This document shows, piece by piece, positions 1 through 64,000 of a DNA stretch of 64,000 bases. The stretch comes from Adlercreutzia caecimuris B7 (GTDB taxonomy: Bacteria; Actinomycetota; Coriobacteriia; Coriobacteriales; Eggerthellaceae): assembly GCF_000403355.2 (NCBI RefSeq), contig NZ_KE159646.1, positions 2,221,561 through 2,285,560 on the forward strand. The letters are read 5' to 3'. Numbering within the stretch: position 1 is the stretch's first letter; every line of letters starts with the position of its first letter. Both the position numbers and the translations under genes were made by a program. Below the pieces are notes generated by a model, which did not search any database, was not told the origin of the DNA, and saw nothing but the letters and a program-made list of their open reading frames with translations.

Positions 1-483
1 TTGGGCAACTTCACCCTGGCCAGCGATATCCAGATGTACATCGCCGAGAATTCGAGCTCCAACATCCGCGAGTTGAAAAGCGCCGTCACCAAGGTCATCT
101 ACCAGATGATGCTGTTCAACCGTGCAGACATGACCGTCGAGGAAGTGCGCACGCTCCTGGAGAATCACTTTTCGGGGGGACCGTCGCGGAACCTCTCCAT
201 TGAGGACATCCAGCGTGCTGTTGAATCGTTCTTCAAGGTGAGCCGAAGTGACCTCGTGGGCCCGAAGCGTTCCCGATCGGTCGTGTACCCACGTCAGATC
301 GCTATCTACCTATGCCGGCAGCTCCTCGATCTGCCCTATAACGATATCGGAAAGAAGTTCAACCGAGACCACTCCACCGCCATGCACTCGGTAGCCAGCG
401 TCGAGGAGATGCTGAAGGACAACCGAGGCGTGCAGGAGGAGATTGAGGCACTCCAGAAGATCATTAGCGAATACAGTGAGTAA
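1..483 (+). CDS. dnaA: Chromosomal replication initiator DnaA, 3' part (gene runs off the left edge)
   Basis: C-terminal 160 residues of the initiator that binds DnaA boxes and opens oriC. The visible part begins near the end of the AAA+ domain, where NIREL at about 21-25 matches the sensor II region, and continues through the DNA-binding domain IV. The DnaA signature DHSTAMHSV lies at about 123-131, with the preceding helix LPYNDIGKKFNR. The first codon of the window is not the true start, because the Walker motifs lie upstream. The gene ends cleanly and is followed on the same strand by rpmH, whereas in many bacteria rpmH is divergent from dnaA. Confidence 0.95.
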   Translation: MGNFTLASDIQMYIAENSSSNIRELKSAVTKVIYQMMLFNRADMTVEEVRTLLENHFSGGPSRNLSIEDIQRAVESFFKVSRSDLVGPKRSRSVVYPRQIAIYLCRQLLDLPYNDIGKKFNRDHSTAMHSVASVEEMLKDNRGVQEEIEALQKIISEYSE

Positions 484-821
484 GCGGTGCGTAGAAGGCG
501 AATTCACACTGGAAAGGGTGGGCATAACTCCGGTTTTATCCACGACGGGAAAGAGGGCGACGGGCCGGATTTCCCAAAATAGTGGATTGCAGGTACAGGA
601 AACGAACGGGTTTGGCACATACTGTTTCCTTGATCGACCTGCGAGAACAACAAGTTCTCAGCCAATCCACCATGCTTATTACCACCACTATCCTTTTAAG
701 AAAGAAAAGGAGCAAAAGCTATCCCTCTCGATGTGAGTGTTCGGGTAAGGTGGAAGACGTTACATCGACACGTTCGCCGACGGGGTTTAATAGCCTTTAC
801 GATTTCACCGAGAGTTCCCCG
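484..821. other. Gene-free spacer between dnaA and rpmH; origin function not demonstrated
   Basis: This spacer has one good DnaA-box candidate, TTATCCACG at 536-544, which differs from the TTATCCACA consensus only at the last base. Weaker look-alikes occur near 581 and 663. There is a mildly AT-rich patch at about 675-720. I see no box cluster that would establish oriC. No convincing reading frame is present. Confidence 0.35.
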
Positions 822-849
822 TTGACAGGGTTTGTCTGTGGTATATAAT
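822..849 (+). promoter_or_regulatory. Sigma-70-type promoter of the rpmH operon
   Basis: A perfect TTGACA at 822-827 and a perfect TATAAT at 844-849 are separated by 16 bp. They lie about 40 bp before the rpmH start. This is the best consensus promoter seen in the chromosomal part and fits strong expression of rpmH-rnpA. Confidence 0.85.
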
Positions 850-889
850 TTGAAAGCTATTCTTTGAACCATGAAAGGGAAAGAAAACA

Positions 890-1024
890 ATGAAACGCAC
901 CTATCAACCGAACAAACGCAAGCGCGCCAAGTGCCACGGCTTCCGTGCCCGCATGTCCACCAAGGGCGGCCGCGCTGTTCTCGCTTCCCGTCGTGCTAAG
1001 GGGCGTAAGCGTCTCACCGTCTAA
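890..1024 (+). CDS. rpmH: 50S ribosomal protein L34
   Basis: A 44-residue, very basic protein of the large ribosomal subunit. It opens [14 protein letters not shown] and ends with the arginine/lysine-rich tail [10 protein letters not shown], both typical of L34, and its length is normal. The start follows a purine-rich GAAAGGGAAAG sequence. It is the first gene behind the consensus promoter at 822-849 and precedes rnpA by 14 bp, the near-universal rpmH-rnpA order. Confidence 0.97.
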
Positions 1025-1038
1025 GGAAGAAATCAGGC

Positions 1039-1422
1039 GTGGAAACTATCACCTCCAGCACTGAAATCTCCCAGCTCTTTTCCTCTGGTAAGCGGATCAA
1101 GACACCGTATGTGACGTTTATCGTAGGAGAGCGGGCCTCGGACACACAACGAGGTGCAGACGAGCAACACGACCAGTGCGGTCGTGTTGCTTTTATTGCA
1201 GGAAAGAAGTTGGGCAATGCAGTGTGGCGCAATAGTGCTAAACGGCGTATGCGTGCCCTCTGCGGCGAGATGGGGGGTCCCTGGCCGGGAAAAGACGTTA
1301 TTTTTCTCGCGCGGGGAGCAGTGTGCAGGGCGTCTTATCAGGATGTTTCACGAAGCTGCGAGCAGGTGCAGCGCCGATTGGAATCCTGTAGGGAGGACCG
1401 TGCCCATGAAGAAGGTCGTTGA
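1039..1422 (+). CDS. rnpA: Ribonuclease P protein component
   Basis: Protein subunit that helps the RNase P RNA remove tRNA 5' leaders. The 127-residue protein carries the family signature RNSAKRRMR at about 64-72, preceded by GKKLGNAVW, in the expected central position. A GTG start at 1039 is chosen because it follows AAGGAAGAAAT and gives normal length. The 3' end overlaps yidD by 17 nt, suggesting translational coupling. The C-terminus is highly charged and less conserved. Confidence 0.95.
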
Positions 1423-1648
1423 GGTTGCAAAGAAGGTTCCGACCTTATTCGCCGTAGGCCTCATCATGTTCTACCGTATGGCTATATCCCCCCTGCTTCC
1501 GCCTGCCTGCCGGTTTGTTCCTACCTGCTCGGAATACGGCCTGATCGCTTTTAAGCGCTATGGTTTCCGCAAAGGGTTTGTGCTGACGGTGAAACGGATA
1601 CTAAAATGCCGCCCCGGCGGCCCCTGCGGATACGATCCCGTGCCGTAG
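1406..1648 (+). CDS. yidD: Membrane protein insertion efficiency factor YidD
   Basis: An 80-residue protein thought to assist YidC-dependent membrane insertion. The family motif [10 protein letters not shown] is present in the middle, followed by a basic region and the terminal [14 protein letters not shown] hydrophobic N-terminal helix (about 8-28) may associate with the membrane. A much longer in-frame extension upstream exists, but ATG 1406 follows GGGAGGACC and gives the family's usual length. It lies between rnpA and yidC, its standard place. Confidence 0.93.
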
Positions 1649-1677
1649 GTCGTCGGATTAAGAAGGGTTGAAACACT

Positions 1678-2454
1678 ATGTGGGATATCTTCAAGGACTG
1701 GATCTTCGATGTCATTCAGTTCTTCTACAATTTCTGCCATGACTGGGGCCTCGCGATTATCATCGTGACGATCATCTTCCGCATCATTGTGGCCCCCCTG
1801 ATGCATAAGCAGGCGAAGTCCAATTACGCTATGCAGAAGGTTCAGCCGAAAATCCAGGCTCTAAAGGATCGCTTTCCCGATGACCCCACGCGCCAGTCTC
1901 AGGAGATGCAGAAGATCTACGCCGAGATGAAGTTCAACCCTCTTGCTGGTTGCTTGCCCATGTTGCTGCAGATGCCGATCTTCATCGCTTTGTTTCAGGT
2001 GCTTCGCGAGATGGGCGATCGTGTGGGGGAAACGAGCTATTCGTTCTACAACCTTGTCCCCAACTTGGTTCAGACGCCATCTGGAGCCTTTGCGGAAGGG
2101 TTCGGGACCTTCATCCCCTATCTGATCCTCATGGTGATTTTCGCTGGTGCAACGTTTTTGCCCATGGTTCTCCAGCAGCTTAAGACAGAGAACACCCAGC
2201 AGAAGAATCAGACGCTCATGATGGGCGGCATTATGTCCATCATGATGCTCTGGATCTCCTGGGGTTCCCCCGCTGGCGTGCTCTTGTTCTGGGGCGCCTC
2301 CTCGGTTATCGGCATTGGCCAGAACCAGTTGACGCTTGCTCGTTGTCGTGCACAGGACAAGAAGCGCGAGGAGGAGGAAGCGCTGGTGGTAAAACCCATT
2401 GAGGTCAACGTGGAGCGCAAGGAGAAGAAAAAGCGCCCTAAGAAGAAGCGCTAA
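1678..2454 (+). CDS. yidC: Membrane protein insertase YidC/Oxa1
   Basis: Inserts and folds membrane proteins, alone or with SecYEG. The 258-residue protein is the short form without the large periplasmic domain of proteobacterial YidC. It has several membrane segments, the conserved arginine in the first core helix (about residue 35, in IIFRIIVAPL), and the LAGCLPMLLQMPIFIALF region. A lysine-rich C-tail (KRPKKKR) could contact the ribosome. There is no lipobox. It follows yidD by 29 bp. Confidence 0.96.
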   Translation: MWDIFKDWIFDVIQFFYNFCHDWGLAIIIVTIIFRIIVAPLMHKQAKSNYAMQKVQPKIQALKDRFPDDPTRQSQEMQKIYAEMKFNPLAGCLPMLLQMPIFIALFQVLREMGDRVGETSYSFYNLVPNLVQTPSGAFAEGFGTFIPYLILMVIFAGATFLPMVLQQLKTENTQQKNQTLMMGGIMSIMMLWISWGSPAGVLLFWGASSVIGIGQNQLTLARCRAQDKKREEEEALVVKPIEVNVERKEKKKRPKKKR

Positions 2455-2467
2455 ACCCTATTGTTTG

Positions 2468-2495
2468 AGAGCATGTTTCACGTGAAACATGCTCT
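2468..2495. promoter_or_regulatory. parS: parS site 1, embedded in a 28-bp perfect palindrome with a T-tract
   Basis: TGTTTCACGTGAAACA at 2474-2489 is identical to the bacterial parS consensus that ParB binds. It forms the centre of a perfect 28-bp palindrome that is followed by a run of T. The same DNA could therefore also act as a terminator between yidC and jag. Confidence 0.9.
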
Positions 2496-2557
2496 TTTGT
2501 TTGCCCGCAGATCCAAGGCTTCGCTGCGGAGTCGTTCGAAGAGGAAAGGAGCTCCTT

Positions 2558-3133
2558 ATGGTCGAAGAATTCAATGAGGATACGGAGATTACCGAGGAGG
2601 CTGTAGTCGAGGAGTCTTCCGAACAGGAGGAAGCAGCTGGTTCCGATGGAGACGAATTGGTTGTCACCGATGAGATGCTCGACAACATTGCCGATACGGC
2701 TATCGCAGCGCTTCAGGATATCCTCCGTTACTTCAATGTCGGCGAAGTGACTATCGACGAGTACGAGGGCGACGAGGGAGAGCTTATCCTCGATATTAGC
2801 GGCGATGACATGGCTGTTCTTATTGGCCGTCACGGGAAGACACTCGATGCGCTGCAGTTTATCGTGTCTATGATCACTGTGCGAACCATCGGGTTCCGTT
2901 ATCCGGTTGTTGTTGACGTTGAAGGTTACAAGAACCGGCAGCGTCAGAAATTGGAGTCGATCGCTCACTCCTCAGCCAACCGCGCAGCAAGTCAGCATCG
3001 CAAGGTTGGGCTTCGTCCGATGACTCCCTATGAGCGCCGCATTATCCACATAGCTCTGCGTGACGACGACCGTGTTGAGACGGTCTCTGAAGGTGAGGGG
3101 TCTGCTCGGCACGTGGTTGTGGTTCCCTGCTAA
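2558..3133 (+). CDS. jag: Jag/KhpB-type RNA-binding protein (KH and R3H domains)
   Basis: RNA-binding protein usually encoded next to yidC. The N-terminal third is strongly acidic and replaces the basic Jag-N domain seen in Firmicutes. A KH domain follows with the GRHG loop (IGRHGKTLDALQF), then an R3H domain (MTPYERRIIHIALRDD). The start at 2558 is preferred over an in-frame start at 2489 because it follows AGGAAAGGAG and because the upstream start lies in the parS palindrome. The result is 191 aa. Confidence 0.93.
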   Translation: MVEEFNEDTEITEEAVVEESSEQEEAAGSDGDELVVTDEMLDNIADTAIAALQDILRYFNVGEVTIDEYEGDEGELILDISGDDMAVLIGRHGKTLDALQFIVSMITVRTIGFRYPVVVDVEGYKNRQRQKLESIAHSSANRAASQHRKVGLRPMTPYERRIIHIALRDDDRVETVSEGEGSARHVVVVPC

Positions 3134-3160
3134 CCTCGTCTTCTTTCAGCGAGTTTTCAA

Positions 3161-3192
3161 GGGAGCGCCCCGTTGGACGCTCCCTTTCTTTT
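3161..3192 (+). terminator. Terminator after jag
   Basis: GGGAGCG pairs with CGCTCCC across a 10-nt loop, followed by TTTCTTTT. It separates jag from rsmG. Confidence 0.8.
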
Positions 3193-3231
3193 AGAATTGA
3201 TGTTCTTGATACTCGAGAGGAGGAGCTTGCT

Positions 3232-3906
3232 ATGGATTTTGCTCGCGCCGAGAATACTTCTCGCCGTTACCTTGATCTTATTCTAGAGGCAAACAAGAGG
3301 ACGAATCTCACGCGTATAACCTCTCGTGAGGAAGCTGAAATCCTTCACCTGGAAGACTCCTGGGTGGGTCTACCTGAGATCAACCGAGCCCCTGCCGGCC
3401 GTTATGGCGACTTAGGGTCCGGTGGAGGTTTTCCCGGGGTGCCTATAGCCTTGGCAACAGGACGCGAGACTGTTCTTGTGGACTCCGTTAAAAAGAAGAT
3501 GGCTATTGTGGACTCAGCTTTGGATGAACTTGGAATTGGCGAGCAAGTATCTACGTACCGTGGGCGCATTGAGGAGTTGGCGCTATCTCAGCCACAGTCG
3601 TTCTCCGTTCTGACTGCCCGCGCTCTCGCCCGACTTGGTGCTCTTCTCGAATTGGCTTCCCCATTGCTCGTGAAAGGGGGAGTTCTCGTCTGCTATAAAG
3701 CACAATTATCCGAGGAGGAACTCAAAGAGGCCCGATGTGTCGAGAGTATGCTCGGCATGCGCTTGATATCGATACGAGAGGTGATGTTGAGTGACGGGGA
3801 GACCAAGCGCACTATTGTTGCTTTTGAAAAAGTGGGTAAGTCGCTCGTCAAGCTACCACGTCGGATTGGAGCGGCGCAGAGAAATCCCCTCAAGCCGCAG
3901 AAGTAG
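3232..3906 (+). CDS. rsmG: 16S rRNA (guanine-527 N7) methyltransferase RsmG (GidB)
   Basis: SAM-dependent methyltransferase that modifies G527 of 16S rRNA. The 224-residue protein shows the family N-terminus with NLT at 25-27 and the SAM-binding loop GDLGSGGGFPGVPIA from about residue 59. The start follows GAGAGGAGGAGC. It sits between jag and parA, the usual origin-proximal order. The C-terminal 20 residues are basic and variable. Loss of RsmG is known to give low-level streptomycin resistance in other bacteria. Confidence 0.95.
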   Translation: MDFARAENTSRRYLDLILEANKRTNLTRITSREEAEILHLEDSWVGLPEINRAPAGRYGDLGSGGGFPGVPIALATGRETVLVDSVKKKMAIVDSALDELGIGEQVSTYRGRIEELALSQPQSFSVLTARALARLGALLELASPLLVKGGVLVCYKAQLSEEELKEARCVESMLGMRLISIREVMLSDGETKRTIVAFEKVGKSLVKLPRRIGAAQRNPLKPQK

Positions 3907-3922
3907 TGTTTCACATGAAACA
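3907..3922. promoter_or_regulatory. parS: parS site 2 (one mismatch), within an inverted repeat
   Basis: TGTTTCACATGAAACA matches parS with one change in the central CG. It starts one base after the rsmG stop codon and is flanked by AGAAGTA and TTACTTCT, so it also forms an imperfect hairpin just upstream of parA. Confidence 0.75.
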
Positions 3923-4005
3923 TTACTTCTCCCTATAGACGATAAGAGGGCTTCTCCCGTCAATGGCGATGCTATACTGTCAGGCATTAAAGGAAGGAGG
4001 TTCCT

Positions 4006-5007
4006 GTGGGATTCTTTGATGGTCTAAAACGAGAATCGAAACAAAATCAGGCTATCGACGCCGCGCGCGCTTCCCAGGAGCAAGATGCTGTCCCTCCTCT
4101 AGAAGAGGAGACTTCTTATCTCGAGAGGGATATTGAAGAGGTTGAGGTTCAGATCCGCGAACGGGAAGGCTCCTCTTATGAGGCGATACCGATGCAGCCT
4201 CTTAAGTCGTACAAGGACAAGGCTCCTGTTCGCCATGTGATTGGCAATACGAAGATTGTTGCCATTATCAATCAAAAGGGCGGAGTTGGTAAATCAACGA
4301 CGGCTATTAACTTGGCGGCAGCCCTCGGTGAGATGGGAAAGCAGGTTCTCCTTGTCGACCTTGACCCGCAGGGCAACTGCTCAAGCGGTCTGGGTATCGA
4401 GAAGAGCTTGATTCAACAGTGCATATATGATGTGTTGCTGAATGACGTCCCCATTGAGGACGTCATCATTCCCGATATTACCGAGGGAGTGGATATCGCT
4501 CCTGCCACCATCAATCTTGCCGGTGCGGAAGTAGAGCTTGTAGCCGAGATGGCCCGAGAGAATCGATTGAAGGATGCTGTCGGGAGTATGCGCGGCCGTT
4601 ATGATTTTGTCTTGGTTGATTGCCCTCCTTCATTGGGTTTGCTTACGGTAAATGCATTGGTCGCAGCGGATAAGCTGCTCATTCCTATCCAGTGCGAGTT
4701 CTACGCTCTTGAAGGTGTGACAAAACTTCTTGAATCAATGAAACGTGTCAAATCTCGGCTTAATCCGACGCTCGATATCTATGGTATCTTGCTGACTATG
4801 TATGACAGCCGGACAACGTTGTCTAAGCAGGTTGTCGATGAAGTGCGTGAATACTTCGGGCGCTTGGTGTTTTCAACCCCCATCCCGCGCACGGTTAAAC
4901 TGTCTGAGGCTCCGAGTTTTGGTCAGCCGATCACTCAATACGATCCGAAGGGGCGTGGCGCCCTCTCTTATATCGAGCTTGCGAAGGAAGTGATTTCACG
5001 TGGCTAA
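4006..5007 (+). CDS. parA: Chromosome-partitioning ATPase ParA (Soj)
   Basis: Walker-type ATPase that moves ParB-parS complexes during origin segregation. The deviant Walker A motif KGGVGKST is at 91-98, followed by DLDPQGN and the usual DCPPSLG region. An unusual acidic N-terminal extension of about 80 residues precedes the ATPase core. It is probably real, because the GTG start at 4006 directly follows AAGGAAGGAGG. A TATACT box at 3973-3978 lacks a good -35. It overlaps parB by 8 nt. Confidence 0.95.
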   Translation: MGFFDGLKRESKQNQAIDAARASQEQDAVPPLEEETSYLERDIEEVEVQIREREGSSYEAIPMQPLKSYKDKAPVRHVIGNTKIVAIINQKGGVGKSTTAINLAAALGEMGKQVLLVDLDPQGNCSSGLGIEKSLIQQCIYDVLLNDVPIEDVIIPDITEGVDIAPATINLAGAEVELVAEMARENRLKDAVGSMRGRYDFVLVDCPPSLGLLTVNALVAADKLLIPIQCEFYALEGVTKLLESMKRVKSRLNPTLDIYGILLTMYDSRTTLSKQVVDEVREYFGRLVFSTPIPRTVKLSEAPSFGQPITQYDPKGRGALSYIELAKEVISRG

Positions 5008-6067
5008 GCCTGAGCGTCGTGGCGGTCTCGGCCGTGGATTGGGGTCGTTGCTTCCCGGTACCTATGATTCACCTGCGCCGGCGGCTCCGGCTCCGGAGCG
5101 TCAGCGAGTAACGATTGAGGTCGAGGAGGAGGCTGCTCGTGAGGCTCCTGTGTCGACTCGTCCAGCTGCAATTGCCATCGAGGAGGAGTTGAGCGGGGTT
5201 GTTCTCTCGGAGCCAATTCCCCGTGAGGTAGTGTCTTTGACTGATGTATCGGACGCGGTCGATGACTCTGATAGGAGTACTGACGAGGTTCCGATTGAAA
5301 AGATCGCTCCCAACCCCGATCAGCCGCGCACGCAGTTCAAGAAAGAGGAGATCGAAGAGCTCTCGAACTCTATCGAGAAAGATGGTCTTTTGCAGCCGAT
5401 ACTCGTTCGCAGAATGGACGACGGGACGTATCAGATCATCGCTGGTGAACGCCGCTGGCAGGCTTCTAAAGCTGCCGGTCTCGAGAAGGTTCCTGTTCGC
5501 ATCAAAGATGTCGATGACAATCAGGCTCTTGAGCTTGCCCTGATCGAGAATATTCAGCGAAGCGATCTCAATCCCATTGAGGAGGCTTACGGTTATCGTC
5601 GACTGATGGAACGGCGCTCCATGACGCAGGCTGAGGTGGCTCAAGCAGTCTCTAAGGGTCGATCCACTGTGGCAAATGCGCTACGTTTGCTTGATCTTCC
5701 CGAAGAAGCACAGCAGCTTTTGTATGAGGAAAAGATCACAGCGGGTCACGCTCGCGCTATTCTTTCGGTACCCACTGCAGAGGGTAAGGCGAAGCTTACG
5801 GAGAAAATTATCGAAGGGTCGCTCACGGTACGCGAAGCAGAAAATCTCGCTCGGCTCCTTTCCGGTAAGAGAGATGCTTCGTCATCAACTGCGCGCCCCT
5901 CTCTTCCTCCGGTGTACAAGACGGTGGCGAGAACGCTCCGAGAAACACTTAAGACCAATGTTCGCGTGAAGTCTGCTAAAGGGAAAAACAAGATCGAGAT
6001 TGAGTTTAAGGATGAAGAGGATCTCCAGCGGCTCATCCATGAGATTCTTGGAAGCGAAAACGATTAA
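5000..6067 (+). CDS. parB: Chromosome-partitioning CTPase ParB (Spo0J)
   Basis: DNA-sliding clamp that loads at parS. The N-terminal GRGLGSLLP region resembles the ParA-stimulating end of the family. After an acidic linker comes the ParB N-domain with NPDQPRTQF and the CTP-binding motif GERRWQA at about 149-155. The helix-turn-helix MTQAEVAQAVSKGRSTVANAL contacts parS. The C-terminal dimerization region is basic and coiled. Four parS-like sites lie within 3.7 kb, two before and two after this gene. Confidence 0.96.
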   Translation: MAKPERRGGLGRGLGSLLPGTYDSPAPAAPAPERQRVTIEVEEEAAREAPVSTRPAAIAIEEELSGVVLSEPIPREVVSLTDVSDAVDDSDRSTDEVPIEKIAPNPDQPRTQFKKEEIEELSNSIEKDGLLQPILVRRMDDGTYQIIAGERRWQASKAAGLEKVPVRIKDVDDNQALELALIENIQRSDLNPIEEAYGYRRLMERRSMTQAEVAQAVSKGRSTVANALRLLDLPEEAQQLLYEEKITAGHARAILSVPTAEGKAKLTEKIIEGSLTVREAENLARLLSGKRDASSSTARPSLPPVYKTVARTLRETLKTNVRVKSAKGKNKIEIEFKDEEDLQRLIHEILGSEND

Positions 6068-6090
6068 AGAGAAGTTTTCGCCATGTAAAG

Positions 6091-6122
6091 AAGGAGGCTG
6101 TTTCACGTGAAACAGCCTCCTT
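6091..6122. terminator. parS: parS site 3 fused to the parB terminator
   Basis: A perfect parS (TGTTTCACGTGAAACA, 6099-6114) is the core of a 32-bp palindrome whose outer arms read AAGGAGGC and GCCTCCTT. It is followed by CTTGTTTT. It ends the parA-parB operon and probably works both as a terminator and as a ParB site. Confidence 0.88.
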
Positions 6123-6159
6123 CTTGTTTTCCCATGGGTTAATGGTCAAGAAATTTGTT

Positions 6160-7233
6160 TTACATAACCTGGATATTGTGAGATGTTTCACGTGAAACAA
6201 GCTTGTTCTTCAACTGCCCGCAAGCCCCTGCGATATCGCTTCCCCGAGACTTCCTCATGCTTACCTCGATGGAATGGCGTTCCAGCTCATTGGTCCAGTG
6301 CCCGATAGTTTGCATGCTAGAGGGTTGATAGGGAGCCCCCTCAACGGCGTTCATGGGAAGAAGGTTTACATGGCAGAGAAGGCCCGAGCAGAAGCGGATA
6401 AGAGCCTGAAGATCCGCTTCGGAGTCATTTACCTTCTGTATGAGAAGGTATTCGAGGCTCACGCGCCGACGGGTTTTCTCAATATAAGATTCCAGGGCTT
6501 TCTTCAGAAGCGGGAGCGGTTGTTGGGAAACGCGCGGCATAAGCTGATCCCTTGTTTCCTGGACGGCTGAGTGCAGAGAGACAGCAAGGGTGAACTGCTC
6601 GTGCTCGAGGGAGAGCCGATGGATTCCATCAATAAGGCCGCAGGTGGAAATGGTGATATGTCGCGCTCCAATATTGAGGTTGTCAGAGGCATTCATGAGC
6701 TTGAGGGCGTCAATCACTTCCTCGTAATTGAGAAAAGGCTCTCCTTGGCCCATGACCACGACGTTACTCACTCTCGCGTCGAAGTCTTTCTGAACCAGCG
6801 ACACCTGTTGGATGATCTCGGAGGCAGATAGGTTGCGGCCAAGTCCCTCTTTTCCGGTTGCGCAGAAAGAGCAAGCCATAGGGCAGCCCACCTGTGATGA
6901 CACACAGACGGTGAGACGGCTCAAGAGGCCGCTCTCCTTGAAAACGGGCATCCCCACTGTTTCGACGAGAAGACCGTCCTCTAAGCGCAAAACATATTTT
7001 CGCGTCCCGTCAGCTGAAATCTGCCGGTCGAAAACAGATAGGCCCTGCGAGGGAAAGGCTTGAGCGAGCTTGTCTCGCACAGCCCGCGGAACGTTCGTCA
7101 TGGCATCAACGGAGGGACAGTGATGCTTGTGGATCCATTCGTAGACCTGCTTCGCTCGAAACCGGGGGAATCCCCAGGTTTCCATAAGCGTGGTTAGCTC
7201 ATCGACGGAGAGTTTTATAAGTTGGTTGTTCAT
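6160..7233 (-). CDS. rlmN: Dual-specificity 23S rRNA/tRNA adenine-C2 methyltransferase RlmN
   Basis: Radical SAM enzyme that methylates A2503 of 23S rRNA and A37 of some tRNAs. The radical SAM cluster motif CPMACSFC (CX3CX2C) is present, as is the C-terminal SRGSDIAGACGQL with its catalytic cysteine. The start MNNQLIKLSVDEL gives a normal 357 residues. A TATAAT box ends only 6 nt before this ATG, so the mRNA may be leaderless, which argues against the longer upstream frame. Its last codons contain a parS site. Confidence 0.95.
   Translation of the reverse strand: MNNQLIKLSVDELTTLMETWGFPRFRAKQVYEWIHKHHCPSVDAMTNVPRAVRDKLAQAFPSQGLSVFDRQISADGTRKYVLRLEDGLLVETVGMPVFKESGLLSRLTVCVSSQVGCPMACSFCATGKEGLGRNLSASEIIQQVSLVQKDFDARVSNVVVMGQGEPFLNYEEVIDALKLMNASDNLNIGARHITISTCGLIDGIHRLSLEHEQFTLAVSLHSAVQETRDQLMPRVSQQPLPLLKKALESYIEKTRRRVSLEYLLIQKVNDSEADLQALIRFCSGLLCHVNLLPMNAVEGAPYQPSSMQTIGHWTNELERHSIEVSMRKSRGSDIAGACGQLKNKLVSRETSHNIQVM
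6184..6199. promoter_or_regulatory. parS: parS site 4, inside the rlmN coding region
   Basis: TGTTTCACGTGAAACA, a perfect parS, lies in the 3' end of rlmN and is read on the minus strand as part of LVSRETS. It lies 69 bp from site 3. A perfect 16-mer in a coding frame implies selection to keep the site. Confidence 0.88.
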
Positions 7234-7304
7234 GGGCCCATTATAGACAATCGACCCTCTGATATACTCTATCTCAGATATTCTTCGTCTTGAAAGGTGC
7301 ACGC

Positions 7305-8252
7305 ATGGCTCAAACTGTAGATCCTTCGTCGATCCGTGTGGCGCTGCTGGCTGGCGGAACAAGCGGCGAGCGCGAGATTTCCCTCGCTTCGGGTGAGGGT
7401 GCCGGTGAGGCACTCCGGGCGGCCGGCTTTATTGTTGAGGCTTTCGACCCCGCTTCGAGGGAAGACTTGAAGAAACTTATCGATGGAAACTTCGACGTTG
7501 CGTTTCTCTGTCTTCACGGCAAGGGGGGAGAGGACGGGTGCCTCCAAGGTTTCCTAGAGACGATCGGGCTTCCCTACACAGGGCCGGGGGTGTGGGCGAG
7601 CGCGACGGCGATGAACAAAGCCAAGTCTAAGCTGTTTTATCTTCAGGCAGGTATTCCCACAGCTCCTTTCACATACCTTGAGCGCGGAGCGGCGTACGAT
7701 GCGGCGAGCATTGCTGAGAAAATGAATGGGCAATGTGTGGTGAAGCCGGCAACTGAGGGAAGCGCTCTTGGCATCTATATCGTCGAGGGCGCGGCGGAGA
7801 TTGCCAGCGCCATAGAAGCCGTGCACGAGATTGATGACCTCGTTGTCGTCGAGAGATTTATTGAGGGCACGGAGATTACCGTTGCTGTGCTCGGAAACGA
7901 GGATCCGCATGCCCTCCCCATCATCGAAATCGTGCCTCGTGGTGAATTCTATGACTTCGATTCAAAGTATGCTCCCGGGGGATCACAGCATATTTGCCCT
8001 GCTCGTCTTGATGAGAAGACAACGGCCTATGTGCAGGATCTGGCCGAGAGGGCACACAAAGCCCTTGAGTGCACTGGCGTTTCGCGTTCGGACTTTATCT
8101 TGGACGCTGAAGGGACGCCGTGGATTCTCGAGACCAATACGATTCCCGGCATGACCGCCACCTCTCTGCTTCCCGATGCCGGCCGCGCGGCGGGTATCGA
8201 GTTCCCTGAGTTGTGTACCAGGCTGATTGAAAGCGCCCTTGCTGGTCGCTAA
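7305..8252 (+). CDS. ddl: D-alanine--D-alanine ligase
   Basis: ATP-grasp ligase making the D-Ala-D-Ala end of peptidoglycan precursors. The N-terminal LLAGGTSGEREISL, the ATP-grasp loop EGSALG and the C-terminal ETNTIPGMT are family hallmarks. The omega-loop reads FYDFDSKY, as in D-Ala-selecting enzymes rather than VanA/B-type D-lactate ligases. ATG 7305 is preferred over TTG 7290 because GAAAGG precedes it, giving 315 residues. It is divergent from rlmN and has a TATACT box at 7263-7268. Confidence 0.95.
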   Translation: MAQTVDPSSIRVALLAGGTSGEREISLASGEGAGEALRAAGFIVEAFDPASREDLKKLIDGNFDVAFLCLHGKGGEDGCLQGFLETIGLPYTGPGVWASATAMNKAKSKLFYLQAGIPTAPFTYLERGAAYDAASIAEKMNGQCVVKPATEGSALGIYIVEGAAEIASAIEAVHEIDDLVVVERFIEGTEITVAVLGNEDPHALPIIEIVPRGEFYDFDSKYAPGGSQHICPARLDEKTTAYVQDLAERAHKALECTGVSRSDFILDAEGTPWILETNTIPGMTATSLLPDAGRAAGIEFPELCTRLIESALAGR

Positions 8253-8265
8253 TCCTTGGGGAAAG

Positions 8266-8296
8266 AGAAGGCCCGAGGTTCTCCTCGGGCCTTCTT
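8266..8296 (+). terminator. Terminator after ddl
   Basis: AGAAGGCCCGAGG pairs with CCTCGGGCCTTCTT around a TTCT loop. It can also serve the leftward gene ending at 8315. Confidence 0.85.
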
Positions 8297-8314
8297 GCCT
8301 GTGTCGCTCGCCTG

Positions 8315-8953
8315 TTAGAAGACGCCGCATGCCTTCAGGCCGAATACGATAAGAGCGACAAGGCCGAGCATGAGGGCCCAGCTGAGAAAATAACAGCCCT
8401 TGTTCCCTTTGCGGCCCTGCTCCACAAGTCCATCCGTGAAGGAACGCTTCCGCTTGAGAATGGCCATGCCCTTCCTCTTCTCAGGCATCGGCTCGCGATT
8501 GCTGGGAAGCCACTGCCCCCGGCTTTCGATGATCTGATCGACTGCACGCCCCTCGAAGTCTACTTGGGGGCGGATTCCCTTTCCCATAAGGTTCGCAATA
8601 CCTTGCACGAAGGGCTCGAACACTGCCTTTTCCCGGGGGGTGTAGCCGAGCACCGCAGCCTGACCCCAGTATTCGCCCGGTTCAGGCTGTTCGGAAAATG
8701 CCACAAATGAGAGAATTGCCACCAATGTCATATCCTGGGCCTTTTTCAGGCTCAGCTCGCGGGAAAAGCCGGGGTCGAAGTGTCCGACGCGCGCTCCAAA
8801 GCGGTTGACCATCCAGGCCTTGTGCTCGCCTTCCTCGAGTACGCAGTCGATGGTGTATTCGTCGCCTACCAGGTTGTCAGAGCCGAGAAGTGCCGCCGCT
8901 TCTTGGCGAGATGCCGTTCGAAATGTTTGATATGTACCAAAATAGCGTTCCAT
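8315..8953 (-). CDS. Hypothetical protein with a C-terminal membrane anchor
   Basis: I do not recognise this 212-residue protein. The N-terminal 150 residues are soluble-looking (MERYFGTYQTFR, later VNRFGARVGHFDP). A basic segment (KRKGMAILKRKRSF) follows, and then one hydrophobic helix at about 187-208 at the extreme C-terminus, so it looks tail-anchored in the membrane. ATG 8953 is chosen because AGAAAGAACG precedes it. The longer frame to 9067 would overlap the promoter region of the divergent helicase gene. Confidence 0.6.
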   Translation of the reverse strand: MERYFGTYQTFRTASRQEAAALLGSDNLVGDEYTIDCVLEEGEHKAWMVNRFGARVGHFDPGFSRELSLKKAQDMTLVAILSFVAFSEQPEPGEYWGQAAVLGYTPREKAVFEPFVQGIANLMGKGIRPQVDFEGRAVDQIIESRGQWLPSNREPMPEKRKGMAILKRKRSFTDGLVEQGRKGNKGCYFLSWALMLGLVALIVFGLKACGVF

Positions 8954-9037
8954 AGCGTTCTTTCTGATCGGGCTGATACAATACCGTGAGTTGTTGAGCA
9001 CACCATAACCGACGCCCGCGTCTCTTGGAACACTCGT

Positions 9038-12000
9038 ATGGACGAGGTTCCTTTTTTTCGGCACCAAGGGCGAGCCGCGAAGATAGGCACCATCATGATT
9101 CGAGATACCACCCCGCTCGAAAGCCAGCTGAAAGACTTCATTACCGACGGAACCCCCGAGGACGTTGTTGCCTTGTACGAAAGTCTCCCGCGTCTTGCCC
9201 GCGAAGGAGAATTCGGCGTATTCGACGAAAACGTCGTGGTGCTCGATACCGAAACGACCGGGTTTTCACTCAATCACGACGAGCTAACCCAGATTGCCGC
9301 TGCTCGTGTGGAAAGAGGGGAAATCGTCGAGTGGTTCACGACGTTTGTTAACCCCGGTAAGCCTATCCCGGAAGAAGTGGCCCATCTTACAAACATCCAC
9401 GACAGTGACGTGGCACACGCCCCCAGCCCCTCCGAGGCTCTCGCGCAACTGGCGGCCTTCGTGGGTGATGCTATTGTTGTGGCTCACAACGCCGAGTTCG
9501 ACCGCAATTTCACGACTAAGCATCCGGCGGGGTACCCTCTGTTGGAGAACACTTGGGTCGATTCCCTCGATTTGTCTCGCATCGCGTTGCCGCGTATGAA
9601 ATCCCATCGACTCATCGACTTGGTGAAGGCGTTCGGGCAGGTGCGCTCCACCCATCGTGCCGACGAGGATGTGGCTGCTACCTGCGCGTTGCTGCGTATT
9701 CTGCTGGCTGCGGTAGACGTTATGCCCCCTCAGCTGCTTCGCGAAATTGCCGCGATGGCTACGCCCGAGCAGTGGCCCACGGTTGTCGTTTTCCAGTATT
9801 TCGCCCAGATCCACACCCCTGAGGGTGAAAAGCCCCTCCCCTTTTCCCTGCGCTCTCTTCGACGCGAGCGGGTTGCCCGGCTCGATTTGCGTCCTCTGAG
9901 CGATGCCTCAGAGGTCCCTCAACCGCTCGTCTTCCCCACAAGCGATACGGTTTCCCAAGCATTCGCTCCCGACGGGGCGGTGGGGTCTATGTATCCCGAC
10001 TACGAGCAGCGAGAAGAGCAGGTCGCCATGGCCGAAGCCGTTCGCAGCGCCTTCGCCCGCTCGCAGAACCTCATGGTGGAGGCCGGTACGGGGGTGGGGA
10101 AGTCGATGGCCTATCTGCTTCCCTCAGTTATTACCGCACGGGACAACAAGATCAACATCGGTGTGGCTACCAAGACCAACGCTCTGCTCGATCAGCTGAT
10201 GTATCACGAGTTGCCGGCCTTGGAGCAAGCTCTCGGCTCGTCGTTTACCTATGCAGCGCTCAAAGGTTTCTCCCATTATCCGTGCTTGCACAAGATTGAG
10301 CGTGCGGTTGTGGAAGGTCCTCGGATGCGCACGATCGGCAAGGACGAGAAGCATCAGGCCCCCGCTCTTGCCGGCCTTTTGTCCTTTATCAACCAGACGG
10401 CTTACGATGATATGGACAACTTGAAGATTGACTTCCGGCTGCTCCCTCGTTGGGCTATTACGACGACCAGCCATGACTGCCTGCGTCGAAAATGTCCCTT
10501 CTTCGGCACGTCCTGTTTCGTGCACGGTGCCCGCCGTCGGGCTGAGGCGTCGAATATCGTAGTGACCAACCATAGCCTGTTGTTTTGCGATCTTGCGGCC
10601 GACGGAGGGCTGTTGCCCCCTATTCGCTATTGGATCGTGGATGAGGCCCATGGGGCCGAGCAGGAGGCGCGTCGTGCGTTCTCGTTGGAGCTCTCGGAGG
10701 AGAATATACTCTCCCTGGCTCGACGGGTTTCATCTGAGGAGTCGCGGAGGAACGTTTTTATTCGAGCTGAACGGAGCGTCGTTGTGACGGGGAGCGAATC
10801 CTCGACAACGCTCTTCTACGGTTTGACGGCTAAAGCGCGTAACGCCGGCGCGAGGTTCGCCGATTCCGCGCGGACATTCTGCGCGAGTCTTCCCAATCTG
10901 CTTTACTTTGAGGGCAATCGGCGCTCGAAGGGGTATGAGAACATCGATTTGTGGCTTAACGACGACGTGCGTGCCTCCTCGGTGTTCCAAGGGGTTGCCA
11001 GCGCTGCCCGCGAAATGGCCGCCGATGCAGAAAAGCTCGTTACCGCATGTCAGGAGCTTGTCGGCTATCTGGACGATATCGAAGGGGTTGCCGTTGTTCA
11101 GCGCGAGATCGCCGCTATCGCCATGGAGCTCAAGGAGATTCTCCAGGCGGTGGAGATTATCTGCGTGCAATGCCCCGAGCAGTATGTTTACGCGGCGAAC
11201 CTGAACCGCAAGAATGACAAGTCCCAAAACAAGCTGGAAGCGCTTCTGCTCAACGTCGGCCAGGAGCTTGATTGGAGCTGGTTCGCGAACACTAATTCGG
11301 TGGTGTTTGCTTCCGCCACGCTGACCGTTGACGGGAAGTTCACGAGCTTCGCCCAGGCCATGGGCTTGAACACCAGCGAGCATTCCCAGGCCGACGAGCT
11401 TCTGCTTGCATCGAGCTACGATTTCGACAATCAGATGACCATCTACGTTGTCAGCGATATGCCCGAACCGAACGACCCGGCATATCTGCCCGCCCTGCAG
11501 CAGCTTCTCATAGGAGCCCATCGCGCCCAGCAGGGTTCTATGCTCACGTTGTTCACCAACCGTCGCGAAATGGAAAAGTGCTTCGAGGAGGTGCAGCCAG
11601 CCCTTAAAGAGGACGATCTGCGCCTGGTATGTCAGAAGTGGGGCGTTTCGGTAAAGGGGTTGCGCGATGATTTCATCGCCGATGAGCATCTGTCGCTTTT
11701 CGCCCTCAAGAGTTTCTGGGAGGGCTTTGATGCGCCGGGGGCCACGCTGAAGGGGGTAGTCATCCCGAAGCTGCCCTTCGCAAAACCGACTGACCCCCTG
11801 TCCTGCGAGCGCGCTGCCCGTGACGATGCGGCCTGGCGCCGTTACGTACTGCCCGCAGCGGTATTGGAGACCAAGCAGGCTGCAGGCCGCTTGATACGCA
11901 AAGCAAACGATAGGGGCATTCTCATTTTGGCTGACAAACGCCTGGTGACCAAGGGGTACGGAAAGACGTTTCTGCGCTCGATGCCGAGCCAGAACATTCG

Positions 12001-12052
12001 CTTCTGCTCGGCTGCCGAGATCATTGCGGATATCGAGCGGGCGAATCGGTAG
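9038..12052 (+). CDS. dinG: DnaQ-like 3'-5' exonuclease fused to a DinG-type helicase
   Basis: A fusion of a DEDDh exonuclease and an XPD/DinG superfamily-2 helicase, probably acting in DNA repair or on structured DNA and R-loops. The exonuclease part has DTETTG at 70-75, HNAEFD at about 150 and HRADED at about 206. The helicase part has Walker A EAGTGVGKS at about 348 and VDEAH at about 534. Cysteines between them (CLHK, then CLRRKCPFFGTSC) suit an iron-sulfur cluster. The domain order matches Firmicutes DinG. ATG 9095 is an equally possible start and neither has a strong ribosome-binding site. Confidence 0.85.
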   Translation: MDEVPFFRHQGRAAKIGTIMIRDTTPLESQLKDFITDGTPEDVVALYESLPRLAREGEFGVFDENVVVLDTETTGFSLNHDELTQIAAARVERGEIVEWFTTFVNPGKPIPEEVAHLTNIHDSDVAHAPSPSEALAQLAAFVGDAIVVAHNAEFDRNFTTKHPAGYPLLENTWVDSLDLSRIALPRMKSHRLIDLVKAFGQVRSTHRADEDVAATCALLRILLAAVDVMPPQLLREIAAMATPEQWPTVVVFQYFAQIHTPEGEKPLPFSLRSLRRERVARLDLRPLSDASEVPQPLVFPTSDTVSQAFAPDGAVGSMYPDYEQREEQVAMAEAVRSAFARSQNLMVEAGTGVGKSMAYLLPSVITARDNKINIGVATKTNALLDQLMYHELPALEQALGSSFTYAALKGFSHYPCLHKIERAVVEGPRMRTIGKDEKHQAPALAGLLSFINQTAYDDMDNLKIDFRLLPRWAITTTSHDCLRRKCPFFGTSCFVHGARRRAEASNIVVTNHSLLFCDLAADGGLLPPIRYWIVDEAHGAEQEARRAFSLELSEENILSLARRVSSEESRRNVFIRAERSVVVTGSESSTTLFYGLTAKARNAGARFADSARTFCASLPNLLYFEGNRRSKGYENIDLWLNDDVRASSVFQGVASAAREMAADAEKLVTACQELVGYLDDIEGVAVVQREIAAIAMELKEILQAVEIICVQCPEQYVYAANLNRKNDKSQNKLEALLLNVGQELDWSWFANTNSVVFASATLTVDGKFTSFAQAMGLNTSEHSQADELLLASSYDFDNQMTIYVVSDMPEPNDPAYLPALQQLLIGAHRAQQGSMLTLFTNRREMEKCFEEVQPALKEDDLRLVCQKWGVSVKGLRDDFIADEHLSLFALKSFWEGFDAPGATLKGVVIPKLPFAKPTDPLSCERAARDDAAWRRYVLPAAVLETKQAAGRLIRKANDRGILILADKRLVTKGYGKTFLRSMPSQNIRFCSAAEIIADIERANR

Positions 12053-12067
12053 GGCGTGCGGTTACTT

Positions 12068-13327
12068 ATGGCGCGGAAGAAAACCCAACACGCCCTTCAT
12101 ATCAAGAGTCACACTCACGGCTCTTCGAATGAGATATCGTTCAGCGTGCTGGATGCCGCTCGGGAGGCGCGCGATGCGGAGAGTCGCGACCGTCGTCGGA
12201 GCACGGCGGGGACGGGTGGAATCTCCCTTTTTACGCTCGGATCTTCTCGGAAGCCTCGTTCGACTCCGACCAAGGGGCAGCACATCGTTCTTCCAGAAGG
12301 TGGCGCGTCCGCACAGCGGCGGGAAAAATCTTCGACCGCGGCGTTCTCCCCGCAGATAGAGCGCAAGATTCCTGGGGCTATTACCGCAGTGGTCATCGTT
12401 TGTGTGGTAATCGCCCTCGCTCTTACGGTGAGCCAGACCTTGCTGCAGGTAAATGTTCGGCAGACATCGTTTCGCGATCAGCTGATGTCCCAGATCAACG
12501 TGGTGAACACATGCGATCAGACCTTGATCCCCTTCGATAAACTCGTCATGGCGCAATACGATAAGGACCGCTTTTCCTCGACTGCCGCCGCTCCTCCCCC
12601 CTCGTTCGAAGAGCTTACGGAGTCCTATCGGGCGGTTGTGGGGGATATTGCTCCCTCTCGCACGCAGTTGGAGGATGCCATCGCGGCTTTGGAGGCGCTC
12701 GTGCCGTCGCTGTCGGACAACAAGGACAAGGAAGCCGCCCATCAGGCCATCACGGCGGCGCGGGCTCGTTTGAACATGCTCGAATCCGGTGTAGGCATCA
12801 TCGATGAGTCGTTGATGGCGACCGAGGCCTTTGCTCAGACCCAAAAGGGGTGGAAGAAGCTGATCGACGCTGACGCCGCCGCTCGTGAGGCAACGAGCTT
12901 GCTGAGGGATATGAGCAAGGAGAACGTAAAAGCCTCGCTGGCCCGATCCTCTGAGGCGGTAACCCTCCTCTCCGAAGCTCATTCGCTGTTTTCCCAGGCT
13001 CATGAGGGGTATCCTTCCCTCGATCTGCAGGATCTCATCGACTACGCTGCCAAACGCGAGGAGGCGCAGAATACTGCGATTATGGCCGACCAGGCATACC
13101 TCGATCGTGACAAGGAGATGCTTGAGCAGCGCAACGCTGAGTACAACCGACTCGAGGAAGAAGCGGCAGCTTTGGCGGAGAAAATGGGCGACGATCCGGC
13201 TCAGAAGGTCGTCGACCTCTATAACGCCTCAATCGCCGAAAATGTGCAAAGCTACGATGCCGAGCGGGTGAAAGCTGGAAATGCTGATACGTTTCTCCGT
13301 GATTACTTGGGAAGCGTAAATGAATAG
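12068..13327 (+). CDS. Single-pass membrane protein with an extracytoplasmic coiled coil
   Basis: An unrecognised 419-residue protein. A basic, serine-rich cytoplasmic N-terminus of about 100 residues precedes one transmembrane helix (about 101-125, ITAVVIVCVVIALALTV). A roughly 290-residue alpha-helical, alanine/glutamate-rich outer domain with coiled-coil character follows (SKENVKASLARSSEAVTLL, RLEEEAAALAEKM). ATG 12068 gives MARKKTQ; a GTG at 12056 is an alternative. It follows the helicase by 15 bp and precedes the pseudo-M28 protein by 59 bp on the same strand. Confidence 0.7.
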   Translation: MARKKTQHALHIKSHTHGSSNEISFSVLDAAREARDAESRDRRRSTAGTGGISLFTLGSSRKPRSTPTKGQHIVLPEGGASAQRREKSSTAAFSPQIERKIPGAITAVVIVCVVIALALTVSQTLLQVNVRQTSFRDQLMSQINVVNTCDQTLIPFDKLVMAQYDKDRFSSTAAAPPPSFEELTESYRAVVGDIAPSRTQLEDAIAALEALVPSLSDNKDKEAAHQAITAARARLNMLESGVGIIDESLMATEAFAQTQKGWKKLIDADAAAREATSLLRDMSKENVKASLARSSEAVTLLSEAHSLFSQAHEGYPSLDLQDLIDYAAKREEAQNTAIMADQAYLDRDKEMLEQRNAEYNRLEEEAAALAEKMGDDPAQKVVDLYNASIAENVQSYDAERVKAGNADTFLRDYLGSVNE

Positions 13328-13386
13328 CGTATACTAGTAATAATTGTGTCAACTACAACCTCTGAGAACGAGGAAAGGCATCGGAC

Positions 13387-16300
13387 ATGGCCGACCTAAA
13401 CGAACATGTTGCATATCTCTCCCAGGAGATCGGTCCGCGCCCGGCGGGTACCGAAGAGGAGCAGCGTGCAGCTCTGTATATTAGCGAGCAGTTCTCCAAC
13501 GAAATGGGTCTGCTTACTACTATGGAAGATTTCCAATGCAACCCCGACAGCGGCCTGCCCCGTGCGCTGCTCTCGGGGGTTTCTGTTGCCGTAACTGTCC
13601 TGGCTGTGTTCCTCTCAGTGGCGGTTGTGCCAGCTATCGTCCTCGATATCCTCTGCATCCTGCTTATCGCTGCCGAAATTTTCGAGAAACCGATCCTCTC
13701 GCGCTTTCTCAATAGGGGAGTGAGCCAGAATGTTGTGGCGAAGTACGTCCCCCTCCGCTCCACGAATCGCTCTTCCCGCCGCCGCAAGGTAGTTATTGTG
13801 GCGAATTACGATAGCGGCAAAGTGCGTCGCGACCTATCCGACGGGGTGGTGTCTGCGTTGCCGGCGATCTATTGGATGGAATTCGCCGCTATGGCGATTA
13901 TGCCCGTTGTGCTTCTCATTCGCTTCTTCATGGCTCCCGAGGGAACCGCGTTGGTGGCATTCGACGTGCTCCTCGGCGTTCTCTCCCTCCTCGCCGTTCT
14001 CCCGGTGGTGTCGTTCGTGCTTGAGAAGCTCGCCGACTACAACGAGGGTGCCAACTGCAACGCTTCGGGTGTAGCCGTCATGATTGAGGTAGCCGCTCGG
14101 GTGATGGCTTCCCGCGATCTGCCTGATATGGAGGAGCCTTCTATCCACGGTGAGGAAGCCGCCGTTTCGGCGGGGTTGGCACCGGAAGGGGCCGATCTGG
14201 TGTATAACGCCCCCTCGAACACTGATGAACTAGGCTCCTCGATGGAATCGGCAGCTCAGCGCCTCGCTGCTGCGAAGGCCGCTGTGGCCGCTCTCTCGGG
14301 CAAGCCGGTTGAGGAAACGCAGGTTGATGCTGCGGCGGCGTCTCCGGTGGAGGCTCCCGCGACGATCCAGGAGGATGCGTCTTTCGAGGAGACGGCGGAG
14401 CCTGTGGTCGACATCGCTGCGACTGTTGCCGAGCCGGTTGTTGCCCCCTCCATGGTTCCGACGTCCGCGCCGGAGCCCTCGGTGCCCGATTGGTTCAAGA
14501 AAGGCCAGGAGCAGGCAAAGAAGCCGAAAGTTGAAAAGCCTGCCCAGCGCTCGCGCTACGCTGCGGCCTTGGAACACGCCGAAGAGGAAATACACGCCCG
14601 CGCGACGGCGAGAAAAAGCGCTCCCGACGAGCTGAGCGAGCGTATGCGCGGGATGAGGGCCTCGGTCCAGGCTGCTTCAGCCGCTGCCGGCGCTACGCCG
14701 ACAGGCGTCATTCCCGTAACCGTTGCCGAGCAGGTTCTCACCGAGGCGCCGGAGCCCGTTCCCTCCATCGGCGAGGCTGCTCCTCCCGTACCCACCTCGG
14801 AGTCCGTGGCCGCTCCTGCGGATGAGTCCGCGTCTGCCCTTATAGTCGATTCCGCGGCCACGCCCGTTGCTCCGCCCTCCGCGCCGGCCCCTGCGCCCGC
14901 CCACGCGGCACCTCGTGCAATTGCGGGCGATCCCGAAATTGCTTCGATTGGAGGAGTGCCCGACCCCGCCGCACCCGCGACTTCCGCTCCTTCCTCCGCG
15001 CCGCTTCAGTCTGCTCCGCCGGCTTCGCTGCCTCACGACGATGATCCCAACATCAGCGTTCGCGAGAGCCGCCGCCCCTTGACCGGCTCAATGTCCGCCG
15101 TGCCCGAGGTCCTTCCCGATCTTTCTGGAGTGCCCACTCCCGCTAATGCTGCATCCGAGGCTCCCGCCTCGCGCCGTCTGGTCATTCCCGCTGTTCAGGG
15201 GAGCCCTGCGGGCGAAGAGTCGGTCCCCGCTCCTTCGGGCCGCAAGCGCCGCGCCATTTCTCTTCCTCAGATCGGGGTATCCCAAGAGTTGCCGCGCATT
15301 TCGATGGACGAGCGACAGCAGGCGGCCCCCCTTGCCGAGGAGCGTCCCGCTAGCGACGGCCGCGTTCATGATTTGAGCGCCATTGTCCCGTCGGTGGCCC
15401 AGCAGGCCGCCGATCCCGCTGCGACCATCGCGACGCCTCAGATGGAGTCCGCCTTGCGCGGGTCAATGCCCTCGCTCGCCCAGACTCCCGCTGACCCCTC
15501 TCTGTCGGGGAGCATCAGCCTTGCGGGGTCTTTCTCCTCCATGGGAGCGACGGGCGCCGCAGCTCCTATTGGGGACGAGCTGCTGGAGAACGCCGCAGCC
15601 GATGACTTGTACGTGGAAGATATCGATGACACCGCTTATCGCGAGCAGGTAACGGAGACGGGGGCTATGGCCGGCCCAGGTTATGTGGAAATGCCCAAGA
15701 GCCGATTCGGTCGCCTGTTCGGACGCAAGCGCCGCAAGGAGCAGGTGCAGGAATCCACGCCCCAAGAGTGGCTCAACGTGGAAGATGATTTTGAGGCTCA
15801 GCAGGTCGGCGCCTCCCGTGGCGGCTGGGAAAGCTTCCGCCAGGAAGATGCCCCGAATGACCAAACGGTCGCCTTCACGCCTGATTACTTCGAGGAAGCC
15901 TTCTCCGAGGAGCAGGAGTTCGGCTACGAGCAGCCCCGCGGCCGCCGCCGCTACGAGGGCGGTGCCTTCTCCCTGGGGGAAGAGCCTGGCGATGATGTAT
16001 TCGAGGAGGAGGCTCCTTCCGAACCCGTGAGCCCCTTCGCCGAGGGTCTTCCCGCTGATTTCGTCTTCGAGACCGAGGGCGCCCAGGATCAGATTGAGCA
16101 GTTCCACAGCCAGCGCGTCGATATCGAGGTGTGGTTTGTGGCGCTTGGAGCCGAGTTGGCCGGCAATGGGGGCATGCGCGCTTTCATGTACGCCCATGCC
16201 GCCGAGCTCAAGGGCTCCATTATCGTCGATTTGGAGGCCCTGGGCGATGGCGCCCTCTCCCTTATCGAGAAGGAAGGCACGTATTTGCCGAAAAAGGCAT

Positions 16301-16554
16301 CGAGTCGTATGAAGCGCCTGGCTAAAAAAGCCGGACAGGCCGTGGGGCTGGCTGTGCCGTCGGAGACGATGGAATGGCGCAACAGTACCGCAGCCTATGC
16401 CCTGAAACACGGGCAGCAGGCGATGCATCTCGCTGGTATGAACGGCAAGAAGCCAGCCTTCTTTGCTCAAGCCGATGATGTGATTGAGAATCTCGATCCC
16501 GACAAGCTTGCCCTTAACAGCGATTTCGTGATGGAACTGCTCAAGCACATCTAG
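13387..16554 (+). CDS. M28-peptidase-like membrane protein with a long disordered insert and lost metal ligands
   Basis: A 1055-residue protein whose ends together resemble an M28 zinc aminopeptidase. The N-terminal part has IGPRPAGTEEE, two hydrophobic pairs (about 60-100 and 156-212), then NYDS at 140-143 and GANCNASG at 221-228. After about 690 residues of proline/alanine/acid-rich low complexity, the fold resumes with FVALGAEL at about 917-924, VDLEALG and DDVIENLD. Each usual zinc ligand appears replaced (H to N, D to C, EE to EL, the late H to A or Q), so it is probably not a peptidase. Start ATG 13387 follows GAGGAAAGG. Confidence 0.7.
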   Translation: MADLNEHVAYLSQEIGPRPAGTEEEQRAALYISEQFSNEMGLLTTMEDFQCNPDSGLPRALLSGVSVAVTVLAVFLSVAVVPAIVLDILCILLIAAEIFEKPILSRFLNRGVSQNVVAKYVPLRSTNRSSRRRKVVIVANYDSGKVRRDLSDGVVSALPAIYWMEFAAMAIMPVVLLIRFFMAPEGTALVAFDVLLGVLSLLAVLPVVSFVLEKLADYNEGANCNASGVAVMIEVAARVMASRDLPDMEEPSIHGEEAAVSAGLAPEGADLVYNAPSNTDELGSSMESAAQRLAAAKAAVAALSGKPVEETQVDAAAASPVEAPATIQEDASFEETAEPVVDIAATVAEPVVAPSMVPTSAPEPSVPDWFKKGQEQAKKPKVEKPAQRSRYAAALEHAEEEIHARATARKSAPDELSERMRGMRASVQAASAAAGATPTGVIPVTVAEQVLTEAPEPVPSIGEAAPPVPTSESVAAPADESASALIVDSAATPVAPPSAPAPAPAHAAPRAIAGDPEIASIGGVPDPAAPATSAPSSAPLQSAPPASLPHDDDPNISVRESRRPLTGSMSAVPEVLPDLSGVPTPANAASEAPASRRLVIPAVQGSPAGEESVPAPSGRKRRAISLPQIGVSQELPRISMDERQQAAPLAEERPASDGRVHDLSAIVPSVAQQAADPAATIATPQMESALRGSMPSLAQTPADPSLSGSISLAGSFSSMGATGAAAPIGDELLENAAADDLYVEDIDDTAYREQVTETGAMAGPGYVEMPKSRFGRLFGRKRRKEQVQESTPQEWLNVEDDFEAQQVGASRGGWESFRQEDAPNDQTVAFTPDYFEEAFSEEQEFGYEQPRGRRRYEGGAFSLGEEPGDDVFEEEAPSEPVSPFAEGLPADFVFETEGAQDQIEQFHSQRVDIEVWFVALGAELAGNGGMRAFMYAHAAELKGSIIVDLEALGDGALSLIEKEGTYLPKKASSRMKRLAKKAGQAVGLAVPSETMEWRNSTAAYALKHGQQAMHLAGMNGKKPAFFAQADDVIENLDPDKLALNSDFVMELLKHI

Positions 16555-16605
16555 GATGCATTCCCGCGGAGCAGAGGCGTTTCATGGTAGAATCACTTCT
16601 CATCC

Positions 16606-16681
16606 GCCCCCGTAGCTCAGCGGATAGAGCGTCGGTTTCCTAAACCGTGCGTCGGAGGTTCGAGTCCTCTCGGGGGCGCCA
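16606..16681 (+). tRNA. tRNA-Arg(CCT)
   Basis: A 76-nt cloverleaf with an encoded CCA. The acceptor GCCCCCG pairs with CGGGGGC, the D-stem is GCTC/GAGC, the anticodon loop TTCCTAA gives anticodon CCT, and the T-arm contains GGTTCGAGTCC. It reads AGG codons. One T-T mismatch closes the anticodon stem. A TAGAAT box lies at 16588-16593. Confidence 0.95.
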
Positions 16682-16690
16682 GGTATACCA

Positions 16691-16718
16691 GAGGCAAGGG
16701 AGCCCCCTTGCCTCTTTT
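16691..16718 (+). terminator. Terminator after tRNA-Arg
   Basis: GAGGCAAGGG pairs with CCCTTGCCTC, followed by TTTT, 10 bp after the tRNA. Confidence 0.85.
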
Positions 16719-17024
16719 GCTGATAGGAAACGAGGGGCATCTTCTCTCGAATGTGGTTCGGGGGAGGTTTTCTGACGGTTCGCGGACGGCTCTACAGCGA
16801 CAAGACGGTGGTTCGGGGGCGGCTTCAAGGGGGACTACCTGGGTACTGTTTGACGGTTTTGCGATGCTAGAGTCTTCCTGCGACCGAAGCAATGTGTGAT
16901 TACCGTGGTGGACTGAGACAGCAGAAGGCTTCGCAGGAGGCGCTCTGATACACTATTCAGGCTATTCCTGCTCCGGTGTTGCCTTCACCAGCCCGGAGTC
17001 GTAGAGTCCAAAGGAGGTGAGCTG
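16719..17024. other. Gene-free region upstream of rpsF
   Basis: About 300 bp with no supported gene. It must hold the promoter of rpsF-ssb-rpsR-rplI, but I see no consensus pair. A TACACT at about 16949 is the only -10 candidate. The rpsF ribosome-binding site AAGGAGGTGA lies at its right end. Confidence 0.4.
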
Positions 17025-17318
17025 ATGAAGGCTTATGAACTGCTGTTTATTGTTGCCCCCACGATCGATGACGAGACGCGCGCTGGCGTGATGAAGCGCA
17101 TCGAGACCACGCTGGCCGAGGCCAACGGTGTTGTGGACAATGTCGACAACTGGGGCAAGCGCAAACTCGCTTATGAGATCAACGGTCTGTCTGATGGCGA
17201 CTACACTCTCATCGATTTCCATGCTGATCCGCAGAGCATCGCCGAGCTCGACCGCGTGCTGCGCATCAATGATGCCGTGGTGCGTCATATGGTCGTCGCC
17301 CGCACCGATCGCGACTAG
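17025..17318 (+). CDS. rpsF: 30S ribosomal protein S6
   Basis: A 97-residue small-subunit protein that binds 16S rRNA together with S18. It opens MKAYELLFIVAP and contains NWGKRKLAYEINGLSDGDY, both typical of S6. The start follows AAGGAGGTGA. It is the first gene of the conserved order rpsF-ssb-rpsR-rplI, in which S6 and S18, which bind each other, are encoded together with SSB. Confidence 0.97.
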   Translation: MKAYELLFIVAPTIDDETRAGVMKRIETTLAEANGVVDNVDNWGKRKLAYEINGLSDGDYTLIDFHADPQSIAELDRVLRINDAVVRHMVVARTDRD

Positions 17319-17366
17319 TTTGGAAATGGGCTCTCAAGGAGAGGCCCCCTGTGAGAAGAGGTAGAA

Positions 17367-17852
17367 ATGAGCATCAACCGTGTGATCATCAGCGGCAATC
17401 TGACCCGCGACCCCGAGCTGCGCAACACTCAGTCCGGCATGGCTGTGCTGAGCTTCGGCGTGGCGGTGAACGACCGCCGCAAGAATCCGACCACCGGCGA
17501 GTGGGAGGATTATCCGAACTTTGTGGACTGCACTATGTTCGGTGCCCGAGCCAACAGCTTGTCCCAGTACTTGTCCAAGGGCACGAAGGTGTCCATTGAG
17601 GGCAAACTGCGGTGGAGCCAGTGGGAGCGCGATGGCCAGAAGCGAAGCAAGCTGGAGGTCATCGTTGATGAGATTGAATTCATGTCGAGCCGCAACAGCA
17701 ACGGCGGGGGTTCGTCCTACGGCGGCGACACCTATGGGAATCAGGGCTACAGCACCCCGGCTCCGGCTTACAGTGCGCCCGCAGCTGCTGCTCCCGCGGC
17801 CCCGGTGATTGATGCCTCTTCTTCTGTGTACGATGATGACATTCCGTTTTAA
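17367..17852 (+). CDS. ssb: Single-stranded DNA-binding protein
   Basis: A 161-residue OB-fold protein coating single-stranded DNA in replication and repair. The first 110 residues have the core motifs ([38 protein letters not shown]). A glycine/alanine/proline-rich linker and the conserved acidic tip DDDIPF, the docking site for partner proteins, follow. It sits between rpsF and rpsR with gaps of 48 and 20 bp. No second ssb is seen in the element part of the window. Confidence 0.97.
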
Positions 17853-17872
17853 GCGAAACGAAAGAGGTTAAC

Positions 17873-18133
17873 ATGGCCGATTACGCTAAGCAGCCTCGTC
17901 GTAAGTATTGCCAATTCTGCAAGGACGACGTGGAGTATGTCGACTACAAAGACACTCAAATGCTGCGCAAGTATGTTACCGATCGTGGCAAGATCAAGCC
18001 CCGTCGCGTGACTGGTGCCTGCACCCAGCACCAGCGCGACATCGCGGAGGCCGTCAAGCGCGCCCGCGTTATGGCTCTCATGCCCTATGCTGTGCCCGCC
18101 GTGAGCGGTCGTGGCGATCGCCGCAATCGCTAG
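17873..18133 (+). CDS. rpsR: 30S ribosomal protein S18
   Basis: An 86-residue basic protein that pairs with S6 on 16S rRNA. It shows the S18 core: [43 protein letters not shown] and the tail AIKRAR-like [12 protein letters not shown]. The RKYCQFC segment holds two cysteines and could bind zinc, as in the C+ forms of S18. It is spaced 20 bp from ssb and 15 bp from rplI. Confidence 0.97.
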
Positions 18134-18148
18134 GCGAAGGAGGAAACT

Positions 18149-18742
18149 ATGAAGGTAATTCTCCTGAAGGAGCTCCATGGCAAGGGCGGCGAGGGCGACG
18201 TCATCGATGTCACCCGTGGATTCGCCAATAACTTCCTGCTCACCCAGGGTTATGCCGTGAAGGCCACCCCTGGCAACCTGAAGCAGCTGGAGGAGCGCAA
18301 GAAGAACATCGCCAAGCGCGAAGAGACCCGCATTGCCGATGCCAACGCCATGGCGGCCAAGCTCAACGACGCCACTGTGCGCGTTATTGCCCAGGTGGGC
18401 GAGGAGGGCGTGCTCTTCGGTTCTGTCACCGCCCCCATGGTGGCCGACGCTATCGCCGAGCAGCTCGATATCGAGATCGACAAGCGCCGCGTCGAGCTGG
18501 GCAAGCCGATCAAGATGGTGGGCACCTACGAGGTTCCCGTGGGCCTCTACCGCGACATCAAGGGCAATGTGACCGTGATCGTGGGCGGCGACGGTATGGA
18601 CGAGGAGTCTGCTGAGGCCGTCGAGGCCTTCGACGAGGCCCTCGAGGTTGCCGAGACCCCCGCTGACGAGACCGTCGAGGTCGATGGCCAGATCGCTGCG
18701 GACGGTACGGTCGAGGCCGAGGTGACTGAGATCGAGGAATAG
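18149..18742 (+). CDS. rplI: 50S ribosomal protein L9 with an acidic C-terminal extension
   Basis: Large-subunit protein with an N-terminal rRNA-binding lobe (MKVILLKELHGKGGEGDVIDV and the FANNFLL motif), a long central helix and a C-terminal lobe ending in PVGLYRDIKGNVTVIV. Typical L9 is about 150 residues. This one has 197, the extra 45 being almost entirely acidic and alanine-rich. That extension is an oddity of this lineage rather than a fusion to a known domain. It ends the rpsF operon before a strong terminator. Confidence 0.96.
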   Translation: MKVILLKELHGKGGEGDVIDVTRGFANNFLLTQGYAVKATPGNLKQLEERKKNIAKREETRIADANAMAAKLNDATVRVIAQVGEEGVLFGSVTAPMVADAIAEQLDIEIDKRRVELGKPIKMVGTYEVPVGLYRDIKGNVTVIVGGDGMDEESAEAVEAFDEALEVAETPADETVEVDGQIAADGTVEAEVTEIEE

Positions 18743-18763
18743 ATCTCGCCCCGAGACCTTTCA

Positions 18764-18793
18764 ATGGCCCTCGCTTGCGAGGGCCATTTTTTT
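18764..18793 (+). terminator. Terminator of the rpsF-rplI operon
   Basis: ATGGCCCTCGC pairs with GCGAGGGCCAT across a two-base tip, followed by seven T. Confidence 0.93.
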
Positions 18794-18846
18794 ATGAAAG
18801 TAAGGGGAGGAGAAGATGCGGGGAGGGGTGCCGCACCATCCGATTT

Positions 18847-18862
18847 TGTTTCTCGTGAAACA
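18847..18862. promoter_or_regulatory. parS: Possible degenerate parS site upstream of dnaB
   Basis: TGTTTCTCGTGAAACA differs from parS at one base (A to T at position 7), which breaks the dyad at that step. It lies 68 bp before dnaB and about 12.6 kb from the main cluster. ParB binding is plausible but weaker. Confidence 0.5.
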
Positions 18863-18929
18863 CTTCACCCCTCGCGGACGTGCTGAGTAACGTTACAATG
18901 TACGAAACATCAAGAGAAGGAACCACCCC

Positions 18930-20342
18930 ATGCCATTTCCCTCCCCCGACCAATCTCACCCCGAGCCCGCACCTCTCGCTCCTCAGGCGCAGCTTCCCCA
19001 GAACATCGAGGCAGAGCAGTCGGTGCTGGCGGCGTGCCTGCTGAACCACGAGGTGACTGAGGAAGCGGTCATGCGCATCAAGCCGGAGAACTTCTTCCGC
19101 CCGGCACACCGTATTATCTTCGAGGCAATCCAAGGGCTGGTGAACCGTCGCATTCCCGTCGATCCCATCTCCCTTGCCGATACGCTGAAGGCTCAAGGTC
19201 AGTTGGACGCTGTGGGGGGTCGTGCGTATCTTGCCGAACTGGCTGATAACACGTTCTCGCTGACAAGCTGGGAGCGCCATGTCGATATCGTCAAGCGCCA
19301 AGCTATCCTCCGCGAGTTGGTCTATGCCTCGGCGCAAATTAATGCGCTGGCCTACGACGCTCCCGACGATGTGAACGAGGTGGTCGAGGAAGCGGAGAAG
19401 ATGTTGCTCAACGTGACCGAGAAGCGCGTGAGCTCCACCTTCCGCAAAATGGACGAGCTTGTGAATGAGGCCTACGAGCAAATCACCATCCTCGCCAATC
19501 AGAAGAATCACATGGTTGGCGTGCCGACGGGCTTCAAGGACGTCGATGATCTGATCCATGGTTTCCGCGGCGGCGACCTGGTCATCTTGGCAGCTCGTCC
19601 CGGTGTGGGAAAGACCTCCTTCGCACTGAATCTGGCCACCAACGCCGCAAAAGCGGGGGTTGCAGTCACCTTCTTCTCGTTGGAGATGGGCGCCGAGCAG
19701 CTGGTGCAGCGTATCCTGTGTTCTGAGGCCCGCGTATCGCTCTCGAAGCTGCGCAGCGGACTCATCGCCGAGGGAGACTGGGGTGCGTTGGCCGAGCATT
19801 CGGGAAAGCTCTCGCAGCTTGACTTCTATATCGACGACGCGCCGGGTCTGACGATCTTGGAGGCCCGGGCGAAGGCCCGCCGCGAGCTCCACGGCATCAA
19901 GGAGGGGCAGAAGGGCCTGATCGTCGTGGACTATCTCCAGCTCATGCAACCGAGTCCGGGTACGAAGAACAAGAGCACGAACGACCAGGTGGGCGAGATC
20001 TCCCGTGGATTGAAGATCCTTGCGAAGGAGATGAACATGCCGGTTATTGCGCTCTCGCAGCTCTCTCGCGCGGTGGAGCAGCGCGGCAAGGACAAGCGAC
20101 CTATGCTCTCGGACCTGCGTGACTCCGGCTCCATCGAGCAGGACGCCGACATCGTCATGTTCATCGACCGTTCGATGAACGAGATCGAGGCGGAAAGCGA
20201 GAGTCGTCCCGATCTGGGTATGGCGAAGCTCATCGTGGCCAAACACCGCAACGGTGCCACTCGCGATATCGACTTGGCTTTCAATCCTGAATTCACGAAG
20301 TTCATGGACTTCATCGATGACTCGCGGGTCGGGTCTTTCTAG
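18930..20342 (+). CDS. dnaB: Replicative DNA helicase DnaB
   Basis: Hexameric helicase that opens the replication fork. A proline-rich N-tail precedes the primase-interacting N-domain (LPQNIEAEQSVLAACLL). The RecA-like domain has Walker A ARPGVGKTSFALN, FFSLEM, Walker B LIVVDYLQLM and the arginine-containing SIEQDADIVMFIDR. The 470-residue length is normal and no intein is present. It is the first rightward gene after the rplI terminator and is followed 3 bp later by the yhaO-like gene. Confidence 0.97.
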   Translation: MPFPSPDQSHPEPAPLAPQAQLPQNIEAEQSVLAACLLNHEVTEEAVMRIKPENFFRPAHRIIFEAIQGLVNRRIPVDPISLADTLKAQGQLDAVGGRAYLAELADNTFSLTSWERHVDIVKRQAILRELVYASAQINALAYDAPDDVNEVVEEAEKMLLNVTEKRVSSTFRKMDELVNEAYEQITILANQKNHMVGVPTGFKDVDDLIHGFRGGDLVILAARPGVGKTSFALNLATNAAKAGVAVTFFSLEMGAEQLVQRILCSEARVSLSKLRSGLIAEGDWGALAEHSGKLSQLDFYIDDAPGLTILEARAKARRELHGIKEGQKGLIVVDYLQLMQPSPGTKNKSTNDQVGEISRGLKILAKEMNMPVIALSQLSRAVEQRGKDKRPMLSDLRDSGSIEQDADIVMFIDRSMNEIEAESESRPDLGMAKLIVAKHRNGATRDIDLAFNPEFTKFMDFIDDSRVGSF

Positions 20343-20345
20343 CCA

Positions 20346-21626
20346 GTGGGCGAGAAGCTGACATTCATCCACGCCGCTGATTTGCATATCGGTGCGCCTA
20401 TTCGTGGGCTGCGGGGGCTCTCGGATGAGTGGGAGCGGCGGCTCATCGATGCGATACCCGCCGCCTGGGAGCGTGTCGTCGAGACGGCGATATCCCGACG
20501 CGTCGATTTCGTTATCGTGGCTGGGGATATCTTCGACTCGGTGCGCGCATCCTATGGCGACTATGTGCGTTTCTTCGCCGGTTTGCAACGCCTGGATGCT
20601 GAGGGCATTTGCACGTATCTTTGCACGGGGAACCACGATCCTCAGAGTGTTTGGCAAAAGGATTTCTTCGCCTTGCCCCCTTCGGCGACGATGTTAGCTG
20701 CCGATCGACCTGATTTCGCGCTTTTTGAGCGCGAGGGAAAGCCTGTCGCCATCATTGCGGGCCGCGGGTATCCGAACAAGGTGTGGTCTTCCCGCGAGAA
20801 CATTGCAGCGGGATTAACGCGCCAGGCGGCCTTGTCCGCCCTGGGTTCGCGGGCTGAGGAGGCCTCTTTTGCCGTGGGGGTGCTCCACACGGGGCTCAAT
20901 CTAGATCCGGTGAAGGCCCCCACCGACCCGGCTGCCCTGGCCGTCGCCGGCTTCGATTACTGGGCTCTCGGGCATATCCACCGACGGTATCAGGACAGCG
21001 AGGACGATCCGCGGGTCGTGTTCTCCGGTTGCGTGCAGGGCCGCGATATTCGCGAAACAGGTTCGCGTGGTGTGTACGTTGTAGAGCTTTGGCCTGGCGA
21101 GAGCCCTCGGCTTACATTCGTTCCGACCGCCTCCATCGTATGGGAGCAGCCTGAGGTAGATGTTTCCGACTGCCCCAACATCCCATCGCTCGTGAAAAAG
21201 GTGATGCGCGAACTCTTCGCCGTCAATGGCACCGTGTCCTGCGAGATGATGGTCACGCACATCACTCTAGTTGGGGAGACCCCTCTTTCAGAGGTGCTGT
21301 CGCGGCCGGGGGTTCTGGAGGATGTGAGGGCGTCTCTTAACGACTCCTACAGCGAGTTTTACTGCGACGAGCTCATCGACCGCACGCAGAGGCCGCGCGA
21401 TGAAGAGGCCCTTCGCGCCGAGGGTATGTTTCCGGCGGTATTCCTTCGGACGGCCGAGACGTTCGCCTCTGACGTGGCGGGTCAGATTGATTTTCTACAG
21501 GAAGAATTTCTCGCGCGGGGAATTCCCCTGACCGCGAGTCTTTCCGAAAAGAAAGCCCGCCGTTTAACAGGGGAGGCATCCTCGCTTGTGCTCGAGCTGC
21601 TCGCTCAGGGAGGCGACGAGCGATGA
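20346..21626 (+). CDS. yhaO: Calcineurin-like phosphoesterase of the YhaO/SbcD (Mre11-like) family
   Basis: Probable DNA double-strand-break processing nuclease subunit. The metallophosphoesterase motifs are in order: HAADLHIGAP at the N-terminus, GDIFD, GNHD, and GHIH, with a late HTGLN histidine. The 426-residue length and the unrelated C-terminal half fit Bacillus YhaO better than SbcD. A GTG start lies 3 bp after dnaB. Its stop overlaps the start of the YhaN-like gene (ATGA), so the two are translated together. Confidence 0.88.
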   Translation: MGEKLTFIHAADLHIGAPIRGLRGLSDEWERRLIDAIPAAWERVVETAISRRVDFVIVAGDIFDSVRASYGDYVRFFAGLQRLDAEGICTYLCTGNHDPQSVWQKDFFALPPSATMLAADRPDFALFEREGKPVAIIAGRGYPNKVWSSRENIAAGLTRQAALSALGSRAEEASFAVGVLHTGLNLDPVKAPTDPAALAVAGFDYWALGHIHRRYQDSEDDPRVVFSGCVQGRDIRETGSRGVYVVELWPGESPRLTFVPTASIVWEQPEVDVSDCPNIPSLVKKVMRELFAVNGTVSCEMMVTHITLVGETPLSEVLSRPGVLEDVRASLNDSYSEFYCDELIDRTQRPRDEEALRAEGMFPAVFLRTAETFASDVAGQIDFLQEEFLARGIPLTASLSEKKARRLTGEASSLVLELLAQGGDER

Positions 21627-23797
21627 GCGGCCCCCGTGTTTTCCTAGAATATCTGCGCCTCGGCCACTTCGGGGCCTTTCATAATTACACAGTCGGCCCC
21701 TTCGGATCGCAGCTCAACGTGGTGCTCGGTGCAAACGAGTCGGGGAAGACGACGCTTGCCTCACTGGTGGGGGGCATCCTCTTCGGGTGGGACAAAGGAT
21801 CTCTTGCACGCAACGATTACCGACCGGAATATGGCGACCGCTCGGGCGCGCTGTTGTTCTCCGACGGCCGGACATTGGCCCGCGAGGGAGAAGATGCGCC
21901 CGTCACCGGCGCGGTCGAGCTGATGGAGGATATCGACAAAGACACCTTCCACACCATGTTCTCCCTCGACAGCGACGAGTTGAGGAGCCTGCGGAACAGC
22001 ACCGATACGACTGCGAAGCTGCTGACTGCGAGCACGGGAACCGCCTCGTCTCCGGCCGCGGCCCTGGCACGCTTGAACACCCAGCTGGAATCCTTCACCG
22101 CCCCAGAAGGGGAGTGCTCGATTCCGCATCTGATTAAGCGGCGCAACGCTCTGCGCGAGCAGCAGCAGATTGCCTCCGATCAGGCCGACCGCTGGCGCGC
22201 CCACGATCGGGAGCTGCATGGGCTGACTGAAGAGCGGGAGGCCATGGCGGAGCGGGTTGAGGAAAGCCGGCGGCTTGTCGAATCGCTGGCCGCCGCCAAA
22301 GCGGCCGTCTGCTCTCTTGATGCCGAGCGCACGAAACTCACGGCGGAAATCGAGCGGTTGAACGTATCGCGCGACGAAGCCACCGCGGCCCTGGAGGAGC
22401 ACGAGCGCGGCCTTGACGAGCGTCTTGTGCGGATGACGGGGAACGAGGACCGCTCTTTGCGCGATCGGCTGGATGTGTTGGCGGCCCAGCAGCAGCGGCT
22501 TGCCCATGCAACCGATGTGGCGCGCACCAACTACACGTCATCGGCGGCGGTGTACGAGGCGCTTCTCGAGACGGTGAACGAGGAAGAGGATCGCCGCAAC
22601 CAACAGGCCGAGCGTCGCATCCAGGTGGCCTTTTGCGTGGTGGTGCCCGCAGTGCTGTTTCTGCTGGGCGTTCCCCTGTTCATCGAGGGTCGTGCCACGG
22701 CGTCGTTGAGCTATATGGCCATCGGGTTTCTGCTGTCGGTGTTCGCCTTCATCATGGTTGTGGCGGGTTTTGCGCTGCTGTTTCGGCCCGACAAGGCCGG
22801 CTCCGCCCGCAAACAGCGGTTTGAGGATGCCCAATGGGTCATGGTTCAAGACGCGAAGAAAATGGAGGCCTGCCAAGCCGAGGAGTCCCAGTTCGCGACA
22901 CGCGTTGCCCATGAGCTGGCCGATGAGGGCCTCTCGCGGGCAGAAGGCTCGCTTCGCCAGGCACGAGTGCTGCTCGACGAGGCCCGCGATGCGCGCTCGG
23001 CTATGGCCCTGTGCCGTCAGCGTCAGCAAGCTGCGATTGTGCGCGCGGCCCAGGTGTCCGATCGCCTCGGCGAGATTGCCGCCGAGCGCGCCGCAGCTCT
23101 TGAGCAGGCGGGGTTGCCCCCGGACGCATCGCAGGTTGATGTGGATGGCGAGTACGATCGTCGGCTTCGCCAGCGGGCGGGGCTGCTCGAAGCGTTCGAG
23201 GAGATGAACCGTCGTGCTGGCGAATTGGAGGCCGTGCTTTCTCAGGCCGCTCGCTCGACCGAGTTCGATCGCTGCAAAATAGAGGTGCAGCAAGTGTGCA
23301 CCCGACTCGACGAGGCGAAGACCGACTTCGGGCGGCTCCTGCTGGCGAAACGCATGCTCGAGGCGGCTCTGGCAACCTGGGAGGCCACCCAACAGCCCGA
23401 AGTGTACGCCCAGGCGAGTCGCTTGCTCGCGTTGATGACCGAGGGCCGCTGGGTCGAGGTGTCTCTGACATCCGAGGGCGCGCTGCAAGTGACCGACGCC
23501 GCCGGCATTGTCCGCCCGCCCGCGCATCTATCCCTCGGCACGTGCCAGCAGCTGTACCTCTCTCTGCGTATCGCCCTGCTCTCAAGCGCTGCCACTGTCG
23601 GCCGCTCCATTCCCGTGCTCGCAGACGATATCCTCGTGAACTTCGACGACCGTCGTCGATTGGGGGCCGCGCGGGCTCTCGTTGAGCTATCCCAGCATCG
23701 TCAGGTCATCCTCTTCACGGGCCACGAGAGCGTGGCTCGGGCATTGAAAAAGGCGGCCAAGCAGGCCTCATCTCCCGCGGTGCTCATCGAGTTGTGA
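21623..23797 (+). CDS. yhaN: YhaN-like AAA ATPase (SbcC/Rad50 relative) with two membrane helices
   Basis: A 724-residue SMC-like ATPase, the probable partner of the phosphoesterase. The N-terminal LGHFGAFHNY and Walker A GANESGKTT are followed by long coiled coils. The C-terminal part has LSLGTCQQLYLSLRIAL (signature) and IPVLADDILVNFDDRR (Walker B). Two hydrophobic helices at about 333-352 and 362-385 sit where Rad50 has its zinc hook, so the coiled-coil tips would lie at the membrane. Bacillus YhaN is organised in the same way. Confidence 0.85.
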   Translation: MSGPRVFLEYLRLGHFGAFHNYTVGPFGSQLNVVLGANESGKTTLASLVGGILFGWDKGSLARNDYRPEYGDRSGALLFSDGRTLAREGEDAPVTGAVELMEDIDKDTFHTMFSLDSDELRSLRNSTDTTAKLLTASTGTASSPAAALARLNTQLESFTAPEGECSIPHLIKRRNALREQQQIASDQADRWRAHDRELHGLTEEREAMAERVEESRRLVESLAAAKAAVCSLDAERTKLTAEIERLNVSRDEATAALEEHERGLDERLVRMTGNEDRSLRDRLDVLAAQQQRLAHATDVARTNYTSSAAVYEALLETVNEEEDRRNQQAERRIQVAFCVVVPAVLFLLGVPLFIEGRATASLSYMAIGFLLSVFAFIMVVAGFALLFRPDKAGSARKQRFEDAQWVMVQDAKKMEACQAEESQFATRVAHELADEGLSRAEGSLRQARVLLDEARDARSAMALCRQRQQAAIVRAAQVSDRLGEIAAERAAALEQAGLPPDASQVDVDGEYDRRLRQRAGLLEAFEEMNRRAGELEAVLSQAARSTEFDRCKIEVQQVCTRLDEAKTDFGRLLLAKRMLEAALATWEATQQPEVYAQASRLLALMTEGRWVEVSLTSEGALQVTDAAGIVRPPAHLSLGTCQQLYLSLRIALLSSAATVGRSIPVLADDILVNFDDRRRLGAARALVELSQHRQVILFTGHESVARALKKAAKQASSPAVLIEL

Positions 23798-23847
23798 GCG
23801 CCTGCTCCGTCGGGGGAGCGCCCGGCGCAGTTGCCCGTCTTCGCCTC

Positions 23848-23874
23848 TTGTACGGCTCGGAGCTGTACTATACT
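23848..23874 (+). promoter_or_regulatory. Candidate promoter of purA
   Basis: TTGTAC at 23848-23853 and TATACT at 23869-23874 have a short 15-bp spacer and lie about 40 bp before the purA start. Confidence 0.5.
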
Positions 23875-23914
23875 TACATCTTCGAGCAAAAGGCTCTCGA
23901 CGAAAGGACGCAGC

Positions 23915-25240
23915 ATGCCCAGCACAGTGCTCGTCGGCGCCCAGTGGGGCGACGAAGGCAAGGGTAAGATCACCGACCTCATCGCCAGCGACTACGATTA
24001 CGTCGTGCGCTTCCAGGGGGGCAACAACGCCGGTCACACCGTCATCCACGGTGACAAGAAGCTGGCGCTGCATCTCATGCCTTCCGGTGTGATGTACGAG
24101 AATGCCGTGCCCGTTATCGGCAACGGCGTGGTGGTGGATCCGGGCGTGTTGGTGAAGGAGATGGCCATGCTGGAGGCCGAGGGCATCTCTTGCAAGAACC
24201 TGCGCATCTCCAACGACGCGCATCTCATCATGCCCTATCACAAGGACCTCGACGGCGCCGATGAGAAGAGCCTCGGCGACAAGAAGATCGGCACTACCAA
24301 GCGCGGCATCGGCCCGTGCTACCAGGATAAAATGGGTCGCAAGGGCATCCGCATGCAGGACTTGTTGGACGAGAAGATCTTTCGCCTGAAGCTCGAGGCG
24401 GTGCTGGCCCAGAAGAACCCCATCCTGGAGAAGATCTACGGTCTGCACACCTACACCGTCGAGGAAATCTGCGACGAGTACCTGCCCTACGCGCGCATCC
24501 TCGCTCCCTATGTGTGCGAGAGCGCCCATATGCTGAACACGGCCCTGACCGAGGGCAAGTCCATTCTCTTCGAGGGGGCCCAGGGCACCCTGCTCGATAT
24601 CGACCACGGCACCTATCCCTTTGTCACCTCGTCTTCCTGCTGCGCCGGCGGTGCGGCCACGGGCACCGGTGTGGGCCCTGCGGCCATCGATCGTGTGCTC
24701 GGCATCCAGAAGGCCTACGTTACCCGTGTGGGCGAAGGGCCTTTCCCCACGGAGCTGAAGTTCCCCGAAAACGGCGGCGAGGGGCAGGACGCCGAGGACG
24801 GCGAGCTGCTCTGCGCGGAGGGTCACGAATTCGGCGTCACCACGGGCCGCAAGCGCCGCTGCGGTTGGTTCGATGCCGTCATCGGGCGCTATGCCGCTGA
24901 GGTGAACGGGCTTACGGATGTGGCCCTCACCAAGCTGGATGTGCTGTCGGCCTTCGACACCATCAAGGTGTGCGTGGCCTACGAGTGCAACGGCGAGCGC
25001 TACGACTACTTCCCCATGCAGCAGTCGGTGCTGCACCACGCGAAACCCGTCTATGTGGAGCTTCCGGGCTGGAAAGACGAGGACATTACCGGTTGCCGCT
25101 CCTACGCGGAGCTTCCTGAGAACACGCGCGCCTACATCGAGTACCTGGAAGAGGTCTGCGGCGTGCCTATGAGCATCATCTCGGTGGGTCCCGACCGTGA
25201 TCAGACCATCCTGCGCGACGTGTGGATGAGGGAAGATTAG
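23915..25240 (+). CDS. purA: Adenylosuccinate synthetase
   Basis: Makes adenylosuccinate from IMP, aspartate and GTP, the first step to AMP. The GTP-binding loop GAQWGDEGKGK is at residues 8-18, followed by the catalytic GGNNAGHTV. The IMP-site region KIGTTKRGIGPCYQDK and GVTTGRKRRCGWFD are also clear. ATG 23915 gives a normal 441 residues and follows GAAAGGACG; the longer frame upstream is not needed. It is followed by purD in the same direction. Confidence 0.97.
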   Translation: MPSTVLVGAQWGDEGKGKITDLIASDYDYVVRFQGGNNAGHTVIHGDKKLALHLMPSGVMYENAVPVIGNGVVVDPGVLVKEMAMLEAEGISCKNLRISNDAHLIMPYHKDLDGADEKSLGDKKIGTTKRGIGPCYQDKMGRKGIRMQDLLDEKIFRLKLEAVLAQKNPILEKIYGLHTYTVEEICDEYLPYARILAPYVCESAHMLNTALTEGKSILFEGAQGTLLDIDHGTYPFVTSSSCCAGGAATGTGVGPAAIDRVLGIQKAYVTRVGEGPFPTELKFPENGGEGQDAEDGELLCAEGHEFGVTTGRKRRCGWFDAVIGRYAAEVNGLTDVALTKLDVLSAFDTIKVCVAYECNGERYDYFPMQQSVLHHAKPVYVELPGWKDEDITGCRSYAELPENTRAYIEYLEEVCGVPMSIISVGPDRDQTILRDVWMRED

Positions 25241-25275
25241 CCCCGGGTTTCCTGGAAAGAGCGAAAGGAACGAGC

Positions 25276-26565
25276 GTGAACATTCTGGTTTTAGGTTCGG
25301 GGGGCCGCGAACACGCCATCGCGTGGGCTCTGCGCAAGTCGCCGCAAACCGACGTGCTCTACGTGGCCCCGGGCAACGGCGGCACGGCTGAAATTGCCGA
25401 GAACGTAGACCTCGACATCGCCGACACCGAGGCGCTGCTCAGCTTTGTGCACGAGCGGAAGATCGGTCTCGTAGTCATTGGCCCCGAGGCGCCGCTTGTA
25501 GAGGGCGTGGCCGATGTCCTGCGCGCCGACGGTGTGCCAGTGTTCGGGCCCAACGCCGACGGTGCCCAACTCGAGGGCTCGAAGGCCTACTCCAAGGAGT
25601 TTATGGAGGCTAACTCCATCCCCACCGCCGCCTACGGCCGTTTCAGCGATGAAGCCGCCGCGCTCGCCTACGTGCGCGAGCAGGGCGCACCCATCGTCAT
25701 CAAGGCCGACGGCTTGGCCGCGGGCAAGGGCGTGGTGGTGGCCGAGACGTTGGAAGACGCCGAGGCCGCCGTGCGCGCCTGCTTCGACGGCGCCTTCGGC
25801 GAGGCGGGCTCTACGGTGGTCATCGAAGAGTGCATGACCGGGCCGGAGTGCTCTCTGCTGTGCTTCGTTACCGCCGGCCAGTCGTTTCCTATGGCGCCGG
25901 CTCAAGACCATAAACGCGCCTATGATGGCGATCTCGGTCCGAATACGGGCGGCATGGGCGTGTACTCGCCAGTGCCCATCGTCACCGACGACGAGATGGC
26001 CGCCATGGTGGCCATTATGGAAGATGCCGCCGCGGCCACGGCCCGGGCGCCTTTTGCAACCGACTATCGCGGTACGCTGTACGGCGGCTTTATGCTGACA
26101 CCGGAGGGCCCGAAGATTGTCGAGTTCAATGTGCGCTTCGGTGACCCGGAGACTCAGGTGGTACTGCCGCGCCTCGAGAGCGACCTGGTGGACGTGATGC
26201 TAGCTGTGGCCGAGGGCCGCGCCGACGACATTCAGCTGGAATGGTCGGACGACTGGGCCGTCTCGGTGGTGCTCGCGAGCGAGGGGTATCCCGGCTCCTA
26301 CGAGAAGGGCAAGGTCATCCTCGGCATCGAGGAGGCCGAGGAGCTGCCCGGCATAACGGTGTTCCACGCTGGCACGAAGCGCAATTTCGACGGAGAGCTT
26401 CTCACCAACGGCGGCCGTGTGCTGAATGTGGTGGCCACTGGCGACACCTTCGAGGAGGCCCGCGAGCGCGCCTATGAGGCCTGCGACCTCATCAACTTCG
26501 AGGGCAAGCAGCTTCGATACGACATCGGCAAGAAGGCCCTTCAGGGTCGTTCGGCCTGGGAGTAG
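25276..26565 (+). CDS. purD: Phosphoribosylamine--glycine ligase
   Basis: ATP-grasp enzyme for the second step of purine synthesis (GAR synthetase). The N-terminus [19 protein letters not shown] is the family signature. The ATP-grasp core includes [17 protein letters not shown] and the loop [23 protein letters not shown]. The GTG start at 25276 follows GAAAGGAACG and gives 429 residues. It lies 35 bp after purA, and the next gene starts 3 bp after its stop. Confidence 0.97.
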
Positions 26566-26568
26566 CCT

Positions 26569-27978
26569 ATGATTTCAGAACGACTGTTGTCGAAGGTGGT
26601 AGCCGGCTGCACGGCAAACTACCTGAAATTGAAGCCGTGTGCCGAGACGCGCATGCCGGCGCCTGTTCCCGGGCAGCCCTACATGCTGTACATGCATGTG
26701 CCGTTTTGCGAGCGTCTGTGCCCGTACTGCTCGTTCAACCGCTTCCCTTTCCGGGAAGACCGCGCCGTGCCCTACTTCGAGAACATGCGTAAGGAAATGC
26801 GCATGCTGAAGGATCTCGGCTACGATTTCGACTCGGTCTACATCGGCGGTGGCACGCCCACCATCATGATCGACGAGCTGTGCGAGACTATCGACCAGGC
26901 CCGTGACTTGTTCTCCATACGGGAGGTGTCGAGCGAGACGAACCCGAACCACCTCATCCCCTCCTATTTGGAAAAGTTGAAGGGCCGTGTGCAGCGTCTG
27001 TCGGTTGGTGTGCAGTCTTTCGACGATGATCTTCTGCGCCAGATGGATCGCTATGAAAAATACGGCTGTGGCCAGGAGATTCTTGAACGTATCGGTGAGG
27101 CGTCGCCGTATTTCGTGTCTATGAACGCCGATATGATATTCAATTTCCCGGCTCAGACAGAGGACTCGCTCATTCGCGATATCGAGATGGTGGTGGCCTC
27201 CGGGGCAAGCCAAACCACGTTCTATCCGCTGATGGCGTCGCCCTCGGTGCAGCGTTCCATGGCAGCCACCGTCGGGGCCGTGGACTACAATCGCGAACAG
27301 CGCTTCTATGAGATCATCTGCGACCTTCTCCTCGGCGATTTGCCCCATGGCTCCCCTGGCTTGTTCGAACTGGGAAGCGCCTGGACGTTCAACCGCCGCG
27401 GCACCGGCGCCGCCGGCGAGGATGCCATGATCGACGAGTATGTGGTCGACTACGAGGAGTATCCGGCCATCGGATCGGGTGGTATCACCTATTTGGGCGA
27501 GAACTTGTACGTGAACACTTTCTCGGTGCGTGAGTACAACGAGGCTGTCGAGAGCGGCCTTATGTCCATGATGGGCAAGACCACCTTCAGCTTACGCGAT
27601 CGCATGCGTTACCGCTTTATGATGCAGTTGTTCGGCCTGCGTCTGGATAAGCGTCAGTTCAAGCGCGATTTCGGTATGTCGATCGAGCGTGGTTTGCCAG
27701 TGGAGATGGCCTTCATGCGCACCTGCGGAGCTTTTGCCATCGACAACGACGACGAGCTGACGCTTACGCCGAAGGGCCGCTATCTGGTGGTGGTCATGAT
27801 GCGCCAGTTCTTCATCGGTGTGAACAACCTGCGCGATCAGGCCCGGGCGGCGCTGACCGGAGAGGAGCGTGAGCTCATCTTCGGCGACGGATGCAAGAAG
27901 GAGGCCGCGGACGAACGCGCCGTGGCCGCAGCCGATGCGTTGGCCGACGGGGCCGCGGCCGAGGCGGCGGAAAGGTAA
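26569..27978 (+). CDS. HemN/HemW-family radical SAM protein (coproporphyrinogen-oxidase-like)
   Basis: A 469-residue radical SAM protein. The cluster motif CERLCPYC is at about 44-51, preceded by YMLYMHVPF as in HemN/HemW proteins, with YIGGGTPT and SVGVQSFDDDLL further on. It could be an oxygen-independent coproporphyrinogen dehydrogenase, the heme chaperone HemW, or an anaerobic heme-degradation relative, and I cannot choose between them. The C-terminal 30 residues are an alanine-rich tail. It starts 3 bp after purD and probably shares its transcript. Confidence 0.8.
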   Translation: MISERLLSKVVAGCTANYLKLKPCAETRMPAPVPGQPYMLYMHVPFCERLCPYCSFNRFPFREDRAVPYFENMRKEMRMLKDLGYDFDSVYIGGGTPTIMIDELCETIDQARDLFSIREVSSETNPNHLIPSYLEKLKGRVQRLSVGVQSFDDDLLRQMDRYEKYGCGQEILERIGEASPYFVSMNADMIFNFPAQTEDSLIRDIEMVVASGASQTTFYPLMASPSVQRSMAATVGAVDYNREQRFYEIICDLLLGDLPHGSPGLFELGSAWTFNRRGTGAAGEDAMIDEYVVDYEEYPAIGSGGITYLGENLYVNTFSVREYNEAVESGLMSMMGKTTFSLRDRMRYRFMMQLFGLRLDKRQFKRDFGMSIERGLPVEMAFMRTCGAFAIDNDDELTLTPKGRYLVVVMMRQFFIGVNNLRDQARAALTGEERELIFGDGCKKEAADERAVAAADALADGAAAEAAER

Positions 27979-27987
27979 CCCGCGGCC

Positions 27988-28563
27988 ATGACCTACGTTT
28001 CGGTCGTCACTCTTGTCGCCTATGGCTTGGTGCTGGTCATCCTGGCTGCCATCACTGTGGTTGATGTGCGCCAGCGCCGCATCCCCAACGTACTATCAGG
28101 CGGTTTGGCAGCGCTTTGGGTTGTGTGGCGCGTAGTGCTTGCCTTTGCCGGGGAGCATATGGGGCTGGGGTTCGGTGCCGAATTCATCGCCCCGGCTCCC
28201 ACGGTGCTCGTGCCCCCGGGTTTGGAAATCGTCGGCGCCTCGTTTGCCGGCGGCATCATCGGCGCCGTCATTCTCGGCGGCGGCCTTCTCATTCTGACGG
28301 TCCTTTACGAGGCGATAACCCACAAAGAGTCGTTCGGCGGGGGCGATATCAAGTTGATGGCGGCCCTCGGCCTGTTTCTCGGTGCCGAGCGTGGGCTTAT
28401 CTGTCTGCTGGCCGCTTGCGCATTGAGCTTGATATACGCCGGCGTTCGCCACGGGGCCGCATCCCGCTCCGCGCGAGATGGAGAGGTGGAGTCGGGGTTG
28501 CAAGCGACCATGCCGTTCGGCCCTTTTATCGCGCTGGGGACGCTGGTGGCCTTCGTCTCGTAA
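27988..28563 (+). CDS. Type IV prepilin peptidase (A24 family, small form)
   Basis: A polytopic 191-residue aspartyl protease that would cleave prepilin-type leader peptides. Both catalytic regions are present: VVDVRQRRIPN in the first helices and the GGGDIKL loop. It lacks the N-terminal methylase domain of PilD and is therefore of the TadV/CpaA-like short type. No pilin or secretion genes are adjacent, so the substrates must be encoded elsewhere. It follows the radical SAM gene by 9 bp. Confidence 0.88.
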   Translation: MTYVSVVTLVAYGLVLVILAAITVVDVRQRRIPNVLSGGLAALWVVWRVVLAFAGEHMGLGFGAEFIAPAPTVLVPPGLEIVGASFAGGIIGAVILGGGLLILTVLYEAITHKESFGGGDIKLMAALGLFLGAERGLICLLAACALSLIYAGVRHGAASRSARDGEVESGLQATMPFGPFIALGTLVAFVS

Positions 28564-28571
28564 AAAAGTTC

Positions 28572-28600
28572 TTGCAATAGGTCATCGCTCCCGCTAGAAT
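28572..28600 (+). promoter_or_regulatory. Promoter of tRNA-Phe
   Basis: TTGCAA at 28572-28577 and TAGAAT at 28595-28600 with a 17-bp spacer end 38 bp before the mature tRNA. Confidence 0.75.
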
Positions 28601-28638
28601 ATATGCTCGCGTCGAAAGCGATTGCTTTCCGCGATCAT

Positions 28639-28714
<76 letters not shown>

Positions 28715-28722
28715 TAATCAAG

Positions 28723-28748
28723 AAGGGCCCCGGCAACGGGGCCCTTTT
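28723..28748 (+). terminator. Terminator of tRNA-Phe
   Basis: AAGGGCCCCG pairs with CGGGGCCCTTTT around a GCAA-type loop, 9 bp after the tRNA. Confidence 0.9.
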
Positions 28749-28771
28749 CATGCCCGGAGGCTTCCACGGGG

Positions 28772-28779
28772 CATATGGC
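28772..28779. repeat. Left copy of the 8-bp target-site duplication
   Basis: CATATGGC directly abuts the left end of the insertion sequence and is repeated exactly at 30137-30144. Eight base pairs is the usual duplication length for the IS256 family. Confidence 0.9.
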
Positions 28780-28825
28780 GGGTTAGGTCTCAAAAAGTGT
28801 GTCTAGGCGTATTATTCACTACTGT

Positions 28826-29950
28826 CTAGAACCAACCCGTCTCCTTTGATCCACTCATTCTCATCTCACTCCATTCCGGCAGAGATGTTCCATGTTCATC
28901 AGGCGCCCCATCTTCGTGCTCTGATCTATTGGTGGCGAGCATGAACAGCCCTGCGACCTCTTCGTCCGTCTTCATCGTCTTGAGCATTTCCGCTTCACCG
29001 ACTTTGTACTCGGAGTGCAGATAGCACCACCAAAACGCAGCCTTGGCACGGCGTATGGTTGTAAGTCCCCGATGATGTTGAAGCATGAGTCGAATCTGGG
29101 CGTTGACGCCACCTTCGATCACGTTGTTGGTCGAGTCCCATACTCCTCCCAGACTCTCCTGCATCTCGGCGAACGTGAACAGCGTCCTGTCCCGGACGAG
29201 ACCGTTGAGGGAATGCCGCGCGCTCCTGAGACGCTCGTGGACGTATTGTTTGCGGCCGTCCTTCAAGGTGAATTCACGCAGGAACCTCTCCCATTTGGAG
29301 CACCATTCCGCATAATCCGCCAGCCACTTCGCTGCGCCATCCGCTCCTTTGATCTTCGGAAGGGCGCGGGCAAGATCGAGCAGTTCCCGGCCGCAGTCGA
29401 GCTTCGGGCGCATGGTCGTCCTGCGTATTACCTGCCTCCTCACATGGACGAGACAGCGCTGTACCGAGGTGTCGGGCCATATCGCCTTCGCCGCTTTCTT
29501 GAAGCCCGATCCGCCATCGGTGACCACCATGGTCGGAGGCGCCACCTTGGCCATGAGGGCCGCCCAGGATGCCGAGCACTCGCTCTCGGCCAGATGCCAT
29601 GCCACAACATGCCTTTTGGTGCAGGCGATAAGCACCACGAGCCGTTTGGAGATATAGATCCCGTCAACGAACAGGACATCATGGACCTCACCGGCAAAGT
29701 CCGGCAGCGGCCAAAGGGACCAAAATCTCTGCGCCCGACGCTCGAAGGTCGCCTTCGAACACCTCTGTTCCTTGAGCGAGCCCTTACCCATGAGCCACCC
29801 GAGGAATGCCTTAAGCTGCTTGGCGGAATTGTCTATCCGATGGGTTTTGGATGCCCCGCAGGACTTGCAGCGCCACCTCTGAGCACCCGCTTCGGTCTTG
29901 CCGTTTCTCTTCATCGATGCCCCGCATGCGCCGCACTTTGGATTGTCCAC
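28826..29950 (-). CDS. tnp: IS1249-type transposase (IS256 family, DDE)
   Basis: A 374-residue transposase. The N-terminal zinc ribbon has two CxxC pairs (CGACGASMKRNG, then WRCKSCGASKTHR). The catalytic region shows DGIYISKRLVVL (first D), VVTDGGSGFKKA (second D), CLVHVRRQVIRR and the acidic residue in TNNVIEGGVNAQIR (E). Length and layout match the IS1249 group rather than IS256 itself. The frame is uninterrupted, so the enzyme is probably active. The long open frame on the opposite strand is a shadow. Confidence 0.92.
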   Translation of the reverse strand: MDNPKCGACGASMKRNGKTEAGAQRWRCKSCGASKTHRIDNSAKQLKAFLGWLMGKGSLKEQRCSKATFERRAQRFWSLWPLPDFAGEVHDVLFVDGIYISKRLVVLIACTKRHVVAWHLAESECSASWAALMAKVAPPTMVVTDGGSGFKKAAKAIWPDTSVQRCLVHVRRQVIRRTTMRPKLDCGRELLDLARALPKIKGADGAAKWLADYAEWCSKWERFLREFTLKDGRKQYVHERLRSARHSLNGLVRDRTLFTFAEMQESLGGVWDSTNNVIEGGVNAQIRLMLQHHRGLTTIRRAKAAFWWCYLHSEYKVGEAEMLKTMKTDEEVAGLFMLATNRSEHEDGAPDEHGTSLPEWSEMRMSGSKETGWF

Positions 29951-30022
29951 ACCAAGCTCCCGTCCAGATTCAACTTTTCTTTGGGAAAAGAATGTCTGAA
30001 CAGGGACGTCAAGAGCAAGCCG

Positions 30023-30039
30023 GACACACTTTTTGAGAC
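30023..30039. repeat. Internal copy of the insertion sequence terminal motif
   Basis: GACACACTTTTTGAGAC is an exact 17-nt match to the reverse complement of the left terminal repeat. The true right end (30113-30128) matches the same stretch with one mismatch. The copy lies about 97 bp inside the right terminus. Confidence 0.8.
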
Positions 30040-30136
30040 TCCCAAAAGTTGGGCCGTACCAACTTTTTGACCTAAAAAGAGCTATATGATCTGGGAGAAT
30101 GTATGATTCTTAGACACACCTTTTGAGAATTAACCC

Positions 30137-30144
30137 CATATGGC
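30137..30144. repeat. Right copy of the 8-bp target-site duplication
   Basis: CATATGGC is identical to 28772-28779 and abuts the right inverted repeat. Confidence 0.9.
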
Positions 30145-30221
30145 CCAACTCGAGCCTCGCACAGTCAGGGCTGTCCGTTGGAGGTTGCGTGCCGAATGCG
30201 GCAACCCCCCGCGCGTTCTCT

Positions 30222-30764
30222 CTACAGGTTTCTCAGCTCCACGATGCCGTGTTCGTAGAGGGCATAGCTGGCCGAGCCGTCTTTGGGATGTCCTATGCTG
30301 CCGGGGTTCGCGAAGGTGATGTGGGTGGGCGCGTCGTCTCTCAGGGAAGCCGACGCGAACGGGTTCCCGATGCCCTTCACATGGGTGTGCCCGCTGAAAA
30401 CGAATGAGCCGGCGGGAAGGCCCACGACGGCTCGGCGCACATCGAGGTGTCCGTGGGTGAGGAAGAGGGTAACTCCCTCGTCCACCACGACCGCGTAGTC
30501 GCCAAGACAGGGAAAGTCCAGCACCATCTGATCCACTTCCGCATCGCAGTTTCCGCGCACGGCGATAATGCGGTCGGCGTACTCGTTCAGCAACTTCGCC
30601 ACATCGGCGGGCGCGTAGCCCTCGGGTAGGGGGTTGCGCGGACCGTGGTAGAGCAAGTCGCCGAGCAGCAGGATGCGATCGGCGTCCTCCTTGTGGAAAC
30701 GGGCAATGAGCGCTTCGGCCGCCGGTAGCGAGCCGTGGATGTCTGAAGCGATGAGATAGCGCAT
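30222..30764 (-). CDS. yfcE: YfcE/MJ0936-family metallophosphodiesterase
   Basis: A 180-residue phosphodiesterase with the metallophosphatase motifs ASDIHGS, LGDLLYHGPRN, RGNCD (the GNHD variant typical of YfcE), THGHLD and FSGHTH. The physiological substrate is unknown for the family. ATG 30764 is chosen over the longer frame to 30830 because GAAGGAGGAACCC precedes it. It stands alone, downstream of the insertion sequence, and reads toward it. Confidence 0.92.
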   Translation of the reverse strand: MRYLIASDIHGSLPAAEALIARFHKEDADRILLLGDLLYHGPRNPLPEGYAPADVAKLLNEYADRIIAVRGNCDAEVDQMVLDFPCLGDYAVVVDEGVTLFLTHGHLDVRRAVVGLPAGSFVFSGHTHVKGIGNPFASASLRDDAPTHITFANPGSIGHPKDGSASYALYEHGIVELRNL

Positions 30765-30929
30765 GGGTTCCTCCTTCGCGTGGGGGTCGTGCCAGTATAG
30801 CAGGGGCGCTGGCAACGCGATGGCGCGCACCTTCCGGAGGGCGCGGGAGGCTCGCCGCTATGCGCTGGACTCGGCGGGGCTGCTTCTCGCTGCTAGCAGG
30901 TGCATCTCGCCTGCCTGCAACGCGGTAAA

Positions 30930-31566
30930 AAGGGCTCCAGCTTGTTGACGCAGCGTCTGTACAACACCGGCCAGGTGTGCTGCGCCTCCAAGCGCTTCCT
31001 CGTGCACGAGGACGTGGCCGAGGAGTTCACGAAGAAGGTCGTGGAGAAGATCGACACCCTGAAGCAGGGCATGCCGCTGGAGGAGGACACCCAGATCGGC
31101 TGCCTCATCTCCGAGAAGGCCGCCAAGACCGTGGAGGAGCAGATCCAGCTCACCGTGCAGCAGGGCGGCAAGATCGTTCTCGGCGGCGGCCGCGACGGCG
31201 CCTTCATCGAGCCGACGGTTATCGTGGACGTGCCGAAGACGGCTGACGTGGCCATCGACATGGAGATCTTCGGCCCGGGTGGTGCCCATCATCACCTTCA
31301 AGACCGCCGAGGAGGCCATCGAGATAGCCAACGCCTCGAAGTTCGGTCTGTCCAGCTGCATCTTCTCGGCCGACCAGAAGACCTGCGCGAAGTTCGCCTG
31401 CGAGCTTGAGGCCAGCGGCATGGTCATCAACGGCGCGAGCTTCTACCGCTCCTTCGAGCAGCCCTTCGGCGGCTACAAGTACTCCGGCATCGGCACCGAG
31501 GGCGTCATGAGCACCTTCGACGAGATGACCCACACCAAGTCCATCGTGCTGAAGAACATCCTGTAG
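30930..31566 (+). pseudogene. Remnant of an aldehyde dehydrogenase gene (5' truncated, frameshifted)
   Basis: The C-terminal half of an NAD(P)-dependent aldehyde dehydrogenase of the succinate-semialdehyde type. The catalytic cysteine region NTGQVCCASKR, FIEPTVIVDV and MEIFGP lie in one frame. The continuation VPIITFKTAEEAIEIAN, SGMVINGAS and the C-terminal FGGYKYSGIGTEG lie in the next. A single extra G in the run at about 31276-31280 explains the shift. The N-terminal cofactor domain is absent and the upstream DNA shows no start, so the gene is dead. Confidence 0.85.
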
Positions 31567-31601
31567 TTTCAGGACACTGCCAGCTTTCAGCAAAGCTTGC
31601 A

Positions 31602-31636
31602 CAAAACTGGACCGGGCATGTCCCGGCCCAGTTTTG
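31602..31636. terminator. Bidirectional hairpin after the aldehyde dehydrogenase remnant
   Basis: CAAAACTGGACCGGG pairs with CCCGGCCCAGTTTTG. T-runs are short on both sides, so it is a moderate terminator. Confidence 0.65.
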
Positions 31637-31854
31637 CATAATCAGGGGGATATTGCGAAACTATGGCTCTTGCGATCTCGGACAGGCTCATTTTAAAGCG
31701 CGTATAAGATTCTCCAGAGAACTTTGTTTTCGAAAATTCTCTTAAAATTTCTCTAAACGAAATTGATTTAGTTAAAATATTTCAAATTTGACAAATCTAT
31801 CTAATTTTAAGAAAATTTACTTCAGTTTTGATATTTTACAGAAATGAGCCGTCT
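31637..31854. other. AT-rich leader region
   Basis: About 170 bp (31690-31850) is very AT-rich (TTTT and AAAA runs) in sharp contrast to the GC-rich surroundings. No gene is seen. It probably contains the promoter of the gene at 31855, and its composition suggests recent acquisition or silencing by nucleoid proteins. Confidence 0.5.
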
Positions 31855-33345
31855 ATGCTAGAAGAGGAACTGAGGGATTTAGTAGAGAAAACCCAGCGGC
31901 TTCAGGCTGAACAGCAGACAGTGGAAGTGAAAAGCTCTCACGAGGGTTGCCCCGAGCGACTTTACGATACCCTGTCCTCGTTTTCGAATCAGGACGAAGG
32001 GGGCGTGCTTCTCTTCGGGCTCGACGAGAAGCAGTCGTTTAGGGCCGTCGGAGTGTACGATGTGCAAGATTTGCAGAAACGCGTCGTCGATCAATGCGAG
32101 CAGATGGAGCCTGTCGTGCGTCCTTTGTTCACGGCGGGAGAGATCGATGGCGTTGCGGTAGTTTCCGCGGAGATACCCTCTATCGATCTTGCCGAACGCC
32201 CCTGCTTTTATCGAGGTAAGGGACGAGTGAAGGGAGCTTATCGACGCGTGGGTGAGCGAGATCAGCCCATGACGGAGTACGAGATCTATAGTTACGAGGC
32301 CTTCCGCAAAAAGTACCAGGACGATATTCGCATCGTGCCTGACGCTGATGCCGACAGCTTGGATCAGTCGCTTCTCGCGGATTACCTTCAGAAGCTCAAA
32401 GCGAATAAGCCGAATTTGGCCATGCTTTCCGACGATAAAATCTGTCGGCTTATGAGCGTTGAAAAAGATGACGGTGTGACCCTCGCCGCCCAAATACTCC
32501 TCGGCCTTTATCCGCAGGCCTTTATGCCACAGCTGTGTATTATAGCGATTGCTGTGCCCGGCGTCGAAATCGGGGAAACCGATGAGGAAGGAGCGCGGTT
32601 TACCGACAACAAGCGTATCGAGGGAACCATACCGTCGATGTTGAACGAAGCGCTTTCCTTTGTGCGGTCGAACATGAAGGTAACAACTATTGTCGATGCG
32701 GAGACGGGACAGAGACGAGACGTCACTGAGTATCCGCTAGTCGCCCTTCGCGAGGTCCTGCTCAATGCTTTGGTTCACCGGGATTACAGTATCCATACCG
32801 AGGGGAAACCCATCCAGCTCACGATGTATTCCGATCGCGTGGAAGTGGCTAGTCCTGGAGGGCTTTATGGAAGGTTGCGCGTCGATCAACTGGGGCATAC
32901 GCAGCCAGATACCCGGAATCCGGTACTAGCGACGGCAATGGAAGTGCTCGGTCTCACGGAGAACCGGTACTCGGGCATCCCCACGGTTCGCAAGCAAATG
33001 GAGGCCGCGGGGCTCCCCGAGCCGGAGTTTATCGATACGCAGTCTTCGTTCAAGGTAACTTTGAGGAAGGCGGCCGACGGCGCAAAGGCGGCACGTGAGA
33101 TCAAGCGAGAAGCGAAAAATCAGCGGGCACTCTGTGAAACTGTTGCTGAAGAGGATCTGCTTGCGTTTTGCTCAGTGCCCCGCACGCGCGAGGAGCTAGC
33201 CGACACTTTGGGGCTCGGTTCCAAATCCTATGCCATAAGTCGCTATGTGATGCCCCTCGTGAAAAAGGGCAAGCTTCAGATGACAGATCCCGATCATCCG
33301 AAGAGTAAAAATCAACGGTTCGTGAGAATCTCTTCTAGAGAGTAG
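31855..33345 (+). CDS. AlbA_2/Schlafen-like transcriptional regulator with an ATPase-like C-domain
   Basis: A 496-residue protein of the group often annotated as ATP-binding or helix-turn-helix regulators. The N-terminal AlbA_2 domain (VEVKSSHEGCPERLYDTLSSFSNQDEGGVLLFGLDE) is clear. A GHKL-like region follows (REVLLNALVHRDYSIHTEGKPIQL), and the C-terminus looks like a winged helix (TREELADTLGLGSKSYAISRYV). ATG 31855 is preferred to TTG 31828. Ligand and targets are unknown. It is monocistronic behind an AT-rich leader. Confidence 0.75.
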   Translation: MLEEELRDLVEKTQRLQAEQQTVEVKSSHEGCPERLYDTLSSFSNQDEGGVLLFGLDEKQSFRAVGVYDVQDLQKRVVDQCEQMEPVVRPLFTAGEIDGVAVVSAEIPSIDLAERPCFYRGKGRVKGAYRRVGERDQPMTEYEIYSYEAFRKKYQDDIRIVPDADADSLDQSLLADYLQKLKANKPNLAMLSDDKICRLMSVEKDDGVTLAAQILLGLYPQAFMPQLCIIAIAVPGVEIGETDEEGARFTDNKRIEGTIPSMLNEALSFVRSNMKVTTIVDAETGQRRDVTEYPLVALREVLLNALVHRDYSIHTEGKPIQLTMYSDRVEVASPGGLYGRLRVDQLGHTQPDTRNPVLATAMEVLGLTENRYSGIPTVRKQMEAAGLPEPEFIDTQSSFKVTLRKAADGAKAAREIKREAKNQRALCETVAEEDLLAFCSVPRTREELADTLGLGSKSYAISRYVMPLVKKGKLQMTDPDHPKSKNQRFVRISSRE

Positions 33346-33516
33346 GCTCGGCGTTTTCGAGGGGCATACTCAGATGTGCTCCTCTGATGAGTGTCGCCGA
33401 CGGGAGAGCGGATAGCTGATGTGCTTTGCGCTCGAAACAGTTGAAAGTGGAAGGAAGGAGAGCGTCTTCCTCCCCTTGTACATGGCCGGCTGTCTGCAGA
33501 AAGCCAAACTTCCTGC

Positions 33517-34944
33517 TTAATCGAAAACCGCGTCGATAAGCTGCTGCTGGGAATGAACGCCCATCTTCCGATAGATGTTCTTGATGTGGGACTTGGCGGT
33601 ATTCTGGGAAATAGTCAGCTTGTCCTTAATGCCGATTGCGGTGTATCCGAGTGCGAGGTACTCGAGTATTTCCTGTTCGCGTGGCGTAAGGGAATGTTTT
33701 TCCGCACAAAGCTGGCATCGGCGTTCGATATCCAGACTCGCGTCTCGCGCCATAGCCGGGCTGAGACCGGGTAGTCTTAGGATGGAGCGGGAAAGATCGG
33801 AGCGCTTTGCAACGACAACGATGTAGCTCGCAAAAAGAAGAATGATTGCGGAAACGACGAGGAATGCAAGGGAGTCGTCAGGCCCCTCCTGCAAGAGCGA
33901 GAACAGGGAATGCCTCAGAGAGGCCCCGATGGCCGTGCCGATATCGACGAGGCAGTAGTATGCGAGCCCGGCTCGCAACGAATCCAGCGGATTCTTGGAG
34001 CCTATGGCTGCGATGAAGACGAAGGCTGTCAGGACGAACAGGTCGTAGCCGGCTGCGAAGAAAATATCCGACAGGTTCGCGACAATGCCAGTTGAACTTG
34101 CGAGCGAAGAGGGGAAGAAGAACGCGAAGCCTCCGAGGATGAGCAATGCCGAGATCAAATAGAGCGTATCGACCTTCCTGTCTCTTCTCATGAGGACGAC
34201 ACCGAGTACCGCAGCAGCTAAAGGGACAACAGCCAGAAGATTCTCCTGAGGTGCACCCCCTCCGTTGCGGGCCGCGGCACCGAACCCGAAGGCGATACCG
34301 GAAACGAGGAACGCGAGCAACGCCGGGTGGATGGCGGAGAAGAAAGCTGAAGGTTTCTCGGCGTTCACGGAGGTGAAGTGGTAGGACGTGCGCGGGGGAA
34401 GTTGCCCAAACGCTCTGCGATACGAAAGAAGAACAGCTCCTGCGGAAGCGAGGAATATAAACCCGAGAGCAATTGCGTTCCCGATGGGAAGAGCGGCGCT
34501 GAAGAACTGGACGATCGATCGGATGAGGATTGCCACGAAAACGCAAGCGACAACCTCACCTTCTCGCCGGCCGCTCAGCGCGAGGGCCGGCAGGGCGAAG
34601 GTCCAGAAGTCGGCGGTTCCGTACAGGGCGCAGCCGAGCACGGTCAGGAGGTAGTTATGTTCCTGCATGCCTCCGTAGAGGACCAATGTGGCGCAGGCGA
34701 GGGGAAAAAGAGAGCAGAGAAGGACTGCTGCCGGCCGTAAGACAGTTCGAGAAAACCAGAGAAGGGCGAGGATTGCCAGGCAGCATGCTGCCGAGGTAGT
34801 AACAAGGGCAACAGGTCCAGCCGTGAATTCGCTTGCAAATTGTGCGAAGACCCAGGTATTGAGGATCCAATAGGAAAGCTGGTGAAGCGAAATGGCGACG
34901 CATGTGAATACGAAGCCGCGATCAATGTTCACGGACGTTCCCAT
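33517..34944 (-). CDS. Membrane-bound LuxR-family transcriptional regulator
   Basis: A 475-residue regulator with a polytopic N-terminal region of about 12 hydrophobic segments (to about residue 385) and a C-terminal LuxR-type helix-turn-helix (SLTPREQEILEYLALGYTAIGIKDKLTISQNTAKSHIKNIY). This architecture is strongly expanded in Eggerthellaceae, usually next to flavin reductase genes. Here it is divergent from a Tat-exported flavin reductase, so it probably senses that enzyme's substrate at the membrane and controls the reductase gene. The start follows GAGAGGAGC. Confidence 0.88.
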   Translation of the reverse strand: MGTSVNIDRGFVFTCVAISLHQLSYWILNTWVFAQFASEFTAGPVALVTTSAACCLAILALLWFSRTVLRPAAVLLCSLFPLACATLVLYGGMQEHNYLLTVLGCALYGTADFWTFALPALALSGRREGEVVACVFVAILIRSIVQFFSAALPIGNAIALGFIFLASAGAVLLSYRRAFGQLPPRTSYHFTSVNAEKPSAFFSAIHPALLAFLVSGIAFGFGAAARNGGGAPQENLLAVVPLAAAVLGVVLMRRDRKVDTLYLISALLILGGFAFFFPSSLASSTGIVANLSDIFFAAGYDLFVLTAFVFIAAIGSKNPLDSLRAGLAYYCLVDIGTAIGASLRHSLFSLLQEGPDDSLAFLVVSAIILLFASYIVVVAKRSDLSRSILRLPGLSPAMARDASLDIERRCQLCAEKHSLTPREQEILEYLALGYTAIGIKDKLTISQNTAKSHIKNIYRKMGVHSQQQLIDAVFD

Positions 34945-35013
34945 AAGCTCCTCTCTCCATCACCTATAAATATAGCATTCGAACAGCTCCCTCTTCTACA
35001 AAAACGGCAGTCT

Positions 35014-35028
35014 CACCCTCGGAGGGTG
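35014..35028. promoter_or_regulatory. Possible operator between the LuxR regulator and the flavin reductase
   Basis: CACCCTCGGAGGGTG is a perfect 15-bp dyad in the divergent promoter region, about 70 bp from the regulator start and 165 bp from the reductase start. Operator function is inferred from position only. Confidence 0.4.
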
Positions 35029-35193
35029 GGGCAAATACCCCTCGGTATGGCATGGACGGCGGTCTGCGAGATCGGAAGAATAAAGCTGCCGGCGCCGCTC
35101 GAGCACCTCCTGAAGACAGGGTTCTCGTCTGTTTCGGCGCGGCATCCGCTTCTCGCAAAAGAGCGGATAGTTCCTACGAGAAAAGGGGATGGA

Positions 35194-37131
35194 ATGGAGA
35201 CTCAACAGCAAAGGCCTCTCATGATGGGCCGCCGCCGCTTCGTTGCGCTCGCCGGTGGAGCGATTTCGCTGCTTGCTTTCGGAGGGGTGGGATGTGCGCC
35301 CTCCTCGCCCAAGACAGCCGACATGGGTTTGGCGCCGTCGTATACGGCGGGAACCTACCGCGCCACAGCTCTGGGGAAGAAGGGCGACGTGGTGGTGGAA
35401 GCCGACTTTTCCGATAGCCGTATCGAGGCGGTTCGCGTAACGCCCGAGCTTGAGACCAAGCGTATTGCCGATGCGGCTATCAACCAGCTGACTGCGCAGA
35501 TTGTGGATTGCCAAACGCTGCAGCTCGATACCGTCTCGGGCGCGACGCTCACGAGTATGGCTATTCTCGGCGCCATGGAAGATTGCGTGGCTCAGGCCGG
35601 CGGGGATGTCAAAGCGCTGAAAGACGCTCCCGGACCAGAGGCTTCGGCGGCAACCGAGAAGCTGGAGGCCGACTTGGTAGTGGTAGGCGCCGGCGCATCG
35701 GGTATGGCAGCCGCAGTCCGCGCCGCCCAGCTGGGGGCGAATGTCGTCGTCTTCGAAAAGAACGGCAACTTCGGTGGCAATATGCTCGTGTCGGGCGGTG
35801 TGCTCACCTATATCAACGCGCCTGAAGAGTTGCGGCAGCAGAACAACGACGGCTACCAGAACTACCTTGAGACAACGCTGGCTACGGTCTCGGACAACTA
35901 CGATGTGTCCCCGGAGACGGTCGATCTCATTCGCAAGCAGGCGAAGGAGTGGTACGACGCCGGGCACACCACCACGTTCAACTCGCTGGAGTGGAACACC
36001 ATCAGCAACATGATCGGCCAGGGCGGCGGGACGTGGGAGGGCACCCTTGCCTATTCCGCCGGAAGCATTCCCCTGGTCGAGTGGCTTACAGAGCTAGGCA
36101 TTCAGTGGAGCCCCCTCTTTCCCATCGGCGGGTATCCGTGGCCCGAGTATGCAGCCCCCACTTCGGCTTCAAACGGCGAAGGCTACTGCATCGCGTTTGA
36201 TGAAGAAATGGAGCGTGTTCCTGGAACTATCGACATCCTCTTCCAGACGCCTGCGGGCGAGATAATCATGGAGAACGGCAAAGTGATGGGCATCAAGGGC
36301 TCGTGCGTCGATGGCACGACCTACGAGGTGCTCGGCAGCCATGGTGTCGTCTTTGCCACAGGCGGCTATTCCGGTGGTCCGGAACTTCTGATTGAAAGAG
36401 ATCAGGAGTGGGGATTCAAAGACATGCCTCGCATCCCCACAACGAATGCGAGCGGGCATGAGGGCGACGGTCACCGACTTATCATGGGCATCGGGGGCAC
36501 TATGTTCGATTTCACCCCGAATTGCATGCTCTGCATTATGAACGCTCAGGATAGTTCTATCGAGGGGCTTATCGGGGGCAATGGCCCGCTGGTAAACCTG
36601 CAGGGCCAGCGCGTGGTGAATGAGACGGGCTCGCGCAATGACATCTGCCGCGCCATTATGGATGCGGATGGCGCTGTGCTCTACCGCATTTCCGACAAGA
36701 ACGGGTCGGGCTATGCTAGAGAGGATTATATGGGAGAACCGGAAGAATCGATGGTGAAGTACCAGCGAGTTTATCGAGGGAATACCTTAGAGGAACTCGC
36801 GGAGGCTATCGGGGCCGACAAGGCGGCGCTGGTGGCCACTATCGAGGACTTCAACCGCCACGCCGAGTCTTCCGAAACCGACGATCTGGGACGAAGCCTC
36901 TATTCCGCCTCAGATGTCATCAAAGAGCCGCCTTTCTATGCGTGCCCTAATACGTGGGGTACTCATATCTCGCTTGACGGTATCAGCACCAATCCTGAGA
37001 CCTATGCGGTCATCAGCACGACTGGCGAAGAGATTCCGGGGCTGTATGCTATCGGTGAGCTGGCGGGACTGAATGGCGTGAATTGCATGTACTACGGTCT
37101 GGATCTCGCCAATCAGATGTTCGAGGCTTAA
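35194..37131 (+). CDS. Tat-exported lipoprotein flavin reductase (FMN-binding plus FAD_binding_2; fumarate/urocanate-reductase-like)
   Basis: A 645-residue extracytoplasmic respiratory-type reductase. Its N-terminus has a twin-arginine motif (GRRRFVALAGG) and a lipobox ending GGVGC, so it is probably Tat-exported and lipidated. An FMN-binding domain carries DTVSGATLTS, where the threonine would take covalent FMN. The FAD domain begins LVVVGAGASGMAAAV, and the C-terminal LYAIGELAG region is typical of fumarate reductase flavoproteins. The acceptor is unknown; family members reduce fumarate, urocanate, cinnamates or drugs. ATG 35194 follows AAAAGGGGATGG. Confidence 0.88.
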   Translation: METQQQRPLMMGRRRFVALAGGAISLLAFGGVGCAPSSPKTADMGLAPSYTAGTYRATALGKKGDVVVEADFSDSRIEAVRVTPELETKRIADAAINQLTAQIVDCQTLQLDTVSGATLTSMAILGAMEDCVAQAGGDVKALKDAPGPEASAATEKLEADLVVVGAGASGMAAAVRAAQLGANVVVFEKNGNFGGNMLVSGGVLTYINAPEELRQQNNDGYQNYLETTLATVSDNYDVSPETVDLIRKQAKEWYDAGHTTTFNSLEWNTISNMIGQGGGTWEGTLAYSAGSIPLVEWLTELGIQWSPLFPIGGYPWPEYAAPTSASNGEGYCIAFDEEMERVPGTIDILFQTPAGEIIMENGKVMGIKGSCVDGTTYEVLGSHGVVFATGGYSGGPELLIERDQEWGFKDMPRIPTTNASGHEGDGHRLIMGIGGTMFDFTPNCMLCIMNAQDSSIEGLIGGNGPLVNLQGQRVVNETGSRNDICRAIMDADGAVLYRISDKNGSGYAREDYMGEPEESMVKYQRVYRGNTLEELAEAIGADKAALVATIEDFNRHAESSETDDLGRSLYSASDVIKEPPFYACPNTWGTHISLDGISTNPETYAVISTTGEEIPGLYAIGELAGLNGVNCMYYGLDLANQMFEA

Positions 37132-37173
37132 TCTCTGACGCCTTTAAGGGCGCATCCATCTACCCTCCCTGTT

Positions 37174-37207
37174 GAGCGGGGGCGCCGGTTATCCGACGCC
37201 CCCGCTC
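37174..37207. terminator. Terminator between the flavin reductase and the convergent lipoprotein gene
   Basis: GAGCGGGGGCG pairs with CGCCCCCGCTC over a 12-nt loop. It serves both converging genes. Confidence 0.8.
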
Positions 37208-37234
37208 GATGTTTGTTCGGCTGTTGGAGATGTT

Positions 37235-38206
37235 CTAGCTCAGCGTGTAGAAGGCGTATTCGGCTTCGCCTTGGGGGAAGGTGGCTTTCACCTCGTAGAG
37301 GTAGTTCGGCTCGATGGACAGGGCGATGGCGCCGTCCTCGCCGAGGGTACAGGGCACGTTCGCATCCTCGGCGGCCGGATCGATCTTCGGCTGGGAGCCC
37401 TTGGCCAGCGGCGTGCGCTCGATTTCAACGGAGGTGGGGTTCACCGAGAAGGCGATGAAGGCGTCGGTGGCTCCTCCCACGCGGGCGTCGGCGACGTTTT
37501 CGGCGAACTCGCCCATGCCGTCGGCGGCAAAGCCGTCCACTTCGCTCGTGGAAGTTTGGCCGTCCTCAGTCTTCCAGTGCCACTCGAACTCGTAGGGGTT
37601 CAGCACGACGGATACCTGGGCATCGGAGGTTTTATAGTCCAAAGATCCGGAAGGCACCTGGCTCTGGTCGGGTGCGGCGAAGACGGTGTCCACGATGTCG
37701 GCGTACTGCTCGGCATCGGCGGGGCTGCCCTGCTCGATTACTTCGACCTGATAGATGCCGGGGTATTGCCCCGGATAGCTCTCGGCCATGACTCCGTTGC
37801 CCGTCACTTTCACGATGTTTCCGGCAACCAGGTCGTCCTCGTCGATCTCCTGGCCGTTATAGATGATCTTCGCATCGTCGATGTTGGTGGGAATATAAGG
37901 CGTTTGGGTCTCTTGGTCGACGAAGAGCACCTGGTCGCCGTTCACGTAGGCCACCATCGCGGTGTTTTCCACGGCATCGGCGGGCAGGTTGCCGCCCTTG
38001 TTCGCGTTGTCGTTTTGCTGAGGGCCGCCCGTCTTATCGTTCTGCTGAGGGGATTCGGGCGCCTGATCACCCGACTGGGCGGAGGGGCTGGGGGAGTTGG
38101 CGCCCTGGTCGTTCGTGCCGCCCTTAATCGAGCAGCCTGCGAGAGCGATCAGGCCGGTGGCCAGTACGCCGACGAGGGCGATGCGAGTGAGATGAGAAAG
38201 CTTCAT
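37235..38206 (-). CDS. Hypothetical secreted lipoprotein
   Basis: A 323-residue protein of unknown function. A signal peptide (MKLSHLTRIALVGVLATG) ends in the lipobox LALAGC-like LIALAGC, so it is probably anchored by lipid on the cell surface. A 60-residue low-complexity linker (glutamine, asparagine, proline, serine) follows, then an extracytoplasmic domain with NGDQVLFVDQETQTPYIP and a beta-rich C-terminal half. ATG 38206 follows GGAAAGGCAG. I recognise no catalytic motif. Confidence 0.75.
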   Translation of the reverse strand: MKLSHLTRIALVGVLATGLIALAGCSIKGGTNDQGANSPSPSAQSGDQAPESPQQNDKTGGPQQNDNANKGGNLPADAVENTAMVAYVNGDQVLFVDQETQTPYIPTNIDDAKIIYNGQEIDEDDLVAGNIVKVTGNGVMAESYPGQYPGIYQVEVIEQGSPADAEQYADIVDTVFAAPDQSQVPSGSLDYKTSDAQVSVVLNPYEFEWHWKTEDGQTSTSEVDGFAADGMGEFAENVADARVGGATDAFIAFSVNPTSVEIERTPLAKGSQPKIDPAAEDANVPCTLGEDGAIALSIEPNYLYEVKATFPQGEAEYAFYTLS

Positions 38207-38339
38207 GGCACTGCCTTTCCGCGGGGAGTAAAGTAGCGCCATCATACCGCACCCTTGTCGCTTCCGAGCCACATCGTGGGAGAACCGTAGCCGCAAAGCG
38301 CACAAGTTGAACAAACTCTCGTGATAAAAGAGCGCTTTC

Positions 38340-39164
38340 CTACAGCGCCTTCGCCTTGGCGACGCAGGCTCCCACGGCCTCCATGGCCGCCGCCCGGAAG
38401 CCCCGCTGCTCCAGAGCTTTCACGCCTTCAATGGTGGTACCACCTGGCGAGCACACCATATCCTTCAGATCGCCGGGATGCCGCCCCGTCTCCAGCACGA
38501 GCTGCGCCGATCCCGCTACAGCCGCCGCCGCGAACTCGTAGGCCTGGGCCCGAGGCATGCCGGCTTCCACGGCCCCATCGGCCAGGGCCTCGATGAACAT
38601 GAACACGAAGGCCGGCGAGCTGCCCGCCACCGCGCTCGCGGCATCCATCAGGCGCTCGGGGATAACGATGGCGTGTCCGAAGCTTTCCATGAGCGCGAGG
38701 CAGAGGGCCTCGTCGTCCTCGGTGGCTCCGGTGCCGGGGCACACGGCGGTGCAGCCGGCATTCACGAGGGCCGGGGTGTTCGGCATGCAGCGGATGAGAC
38801 GCATGGTGTTCTCGTCGCGGCCGAACAGCGCGGCGATGCGTTCAAGTGTGAGCCCTGCCGCAATGGAGATAACGAGCGTGTTCTCGTTCACCGCACCGCG
38901 GATCTCGGTGGTTACCTCGGGAAAGAACTGCGGCTTTACGGCCAACACGAGCACATCGGCCACTGCGGCCACCTCGCGGTTGTCGGCGGTCACGGCAATG
39001 CCGAACTGCGTTGCCTTCGCTTGGCGTGTGGCCTCGGTCTTGGCCGAGCCGATAAGATCGGCAGCCGTTACCGCTGTCCCGTCGGCGAGTACCGTGCCCT
39101 CGCGCAGCAGGCCGCCGATGATGGCTGTGGCCATATTCCCCAGCCCTATAAATCCAATCTTCAC
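38340..39164 (-). CDS. proC: Pyrroline-5-carboxylate reductase
   Basis: Last step of proline synthesis, reducing pyrroline-5-carboxylate with NAD(P)H. The Rossmann motif GFIGLGNMATAIIGGLL opens the protein, VLAVKPQ follows, and the C-terminal signature DMVCSPGGTTIEGV is intact. The GTG start at 39164 follows GGGAGGCTCTCT and gives the normal 274 residues; the longer frame to 39215 adds an unlikely basic leader. It is monocistronic and transcribed leftward. Confidence 0.95.
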   Translation of the reverse strand: MKIGFIGLGNMATAIIGGLLREGTVLADGTAVTAADLIGSAKTEATRQAKATQFGIAVTADNREVAAVADVLVLAVKPQFFPEVTTEIRGAVNENTLVISIAAGLTLERIAALFGRDENTMRLIRCMPNTPALVNAGCTAVCPGTGATEDDEALCLALMESFGHAIVIPERLMDAASAVAGSSPAFVFMFIEALADGAVEAGMPRAQAYEFAAAAVAGSAQLVLETGRHPGDLKDMVCSPGGTTIEGVKALEQRGFRAAAMEAVGACVAKAKAL

Positions 39165-39331
39165 AGAGAGCCTCCCTTTTCGCGTTGAACGGCGCCAAAC
39201 CTCGCTCAAACGCAAATTTTCGCATCAGCGATGTTAAGGCTCTGAACAGGGAAAACAAAGCAAATAGCCTGGTCAAGCCAAGGAGAAGAAAAGTGCGTTT
39301 GCGCGACATGCGCCCAGTGCACAGTATACAA

Positions 39332-39362
39332 GAAGAGCCCCCGACGCAGGCCGGGGGCTCTG
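39332..39362 (-). terminator. Terminator of the permease gene
   Basis: On the minus strand AGAGCCCCCGGC pairs with GCCGGGGGCTCT-type arms, followed by TCTT, directly after the permease gene's stop codon. Confidence 0.8.
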
Positions 39363-39393
39363 GGACGCAGGGGGGAAGTAAGCGGTTGCGCGC

Positions 39394-40797
39394 TTACACG
39401 TCCAGGTTCTTAAAGGCGTCGGGCACTTCCTTGAAGCCCTTCGACTTCACTGCGCAAATGATGAAGCCAATGATGAACCAGGTCACGCCGAGAGCGTAGG
39501 TCATCACGTCGAAGCCGGTGAACACGTAGCCCAGAATGAGGATACCGAGCCAGGGGCAGATGAGGTACTTCACGATGTTGCCGAAGGAGTAGCGCTTCTT
39601 CTCCTTAATGAAGAAGTACCAGAACACGGCGAAGTTCAGCATGATGAAGGAGGCCAGGGCACCGAAGTTCACCAGGGTGGCCAGGTCGGCCATGGTGAGG
39701 ACAAGCGACAGCACGAGCGCCACCGCGCCGATGAACAGCGCGCCCACCCAGGGGGTCTGGTACTTGGGGTGCACCTTGCCGAAGATGCTGGGAATAACCT
39801 TGTCGCGACCCATGGAGTACAGCAGGCGCGAGGCGGCCAGCTGCGCGTTCATGATGTTGGCGATGCCGATGGCCACGATGTTGATGATGAGCATGATGTT
39901 GCGGAACAGCTCGCCGCCGATCATCTCGCAGCCGTAGAACCAGGCGTTCTCGGCGTGCTCGGGGCTCCAGCTCTGCCAATCGGGCTGCACCAGCGAGGCG
40001 ATGTAGGTCTGCGCCACGAAGCACACGATGATGAGGCCGAGCGCGATGAGGATGCCGCGGCCGATGTTCTTCTGGGGCTCGTTGGTCTCCTCGGCGAGGG
40101 TGGAGATGCCGTCGAAGCCGAGGAAGTTCAGGGCTGCAATGGAAATGCCAGCGGCCAGGAAGTGCGCATCAACCTTGCCGGGCTGCCACAGCGGATCGGC
40201 GTTGAACTCGCCGGCTCCGCCGCCGCCCATGATGAAGTTGCAGCCGAGGGCGATGAACGCGATGACGGCCAGAATCTCAACGGCGAAGATGACGAAGTCG
40301 ATGCCGCGGGTCATGGAGATGCCGCGGATGTTCACGAAGGTGTTGAAGGCCACGAACACGATGACCCACAGATACCACGGGCTGTTCGGCACGAGCATGG
40401 TGCCCCAGTTGGCCACCATGACGTACAGCAGGGCCGGCGTGATGCAGTAGTCCAGCAGGATGAGCCAGCCGGAAATGAAGCCCACGTGGGGGTTGATGCC
40501 GCGCTGCACATAAGAGTACACCGAACCGGCAATGGGGAACTTGTTGCTCATGCGCACGTAGCTCAGCGCCGTGAAGAAGATGGCGATAAAGCCCACGATG
40601 TACACGAGGGTGGACATGCCCAGGGCGTCCTGCTGGACGAGGCCCCAGATGGAATGCGGGGCGATGATGACCATGAACAGCACGCCGTACAGCACGACGT
40701 CCCACAGGCCCATGCCGCGGCGCAGCTCCTGCTTGTAGCCGAACTGCTCGAGGGATGCGTTATCCCCGGCGCCCGACGTTTGGATGGGTTTCGACAT
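39394..40797 (-). CDS. APC-superfamily amino acid/polyamine permease
   Basis: A 467-residue transporter with about 12 membrane helices. The N-terminal GLWDVVLYGVLFMVIIAPHSIWG and FPIAGSVYSYVQRGINPHVGFISGW match APC transporters of the PuuP/YeeF type. FDGISTLAEETNEPQKNIGRG is a conserved middle motif. The substrate is not determined by sequence. It follows the formamidase-like gene on the same strand with a 184-bp gap, which suggests import of an amide, amino acid or amine that feeds that enzyme. Confidence 0.88.
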   Translation of the reverse strand: MSKPIQTSGAGDNASLEQFGYKQELRRGMGLWDVVLYGVLFMVIIAPHSIWGLVQQDALGMSTLVYIVGFIAIFFTALSYVRMSNKFPIAGSVYSYVQRGINPHVGFISGWLILLDYCITPALLYVMVANWGTMLVPNSPWYLWVIVFVAFNTFVNIRGISMTRGIDFVIFAVEILAVIAFIALGCNFIMGGGGAGEFNADPLWQPGKVDAHFLAAGISIAALNFLGFDGISTLAEETNEPQKNIGRGILIALGLIIVCFVAQTYIASLVQPDWQSWSPEHAENAWFYGCEMIGGELFRNIMLIINIVAIGIANIMNAQLAASRLLYSMGRDKVIPSIFGKVHPKYQTPWVGALFIGAVALVLSLVLTMADLATLVNFGALASFIMLNFAVFWYFFIKEKKRYSFGNIVKYLICPWLGILILGYVFTGFDVMTYALGVTWFIIGFIICAVKSKGFKEVPDAFKNLDV

Positions 40798-40981
40798 AGA
40801 GTCTCCTTCCTTTCCCTTCCAGATCCTTCTCTTCTATCCTCAAAACTCGCATAAGGCGCATGACGTTCCCCGACGTCGTGCTGCCCTTGGCGAGGGTTGA
40901 GCAGCGCGGGCCAGCATCCTCTGCGCGCAGCTGGCCGACAGAGGGGCGCTCCTCTGTCCCGCGGAGCGCCCCGGTCGTGTT

Positions 40982-41887
40982 TTAGCCCACCAGCGGCGGG
41001 AACTGCGGCAGCTTCGGTGTGCCGATGCGCAGGGACAGCTGCACCTCGCAGGGCTTGCAACCCTGGCTGATCTCCACGTCGGATTGCACCGACATGTACA
41101 TATAGGTGTTGATGGCGTCCCAGCCGGTAATGGCCATGAGCAGCCGTTGCATTTCCTTGGAGGCGCACACGAGGGCCTCGTTGTACTCCTGGGCGCTCGC
41201 GTTCACGTACCAGCGGCCGGCCGGCCCGAAGGTCTCCAGCACGGGCCAGTGAAGCTCGAAGTTCTTCAGCACGGACACGCGCACGGTGATTTCGGCGGCA
41301 ATCTCGATGCCGGTGCCGCACAGCTCGGCGTCGCCCATGGTGGCGTGCACGTCGCCCATCTGCAGCAGGGCGCCCGGCACGCGCACGGGGAAGTACAGGC
41401 GGGTGCCCTTGGTGATGAGCTTGTTGTCCATGTTGCCGCCGTAGTTGCCCACGAAGCCGTCGGCTGGCGCCCCCTCGGCCGGAGCGGTGCCGATCACGCC
41501 GATCATGGGGTTGATGGGGAAGCGCACGCCGTTGAAATCGGCCATGCCGTCTTCGATCTTGATTTTCTTCGTGCGGTACTCGGTGCCTTCGAACAGCGGG
41601 CCGCAGTGGTCGTCGGTGGCAATGGTGCCCTCGTCGGCCACCTGGATGTCGTAAATATCCACCACGAGCACGTCGCCCACCTCGGCACCTTCCACGTACA
41701 CGGGGCCGGCAGCGGGGTTGGTGATGTTGTAGGAGAAGTCCATGTCGCGCATGGTGACAGTCTCGTCGGTGAGGCGGCCCGAGAAGCAGTCGAGGCTCTT
41801 AAACACCATGACTTCGCCGGGACGCGCGGTATAGCACGGTGGGTTGTCCTTGGAAAATGCATACACCTTGTCTTCGATAATCTGCAT
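40982..41887 (-). CDS. Acetamidase/formamidase-family amidohydrolase
   Basis: A 301-residue enzyme of the FmdA/AmdA family, which releases ammonia from small amides. Family features include GPVYVEGAEVGDVLVVDI, the central DDHCGP segment and DVHATMGDAELCGTGIE. ATG 41887 follows AAGGGGGTTGCT; a longer in-frame start at 41929 has no such site. The true substrate may be another small or derivatised amide. Its downstream neighbour is an APC permease, probably the uptake partner. Confidence 0.87.
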   Translation of the reverse strand: MQIIEDKVYAFSKDNPPCYTARPGEVMVFKSLDCFSGRLTDETVTMRDMDFSYNITNPAAGPVYVEGAEVGDVLVVDIYDIQVADEGTIATDDHCGPLFEGTEYRTKKIKIEDGMADFNGVRFPINPMIGVIGTAPAEGAPADGFVGNYGGNMDNKLITKGTRLYFPVRVPGALLQMGDVHATMGDAELCGTGIEIAAEITVRVSVLKNFELHWPVLETFGPAGRWYVNASAQEYNEALVCASKEMQRLLMAITGWDAINTYMYMSVQSDVEISQGCKPCEVQLSLRIGTPKLPQFPPLVG

Positions 41888-42279
41888 AGCAACCCCCTTG
41901 AGATAGAGCGCGAACATGCCCTCGCGCATAAAAAACTGATGAAAACCATGATACTCGCTCTCAGCTTTTAGCGGTATCAGGAAGGGGAGTTTTTTGCTCT
42001 AATGCAAAAAAGCAGGGGGAAAGGGCGGAGCGCATAGGTGGCGTTGCGAATTATAACCGGGAAACTTTCCTTTATTCACCTGGTGAAATGAATATGTACG
42101 GGCCGTGGGTTTTGGGCATGGGAAGAGTGCTTTTGCCAGGTACCGTCATGGGCAATGGAGAGATTTGGTACAACGTGTTACCTCATTTTTCTAGTTAGTA
42201 ACTAGACATAGTTTGTTCGAGTGGGCACGTGGCGCCGAGGTACGGGCGGTGGGCGCTCGCCGAAGAAGGGGAGTAATCT
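41888..42279. other. Divergent intergenic region with two inverted repeats
   Basis: No gene is seen. TTTTTTGC and GCAAAAAA (41990-42011) form a perfect 8-bp dyad with a 6-bp centre, about 100 bp upstream of the amidase, and could be an operator or a hairpin terminator. CTAGTTAGTAACTAG (42191-42205) is a second perfect dyad about 75 bp upstream of the surface-protein gene. Confidence 0.45.
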
Positions 42280-43608
42280 GTGAAACATGCATCTGCCAAC
42301 TACCGAAACCGTTCCGGCGCATGGAAAGGAAAGGCCCTGGCAACCCTGCTGGCCGTGAGCCTGGCCGCCACTCCCATGGCAGCCTTTGCCACTGATGGCG
42401 AGAACGCCGCCGCGCCCGCCATCGCTGAGACGGAGGCCGCGGCCCCGAGCGCACCCGAGAAGCAGCCTGAGACTGCCGGCGAGGACATCTCCGAGGCGGA
42501 GGCCGCGGCCCCGAGCGCGCCCGAGAAGCAGCCTGAGGCCGCCGTCGCTGAGACGGAGGTCGTGGCCCCGAGCGCGCCCGAGAAGCGGCCTGAGGCCGCC
42601 GGCGAGAATGAGACCTTGACGACCTCGGTGACGGTGTACTACTGCGAGATGGTGTACTACGACGACCCCTCGTTCAACGATCCTACTGGGTTTCGACTGC
42701 TGGGTTCCCATACCTTCGACGGTGTGAAGGTGGGAGAGGAGATCAATCTGTGGGAGTACGCGAAGGACATTCCCGATTTTGTGCATTTCGATGGCTGGGC
42801 AGTGAATCCCATCGCCAGTGCGAACCCCGAGGAGAATCTCGTGCAGATGAACTATTTCCGCACGAAGAGCCCCAGCTCGGTGAACTACTATCTGGTGACT
42901 GACGGTGCCGAGACGCCGGAAGACGCCCCCATCGATCCGTCGATGGGCGAAGTGGATGGCGAGTCGGTGGCGTTTTGGAAGATGGGATCCTACGAGGTGG
43001 ATAGCCTTCGCCTGGGTACGGAGATCAGCAGCGACGCCTGCGCCGTACCGCTCGAGGGGCTTACGTACCTGGATGCCGACAAGGCCGCTATTGCGGTTGA
43101 CGCCGTGCCCTCGCACAACGAGATCAACTTATTCTATGCGGCCGATCCGGCTGATCAGCCCGACAACGCGCCCGCGCCTGCGCCCGACGCGGAGCCCTCT
43201 CCGCAGCCCGATGGCGACAAGCCGGGCGAGGACACCGACGGCGCCACACCGACTCCGGGGGATGTCTCGGGGAATACTTCCGGAAACGAGCGCCCGTCTG
43301 TTCCCGAGGTCGATGGGCCAGCCGCATCCGACTCCGGCAACGAGGATGCTGCCGATGTTGAAGCGACCGAGGATGAGACCGGATCCGAACAGGATGAGGC
43401 CACGGTGGTGACCGACGAGAATGCCTCCGATGCAAGTGATTCCGGTGAGAGCGACTCCGATGCCGCGCTCCAGGAGGCCGCCGAGCGGGGCGTGCTGACG
43501 CTTCCCCAAACAAGCGACGGCACCGTGGCCTTTGCGGGCATCGCCTCGGTGGTTGCGGTGGCCGCCGCGGTCACTCTGGCTGCATCCCGTCGCCGCCGGA
43601 ACGAGTAG
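42280..43608 (+). CDS. Cell-wall-anchored surface protein (LPQTS sorting signal)
   Basis: A 442-residue sortase substrate of unknown function. A signal peptide (to about 38, ATPMAAFA) is followed by three tandem glutamate/alanine/proline repeats (about 50-106). A central globular domain follows (about 110-287, TVYYCEMVYYDDPSF to INLFYAADPAD), then a proline/aspartate-rich stalk. The C-terminus has LPQTSDG, a hydrophobic helix and RRRRNE, which is a sorting signal with S in place of the usual G. The GTG start follows AAGGGGAG. Confidence 0.82.
   Translation: MKHASANYRNRSGAWKGKALATLLAVSLAATPMAAFATDGENAAAPAIAETEAAAPSAPEKQPETAGEDISEAEAAAPSAPEKQPEAAVAETEVVAPSAPEKRPEAAGENETLTTSVTVYYCEMVYYDDPSFNDPTGFRLLGSHTFDGVKVGEEINLWEYAKDIPDFVHFDGWAVNPIASANPEENLVQMNYFRTKSPSSVNYYLVTDGAETPEDAPIDPSMGEVDGESVAFWKMGSYEVDSLRLGTEISSDACAVPLEGLTYLDADKAAIAVDAVPSHNEINLFYAADPADQPDNAPAPAPDAEPSPQPDGDKPGEDTDGATPTPGDVSGNTSGNERPSVPEVDGPAASDSGNEDAADVEATEDETGSEQDEATVVTDENASDASDSGESDSDAALQEAAERGVLTLPQTSDGTVAFAGIASVVAVAAAVTLAASRRRRNE
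42427..42594 (+). repeat. Three tandem 45-bp repeats in the surface-protein gene
   Basis: Near-identical 45-bp units begin at 42427, 42493 and 42550 and encode (E)(A/T)EAAAPSAPEKQPE variants. The spacing of 66 and 57 bp shows that the linkers vary. Such in-frame repeats can change number by recombination. Confidence 0.85.
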
Positions 43609-43726
43609 CCTGCGACTTTATAAAATCTTGCAAAGAAGCGGGGCGTCCGAGGACGCTCCGCTTGTCGTTTCGGCCCATGGGGTATTATGGGAGAGAATGG
43701 CAATTCGGGGCGAAGGAAGGCGGCCA

Positions 43727-44269
43727 GTGAGAGAGCGTGAGAGCGAGCAGGCCCGTATGCGGGATTCCTATGCCGCCCGCTACGAGCGCTGGACGGCCCC
43801 CTTGCGTGCCCGTCCCGGCGCCGTGCAATGGTTGCGCCGTGCCAACGAGACGTTGAAGTGGCTGTTCTACGGAGCTTATGGGTTGCTGCTGGTGTTTGCT
43901 GCTTGGCAGAGCCCGGGGAAGGCTGCGGCGCTCCTGATCGTGACGGCTCTGGGATTTGCGGCGGCGAGCATTGCCCGAGCTCGACTGGATGCCCCCCGTC
44001 CGCGCACGGCATGCGGTCTTGATCCGCTTGTCGAGCGGGAGGGTGCGGGGCGTTCGTTTCCCTCGCGGCATGTCTTCTCGGCATTTGCCATCGCCAGCAG
44101 CTGGCTTTCCGTGAGCGGAGCGGTGGCGGCAGTCCTTGCGGTGTGCGCGGGGGTTCTCGGCTGGTGCCGCGTTCTTGGCGGGGTGCACTTTCCCCGCGAT
44201 GTGATTGCCGGCGCCCTCGCGGGGATTGCCACGGGGCTTGTCGCCTGCGGCCTTGCGCTCGGGGTGTAA
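43727..44269 (+). CDS. PAP2-family membrane phosphatase
   Basis: A 180-residue lipid-phosphatase-like protein. The three PAP2 motifs are recognisable: ARLDAPRPR, PSRHVFSAFA (the PSGH motif with R for G) and CRVLGGVHFPRDV. Hydrophobic helices separate them. It may dephosphorylate a polyprenyl or glycerol lipid phosphate. GTG 43727 is chosen because GAAGGAAGG lies 6 bp upstream; an in-frame ATG at 43697 would add ten residues. A terminator follows at once. Confidence 0.82.
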   Translation: MRERESEQARMRDSYAARYERWTAPLRARPGAVQWLRRANETLKWLFYGAYGLLLVFAAWQSPGKAAALLIVTALGFAAASIARARLDAPRPRTACGLDPLVEREGAGRSFPSRHVFSAFAIASSWLSVSGAVAAVLAVCAGVLGWCRVLGGVHFPRDVIAGALAGIATGLVACGLALGV

Positions 44270-44270
44270 A

Positions 44271-44305
44271 AAAGCTCGGCGCCTCGCAGTGCGGGCGCCG
44301 AGCTT
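44271..44305 (+). terminator. Terminator after the PAP2 gene
   Basis: AAAGCTCGGCGCC pairs with GGCGCCGAGCTT over a 10-nt loop. Confidence 0.82.
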
Positions 44306-44342
44306 CTCGTCTCTTTTGCGCGAAGCTCCTTAGTGGCGGGGA

Positions 44343-44460
44343 TTAGAACACGGCCACCACGGCTCCGCCGTAGTTGTCAGCAATAAACTGGGCCACCGTG
44401 GGGGAGAGCAGGGCACCTTCACGGCCTGGGTCTTCGGAGTGTTCTCGTTGCCGGCCTTCA
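44343..44460 (-). pseudogene. C-terminal remnant of a MetQ/NlpA-type substrate-binding lipoprotein gene
   Basis: On the minus strand one frame reads TLAVKAGNENTPKTQAVK and the next continues LLSPTVAQFIADNYGGAVVAVF before a stop. This resembles the end of D-methionine-binding lipoproteins (a helix ending in an F-x-x-x-Y-x-GAV-V-x-F pattern). One indel separates the two frames and nothing of the N-terminus remains. The family call rests on a short segment. Confidence 0.5.
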
Positions 44461-44477
44461 CGGCGAGCGTGCGGCCG

Positions 44478-45234
44478 TTAGCGGCCGGCCCAGGCGAAGG
44501 GGGCGGCCCCGGCGCCGATTTCGAAATGACACTGGGCGATGCCGAGATCCATCTGCGTGAAGGCGCCGCGCTTGGTGCTCGCTCACGAGTGGCGTGCCCT
44601 CGTCATCGGTGCCGCTCAGGGAGAAGGAGAACGGCTGCCGGTTCAAGGCCGTGGGCGCAAGCAGGGCCGCGTCCACCCCGCGCTGGAACCAGACCGGCGC
44701 GTCGTTGTAGCTGGGGCACACCTGATCGGGCGCCTTCGACTTGTGCGGCACTCCGGCGGTCGTGCCATAGCCCAGGGCGATAACGGCGGTGAGCTTCTGG
44801 CCCAAATCCACGTTGTAGGAGCGGTTTACCGTCTTGTAGGTGCCGCCGACCCAGCAGGAATTCAAGCCGAGCGACTGAGCCAGCAGCACGAGCTTCTCGC
44901 CGTAGTAGCCCACAATGCCGTCGAGCTCCTTGCATTCAGGTCCTACGAGCGCCAGGTAGTTGCGCGCGCCGGTGAAGTTCACGAGGCGCGCCTTGAAGCC
45001 GGAGAAGGCCCGCGGCTCGTCGAGCACCAGCTGGATGCTCAGGTTCGTCTCGTCGTTCACGATGGCGATGGCCCGACGCAGGGCGGCCTCGGCCTCGTCC
45101 GCAATCGGCTCGTCGGTATAGCTGCGCACCGCATGGCGCCCCTCGATGGCCTCCATCGGCGTGAGGTTGCCTTCCCAGAACCCGAGGAACCGGTCGATGG
45201 CAGCTGCGTTGTCGGCGGCGGAAGATACGGCCAT
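44478..45234 (-). pseudogene. Nitroreductase-family gene, frameshifted near its 3' end
   Basis: An FMN-dependent nitroreductase-like protein. MEAIEGRHAVRSYTDEPI at the start and LGLNSCWVGGTYK in the middle are typical. The main frame runs correctly to about 44583, where GTPLVSEHQ should lead into KRGAFTQMDLGIAQCHFEIG. That segment lies in the next frame and ends at a stop at 44478-44480. A one-base indel therefore replaces the last roughly 34 residues with unrelated sequence. Activity is doubtful. ATG 45234 follows AGAAGGATATT. Confidence 0.75.
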
Positions 45235-45262
45235 GGGAATATCCTTCTGACGAGAAATCATG

Positions 45263-45430
45263 TCACTGCAGGATAGCACAGAGCATTGCCAGGGGAAGGA
45301 AGTACTCGTAGCGGAGGTTGCCCAGCTCGGCGCGGATGGCGTCCACCGTGCCCGAGGCTGTCATCTCCTCGGCGAAGCGCCGGGCGCTCCCGTCGGTGCC
45401 GCGGTAGTAGATGTTCACGGTGATGGACAC
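45263..45430 (-). pseudogene. Truncated antibiotic-biosynthesis-monooxygenase (ABM)-like gene
   Basis: A 55-residue frame starting with GTG after GGAAGGGAGA. It begins SITVNIYYRGTDGSARRFAEEM and continues to NLRYEYFLPL, which matches the first half of ABM-domain quinol monooxygenases of about 95 residues. The second half is missing and the reading frame runs into the upstream region of the nitroreductase pseudogene. It is read as a deletion remnant. Confidence 0.6.
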
Positions 45431-45468
45431 GGGGGATCTCCCTTCCTTCGATCTCTCGCGGCCGGCCG

Positions 45469-45503
45469 AAAACACGAGCGCCGCCCACAGGGGACGGCGC
45501 TCG
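45469..45503 (-). terminator. Terminator belonging to the interrupted tRNA-Gly
   Basis: On the minus strand CGAGCGCCG pairs with CGGCGCTCG, followed by TGTTTT, 11 bp after the tRNA 3' end. Confidence 0.8.
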
Positions 45504-45514
45504 ACTTGCTTCTC

Positions 45515-45559
45515 TGGAGCGGGCGACGGGACTCGAACCCGCGAATACAAGCTTGGGAA
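45515..45559 (-). tRNA. 3' fragment of tRNA-Gly(CCC): element attachment site
   Basis: On the minus strand this reads from the anticodon loop (TTCCCAA, anticodon CCC) through the variable loop, T-arm (GCGGGTTCGAGTCCCG), 3' acceptor strand CGCCCGC, discriminator T and CCA. The 5' acceptor strand, D-arm and 5' half of the anticodon stem are absent. It is the kind of remnant left when an element integrates into a tRNA gene and restores the full tRNA at its other end. Confidence 0.85.
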
Positions 45560-45600
45560 TCTCTCCCCCGGCTCTTTCCGTGCGACACCAGCGTTCTTGG

Positions 45601-45785
45601 GTGAAACAATAGTACCAGGTGAAACGGGTATTCGCGCGAAACAGACGAAACGGGAACACTCCCGGACGGGACGGAGAAACGCCGGTTTTTCCCGTCTCCG
45701 TCCCGTGCCCATCCCGTCTTCTGGGCGTTCACGAAACCCGCGCCATCTCTTGAAACAGACGCTCTGACCTCCCGATGCGGGAAAC
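45601..45785 (+). repeat. GAAAC direct-repeat array with a 12-bp inverted repeat upstream of the element parA
   Basis: Eight GAAAC copies, all on the plus strand, start at 45603, 45621, 45638, 45647, 45676, 45733, 45752 and 45781. Two extend to GTGAAAC, the chromosomal parS half-site. ACGGGACGGAGA (45666-45677) and its complement (45695-45706) form a 12-bp hairpin. The array fills the gene-free space before parA and is a candidate partition site or operator. Confidence 0.55.
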
Positions 45786-45806
45786 CGCAGAACGGAGGCA
45801 CCTATC

Positions 45807-46595
45807 ATGCCATGCAGAACCATTGCCGTAGCCAACCAGAAAGGCGGTACCGGCAAGACCGCCACCACTCTGAACCTTGGGACGGCGCTCGCTCGCATGG
45901 GCAAGCGCGTCCTGCTCGTAGACGCCGACCCGCAGGGCGACCTCACCAAGTCGCTCGGTTGGAAGGACCCCGATGCCCTAGAGTCACCGACGCTCGCCGA
46001 CCATCTGAACGCGATGATTGAGGGCACCGCCCTCGATCCCCGTGAGGGCACCCTCTCGCATGATGAGGGCATCGACCTCATGCCCGCCAACATCGAGCTC
46101 GCCGGAATGGAGATGCCCATCCTGATGGCTATGTCGCGCGAGCAGCTTGTGAACATGTGGATGTCCCCGCTCAAGGCGCACTACGACTTCATCATCTTCG
46201 ACTGCGCACCTACGCTCGGCATCATTCCCGTGAACGCATTCGTGGCATCCGACAGCGTGCTCGTGCCTGTGTCGGCCGAATATCTTCCCGCCTCCGCAAT
46301 GACAGGGCTTTTGAAGACCGTCGGGCGCGTGCGCCGCCAGATCAACCCTTCTCTCGAAGTGGAGGGCATCCTCGTGACGCTCTCAGACAGCCGCAACAAC
46401 CTCTCACACGATATCGAGCAGACCATACGTGAGAGGTACGGGAGCACCTACAGGGTGTTCGATACGGTCATCCCCCGCGCGGTCTCGGCGGCGGAAGCAC
46501 CTGCAGCCGGCATGAGCGTCTTCTCCTACGACGGGGATGGGAAGGTGGCTCACGCCTTCGAGAGGTTTGCAGAGGAGGTACTTGACCGTGGCTAG
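45807..46595 (+). CDS. parA: Element-borne ParA-family partition ATPase
   Basis: A 262-residue Walker-type ATPase with the deviant Walker A motif KGGTGKTAT at about 12-20, DADPQGDLTK and FDCAPTLGIIPV. It lacks the long acidic N-terminus of the chromosomal ParA at 4006 and is a distinct paralogue. It overlaps the element parB by 8 nt. It would stabilise the excised, circular form of the element or act in its transfer. The GAAAC array upstream may be its centromere. The start follows CGGAGGCACC. Confidence 0.93.
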   Translation: MPCRTIAVANQKGGTGKTATTLNLGTALARMGKRVLLVDADPQGDLTKSLGWKDPDALESPTLADHLNAMIEGTALDPREGTLSHDEGIDLMPANIELAGMEMPILMAMSREQLVNMWMSPLKAHYDFIIFDCAPTLGIIPVNAFVASDSVLVPVSAEYLPASAMTGLLKTVGRVRRQINPSLEVEGILVTLSDSRNNLSHDIEQTIRERYGSTYRVFDTVIPRAVSAAEAPAAGMSVFSYDGDGKVAHAFERFAEEVLDRG

Positions 46596-47532
46596 GAAGA
46601 GAGCACCCATAGAGCTACCCACAGTAGACGAGCTGTTCACGTCCCAAAGTGAGCGCGACAACGCGACCCTTGAGGGCGTTACGGAGATTCAGCTCGCGCT
46701 CATAGACCCCTTTCCCGGACATCCCTTCCATGTGAAAGACGACGAGGAGATGGAACGGCTGGCGGAGAGCATCGCCGAGAACGGCGTGCTCGTGCCGCTG
46801 ACGGTGCGCGCGTCGGGCACTGAGCGCTACGAGCTGGTGAGCGGGCACCGCAGGAAGAGGGCTGCCGAGCTAGCGGGGATTGCGAGCGCTCCCTGCATCG
46901 TGAGGTCGATGGATGACGACGAGGCCGTCATCGCCATGGTGGACAGCAACCTCCAAAGGGAGGCCATCCTGCCGAGCGAGCGGGCGTTCGCTTATTCGAT
47001 GCGGCTTGAGGCGATGAAGCACCAGGGGCTGCGCACCGATCTCACTTCTGCGCAAGTTGCGCAGAAGTCGAGCGGCAGGTGGTCACGCGACATTCTTGCC
47101 GAAGAGCTGGGAGTGAGCAAGGACAAGGTGCAGCGCTTCATACGCTTGACCCACCTCATCCCCGAACTGCTCGCACTCGTGGACGAGGGGCGCATGAAGA
47201 TGCTCCCGGCCGTCGAGGTGAGCTACCTCTCGCAGGAGGAGCAGACGTGGCTCTTCGATGCCATGGGAGCGCAGGCCTGCACGCCCTCCCACGCCCAGGC
47301 CGTCAAGATGAAGCGCTACTCCAAGGAGGGCTCGCTCACATCCGCCCTCGTGCGCTCCATCATGGAGGAGGAAAAGCCCAACCAGGTCGAGCAGTTCAAG
47401 ATTCCGAGGAAGAGCATCGCTCGGTTCTTCAGGCCGAGCGCCACGAGAGACGAGATAGAGAGCCGCATCGTGCGCGCCCTGGAGCTGCTTGAGCAGGCCG
47501 AGGCGAGGCGCGGCAGGCAGGGCGGTGCATGA
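46588..47532 (+). CDS. parB: Element-borne ParB-family partition protein
   Basis: A 314-residue ParB/Spo0J-like protein. An N-terminal ParB domain shows PFPGHPFHVKDDEEMERLAESIAENG and the CTP-site variant SGHRRKRAAELAG (GHRR for GERR). A helix-turn-helix region (LAEELGVSKDKVQRFIRLTHL) and a basic C-terminus follow. GTG 46588 is chosen because GAGGAGGTAC precedes it. It overlaps parA by 8 nt and its end overlaps the start of the next gene (ATGATG). Confidence 0.9.
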   Translation: MARKRAPIELPTVDELFTSQSERDNATLEGVTEIQLALIDPFPGHPFHVKDDEEMERLAESIAENGVLVPLTVRASGTERYELVSGHRRKRAAELAGIASAPCIVRSMDDDEAVIAMVDSNLQREAILPSERAFAYSMRLEAMKHQGLRTDLTSAQVAQKSSGRWSRDILAEELGVSKDKVQRFIRLTHLIPELLALVDEGRMKMLPAVEVSYLSQEEQTWLFDAMGAQACTPSHAQAVKMKRYSKEGSLTSALVRSIMEEEKPNQVEQFKIPRKSIARFFRPSATRDEIESRIVRALELLEQAEARRGRQGGA

Positions 47533-48758
47533 TGGGCAACGTGATGCATCGCGGCAAGGGGTCCTTCACCTTCGTGGAGAACACGATCTTCTTCGACCAC
47601 GGTCTCTCGGCGAAGGCCAAGGGGATCTACTGCCAGATACGCTCGCTTGAGAACAACCCGGAGTGGGTGTTCACCATCAAGGGCTTCGCCTCGCTCGTGC
47701 GCGACGGGGTGGATGCAGTGACGGCGGGCATCAGGGAGCTTGAGGCCTCCGGCTACATCATCCGCGCCCGCAAGCGGAGCGTGAACGGGCGCTTCCTCAA
47801 GGCCGAGGAGGCCACCTGGATAACGCTCGACGACCCCGCCATGCACGGCGAGGTGTCCGCGGAGCTCAAGGCCGACGGCTTCGCCATCCTCTCCGAGTTC
47901 ACCCGCGAACCCGCCGCCAACGTGGAGGTGGAGCTCGCATCTCCGAGCATCGGCGAAACAGGCGAAACCGACGAGAGTTCCCAGGTCGAGACCAGAACGG
48001 GAAAACCCGTATCTGGGAAAGCCACATCTGGGGAATCGGCCCCTATAAATCACTCATCCGATAAAGGGCTTGATTCCGATAAACGACCCCTCTCTTGTCC
48101 CCCCGACGACTCGGGCGGGAACGAGAAGGGCCGAGATGATTTCGTGGCGTATCGGAAGGGCGAGTTCCCGGAGGCCTTCGAGCGGCTGTGCGCCATGTCC
48201 ATCAAGCCGGTCGCGTCGCTGCGCTTCAAGCGCGACTGCCTGGCGGCTTGGGAGCGAAGGGTGGCGCAGGGCTTCGTACCGGAGCACATCATCGAGGCCT
48301 ATGCCGCCTACGCCAAGAGCTATTGGCTGCGGAACGGCGACGACGTGACGCTCGCCAAGAACCTCGCGCGGTGGCTCGAAGGGGAGGGAGGGCTCTCGGC
48401 CTACGCCGACGAGCCGATACCGCCCGACCTGCTCGATGCGGACGGTGAGCCATTGGATATGCCTGGGCTTGCGCAGGCCGACCCCGACTTCGCGAAGCTC
48501 TGGCGGCGCGTGGAGACGCAGCGCTGCGTGATTCGCTCGACCATGGCCATGGGAGGCGATCTGCCGCCGGAGGAGGATGTGCTCGCCGCCTGCGAGGCCG
48601 ACGAGCGCTACCAGCGCTACCTCTCCGTCTGCAAGGAGCGGCACGGGCGCTATCTCAAGGTGATCGAGCTGTTCGGGAGCCCCAGCGCCAGCCTTGTGCG
48701 GGCGAGGGAGGAGGCTGTGGCTCTCGGCGCCATGCCGTTCGGAGGGAGGCTTTCATGA
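47529..48758 (+). CDS. Winged-helix replication-initiator-like protein
   Basis: A 409-residue protein. The N-terminal 115 residues resemble the winged-helix domain of plasmid and phage initiators (LSAKAKGIYCQIRSLENNPEWVF, then a helix-turn-helix and ELEASGYIIR). A polar, low-complexity linker follows. The C-terminal half has a conserved-looking helical region (EAFERLCAMSIKPVASLRFKRDCLAAWERRV) of the DnaD-like kind. It starts inside the parB stop region, completing a partition-replication operon. Initiator function is inferred, not shown. Confidence 0.65.
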   Translation: MMGNVMHRGKGSFTFVENTIFFDHGLSAKAKGIYCQIRSLENNPEWVFTIKGFASLVRDGVDAVTAGIRELEASGYIIRARKRSVNGRFLKAEEATWITLDDPAMHGEVSAELKADGFAILSEFTREPAANVEVELASPSIGETGETDESSQVETRTGKPVSGKATSGESAPINHSSDKGLDSDKRPLSCPPDDSGGNEKGRDDFVAYRKGEFPEAFERLCAMSIKPVASLRFKRDCLAAWERRVAQGFVPEHIIEAYAAYAKSYWLRNGDDVTLAKNLARWLEGEGGLSAYADEPIPPDLLDADGEPLDMPGLAQADPDFAKLWRRVETQRCVIRSTMAMGGDLPPEEDVLAACEADERYQRYLSVCKERHGRYLKVIELFGSPSASLVRAREEAVALGAMPFGGRLS

Positions 48759-48814
48759 GGACGTTGTGGAAGTTCGCGAAGTGGCTCTTCCGCGCTGTGT
48801 TCCGCTTCATGTGA
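48755..48814 (+). CDS. Candidate 19-residue cationic amphipathic peptide
   Basis: A very short frame encoding MRTLWKFAKWLFRAVFRFM. It has an excellent ribosome-binding site (GGAGGGAGG, spacing 6) and its ATGA overlaps the upstream gene's stop, so translation would be coupled. Lysine and arginine alternate with large hydrophobics, which would give a membrane-active amphipathic helix. Such peptides occur as small toxins or membrane regulators. Expression is not shown, and it may be a chance reading frame. Confidence 0.5.
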   Translation: MRTLWKFAKWLFRAVFRFM

Positions 48815-48900
48815 GGCCGCAGATGCGGCACCGTGACCACTTGCGATCGAAGGCGTTCTGCTCAAAGGATGCAGTTTGCGGAAGAGGTCTGCGGGCAGTT

Positions 48901-49001
48901 TATAATGGATTGCGTCACCCTAATCGAATAAGTACGTCAATTACCAGGCCGAGGGGCATCTGCCGTTTGGGTAATTGACGTACATTTCCCAACAGGGTGA
49001 C
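48901..49001 (+). other. TATAAT box followed by a nested 88-bp inverted repeat
   Basis: TATAAT at 48901-48906 lacks a good -35 (TTGCGG 19 bp upstream). From 48914 to 49001 two perfect dyads are nested. The outer is GTCACCCT/AGGGTGAC (48914-48921, 48994-49001). The inner is GTACGTCAATTACC/GGTAATTGACGTAC (48932-48945, 48970-48983) with a 24-nt loop. It could be a structured RNA start, a replication origin or a recombination site. It sits in the 260-bp gap between the peptide frame and the gene at 49078. Confidence 0.6.
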
Positions 49002-49077
49002 AACTGAGGTGGATGCCTCTCATCTGAAACTCGTGGGGCTACCATCTTCCTTATCCCGAATACGGAAAGGTGGCCCC

Positions 49078-49287
49078 ATGGCAGCAAGCGCAGAATACGC
49101 CCCGCCGAAAGAGCTCGTCAATGTTATGGTGCAATCCTCCGAGAAACTGGAGGGCGCAGCCTCGCTTCTGACGATGCTCGAAGACAAGGCCGACAACCGG
49201 AGGATAACCGCCTCCGAGCTGGCAGCGGTGCGCTGCATCGTGGAAACCTGCGCGGCGAACCTCGGCGGAATCCTGGAACATGCCTAG
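49078..49287 (+). CDS. Small hypothetical protein
   Basis: A 69-residue protein, unrecognised, predicted all helical (PKELVNVMVQSSEKLEGAASLLTMLEDKADN, ITASELAAVRCIVETCAANLGGILEH). Two helices with hydrophobic spacing suggest a dimeric or partner-binding helical hairpin. ATG 49078 is chosen because GGAAAGGTGG precedes it; the frame continues upstream to 48997 but without a site. It lies downstream of the nested inverted repeat and may be transcribed from the TATAAT at 48901. Confidence 0.55.
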   Translation: MAASAEYAPPKELVNVMVQSSEKLEGAASLLTMLEDKADNRRITASELAAVRCIVETCAANLGGILEHA

Positions 49288-49366
49288 ATAAAACTAGAGC
49301 CAGTCCCAGCAGGACCGGCCCTTACAAAACCTTGCGGTTTTTGAATCTGCAATTATGATGGCATCC

Positions 49367-50377
49367 TCAGGCTGTCTTGTCAATGAGGTCGGCGAGAAAC
49401 CGCAGATACGATACGAATCCGTTTTGATTCCCGTATCTTTCACAGGTATCAAGGAGCGCAACCCGGAGCTCTGACAGCGCATCTGCCGTTGAGGTAGATA
49501 GAGCCGCACCGTCCAAACGACCGAACATGACGAGGGTTTCGAGCAGCTGCTGGATGCGCCTGTTCTTGAGCTTGGCACGTCTCGTTTTACTGTTGGGAAC
49601 ACCGTTGTCGTTTAGCCAGGCGTAGACGAGGCTGGACAGCGTGTAATCAGACTCGTAGCTCTTTTCCATCCCGTTCAGTATGCAGCTCCCATGCGAGCAG
49701 CAGTTGCGCACGGATTTGACGCCCTTGAGGATGTAATGCTCCTCCCGCATTGCGGCATCTTCCCATCGTTCCGAACAGAATAGGTAGAAGGCGAGCAACG
49801 TTCCGAACGTGACCACCTCCAAAAACGCCCATACAGGCATTGCACCACTATAGTGCGCGATGATCCTTCCGGAGTAGACGTCGCCCTCGATCTCTGCACC
49901 CATTCGCAAAGACAGGTCTCGCTTGATATAGCCCTGATAGCGGCCCTGCTGCGATTCCATGAAGTCGGCCACTATACCGTAGCCATCCTCTCTGGGGTCT
50001 TCCGATATGCGAGTTATGATAGCCGTCTTTGCGAGCCGTTCCACGTCTTGGGCCGCGAGCAGGAACGTGCAGCGAATCTCGTCATCGAGTTCGTTCAGGG
50101 CGGACAGATCGGCGAAGTCCAGTGCCACATATCTGCCCTTGTCTTGGCCCTCTGCGTGCTTCTGGAACAGTCGGCGACATGAGGCAAGGTGCATGAACGT
50201 ACCGCATCTCGACAGCGCCTCGATGGCCTGCTTCTCGCTGCAGCGCTCGAACGTGACGCCCTTTGTCTTCAGCAACTCGACCTGCTCTTCCGGCGTCAGC
50301 ATGGGCTTGAGGTTTCGCGCCTCGTGCACGCCCTCGCCTATTCCCCACGCGGTGTATGTCTTCTCCTTTTCTTTCAT
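49367..50377 (-). CDS. Abi-family (Abi_2/AbiD-like) abortive-infection protein
   Basis: A 336-residue protein of the Abi_2 group, whose members protect against phage by damaging infected cells. The N-terminal LTPEEQVELLKTKGVTF and the helical core fit the family. The HEPN-type motif RNCCSHGSCILN (RNxxxH) near residue 228 would be the RNase centre. It is the only leftward gene in this part of the element and stands alone. A TAGAAT box ends only 6 nt before the ATG. Confidence 0.78.
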   Translation of the reverse strand: MKEKEKTYTAWGIGEGVHEARNLKPMLTPEEQVELLKTKGVTFERCSEKQAIEALSRCGTFMHLASCRRLFQKHAEGQDKGRYVALDFADLSALNELDDEIRCTFLLAAQDVERLAKTAIITRISEDPREDGYGIVADFMESQQGRYQGYIKRDLSLRMGAEIEGDVYSGRIIAHYSGAMPVWAFLEVVTFGTLLAFYLFCSERWEDAAMREEHYILKGVKSVRNCCSHGSCILNGMEKSYESDYTLSSLVYAWLNDNGVPNSKTRRAKLKNRRIQQLLETLVMFGRLDGAALSTSTADALSELRVALLDTCERYGNQNGFVSYLRFLADLIDKTA

Positions 50378-50543
50378 GCCTCTATTCTAGGCGAGCCGTC
50401 CTCGCCCAGAAACCATGCGTTCCCGAAAGCGGAACATCGACGCAACGGGGCGGCTTCCCTCAGTCGCCACCCGACCCCCGCAGCCAGGGCCCCGAGCCCC
50501 CGGCGGCCTTGATGCCCGGATGCTCGGCCGGGAACCGGGCGGC
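50378..50543. other. Gene-free spacer before hairpin A
   Basis: A GC-rich spacer between the divergent Abi gene and the ParB-like gene. I see the Abi promoter at its left edge and no gene. Its last 60 bp are weakly similar to the sequence before hairpin C. Confidence 0.4.
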
Positions 50544-50639
50544 GCGCAAGGGCCGCGAAAACTTTTCCGCGCGGGACGCTTCCTTCCAGGTCCTCCGGAA
50601 AACTCAAGCCCTTGCGGGTTTCGCATTCCCCCCTTGCGC
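50544..50639 (+). repeat. Hairpin element A (of three): candidate single-strand promoter
   Basis: Three stems nest in order: GCGCAAGGG with CCCTTGCGC at the base, GCGAAAAC with GTTTCGC, and TTTTCCG with CGGAAAA at the tip. The 3' base of the hairpin is 80 nt before the ParB-like gene at 50720. Sequence and structure recur at 52741 and 53812. Confidence 0.75.
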
Positions 50640-50719
50640 GTCTCCCGAACCCCGTCCGGTGCACGGGCCACAAGGCCCGCCCAGAGGGGGCGGGCCGAAC
50701 CGACAAGGAGGTCGAAATC

Positions 50720-52078
50720 ATGGAAACGACAAGAATCCCGCTCTCCCAGTGCGTCGAGAGCAGCTACCAGAACCGAAAGGAGCTGGGAGACGTTTCCGGG
50801 CTCGCTCGCAGCATCGAGGTGAACGGGCAGATCACGCCGCTCATCGTGGTGGCTGACGGCGAGGCCTACCAGCTCGTCGCGGGACACCGGCGCACCGCCG
50901 CCATGAGGACGCTCGGACTCGAAGAGGCCGACGCCTACGTGATGGACGGCTGGGACGACGCCAGGATCGCGCAGATCCTCAACGCCGAGAACAACCACCG
51001 CAAGGAGCTCACCGAGGCGGAGCGCGGGCGCGGCATCCAGACGATGCTCTCGCTGGGAGTGCCGGTCACGGACGCGGCGGTGAGCGCTGACATCCCCGAG
51101 GACAAGGCCGAGTCCTACGTGCGGGGCACGAAGGTCGTGCCCGTGGACGCCGTGAACTTGGACTTCGAAGCCGTGGCCCTCATGGGCGACTACGACGACG
51201 TGCTCACCGAGGACGACGTGGTGGCTGTGCTCTCCAAGAAGAGCTTCTGGGACCGCCAGGCGATCTGCCGCAAGGCACGGGCCCGCGCGGCCGCCGAGGA
51301 GGAGACGGCACGGCTGGAATCGCTCGGCGTCAAGGTGGTCGACAAGGACTCCCTCGGCGAGGGCTACCACGGATGCAACGGCGAGTGCGGGCATCCCGGC
51401 CTCGTGGCCGTCGTGAAGCCCCAGGCCTGGGGTGAGGGCGCCGATACCACCTTCTACTGCGACGACGAGGCCCACGACTGCCAGCCCACTCCCGAAGAGA
51501 TTGCGGAGACGGAGGCCTACCTCGGGCGCAAGGCGACGCTTGAGGCCATGGACGGGCGAATCGCGGAGTTCGCCAAGTCCGCCTACCCGAAGTTCCCGGC
51601 CAAGGGCCAGTCGAAGCTGCGCCAGTGGGCGCACGAGGCGTTCGAGGCCTACTACAAGTGCGAGCCCAGCGACGCCTGGGAGGGCTTCAAAGAGTCGCGG
51701 GCCAAGGCGCTCGACCAGTTCATCCTGATGCGTACCGTCCCCGCCTGCGTGCCCAGTCTTCCCGACCGCACCCTAAAGTGCGACTACGAGCCCTGGTCCT
51801 ACGACGTGGACGACCTGCTCGGGTTCGTCTCCTTCGTGGACGACGTGCTCATGCCCGCAGGATATGAGCTCTCCGAGGAAGAGCGCGACCTGATGGACCA
51901 CCTCCACGGAATCTTCGCCGCCGAGGACGAGGACGAGATCTTCGGCGAAGGCGACGCCGAAGCCGATGCGCCCGATGCCGACGACGAGCCTCCCTTCGAC
52001 GTTGACGAGCAGCCCCTTGATGGGCCGCCGTTCGACGTGGAAGAGGAAGGCGATGCCGTCCTGGCGATGGCGGCCTGA
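50720..52078 (+). CDS. ParB-like N-terminal-domain protein of the element leading region
   Basis: A 452-residue protein. The first 120 residues form a ParB/Srx-like domain (RIPLSQCVESSYQNRKELGDVSGLARSIEVNGQITPLIVV, then the nucleotide-site variant AGHRRTAAM). The middle is helical and charged. The C-terminal 60 residues are highly acidic with a repeated PPFDV motif. Similar ParB-like proteins are common in the leading regions of conjugative elements. ATG 50720 follows ACAAGGAGGT. It lies 80 nt after hairpin A. A role in protecting incoming DNA is inferred. Confidence 0.78.
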   Translation: METTRIPLSQCVESSYQNRKELGDVSGLARSIEVNGQITPLIVVADGEAYQLVAGHRRTAAMRTLGLEEADAYVMDGWDDARIAQILNAENNHRKELTEAERGRGIQTMLSLGVPVTDAAVSADIPEDKAESYVRGTKVVPVDAVNLDFEAVALMGDYDDVLTEDDVVAVLSKKSFWDRQAICRKARARAAAEEETARLESLGVKVVDKDSLGEGYHGCNGECGHPGLVAVVKPQAWGEGADTTFYCDDEAHDCQPTPEEIAETEAYLGRKATLEAMDGRIAEFAKSAYPKFPAKGQSKLRQWAHEAFEAYYKCEPSDAWEGFKESRAKALDQFILMRTVPACVPSLPDRTLKCDYEPWSYDVDDLLGFVSFVDDVLMPAGYELSEEERDLMDHLHGIFAAEDEDEIFGEGDAEADAPDADDEPPFDVDEQPLDGPPFDVEEEGDAVLAMAA

Positions 52079-52088
52079 CGCTCCTTCC

Positions 52089-52130
52089 AGCCGCCCGGCC
52101 AGACAACGGGTCGGGCGGCCCCTTCTCTTC
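52089..52130 (+). terminator. Terminator-like hairpin after the ParB-like gene
   Basis: GCCGCCCGGCC pairs (with a G-T step) with GGTCGGGCGGC, followed by CCCCTTCTCTT. Confidence 0.55.
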
Positions 52131-52158
52131 TCATCCTCACCGACAAGGAGGTACCGAC

Positions 52159-52635
52159 ATGAAACGCACGCTCGATGTGATGGTCGTGCCCGTGGGCCGC
52201 GAACCCGAGCTCAAGACCCTCGAATCCGACGAGAACGGCAGCTTCCTCAAGGCGCTCCAGGGCTGCGTTGGCGGCTTGATCGAGCCGCTTCCCTGGCTCT
52301 TCGGCGACGCGCCCGCGGGCTACTGCAACGAGGAGGGGGCGCTCGGCGCGACCTTCCTCGACGCCAACCGTGCCGTCTATGCAGACAAGGCCATGGAGGA
52401 CGCCGGGTTCCTGAGCCAGCTTGACTTCAGGACCCCCGTGCGCGAGGGCGACCTCTACGCCATCGTGTTCGGCGACATGGTGTTTACCGGGTTCGACCCC
52501 GATACGGGAGGAAGCCGCGACATCTCACCCGAGGAGTGCGAGCGCGTCCGCGAGCGCTTCGGGGGCGCGGAGTCCATCGACTCTGGCGCGAGCGAGCTTC
52601 TGTTCCTCGCCCGGTCCGGCAGGCCCCGCCGATGA
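52159..52635 (+). CDS. DUF3846-type hypothetical protein
   Basis: A 158-residue protein that I match to DUF3846 by its opening (KRTLDVMVVPVGREPELKTLE, then LQGCVGGLIEPLPW) and overall length. The function of this family is unknown. It is frequent in conjugative elements of Firmicutes and Actinomycetota. The acidic segment and the GFDPDTGGSRDIS region are conserved-looking. ATG 52159 follows ACAAGGAGGT, the same leader as the upstream ParB-like gene, and it lies 80 bp after it. Confidence 0.72.
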   Translation: MKRTLDVMVVPVGREPELKTLESDENGSFLKALQGCVGGLIEPLPWLFGDAPAGYCNEEGALGATFLDANRAVYADKAMEDAGFLSQLDFRTPVREGDLYAIVFGDMVFTGFDPDTGGSRDISPEECERVRERFGGAESIDSGASELLFLARSGRPRR

Positions 52636-52740
52636 AGCGCTCCGAATGGATGACGCCTTTCCCGAGGCCTCCTCCCGGCATCTGCCCCTCCCCACGTGGC
52701 GTCCACCTTGGGCGCAGGCTGCCCGGGACGGCGCCCGGGC

Positions 52741-52823
52741 GCAAGGGCCGCGAAAAACCTTCCGCTGAAAGAACACGCTCGTGACCGGAAGCTCAGGCCT
52801 GCGGTTTTCGCTTCCCCCCTTGC
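52741..52823 (+). repeat. Hairpin element B (of three)
   Basis: GCAAGGG with CCCTTGC at the base, GCGAAAA with TTTTCGC, and CTTCCG with CGGAAG at the tip. Compared with elements A and C, the T-A pair in the last stem has become C-G on both sides, a compensatory change. It ends 80 nt before the gene at 52904. The wider 52636-52903 gap holds no gene. Confidence 0.72.
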
Positions 52824-52903
52824 ACCCGAACGCCCTCCCGAGCGGTCGCCGACCCAAGGAGGCGCCCCGAAAGGAGGGGCGCCGCGAACATCAGGAGGTC
52901 ATC

Positions 52904-53626
52904 ATGGGAAATCGAGCCGTCATCACCACGCCCGAGCGCAAGGTCGGCATCTACCTGCACTGGAACGGAGGGCGCGACACCATCGAGCCGCTGCTCAAGT
53001 ACTGCGAACTGCAGGGCTATAGGCCGCCGAGCTCGGACGAGTACGGCCTCGCCCGCATCTGCCAGGTGATGGGCAACTTCTTCGGAGGCTCCCTCTCGCT
53101 CGGCGTCGGCGCCTACACCACCGATCGGCAGATGGATCCCGGCGACAACGGCATCTACATCGTTGAGGGGTGGCGCATCGCAGAGCACCTGCGGACGGAG
53201 TACGATGCGGATTGGAACCCCATCGGGATGCGCTCGTTCGGGCCATCCGAGGAGGAGGACTGGCACCAGTTCGACGACATGCTCCGCAGCTTCGACGCTT
53301 CCATGCCCGAAGAGCTTCGCCTCGGCGAGTTCCTGGACTCGGTGGAGGTTCCGGCAAGCGAGCTTCAGGTCGGCGACGAGGTGTGGATGTTCGACAGCGT
53401 GTACGGCAGGTGGGAATCCTTCCCGGTCATCGGCTTCGGGCAGCCCGAGTTCAACCGCATCGCGGTGGAGGTCGAGGCTGCGAATGGCAGGAAAAAGATC
53501 ACCTACCCCGACCTGCCATACGTGGCCATGTGCGACCACGACGGTGACTTCTCGTGGAACTGCAACAACTACGTCCACGGCGGCATGGCCCGCATCCGCC
53601 CGAGAAATGAGCAAGTCGCAGCCTAA
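52904..53626 (+). CDS. Hypothetical protein of the element leading region
   Basis: A 240-residue protein that I do not recognise by name. It begins MGNRAVITTPERKVGIYLHWNGGRDTI and contains ICQVMGNFFGGSLSLGVGAYTTDRQMDPGDNG, a pattern seen in many mobile-element proteins of unknown function. The C-terminal third has a beta-rich stretch (SEVQVGDEVWMFD-like LQVGDEVWMFDSVYGRW). ATG 52904 follows CAGGAGGTCATC; the longer frame upstream runs through hairpin B. It has its own hairpin element and terminator, so it is a separate unit. Confidence 0.68.
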   Translation: MGNRAVITTPERKVGIYLHWNGGRDTIEPLLKYCELQGYRPPSSDEYGLARICQVMGNFFGGSLSLGVGAYTTDRQMDPGDNGIYIVEGWRIAEHLRTEYDADWNPIGMRSFGPSEEEDWHQFDDMLRSFDASMPEELRLGEFLDSVEVPASELQVGDEVWMFDSVYGRWESFPVIGFGQPEFNRIAVEVEAANGRKKITYPDLPYVAMCDHDGDFSWNCNNYVHGGMARIRPRNEQVAA

Positions 53627-53645
53627 GCGCTCGCAACTCCATCGA

Positions 53646-53681
53646 AGCCCGTCGGCCATCCGGTCGGCGGGCTTTCCCTTT
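53646..53681 (+). terminator. Terminator after the gene at 52904
   Basis: AGCCCGTCGGCC pairs with GGTCGGCGGGCT (G-T wobbles allowed), followed by TTCCCTTT. Confidence 0.72.
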
Positions 53682-53811
53682 GCCTCTCTTGCTCTAGCTT
53701 GCGTGAAGCCTCTCTCCTTCACTGCCCTTCATCTCGTATGGCCAACAACCTCCGCATCCGGTCGGCCCCTCCCGCCTCTGATCCCGCATGCTCGCCGAGA
53801 ACCGCGCGCCC

Positions 53812-53905
53812 GCGCAAGGGCCGCGAAAACTTTTCCGCAGGGAGCGCTCCTTCCAAGGCCTCCGGAAAACTCAAGCCCTTCGGGGTTTCGCTCCCTCCCT
53901 TGCGC
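53812..53905 (+). repeat. Hairpin element C (of three)
   Basis: GCGCAAGGG with CCCTTGCGC at the base, GCGAAA with TTTCGC, and TTTTCCG with CGGAAAA at the tip. About 75% of the positions match element A over 150 bp. It ends 78 nt before the YraN-like gene at 53984. The rest of 53682-53983 has no gene. Confidence 0.75.
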
Positions 53906-53983
53906 GGCTGCCCGAACCTCGGACGGCAGACGGGCCACGAGGCGGGGCAGAGGGCCCGGCCGGCAAGACTTAGGAGGTCTACC

Positions 53984-54418
53984 ATGAGCAATCTGAACGA
54001 CAAGGCGACGAAAGCAGCGAGCCGCTACCTGGAGCACCGTGGGTACACCGTGCTGGAAACTGCCTGGAAGTGTCCGGCCGGGACGTGTGACGTGATCGCC
54101 GAGGACGGAGACGCCATCGTGTTCGTGGACGTGAGCGCGCGCCGCGACGCCGACAAAGGGTTCCCGACCGAGCGATGCAGCGCAGGTGTGCGGGAGCGCC
54201 GCGAGATGGTCGCGCTTGCATGGTTCGCCGAGCACGAGGACGCCGTGGACATGGCGGTGCGCTTCGACAACATTGCGATGCTCGTCATGGGCGATAGCCG
54301 AGCGATGATACGCCACCACCTGAACGCCCTAGGCGGAGCCATCGAGCAGCTGCAGCCGCGCGCGGCAGCGGGCATCCCGACCGGCACCGACCTTCAGACC
54401 CTCCCGGAGGCCGCTTAG
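53984..54418 (+). CDS. YraN/UPF0102-like protein with an altered nuclease site
   Basis: A 144-residue protein that follows the YraN plan: a basic helical start (KATKAASRYLEHRGYTVLETAW), then a restriction-endonuclease-like core. YraN usually has GEIDLI and FVEVKxR. Here they read GTCDVI and FVDVSARR, so the D remains, the E is D and the catalytic K is S. It may bind DNA without cutting it. ATG 53984 follows TTAGGAGGTCTACC. It lies 78 nt after hairpin C. Confidence 0.72.
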   Translation: MSNLNDKATKAASRYLEHRGYTVLETAWKCPAGTCDVIAEDGDAIVFVDVSARRDADKGFPTERCSAGVRERREMVALAWFAEHEDAVDMAVRFDNIAMLVMGDSRAMIRHHLNALGGAIEQLQPRAAAGIPTGTDLQTLPEAA

Positions 54419-54445
54419 ACCTCCTGGCCTCCATCGCGAGGGGCG

Positions 54446-54477
54446 AGCCCTCCGATCTTCGGGTCGGAGGGCTTTTC
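54446..54477. terminator. Bidirectional terminator between converging genes
   Basis: AGCCCTCCGA pairs with TCGGAGGGCT over an 8-nt loop, followed by TTTTC. It overlaps the stop codon of the leftward gene. Confidence 0.88.
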
Positions 54478-54917
54478 TATGTTCCTTCGATGGGGACGTT
54501 GCGCCGCTTTGCCAGCACGTTCAGCGCGTCCACTATCCTTTCGGCCTCGTCGATTCCCACGGGAACGAAGGCGCTGACGCACTTGTCTTCGATGGGCTCC
54601 TCGGCGGAGTTATCGCATTTGCGAGAAGGCTTGGCGACCTCTTCGAGAGACACCACGCCGTCATGGATTATCCTCTCGACGTACCACCCCGTATCGTCGT
54701 GCCAGATGAACCGCTCGCGTCCTCCCATCATTACGGTGTAGCGCAGTCCGTGCCCGCCCACTTTCATGCTGGCAGCGTAGCGCTGCTCCACCACGCGGTC
54801 GATGCCGAACACACGCCCGTCCTCCCAGACGACTGCCAAAGGCTCCACGCGTCCGTCAACGTCGTGGTCGGCTATGACCTCGACGTAGCACTTCTCCCTG
54901 CGCTCTATCCCTCTCAC
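54477..54917 (-). CDS. Hypothetical protein of the Y-family polymerase operon
   Basis: A 146-residue protein, not recognised by name. The first 85 residues look like a small beta-barrel (YVEVIADHDVDGRVEPLAVVWEDGRVFGIDRV, YTVMMGGRERFIWHDDTGWYVER). The rest is polar. Small proteins of this type often accompany UvrX/ImpB-like polymerases on mobile elements. It starts 13 bp after the polymerase stop codon and shares its LexA-type promoter. A role as polymerase partner is inference from position. Confidence 0.68.
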   Translation of the reverse strand: MRGIERREKCYVEVIADHDVDGRVEPLAVVWEDGRVFGIDRVVEQRYAASMKVGGHGLRYTVMMGGRERFIWHDDTGWYVERIIHDGVVSLEEVAKPSRKCDNSAEEPIEDKCVSAFVPVGIDEAERIVDALNVLAKRRNVPIEGT

Positions 54918-54930
54918 GATGATCTTTCGC

Positions 54931-56208
54931 CTACCTGTGGAAGAAGCTCACCGGGTGAACCGTGTTGTCGCGTTTCGCATCCATGGCGAGTGTGTCGGGG
55001 CACCATGCCTTCGGTCCCCACACCACGGCGTTGTTGCCGAAGCGGCGCCGCAGGTCGTCCACGGCGGCGTCAAGTGCCTCCATTTCGGTGCGGCGCGGAA
55101 GCGGGTCGAACAACGAGAGCTGGATGTCCTCGTTTGTCGGTACGAGGTTGGAGGCTCGCACGTGCAGCCCCCGCACCGGCGCATCGGGCGAGAAGGTGCG
55201 TACCTGCTCCATGAGATTCCATGCCATGCCTGCCACCTCGGAGGTTATGTTCGTGGGCGTGCGCAGTGTCGACTGGCGTCCTGACGACGCGAGGGTCCCA
55301 GCGTCACGCACGGCCACGGCGATCGTCCTCGCTCTAGCCCCGCCCTCTCGCATCCTCTGGGCCACAGCTTCCGAGAGCATCCACGTAACCGCCTTCGCGG
55401 TGGAGACGTCCACTATGTCCCTCGGGAAGGTGATGCCGTTGCCATAGCTCTTCACCTCGCGGCACACGTCGTTGCGGCCGGGGTCGAGCCTCTTCACCTC
55501 GCTTGAGTCCTCGCCTCTCGCGAACATTTTGAGCACGAGCCCCATCTTCCCGAGCCTGCGCTTGAGGAGCGTATCGGAGGCGCAGGCGAGGTCGCCGATG
55601 GTGAGGATGCCGGAGGATCGCAGCTTGCGCTCGGTGGCCTCTCCCACGTAAAGGAGCTCTCGCACGGGGGCGGTCAGAAGGTGTTCCCTCGCGAACTCCT
55701 CGTCAACCAGCGTCACCGCGTCGGGCTTCTTCCAGTCGCTTCCGAACTTCGCGTATATCTTGTTGTCGGAGACGCCCACGCTGATAGTGAGGCCCAGCTC
55801 CGCCTTCATCCTCTCGGAGATTTCCTCGGCCATCTGCAGCGGCGTGAGTCCGAGGCAGCCGCAGGAGCCGCCCACGTCGAGCCAAGCCTCGTCTGGCCCA
55901 AAGGGTTCCACGCGGTCGCTGTAGTCGTAATAGATGGCCCGGGCGAGCCCCGACGCCCTCATGTACATTCGGTAGTCCGGCCGCACGACAACGAGCCCGG
56001 GGCACTTGCGCCGCGCTTCCACCAATGTGTCCGCCGTCTTGATCCCGGCTGCCTTGGCGAGGAGGTTCCGCGCCAGGACGATGCCGTGGCGGGCCTCCTC
56101 GTCGCCGCCCACAACCAGGGGTACCCCTCGCAGCTCCGGATGCGCCTGGCATTCGATCTGGGCGTAGCAGCAGTTGATGTCGCAGTGCAGGATGGCACGG
56201 CCAGTCAT
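54931..56208 (-). CDS. Y-family (DinB/UmuC-like) translesion DNA polymerase
   Basis: A 425-residue error-prone polymerase for copying damaged DNA. The N-terminal ILHCDINCCYAQIEC has the first catalytic aspartate, and GPDEAWLDVGGS carries the second acidic pair in altered form (the usual SIDEA/SVDEA reads GPDEA). NKIYAKFGSDWKKPDAV and the little-finger region follow. QLSLFDPL near the C-terminus (QLSLF) is a sliding-clamp-binding motif. ATG 56208 follows AGAAGGTCGCT. A LexA box lies in its promoter. Confidence 0.9.
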   Translation of the reverse strand: MTGRAILHCDINCCYAQIECQAHPELRGVPLVVGGDEEARHGIVLARNLLAKAAGIKTADTLVEARRKCPGLVVVRPDYRMYMRASGLARAIYYDYSDRVEPFGPDEAWLDVGGSCGCLGLTPLQMAEEISERMKAELGLTISVGVSDNKIYAKFGSDWKKPDAVTLVDEEFAREHLLTAPVRELLYVGEATERKLRSSGILTIGDLACASDTLLKRRLGKMGLVLKMFARGEDSSEVKRLDPGRNDVCREVKSYGNGITFPRDIVDVSTAKAVTWMLSEAVAQRMREGGARARTIAVAVRDAGTLASSGRQSTLRTPTNITSEVAGMAWNLMEQVRTFSPDAPVRGLHVRASNLVPTNEDIQLSLFDPLPRRTEMEALDAAVDDLRRRFGNNAVVWGPKAWCPDTLAMDAKRDNTVHPVSFFHR

Positions 56209-56254
56209 AGCGACCTTCTTTCGCCATTGGTTTCCTATGCGCTGCGAGACTGTC

Positions 56255-56276
56255 ATTATATGCGAACATAAGTTCG
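56255..56276 (-). promoter_or_regulatory. LexA-type SOS box and -10 of the polymerase operon
   Basis: CGAACATAAGTTCG at 56263-56276 matches the Gram-positive LexA consensus (CGAAC-N4-GTTCG). Read leftward, a TATAAT (56255-56260) lies 2 bp downstream of it. Repressor binding would block the promoter, so the operon should be induced by DNA damage. Confidence 0.85.
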
Positions 56277-56376
56277 ATTGATAGCGAACGAATTATGGAT
56301 TTTCGGCACACGCGATTCGGAATTGCGCTTCTTCATGTCGGCGAGTGTTCAAGATTCTCGCAGCAAAGCAAGAGGC

Positions 56377-56556
56377 CTATTCCGTGTACACAGTCCACGG
56401 AATAGCTCTTGGCCGCCGAGCGCCATCGTTCGCAAACGATGACCTTTGGCATCGTCTCGGGCGGTCTCGCCATGAGGACGAACCTTCCCGAAACGATACG
56501 GCGGCATCGCTCGCCTCGCCGCGCTCGGCTACGCTCTTCGCGGGGGATTCCCCGCG
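56377..56556. other. oriT: oriT-like region: three hairpins upstream of mobC
   Basis: Three inverted repeats lie in the 416-bp gap before mobC. They are CTATTCCGTG/CACGGAATAG (56377-56405, 9-nt loop), CATCGTT/AACGATG (56424-56441) and CGCGGGG/CCCCGCG (56539-56556). Relaxase-MobC genes usually sit next to their oriT, and nic sites follow such repeats. The nic base itself cannot be placed. Confidence 0.55.
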
Positions 56557-56624
56557 CCCCTCCTAGAAGCGTCGGCACGAGCCTCCTTGGAAACCCAACT
56601 CGGAAGGAGGCCCGAGCCGACGCG

Positions 56625-57035
56625 ATGGAGCGCCATCCCAAGCAGATCCACGTGCGCATGTCGGAAGCCGAGGTCGAGCGGGCCAAGCGCCTCGCGGGAG
56701 ACACCGGCATGACGCTCTCCGACCTCATCCGCGTCCTCCTGCAGATGCCCGCATCCTCCGTCGGCGAGGGCGGCCGCCTTATCGTCATCGACAGGACAAC
56801 CGCCGCGAAGCTCGCCCGCGAGATGCGGAGGTGGGGCCATCACTACAACCAGGCCGTGCACGCCCTCAACGCGATCGCCTACTACCTCCGCGCGAACGAC
56901 ATGGACGCCCCCGACGTGTTGGAAGAACTTGATCGCGCCTCGGGCAAGCTCGCGGCCATGCAGCCGGGCGTCGAGGCTCTGCGCCGAAACGTCGAGGACG
57001 TGGCGGGAAGCGTCGTCGCGTCACTTGGAAGGTGA
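56625..57035 (+). CDS. mobC: MobC-type plasmid mobilization relaxosome protein
   Basis: A 136-residue accessory protein that helps a relaxase open oriT. The N-terminus is a ribbon-helix-helix-like region (KQIHVRMSEAEVERAKRLAGDTGMTLSDLIRVLL). The C-terminal half carries the MobC pattern LAREMRRWGHHYNQAVHALNAIAYY. ATG 56625 begins MERHPKQ; GGAAGGAGG lies 14 bp upstream. It is followed 4 bp later by the relaxase gene, the standard order. Confidence 0.88.
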   Translation: MERHPKQIHVRMSEAEVERAKRLAGDTGMTLSDLIRVLLQMPASSVGEGGRLIVIDRTTAAKLAREMRRWGHHYNQAVHALNAIAYYLRANDMDAPDVLEELDRASGKLAAMQPGVEALRRNVEDVAGSVVASLGR

Positions 57036-57039
57036 CACC

Positions 57040-58248
57040 ATGCCGATGCTCAAGACCATCGCGGGGCACACCTCGGCGAGAGGCATCTGCCGATATCTCA
57101 CGCGCAAGAACCGCGCGCTCGCCAGCGACTACATCAACATCGACGTTCCCGAGGGCATCCGCGAGTTCGACTGGGCGAAGGCGATGGACGCCACGCGCCG
57201 CTCCTTCGGAAACGACCTTCCCTGGCGAGGGAAGCGGGTGCGCACCTACAAGCACTACGTCGTATCGCCCGACCCCAAGGACGGCATCGCGCTCGAAGCC
57301 CTGCGCGATCTCGCGACCTCGTGGGCACAGGAGCACTTCTCCGAATACGAGGTGGCCATCGTCTACCACGACGACAACGAGCACGGCATCCCCCATGCGC
57401 ACGTGGTCGTGAACAACACGAATATAGAGACAGGGCGGCGGCTCCAAGACCCCGACCCCAAGGCCCTGGCCGCCTCGCTCCAAGAGCTCGCCGAGGCGCG
57501 AGGACTCACCGCCTTGAGGCCGCCGCAGGCGACGGGCGTGGCGGCGCGTGCCCAGAGGCGCACTCCGAAGAGGACGCCCGAGACCTTTCGGAGCGAGTAC
57601 GTGCGCCGAGCGGAGCAGGAGCTCACCGAGCGCGGCGAGTACTCCTGGACGGCGGACATCCGTGCCCGCGTCCGCATAGCCCGCACGGTGTCGAGGAGCG
57701 AGGCGGAGTTCCGCAGCATCCTCGGCACCATGGGCGTGACCGTGGCCGACAACTCATCCAAAGCAGAGCGGCGGGACTGGATATACGCGCTCGCGAGCCA
57801 TCCTTCGAGAAGGATCTCCGGGGAGCGCATGGGGCTCGCCTACGGGCGCGAGCGACTTGAGCCGCTGCTGCGCTCAGGAGGTGCGAGGAGGTTCGAAGAC
57901 GCCGGGGAGCGCGCCATAGCTGCCATAGCGAAGCGGGCCGTCATGGTCGGTGACCTCGCGGAGCTGCGAAACCTTTCCGGGGCGGTCGCGCTCATTGAGG
58001 CCTCTCATGCCAGATGTCTTGACGACTTGGATGCGCTTCTGGAGAAGGGCGGGGGCGAGGCGACGCCGCAGCTCGTCGGCTACGTCAAGGATAAGAGGCT
58101 TCTGCCCAAGGAACGGCCCGCGCCCGTCACCAGGAAGCCCACGGCAAGGGCAGGCATCCGTCCCGCCGTAAGTCGGCCGAAGAACGATGCGGCGCAACCC
58201 ACCCATCAGAGTATGCAGGACAAGCGAAGAGAGAGGTCCGAGAGGTGA
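57040..58248 (+). CDS. mobA: Relaxase (MobA/VirD2-like, MOBP-type)
   Basis: A 402-residue DNA-nicking enzyme that would cut oriT and lead the transferred strand. The N-terminal region includes GHTSARGICRYLTRK with the candidate catalytic tyrosine. The metal-binding third motif is intact as HDDNEHGIPHAHVVVNN. The C-terminal half is basic and variable, with no primase domain. ATG 57040 follows TTGGAAGGTGACACC. Its stop overlaps the GTG of the next gene. Confidence 0.9.
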   Translation: MPMLKTIAGHTSARGICRYLTRKNRALASDYINIDVPEGIREFDWAKAMDATRRSFGNDLPWRGKRVRTYKHYVVSPDPKDGIALEALRDLATSWAQEHFSEYEVAIVYHDDNEHGIPHAHVVVNNTNIETGRRLQDPDPKALAASLQELAEARGLTALRPPQATGVAARAQRRTPKRTPETFRSEYVRRAEQELTERGEYSWTADIRARVRIARTVSRSEAEFRSILGTMGVTVADNSSKAERRDWIYALASHPSRRISGERMGLAYGRERLEPLLRSGGARRFEDAGERAIAAIAKRAVMVGDLAELRNLSGAVALIEASHARCLDDLDALLEKGGGEATPQLVGYVKDKRLLPKERPAPVTRKPTARAGIRPAVSRPKNDAAQPTHQSMQDKRRERSER

Positions 58249-58757
58249 TAATCAAAGCCTACTACTCCGGTGGGCGCATCGACGTGTTCGACACGGACCG
58301 CATGACCGACGGTGTGCCGCAGCCGGGAAACCTGCTCACCAACTACACCCTCGACCTCTCCGACGTGAACGGCGAGAGCCTGTGGCTCTGCTCCTACTAC
58401 TACGAGGCAGCCCCGGCGTATAAGGATGAGAAGGGGCCGAAGGACCTTCCCGTGGCCCGCAGGCGCGACGGCTGGAGCTTCCTTCTCGCCGATGCCGAGG
58501 ACATGCAGAGGCTCAATCGCGTCACGTTGGACGGGGAGACCGTGCTCGCGCAGATGGCCGGCGAGCTCGTGGACGTGTCGGCGCTGTCGTGGGCGTCCGA
58601 GGTGGCCGACGTGCTCGCTCCGCAGGTCGCGCAATTCCATCATCTTTTGGAGTCAACTGGGGCAGAGCGAGTCGAAGACCTTGGCATACCCGCAACCATC
58701 TTGCAGGGAATCGCATCGTCTTGCGAACGGGAAGAAAGTAGAGAGCCGCGTTTTTAA
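58245..58757 (+). CDS. Hypothetical protein coupled to the relaxase
   Basis: A 170-residue protein, unrecognised. The N-terminal 110 residues look globular with beta strands (IIKAYYSGGRIDVFDTDRMTDG, LWLCSYYYEAAPAYKDEKG, RRDGWSFLLADAEDMQRLNRVTL). The last 45 residues are predicted helical and may derive from a fusion with the adjacent cassette. Its GTG start overlaps the relaxase stop (GTGA), so the two are translated together, and a mobilization role is likely. Confidence 0.65.
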   Translation: MIIKAYYSGGRIDVFDTDRMTDGVPQPGNLLTNYTLDLSDVNGESLWLCSYYYEAAPAYKDEKGPKDLPVARRRDGWSFLLADAEDMQRLNRVTLDGETVLAQMAGELVDVSALSWASEVADVLAPQVAQFHHLLESTGAERVEDLGIPATILQGIASSCEREESREPRF

Positions 58758-58791
58758 CGACCGCGATACCAGCCAAAGAGGACGGCAGCGG

Positions 58792-59034
58792 TATAATGTA
58801 ATTGCAATAGTCACGGAAGCAAGGAGGTCTTCCGGATACGTCAGGTGACGCGGAATCGGCGTTGCGGGCGTAACTGGAAAGGGCAGATAAGTCATAACTC
58901 AATGAACGTCACCGCTGTCGAGCGGTTCGTTTGTTGGTTGACTCTGCCCTAAGTCCTTTTCCTGTTCCGAGAAGCATTTGGCCGCAGAGTCTCCCCTGCG
59001 GCTTTGTTGTTTCAGGAAGGGAAAGGATTGACCC
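58792..59034 (+). promoter_or_regulatory. Leader region with candidate leader peptide and attenuator before the methyltransferase
   Basis: TATAAT at 58792-58797 begins a roughly 220-nt leader. AAGGAGG at 58821 precedes a small frame from GTG 58845 or ATG 58902 to the stop at 58950-58952. The shorter version encodes MNVTAVERFVCWLTLP. A terminator follows (GCCGCAG/CTGCGGC, 58981-59003, then TTTGTTGTTT). TCCTTTTCCTG (58954-58964) could pair with CAGGAAGGGAAAGGA (59013-59027), which contains the gene's ribosome-binding site. The layout fits ribosome-stalling control. Confidence 0.6.
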
Positions 59035-59880
59035 ATGTTTGACCGGCTGCTTGAAGAGGCGCTTCGCAAGCCAGCTCCATATGAGCGCACCGACGATCTA
59101 TTCTGGAGCGATCCCCACATCTCGACTCAACTCCTGAAAGCGCACCTTGACGAGCGCAACCCCTTGGCCAGTCGAAGCCCCGAGTTCATCGAGCAGTCTG
59201 TGGCATGGATCGAGAGCTGTGCGCCTCAAGTCACGCACCCCCGTATTCTCGATCTGGGATGCGGGCCCGGACTTTATGCCGCTCGCCTCGCGCGACGCGG
59301 CTATTCCGTTACGGGCATAGACGTTTCCCCCGCCTCTCTGGCGTATGCGAAATCGTGTTCGGAGGCCGAGGGCTTGGATGTCGAATACATCGAAGGCGAC
59401 TACCTCGACGCGGAGCTTGGAGGCCCCTACGACGTGGCCCTCATGGCGTATTGCGATTACGGCGCGCTGTCGCCAGACGAAAGGCTCGGCCTTCTCGACA
59501 CGCTGCACAGGGCCTTGAGGCCAGAAGGCGTATTGATCCTCGACGTATTCGCCGATGCGCATTACGAAAACGCCTTCAATCGCTCTAGGTGGGAAGCATC
59601 ATCGAATGGCGCGTTTTGGCGGCCCGATGCCTACATCTGCTTAGAGCAGCAAACCCTCTACCCGCCGAACGTCATTCTCGACAGGTATCTCGTTCTTTCA
59701 ACGGCGGGGACCAAGAGCTACAACGTGTGGACGACTTGCTTCGACACCGCATCGCTTCAAGACGAAGCTGTCGCCGCCGGCTTCGACGCAGTGAGTTTTG
59801 CGGCCGACCTGACTGGCGCTCCGCCAGCCGAAGCGAGCAAGACTTTAGCAGCCGTTCTGCGAAAACAAGAGACGCGATAG
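59035..59880 (+). CDS. Class I SAM-dependent methyltransferase
   Basis: A 281-residue methyltransferase. The SAM-binding loop ILDLGCGPGLYAARLARRG is at about 71-89, followed by VTGIDVSPASLAYAK and the acidic region YDVALMAYCDYGALSPDERLG, ending with LRPEGVLILDVF. The substrate is unknown. No rRNA-methylase signature (Erm NPPY) is seen, so a small-molecule substrate is as likely as RNA. The start follows AGGAAGGGAAAGG. The attenuator-like leader suggests induction by a translation inhibitor. Confidence 0.8.
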   Translation: MFDRLLEEALRKPAPYERTDDLFWSDPHISTQLLKAHLDERNPLASRSPEFIEQSVAWIESCAPQVTHPRILDLGCGPGLYAARLARRGYSVTGIDVSPASLAYAKSCSEAEGLDVEYIEGDYLDAELGGPYDVALMAYCDYGALSPDERLGLLDTLHRALRPEGVLILDVFADAHYENAFNRSRWEASSNGAFWRPDAYICLEQQTLYPPNVILDRYLVLSTAGTKSYNVWTTCFDTASLQDEAVAAGFDAVSFAADLTGAPPAEASKTLAAVLRKQETR

Positions 59881-59908
59881 CGACCCGCGCTTTGCCTTTT
59901 GCGAGAAG

Positions 59909-60217
59909 GTGGCCAATCGAGAAAAAGATCACTTTTGCCCAGACGGGGCGCATTCTATCCTTGTGATATCGAGGCTAAATCGCGTGCGCCTCGAACATGG
60001 CATGAGCGTTTCGGAGCTTGCCCGTCGGACGGACATCGACAAGAAACGGCTCTGGTACATCCTCGATGGGCAGCGCGAGATGCGCGTCGAGGAGTTTCTA
60101 AGGCTATGTGTCGTCTTGAAGATGGATCCTCGCAGCTTTGTGACCCGCGAAATGATCGAGGAAGTGGCCGAGGCGACGAGGCAGAGTATCGGTCGCAGCG
60201 ATAATCCGAACACATAG
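59909..60217 (+). CDS. Small Xre-type helix-turn-helix protein (copy 1)
   Basis: A 102-residue DNA-binding protein. The helix-turn-helix region SVSELARRTDIDKKRLWYILDGQREMRVEEFLRLC is followed by LKMDPRSFVTREMIEEVAEATRQSI. It is a close paralogue of the protein at 63230, and even the following terminator is shared. GTG 59909 begins VANREKDHF; the true start may lie later, because the first 25 residues are not shared with copy 2. It is spaced 28 bp from the methyltransferase. Confidence 0.78.
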   Translation: MANREKDHFCPDGAHSILVISRLNRVRLEHGMSVSELARRTDIDKKRLWYILDGQREMRVEEFLRLCVVLKMDPRSFVTREMIEEVAEATRQSIGRSDNPNT

Positions 60218-60220
60218 AGC

Positions 60221-60250
60221 GAAGAGCGCCCCGCGGGGCGCTCTTCTGCG
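60221..60250 (+). terminator. Terminator of helix-turn-helix copy 1
   Basis: AGAGCGCCCC pairs with GGGGCGCTCT around GC, followed by TCTGCG. It is nearly identical to the terminator at 63467. Confidence 0.85.
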
Positions 60251-60278
60251 ATTATCCATCCCTTTCCGCCAGCGCAGG

Positions 60279-60311
60279 CTATTCTTCCTGCGGCTCTTCC
60301 TCTTCTTCCGA
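60279..60311 (-). pseudogene. Remnant of the 3' end of a VaFE surface-protein gene
   Basis: On the minus strand this reads SEEEEEPQEE and a stop, identical to the last residues of the surface protein ending at 63527. The preceding codons are unrelated, so only the tail was kept. It marks the end of the duplicated segment. Confidence 0.75.
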
Positions 60312-60411
60312 TCCCCCTCTCCCGGAGGGGTTCCCTGGCAAGAAAAGCCTTCCGGAAATCGCCTAGCTCACCCTTGCCATTGATTTCGTACAATGATATC
60401 TTCTCTTTGTG

Positions 60412-60432
60412 AACATATTTACACGAATGTTC
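60412..60432. promoter_or_regulatory. Probable TetR operator
   Basis: GAACAT (60412-60417) and ATGTTC (60427-60432) form a dyad with a 9-bp centre in an AT-rich stretch about 30 bp before the TetR gene. Autoregulation is the usual arrangement. Confidence 0.55.
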
Positions 60433-60464
60433 GTAAACAATATTCTAAAAGGAGATGAGCCGCC

Positions 60465-61055
60465 ATGCCGTCGAAGCCGATGCTCACCGAAGCCGACAGG
60501 GAAGCCCTCCGGGAGAGGCTTTCCGGGCTCTGCGAGGAGCGCTGGATAGAGCGCGGGTACAAGAAGACTTCCATCAAGGAGCTGTGCGAGGGCGCGGGGA
60601 TGTCCGTCGGCACCTTCTATACGCTCTATCCCACCAAAGAGGATTTGTTCTGCGAGACCATAGCGGGCATCCAGGAAGAGCTGGAGGCGAGGTTTCTCGA
60701 CACCATCGCGAAGAACCCCACCAAGGAGGGCTTCGCTCAAGCGATGAAGGATATCTTCCGCGAGTACGCGAGCAAGCCGTTCCTCTACAACGTCGGCACC
60801 GCCGACTTCCAGTCCTTCGCGTCGAAGCTGCCCGCCGACACCCTGGAGAAGATCAGCTTCGATAGCTTCGAGTTTTTCGGCCGTGCGGTCGACGTCGCCG
60901 GACTCGCCCTAAAGGTCGCTCCCGAGCAGGCCTACGGGACCTTGAGCGCGCTGCTCTCGATCATCAGCGCTAAAAACACGCTTAGCCTCACATGCAACTA
61001 CCTTGCCGTGTTCGACTACATGACCGACGTGCTCGTAAGCGGAATCTTCGAGTAG
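60465..61055 (+). CDS. TetR-family transcriptional regulator
   Basis: A 196-residue repressor-type protein. The N-terminal DNA-binding domain shows the TetR helix-turn-helix: GYKKTSIKELCEGAGMSVGTFYTLYPTKEDLFCETI. The ligand-binding C-domain is helical and variable. The start follows AAAGGAGATGAG. It heads a tight operon with a DUF4177-like gene and an ABC transporter, so it probably controls them in response to the exported compound. Confidence 0.88.
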   Translation: MPSKPMLTEADREALRERLSGLCEERWIERGYKKTSIKELCEGAGMSVGTFYTLYPTKEDLFCETIAGIQEELEARFLDTIAKNPTKEGFAQAMKDIFREYASKPFLYNVGTADFQSFASKLPADTLEKISFDSFEFFGRAVDVAGLALKVAPEQAYGTLSALLSIISAKNTLSLTCNYLAVFDYMTDVLVSGIFE

Positions 61056-61063
61056 GAGGGGCC

Positions 61064-61294
61064 ATGGAGCTATACGAATACGAGGTCGTTGCTGCGGAGG
61101 CCGGGAGCGAGACCGGTCTAGAAGGCGGCCTGAAGGCCGAGCTGAACCGGCTGGGAGCGCAAGGCTGGGAGCTCGCCACCTCCTTCGCGCTCCCGCACCT
61201 CGGTCGCTCGAAGCACGCCCTTCTCGGCATCGCGACACCGACGGTTCTCATACTCAAGCGTCCTCTCGGAGCTACCAGAGAGGTGCCGAAATGA
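61064..61294 (+). CDS. DUF4177-like small protein
   Basis: A 76-residue protein with the DUF4177 pattern: an N-terminal YEYEVVAAEAG strand, then LKAELNRLGAQGWELATSFAL and the final strand TVLILKRPL. Function is unknown; such proteins often accompany transport or regulatory genes. ATG 61064 follows GTAGGAGGGGCC. It overlaps the ABC ATPase start by 4 nt, so it belongs to the transporter operon. Confidence 0.72.
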   Translation: MELYEYEVVAAEAGSETGLEGGLKAELNRLGAQGWELATSFALPHLGRSKHALLGIATPTVLILKRPLGATREVPK

Positions 61295-62019
61295 GCTGGG
61301 CCATCGAGACCTGCGGCCTCACGAAGAGGTTCGAGGGCGTCACCGTCCTAGATGACGTGACCTTGCGCGTGAGAAAAGGCGACGTATACGGTTTCCTGGG
61401 GCCGAATGGCGCGGGCAAGACCACGCTCATGCGGTCGCTCTTCCGCCTCGTGACCCCCGATGCCGGGACAGTCTCCCTGCTCGAACAGCCCGTACGGAAG
61501 GGCTCTAATCCCGTTTTCGCCCGCGTGGGCAGCATGCTCGGCAGCCCGGCCTTCTTCGAGGGGTTGAGCGCGCGGGAGAACCTCACGCTGCACTGCGCAT
61601 ATATGGGAGCTGATGCGGGACGCGTCGACGAGGCCCTGGCGCTTTTCGGCCTGTCGGGGGCGGAAGACAAGGCTGCAGGCAAGCTCTCCCTCGGCATGAG
61701 GCAGCGCCTCGGGCTCGCCCGCGCCATCGTGACCGACCCCGAACTGCTCGTGCTGGACGAACCCATGAACGGCCTCGACCCCGAGGGCATAATAGAGGTG
61801 CGCAACATCTTGCGCGCCGTAAATGAGGAGCTGGGCGTGACCATATTCGTGTCGAGTCACCTCTTGGACGAGCTCTCGAAGATCGCGTGTACGGTCGGGC
61901 TGATAGATCGCGGGCGCATGCTCGACGAGGCGACCGTGGGCGACCTGCATGATAGCGACTGTACCCTTGAATCCTGGTACCTTGAGAAGACGGGAGCCCG
62001 CCATGGTAAAGCTGATTAG
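61291..62019 (+). CDS. ABC transporter ATP-binding protein
   Basis: A 242-residue ATPase with Walker A GPNGAGKTT, signature LSLGMRQRLGLARAI, Walker B LLVLDEPMNGLDPEG and a switch histidine (VSSHLLDEL). It resembles the ATPases of bacitracin/lantibiotic-type exporters. The C-terminal region is short. It overlaps the permease gene by 17 nt. Together with the TetR regulator it probably exports or resists a toxic compound. Confidence 0.92.
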   Translation: MSWAIETCGLTKRFEGVTVLDDVTLRVRKGDVYGFLGPNGAGKTTLMRSLFRLVTPDAGTVSLLEQPVRKGSNPVFARVGSMLGSPAFFEGLSARENLTLHCAYMGADAGRVDEALALFGLSGAEDKAAGKLSLGMRQRLGLARAIVTDPELLVLDEPMNGLDPEGIIEVRNILRAVNEELGVTIFVSSHLLDELSKIACTVGLIDRGRMLDEATVGDLHDSDCTLESWYLEKTGARHGKAD

Positions 62020-62698
62020 CTTGGAGTTGAGAAGGGTGCCGCTTCTGGGCCATCTCGTGGGCATCGTGGTGGCGAACCTCCTCATCGCCCTCGTGAGCAT
62101 CATCGCGTCCGCCCTCCTGTCCGGGAACGCATCCACCTCGGCCGCAGTCGGCTTGCCTGCCACTCCGCCGGACACACTCACCTTGGCCACCATGCTCGTA
62201 CGGGCAACCCTCATCGTCTGGGAGGCGGTGCTCGCATCCCAGGTCGTCATCGAGGAGTACCGCGCCGGCACGCTGGCTCTGCTCTTCGCGAGCCCTGTAC
62301 CGCGAGGAAGGATCCTCGCGGCGAAGGTCCTCCTCGTGTGCGGCATAACGCTCGCGCTCTACGCGCTATCCTACTGGTTTCAGAGCGCCTGCGTAGCCGT
62401 TGCGGGAAACTATCTGCCCTACGTGAGCGGTCACAACGTTGACCCCGTCAGGGATACCACCGCCATCGTCTCCGCAATCGCCGTAGGTCTCGCTCCCCTT
62501 CTCGTGGGAGCCTTAAGCAGATCCGTCATCGCTACGGTGGTCTCGTCCTTCGCGCTAGTGGCCGTCGCATCGAACGCCCAAGGGGCGGGAGCGAGCCTTC
62601 TGTCGGTCCCCTTCGCCGCGCTCTTCATAGGCATGGCCGGTACGGTCTGCACAGCAGCGGCCGTCCACAGAATAGTATCGGCCGATTCGGCAAAATAG
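62003..62698 (+). CDS. ABC transporter permease
   Basis: A 231-residue membrane protein with about six hydrophobic segments (HLVGIVVANLLIALVSIIASALL and others) of the ABC-2 type. The cytoplasmic EEYRAGTLALLFASPVPRGRILAAKVLLV segment is the typical coupling region of ABC-2 permeases. ATG 62003 gives MVKLISLELRR, the usual start of this family; the longer frame runs into the ATPase gene. One permease suggests a homodimeric transporter with two ATPase subunits. Confidence 0.85.
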   Translation: MVKLISLELRRVPLLGHLVGIVVANLLIALVSIIASALLSGNASTSAAVGLPATPPDTLTLATMLVRATLIVWEAVLASQVVIEEYRAGTLALLFASPVPRGRILAAKVLLVCGITLALYALSYWFQSACVAVAGNYLPYVSGHNVDPVRDTTAIVSAIAVGLAPLLVGALSRSVIATVVSSFALVAVASNAQGAGASLLSVPFAALFIGMAGTVCTAAAVHRIVSADSAK

Positions 62699-62714
62699 CA
62701 GAAAGGGAGAACGC

Positions 62715-62945
62715 ATGCTCAATTTCCTCATCCCCAGCTCCATCCCCGTGCCCGACGCCAACACCCTCCAGCTCATATCCATCGCATCGCTCATAGTGGG
62801 TATCTGTCTCGTGCTTGCAGGCGGCGCCTTCCTCCTCTGGGGAAAGAAGGCGGGCGGCGGATGGAAGGTCGTACTCGGATGGGTTCTCGCCGCCATCGGC
62901 GCGACACTCGCGCTTAGCCACGCCGTGCAGCTGATGCTCTACTAG
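62715..62945 (+). CDS. Small two-helix membrane protein
   Basis: A 76-residue protein with two hydrophobic helices (LQLISIASLIVGICLVLAGGAFLLW and VVLGWVLAAIGATLALSHAVQLML) joined by a basic loop GKKAGGGWK. It has no recognised motif. The start follows AGAAAGGGAGA. It lies 16 bp after the permease in the same operon and could be an accessory subunit or an immunity-type protein. Confidence 0.65.
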   Translation: MLNFLIPSSIPVPDANTLQLISIASLIVGICLVLAGGAFLLWGKKAGGGWKVVLGWVLAAIGATLALSHAVQLMLY

Positions 62946-62957
62946 GAAGGAAGACCG

Positions 62958-63200
62958 ATGATAGACGAAGTAAATGATGCATGCAAAAAGCTCAACAAGG
63001 GGCTCGGCGTCCCGGTATCGCCCCCGAACCCCGGAGAGAAAGCGCTCGGCAGGGCTTCGGCAGTAAACGTGGTTTTGGGAATCGGCCTCGTGGCCGTAGG
63101 AGCCCTCACATCCTTAAAATGGTGCGCCGTCCTCGGGATTGCGGCCATAGGCAGCAGTGCGGTGATGGCGTGGGAGAGCAAGAGGCGAAGGGACGACTGA
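62958..63200 (+). CDS. Small membrane protein
   Basis: An 80-residue protein. A polar N-terminal third (MIDEVNDACKKLNKGLG, PNPGEKALGRA) precedes two hydrophobic stretches (VNVVLGIGLVAVGALTSL and CAVLGIAAIGSSAVMAW), then a basic end ESKRRRDD. The start follows GGAAGGAAGACCG. It is the last gene of the TetR-ABC operon, 12 bp after the previous one. Function unknown. Confidence 0.62.
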   Translation: MIDEVNDACKKLNKGLGVPVSPPNPGEKALGRASAVNVVLGIGLVAVGALTSLKWCAVLGIAAIGSSAVMAWESKRRRDD

Positions 63201-63229
63201 CTCCCTCCGAGGCTCGGATCCTCGACAAA

Positions 63230-63463
63230 ATGAGGCAGATGCGGGGAATTTGTGTTGCTGAGCTGGCCCGACGCATCGGCGTTGACAAGAAACGGCTGTG
63301 GTATGTGCTCAACGGGCAACGTGAGATGAGGGTCGATGAGTTCTTGAAGCTCTGCGTCGCCTTGAGGCTCGACCCTCGCAGTTTCGTGACTCGTGAAATG
63401 ATGGACTGTGTTGCCGAGGCGACGAGGCGAAGCATCGAACGATACGATGATATAGGCATATGA
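63230..63463 (+). CDS. Small Xre-type helix-turn-helix protein (copy 2)
   Basis: Paralogue of the gene at 59909, with CVAELARRIGVDKKRLWYVLNGQREMRVDEFLKLC and LRLDPRSFVTREMMDCVAEATRRSI. ATG 63230 gives 77 residues. A GTG at 63169, inside the preceding gene, would restore the first helix (PSEARILDK) and may be the real start. The 3' terminator and the following surface-protein tail are duplicated around 60.2 kb. Confidence 0.72.
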   Translation: MRQMRGICVAELARRIGVDKKRLWYVLNGQREMRVDEFLKLCVALRLDPRSFVTREMMDCVAEATRRSIERYDDIGI

Positions 63464-63466
63464 AGC

Positions 63467-63500
63467 GAAGAGCGCCCCGCGAGGGCGCTCTTCTTGCTGT
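63467..63500. terminator. Terminator of helix-turn-helix copy 2
   Basis: AGAGCGCCC pairs with GGGCGCTCT around a CGCGA-type loop, followed by TCTTGCTGTTTT. Confidence 0.85.
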
Positions 63501-63526
63501 TTTCAGCTCCTTTCCGTCAGCGCAGA

Positions 63527-64000
63527 CTATTCTTCCTGCGGCTCCTCCTCTTCTTCTGAATCCTCCTCTCCCGTCTCTTCGCCTTCCGAGGAGCCCTTGT
63601 GCTTGGCACGGCGTTCGTGCAGGGCGACAAGTGCGGCGATGAGGGCGGCCACTACCGCAAGGCACACGAGCGGGAGAATCTTGTTCGTGTCGCCCGTCTG
63701 CGCGAGGCCGGTCTTGGGGTTTCCGGGGCCGGGCTTCTCCACGAGATCGACGCTCTGGCCCTCGTCCTCGATGTCCTCGTGCGTGGCCACCACATCCCCG
63801 TCGAGCGCAAGGCTCTCGAAGGCCACCATGCGGTGCCCAGCGAGCTCGCTGCCGTCGAAGGAGAACGAGACCTCCACCGAGCCGTTCGGCTCCTCGGGCG
63901 TGAACGCTACCATGCTCGTCAGGGGCAGCCCATCCGTCTCGATGGGAGCGGCGGTCGTCCTGTCGATGAGCGTGCCGGTCAGCACGTACTCGCGGCCAGG
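63527..64000 (-). CDS. VaFE-type cell-wall-anchored surface protein, 3' part (continues past the right edge)
   Basis: The C-terminal part of a long sortase substrate. One VaFE-like domain is visible (GLPLTSMVAFTPEEPNGSVEVSFSFDGSELAGHRMVAFESL, then DGDVVATHEDIEDEGQSV). The sorting signal LAQTGD, a hydrophobic helix (LPLVCLAVVAALIAALVAL) and an unusually long acidic cytoplasmic tail (EEDSEEEEEPQEE) follow. Such proteins are common on conjugative elements and may aid cell contact. The start codon lies outside the window. Confidence 0.85.
   Translation of the reverse strand, partial: PGREYVLTGTLIDRTTAAPIETDGLPLTSMVAFTPEEPNGSVEVSFSFDGSELAGHRMVAFESLALDGDVVATHEDIEDEGQSVDLVEKPGPGNPKTGLAQTGDTNKILPLVCLAVVAALIAALVALHERRAKHKGSSEGEETGEEDSEEEEEPQEE

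Follow-up and report, generated by a model that had tools for sequence, protein, structure and literature searches.

An integrative and conjugative element of Adlercreutzia caecimuris that splits a host tRNA-Gly gene and carries a probable replacement

The 36-kb element whose left end lies at positions 45515–45559 of the analysed DNA is an integrative and conjugative element (ICE). Judging from sequence, it very probably cuts its target tRNA-Gly gene upon integration and makes up for this with a replacement gene of the same anticodon. Here, the window denotes the whole 64,000-nucleotide stretch, which corresponds to G000:C1:2221561–2285560 of a 2.96-Mb genome; adding 2221560 to a window position, or to its equivalent downstream of the window, gives the position on contig C1. 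The 60 kb following the window were also analysed. In the mechanism that we propose, tyrosine recombination takes place inside the anticodon loop of the host tRNA-Gly(CCC) gene. The overlap between attP and the tRNA is only ~10 bp, so that, as the sequence shows, the gene is split, its 5′ half ending up on the right and its 3′ half on the left, with neither junction restoring it. Next to the integrase, the element carries an entire tRNA gene with the matching anticodon, which would then make good the loss, provided that it is expressed and functional. Successive elements may split the tRNAs that earlier elements brought as cargo, and such a tRNA may outlive its element as the only host gene for that anticodon; in both cases the arrangements are seen in the genomes, and their order is our reconstruction.

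The split tRNA gene and the element between its halves

The minus strand at 45559–45515 reads TTCCCAAGCTTGTATTCGCGGGTTCGAGTCCCGTCGCCCGCTCCA and corresponds to the 45 nt of a tRNA-Gly(CCC) from the anticodon loop to CCA. It is followed by the G+C-rich terminator-like hairpin and T run of the split gene (~45470–45511, minus strand), and the first-pass annotation had thus read this part of the sequence correctly. Neither ARAGORN nor Rfam scored a tRNA at 45515–45559, indicating that the 3′ piece is a fragment. The match is far beyond chance, because the intact tRNA-Gly(CCC) genes of genomes of the same genus have a 3′ part with 100% identity to the piece, and because a matching 5′ half is present on this strand at a distance of 35.9 kb. 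The earlier proposal that a mobile element has its left attachment site here was also right. The distant 5′ half forms the right junction (C1:2303017–2303056, window-equivalent 81496–81457, minus strand), 17.5 kb past the window. With both ends located, the integrated element occupies 45560–64000 of the window and continues to C1:2303016 (window-equivalent 81456). Sequence comparison shows that the two halves have in common only a 10-bp attachment core, TTCCCAAGCT, sited in the anticodon loop, with the left copy at 45550–45559 and the right copy, outside the window, at C1:2303017–2303026, both on the minus strand. Joining the halves yields a full tRNA-Gly(CCC), the anticodon stem of which pairs as CAAGC/GCTTG; each half alone forms no tRNA. 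Over 75 nt, this joined tRNA does not differ from the intact gene of G003, G006, G007 and G008 or from one of the G001 copies. The reconstructed attP, that is, the predicted circular junction (...GGGGGAGAGA-TTCCCAAGCT-GTTGCACTACC...), holds the core only.

The sole intact tRNA-Gly(CCC) gene of the genome is located inside the element. This cargo gene (C1:2302755–2302830, window-equivalent 81195–81270, plus strand) lies 45 bp past the end of the tyrosine integrase gene and has its own promoter-like box and terminator. It is inverted relative to the split tRNA, the 5′ half of which lies ~190 bp further on, on the minus strand, and its anticodon stem, CTGGC/GCCAG, is unlike that of the split gene. 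Being a separate gene with a different stem, the cargo is a second tRNA carried by the element, and the tRNA that the element entered is not restored.

The 35.9 kb between the tRNA halves encode the integrase, relaxase, T4SS coupling protein and ATPase that identify an ICE, the VirB4-like ATPase being assigned on weak Pfam matches. Next to the left end are genes for a ParA-type ATPase (45807–46595, plus strand; Pfam AAA_31, 3.7e-46) and ParB (46537–47532, plus strand; ParB_N, 2.1e-19). These are followed by an Abi_2-like abortive infection protein (49367–50377, minus strand; Abi_2, 1.7e-17), a Y-family DNA polymerase of the ImpB/MucB/SamB type (54931–56256, minus strand; IMS, 7.1e-35) and a MobA/VirD2-type relaxase (56929–58248, plus strand; Relaxase, 3.7e-14). 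Beyond the window, we identified the VirB4-like ATPase (C1:2293039–2295546, minus strand), a VirD4/TraG coupling protein (C1:2296353–2298203, minus strand), an excisionase-like HTH protein with a match below the cut-off (C1:2300952–2301335, plus strand) and the 471-aa tyrosine integrase (C1:2301298–2302713, window-equivalent 79738–81153, plus strand; Phage_integrase, 8.5e-8). The element also encodes an NlpC/P60 lytic enzyme and a TrbL/VirB6-like protein, the latter matched below the cut-off. Since no phage structural matches were found among the proteins scanned, which cover most ORFs, and conjugation genes are present, the element is not a temperate phage. Other genes on the element include one for a 1299-aa repetitive surface protein (63527–64000, minus strand, extending to C1:2288986), which by eye is SpaA/Cna_B-like, and dispersed paralogous short HTH (Cro/XRE) genes that share nearly the same core sequence (59909–60217, 63200–63463 and L007:13459–14221).

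Conservation of the arrangement and agreement of anticodons

Scanning of the genome collection revealed three relatives of the integrase (45–47% identity), in Slackia equolifaciens, a Collinsella MAG and Gordonibacter pamelaeae. In each, int is shortly followed by a tRNA-Gly(CCC) and then by the core and a tRNA-Gly 3′ half. Within the order, 24 out of 397 genomes contain the integrase, complete or in part. At every locus read, a tRNA-Gly comes after the integrase, the one in G088a being itself split, and the int–tRNA–att linkage is confined to ~500 bp in every readable member. A host tRNA-Gly half is located 169–202 bp beyond the cargo in 18 of the 21 tabulated loci; the other three are represented by a split cargo, a locus abutting another element and a relic. 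The host half is inverted in G000 and in G084, which has a 71% identical integrase, and lies on the same strand elsewhere. Both ends could be located on one contig for seven elements of 36–80 kb (G000, G002, G093, G098, G102, G271 and the TCC element of G024). In all seven, the joined ends form a tRNA and the separate ends do not, with a core of 10–17 bp. Outside the order, no integrase relative was matched at E≤1e-50 in 396 other genomes sampled over the phylum, and none was found in plasmids (E≤1e-20) or in IMG/VR and phages (E≤1e-15). Only distant phage integrases were recovered, with 21–31% identity among the matches listed. Three genomes belonging to different genera, G001, G098 and G118 (L116, L117, L118), have identical integrases as well as identical cargo tRNAs, which suggests recent transfer between genera. 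Near-identical integrases with identical cargo are also observed across families, in Collinsella, Slackia and Gordonibacter (L121/L041, L115/L040, L119/L042).

The element ends are further marked by arm-type repeats. On the left, TCCCGT occurs three times with 11-bp spacing (starting at 45690, 45701 and 45712, span 45690–45717, plus strand), and on the right a TCCCGT pair is found at ~90 and 102 bp from the core. The relatives G002, G093, G024 and G102 have TCCAGT instead and G098 has GACGAAC, at comparable distances at the two ends; G271 has a TCCGAAC pair on the right end only. Thus, in 6/7 elements pairs of repeats are present on both ends, with the motif changing in step between subfamilies. 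Because these repeats flank the reconstructed attP, they support the placement of the element ends independently of the tRNA.

With glycine tRNA anticodons typed from the search hits, the anticodon of the cargo agrees with that of the split target in 18/18 readable elements, comprising 14 CCC and 4 TCC. The integrase tree requires at least two changes for the TCC state, forced by well-supported branches, and both times cargo and target changed together. One of the changes falls between 71%-identical integrases, and we consider the G000/G084 pair telling. In an independent-pairs test of anticodon co-switching, 2/2 pairs were concordant, which is too few events for significance. In the genomes with CCC elements that were checked, the glycine tRNA hits typed, besides the cargo, were only TCC and GCC. 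In G024, the TCC tRNA is split, and no other intact TCC copy is present among the glycine tRNA hits typed. tRNA-Gly(UCC) is the expected reader of GGA, and a TCC cargo should therefore be required. For CCC, the sister genome G005 is instructive. It retains the 5′ half (G005:C1:198572–198611, L190) and part of the element; the 3′ half, the cargo and a tRNA-Gly(CCC) were not found there, the glycine tRNAs among its 48 tRNA hits being TCC and GCC only. G005 is thus a natural loss of tRNA-Gly(CCC), and the CCC tRNA is not strictly required, presumably since GGG can be read by Gly(UCC) as well. Accordingly, the argument for necessity rests on the TCC elements. In L106, L113, L115 and L120, the CCC cargo resembles tRNA-Gly(UCC) in its body, e.g. 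GTTCAATGGTAGAAC, which suggests that the anticodon of the cargo switched from UCC to CCC.

Several other explanations of these arrangements were considered. In a classical tRNA-targeting island, attP includes the 3′ part of the tRNA, the gene is restored at one end and a 3′ fragment is left at the other. Such an island would account for the 3′ fragment on the left and, on the right, for a tyrosine integrase with an intact tRNA-Gly(CCC) beside it, and the first-pass annotation had predicted just this, together with a ~45-bp direct repeat of the 3′ segment at the right end. The integrase is indeed found at the right end next to an intact tRNA-Gly(CCC); this tRNA, however, turned out to be a gene in its own right, encoded on the opposite strand and differing in its anticodon stem, and not the target restored at the junction. 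Moreover, no 45-bp repeat is present: the long repeat of a classical attL/attR was searched for past the window and is absent, the direct repeat being only 10 bp. The annotation had named a right end lacking the repeat as an outcome that would speak against it, and the right junction proved to consist of the 5′ half of the split tRNA, which refutes the classical island model for this element. In relatives too, a tRNA is obtained from the joined halves and from no single end, making this explanation exceedingly improbable. To an assembly artefact or a chromosomal inversion between two tRNA genes as the source of the halves we give virtually no credence: although cargo and target are inverted in G000, the same architecture recurs in independent assemblies, including the single-contig G098, G102 and G271, the target is mostly on the same strand, and 7/7 joined ends yield a tRNA.

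The loss of the CCC tRNA in G005 is compatible with two further possibilities. The intact tRNA might be a second native host gene, an old duplicate beside the integrase, so that integration destroyed one dispensable copy. We find this highly unlikely, as a tRNA-Gly with the matching anticodon follows the integrase in every genome found, across families, the same integrase and cargo are shared by different genera (G001/G098/G118), and in 22 element-free genomes the native CCC genes have no upstream integrase remnant, except for one weak match in G014. Alternatively, the cargo tRNA might be kept for codon supply or for resistance to a tRNA-cleaving defence, its match to the target being a by-product; defence-resistant tRNAs have been discussed for phages (PMC10865867). 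This, too, is improbable, given that the anticodon switches with the target and that G024 has a split TCC gene without another intact copy.

Comparison with known systems

Replacement of a split tRNA by a carried one is a strategy known from phages; what appears to be new here is its conservation in a family of conjugative elements. In tRNA-dependent lysogeny, proven by genetics for phages Fionnbharth, LeBron, Gaia and BrutonGaster (PMC10865867, Guerrero-Bustamante & Hatfull 2024), a tyrosine integrase likewise acts on an 8–17 bp core in a tRNA that is not reconstructed, the phages carry a tRNA of the same isotype, and among related phages switched targets go with switched tRNAs. In Gaia, the tRNA is located downstream of int, as in the ICEs described here. 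However, the carriers there are temperate phages, for which lysogeny is at stake, whereas the present family comprises Coriobacteriales ICEs with a relaxase, coupling protein and ParA/ParB. Furthermore, Gly(CCC) and Gly(TCC) are targeted in that study only by reconstructing phages but are split here, and among the phage matches listed, none is closer than ~31% identity to our integrase. Chains of cargo splitting, seen in the ICE family, are undescribed in PMC10865867. According to the passages devoted to them in PMC10865867 and PMC11476347, Lj965 of Lactobacillus johnsonii and some prophage-related sequences of Sinorhizobium meliloti inactivate a tRNA and replace it with a carried isoacceptor; as presented there, these are prophages, in contrast to the ICEs analysed here. 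Integration of classical tRNA-targeting ICEs and islands has been reviewed as reconstituting the tRNA (PMC8371274). They share with our family the tyrosine integrase, the anticodon-loop crossover and arm-type sites, but restore the tRNA at a junction, whereas the family does not, its attP holding the core only. In the open-access literature, we found no published ICE with tRNA splitting and replacement.

The authors of PMC10865867 asked how common the mechanism is beyond actinobacteriophages. The family described here points to a fixed strategy of conjugative elements in Coriobacteriales, including the gut genera Gordonibacter, Slackia and Collinsella, with two glycine tRNAs as targets, and offers a testable route for the horizontal replacement of a core translation gene. 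It also carries a warning: since the core is only 10 bp, such elements are invisible to island finders that look for long direct repeats of tRNA.

Layers of elements and altered cargo

In G000, the C-terminal remnant of an older integrase of the family (C1 ~2303127–2303454, minus strand), lies just upstream of the promoter of the split tRNA, and the split tRNA therefore probably arrived as the cargo of an earlier element. G004 and G005 likewise have such a remnant at their 5′ halves. Cargo splitting is seen in G088, where element L110 has a split cargo tRNA and the matching 3′ half terminates a second element, L120. Furthermore, a cargo-type tRNA lies behind an integrase remnant in G004, G024 (CCC) and G088:C42. 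A region of G001 (G001:C1:215948–325180, L192–L194) seems to contain two tandem elements, bordered by a tRNA 5′ half on one side and by an intact tRNA-Gly(CCC) on the other, the latter resembling a cargo 5′ half fused to a host 3′ half.

The anticodon stem/loop does not match the attachment core in the cargo of 5 out of ~13 lineages, compared with 0/24 native genes (Fisher p 0.003, with lineages grouped by us from the tree and relatedness uncorrected). A GGC stem does occur among the native genes that other families of the order possess. Among the loci compared, no altered cargo was seen split, and we hypothesize that the altered core protects the cargo from the integrase. Host tRNA genes might thus be replaced serially, each newcomer cutting the resident gene, native or earlier cargo, and installing its own, which in some lineages would be altered in the core and protected from the integrase; we regard this as a real possibility without favouring it. 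The integrase-protected replacement tRNA could then be likened to the recoded rescue gene of a cleave-and-rescue drive. If serial replacement did occur, the tRNA-Gly(CCC) or tRNA-Gly(UCC) of the host would be element-derived, and an element could not decay without loss of the tRNA.

Elsewhere in the G000 genome, a 2.7-kb relic (C1 ~2318301–2320997, L008:13002–15698) contains, besides an AlbA/Schlafen-like gene and the left end of an element, a third tRNA-Gly(CCC) 5′ half. We considered whether this third half represents an earlier layer at one and the same site and rejected this as the main account, since the genes flanking the relic are adjacent to each other in G004 and G005, which marks it as an ectopic relic.
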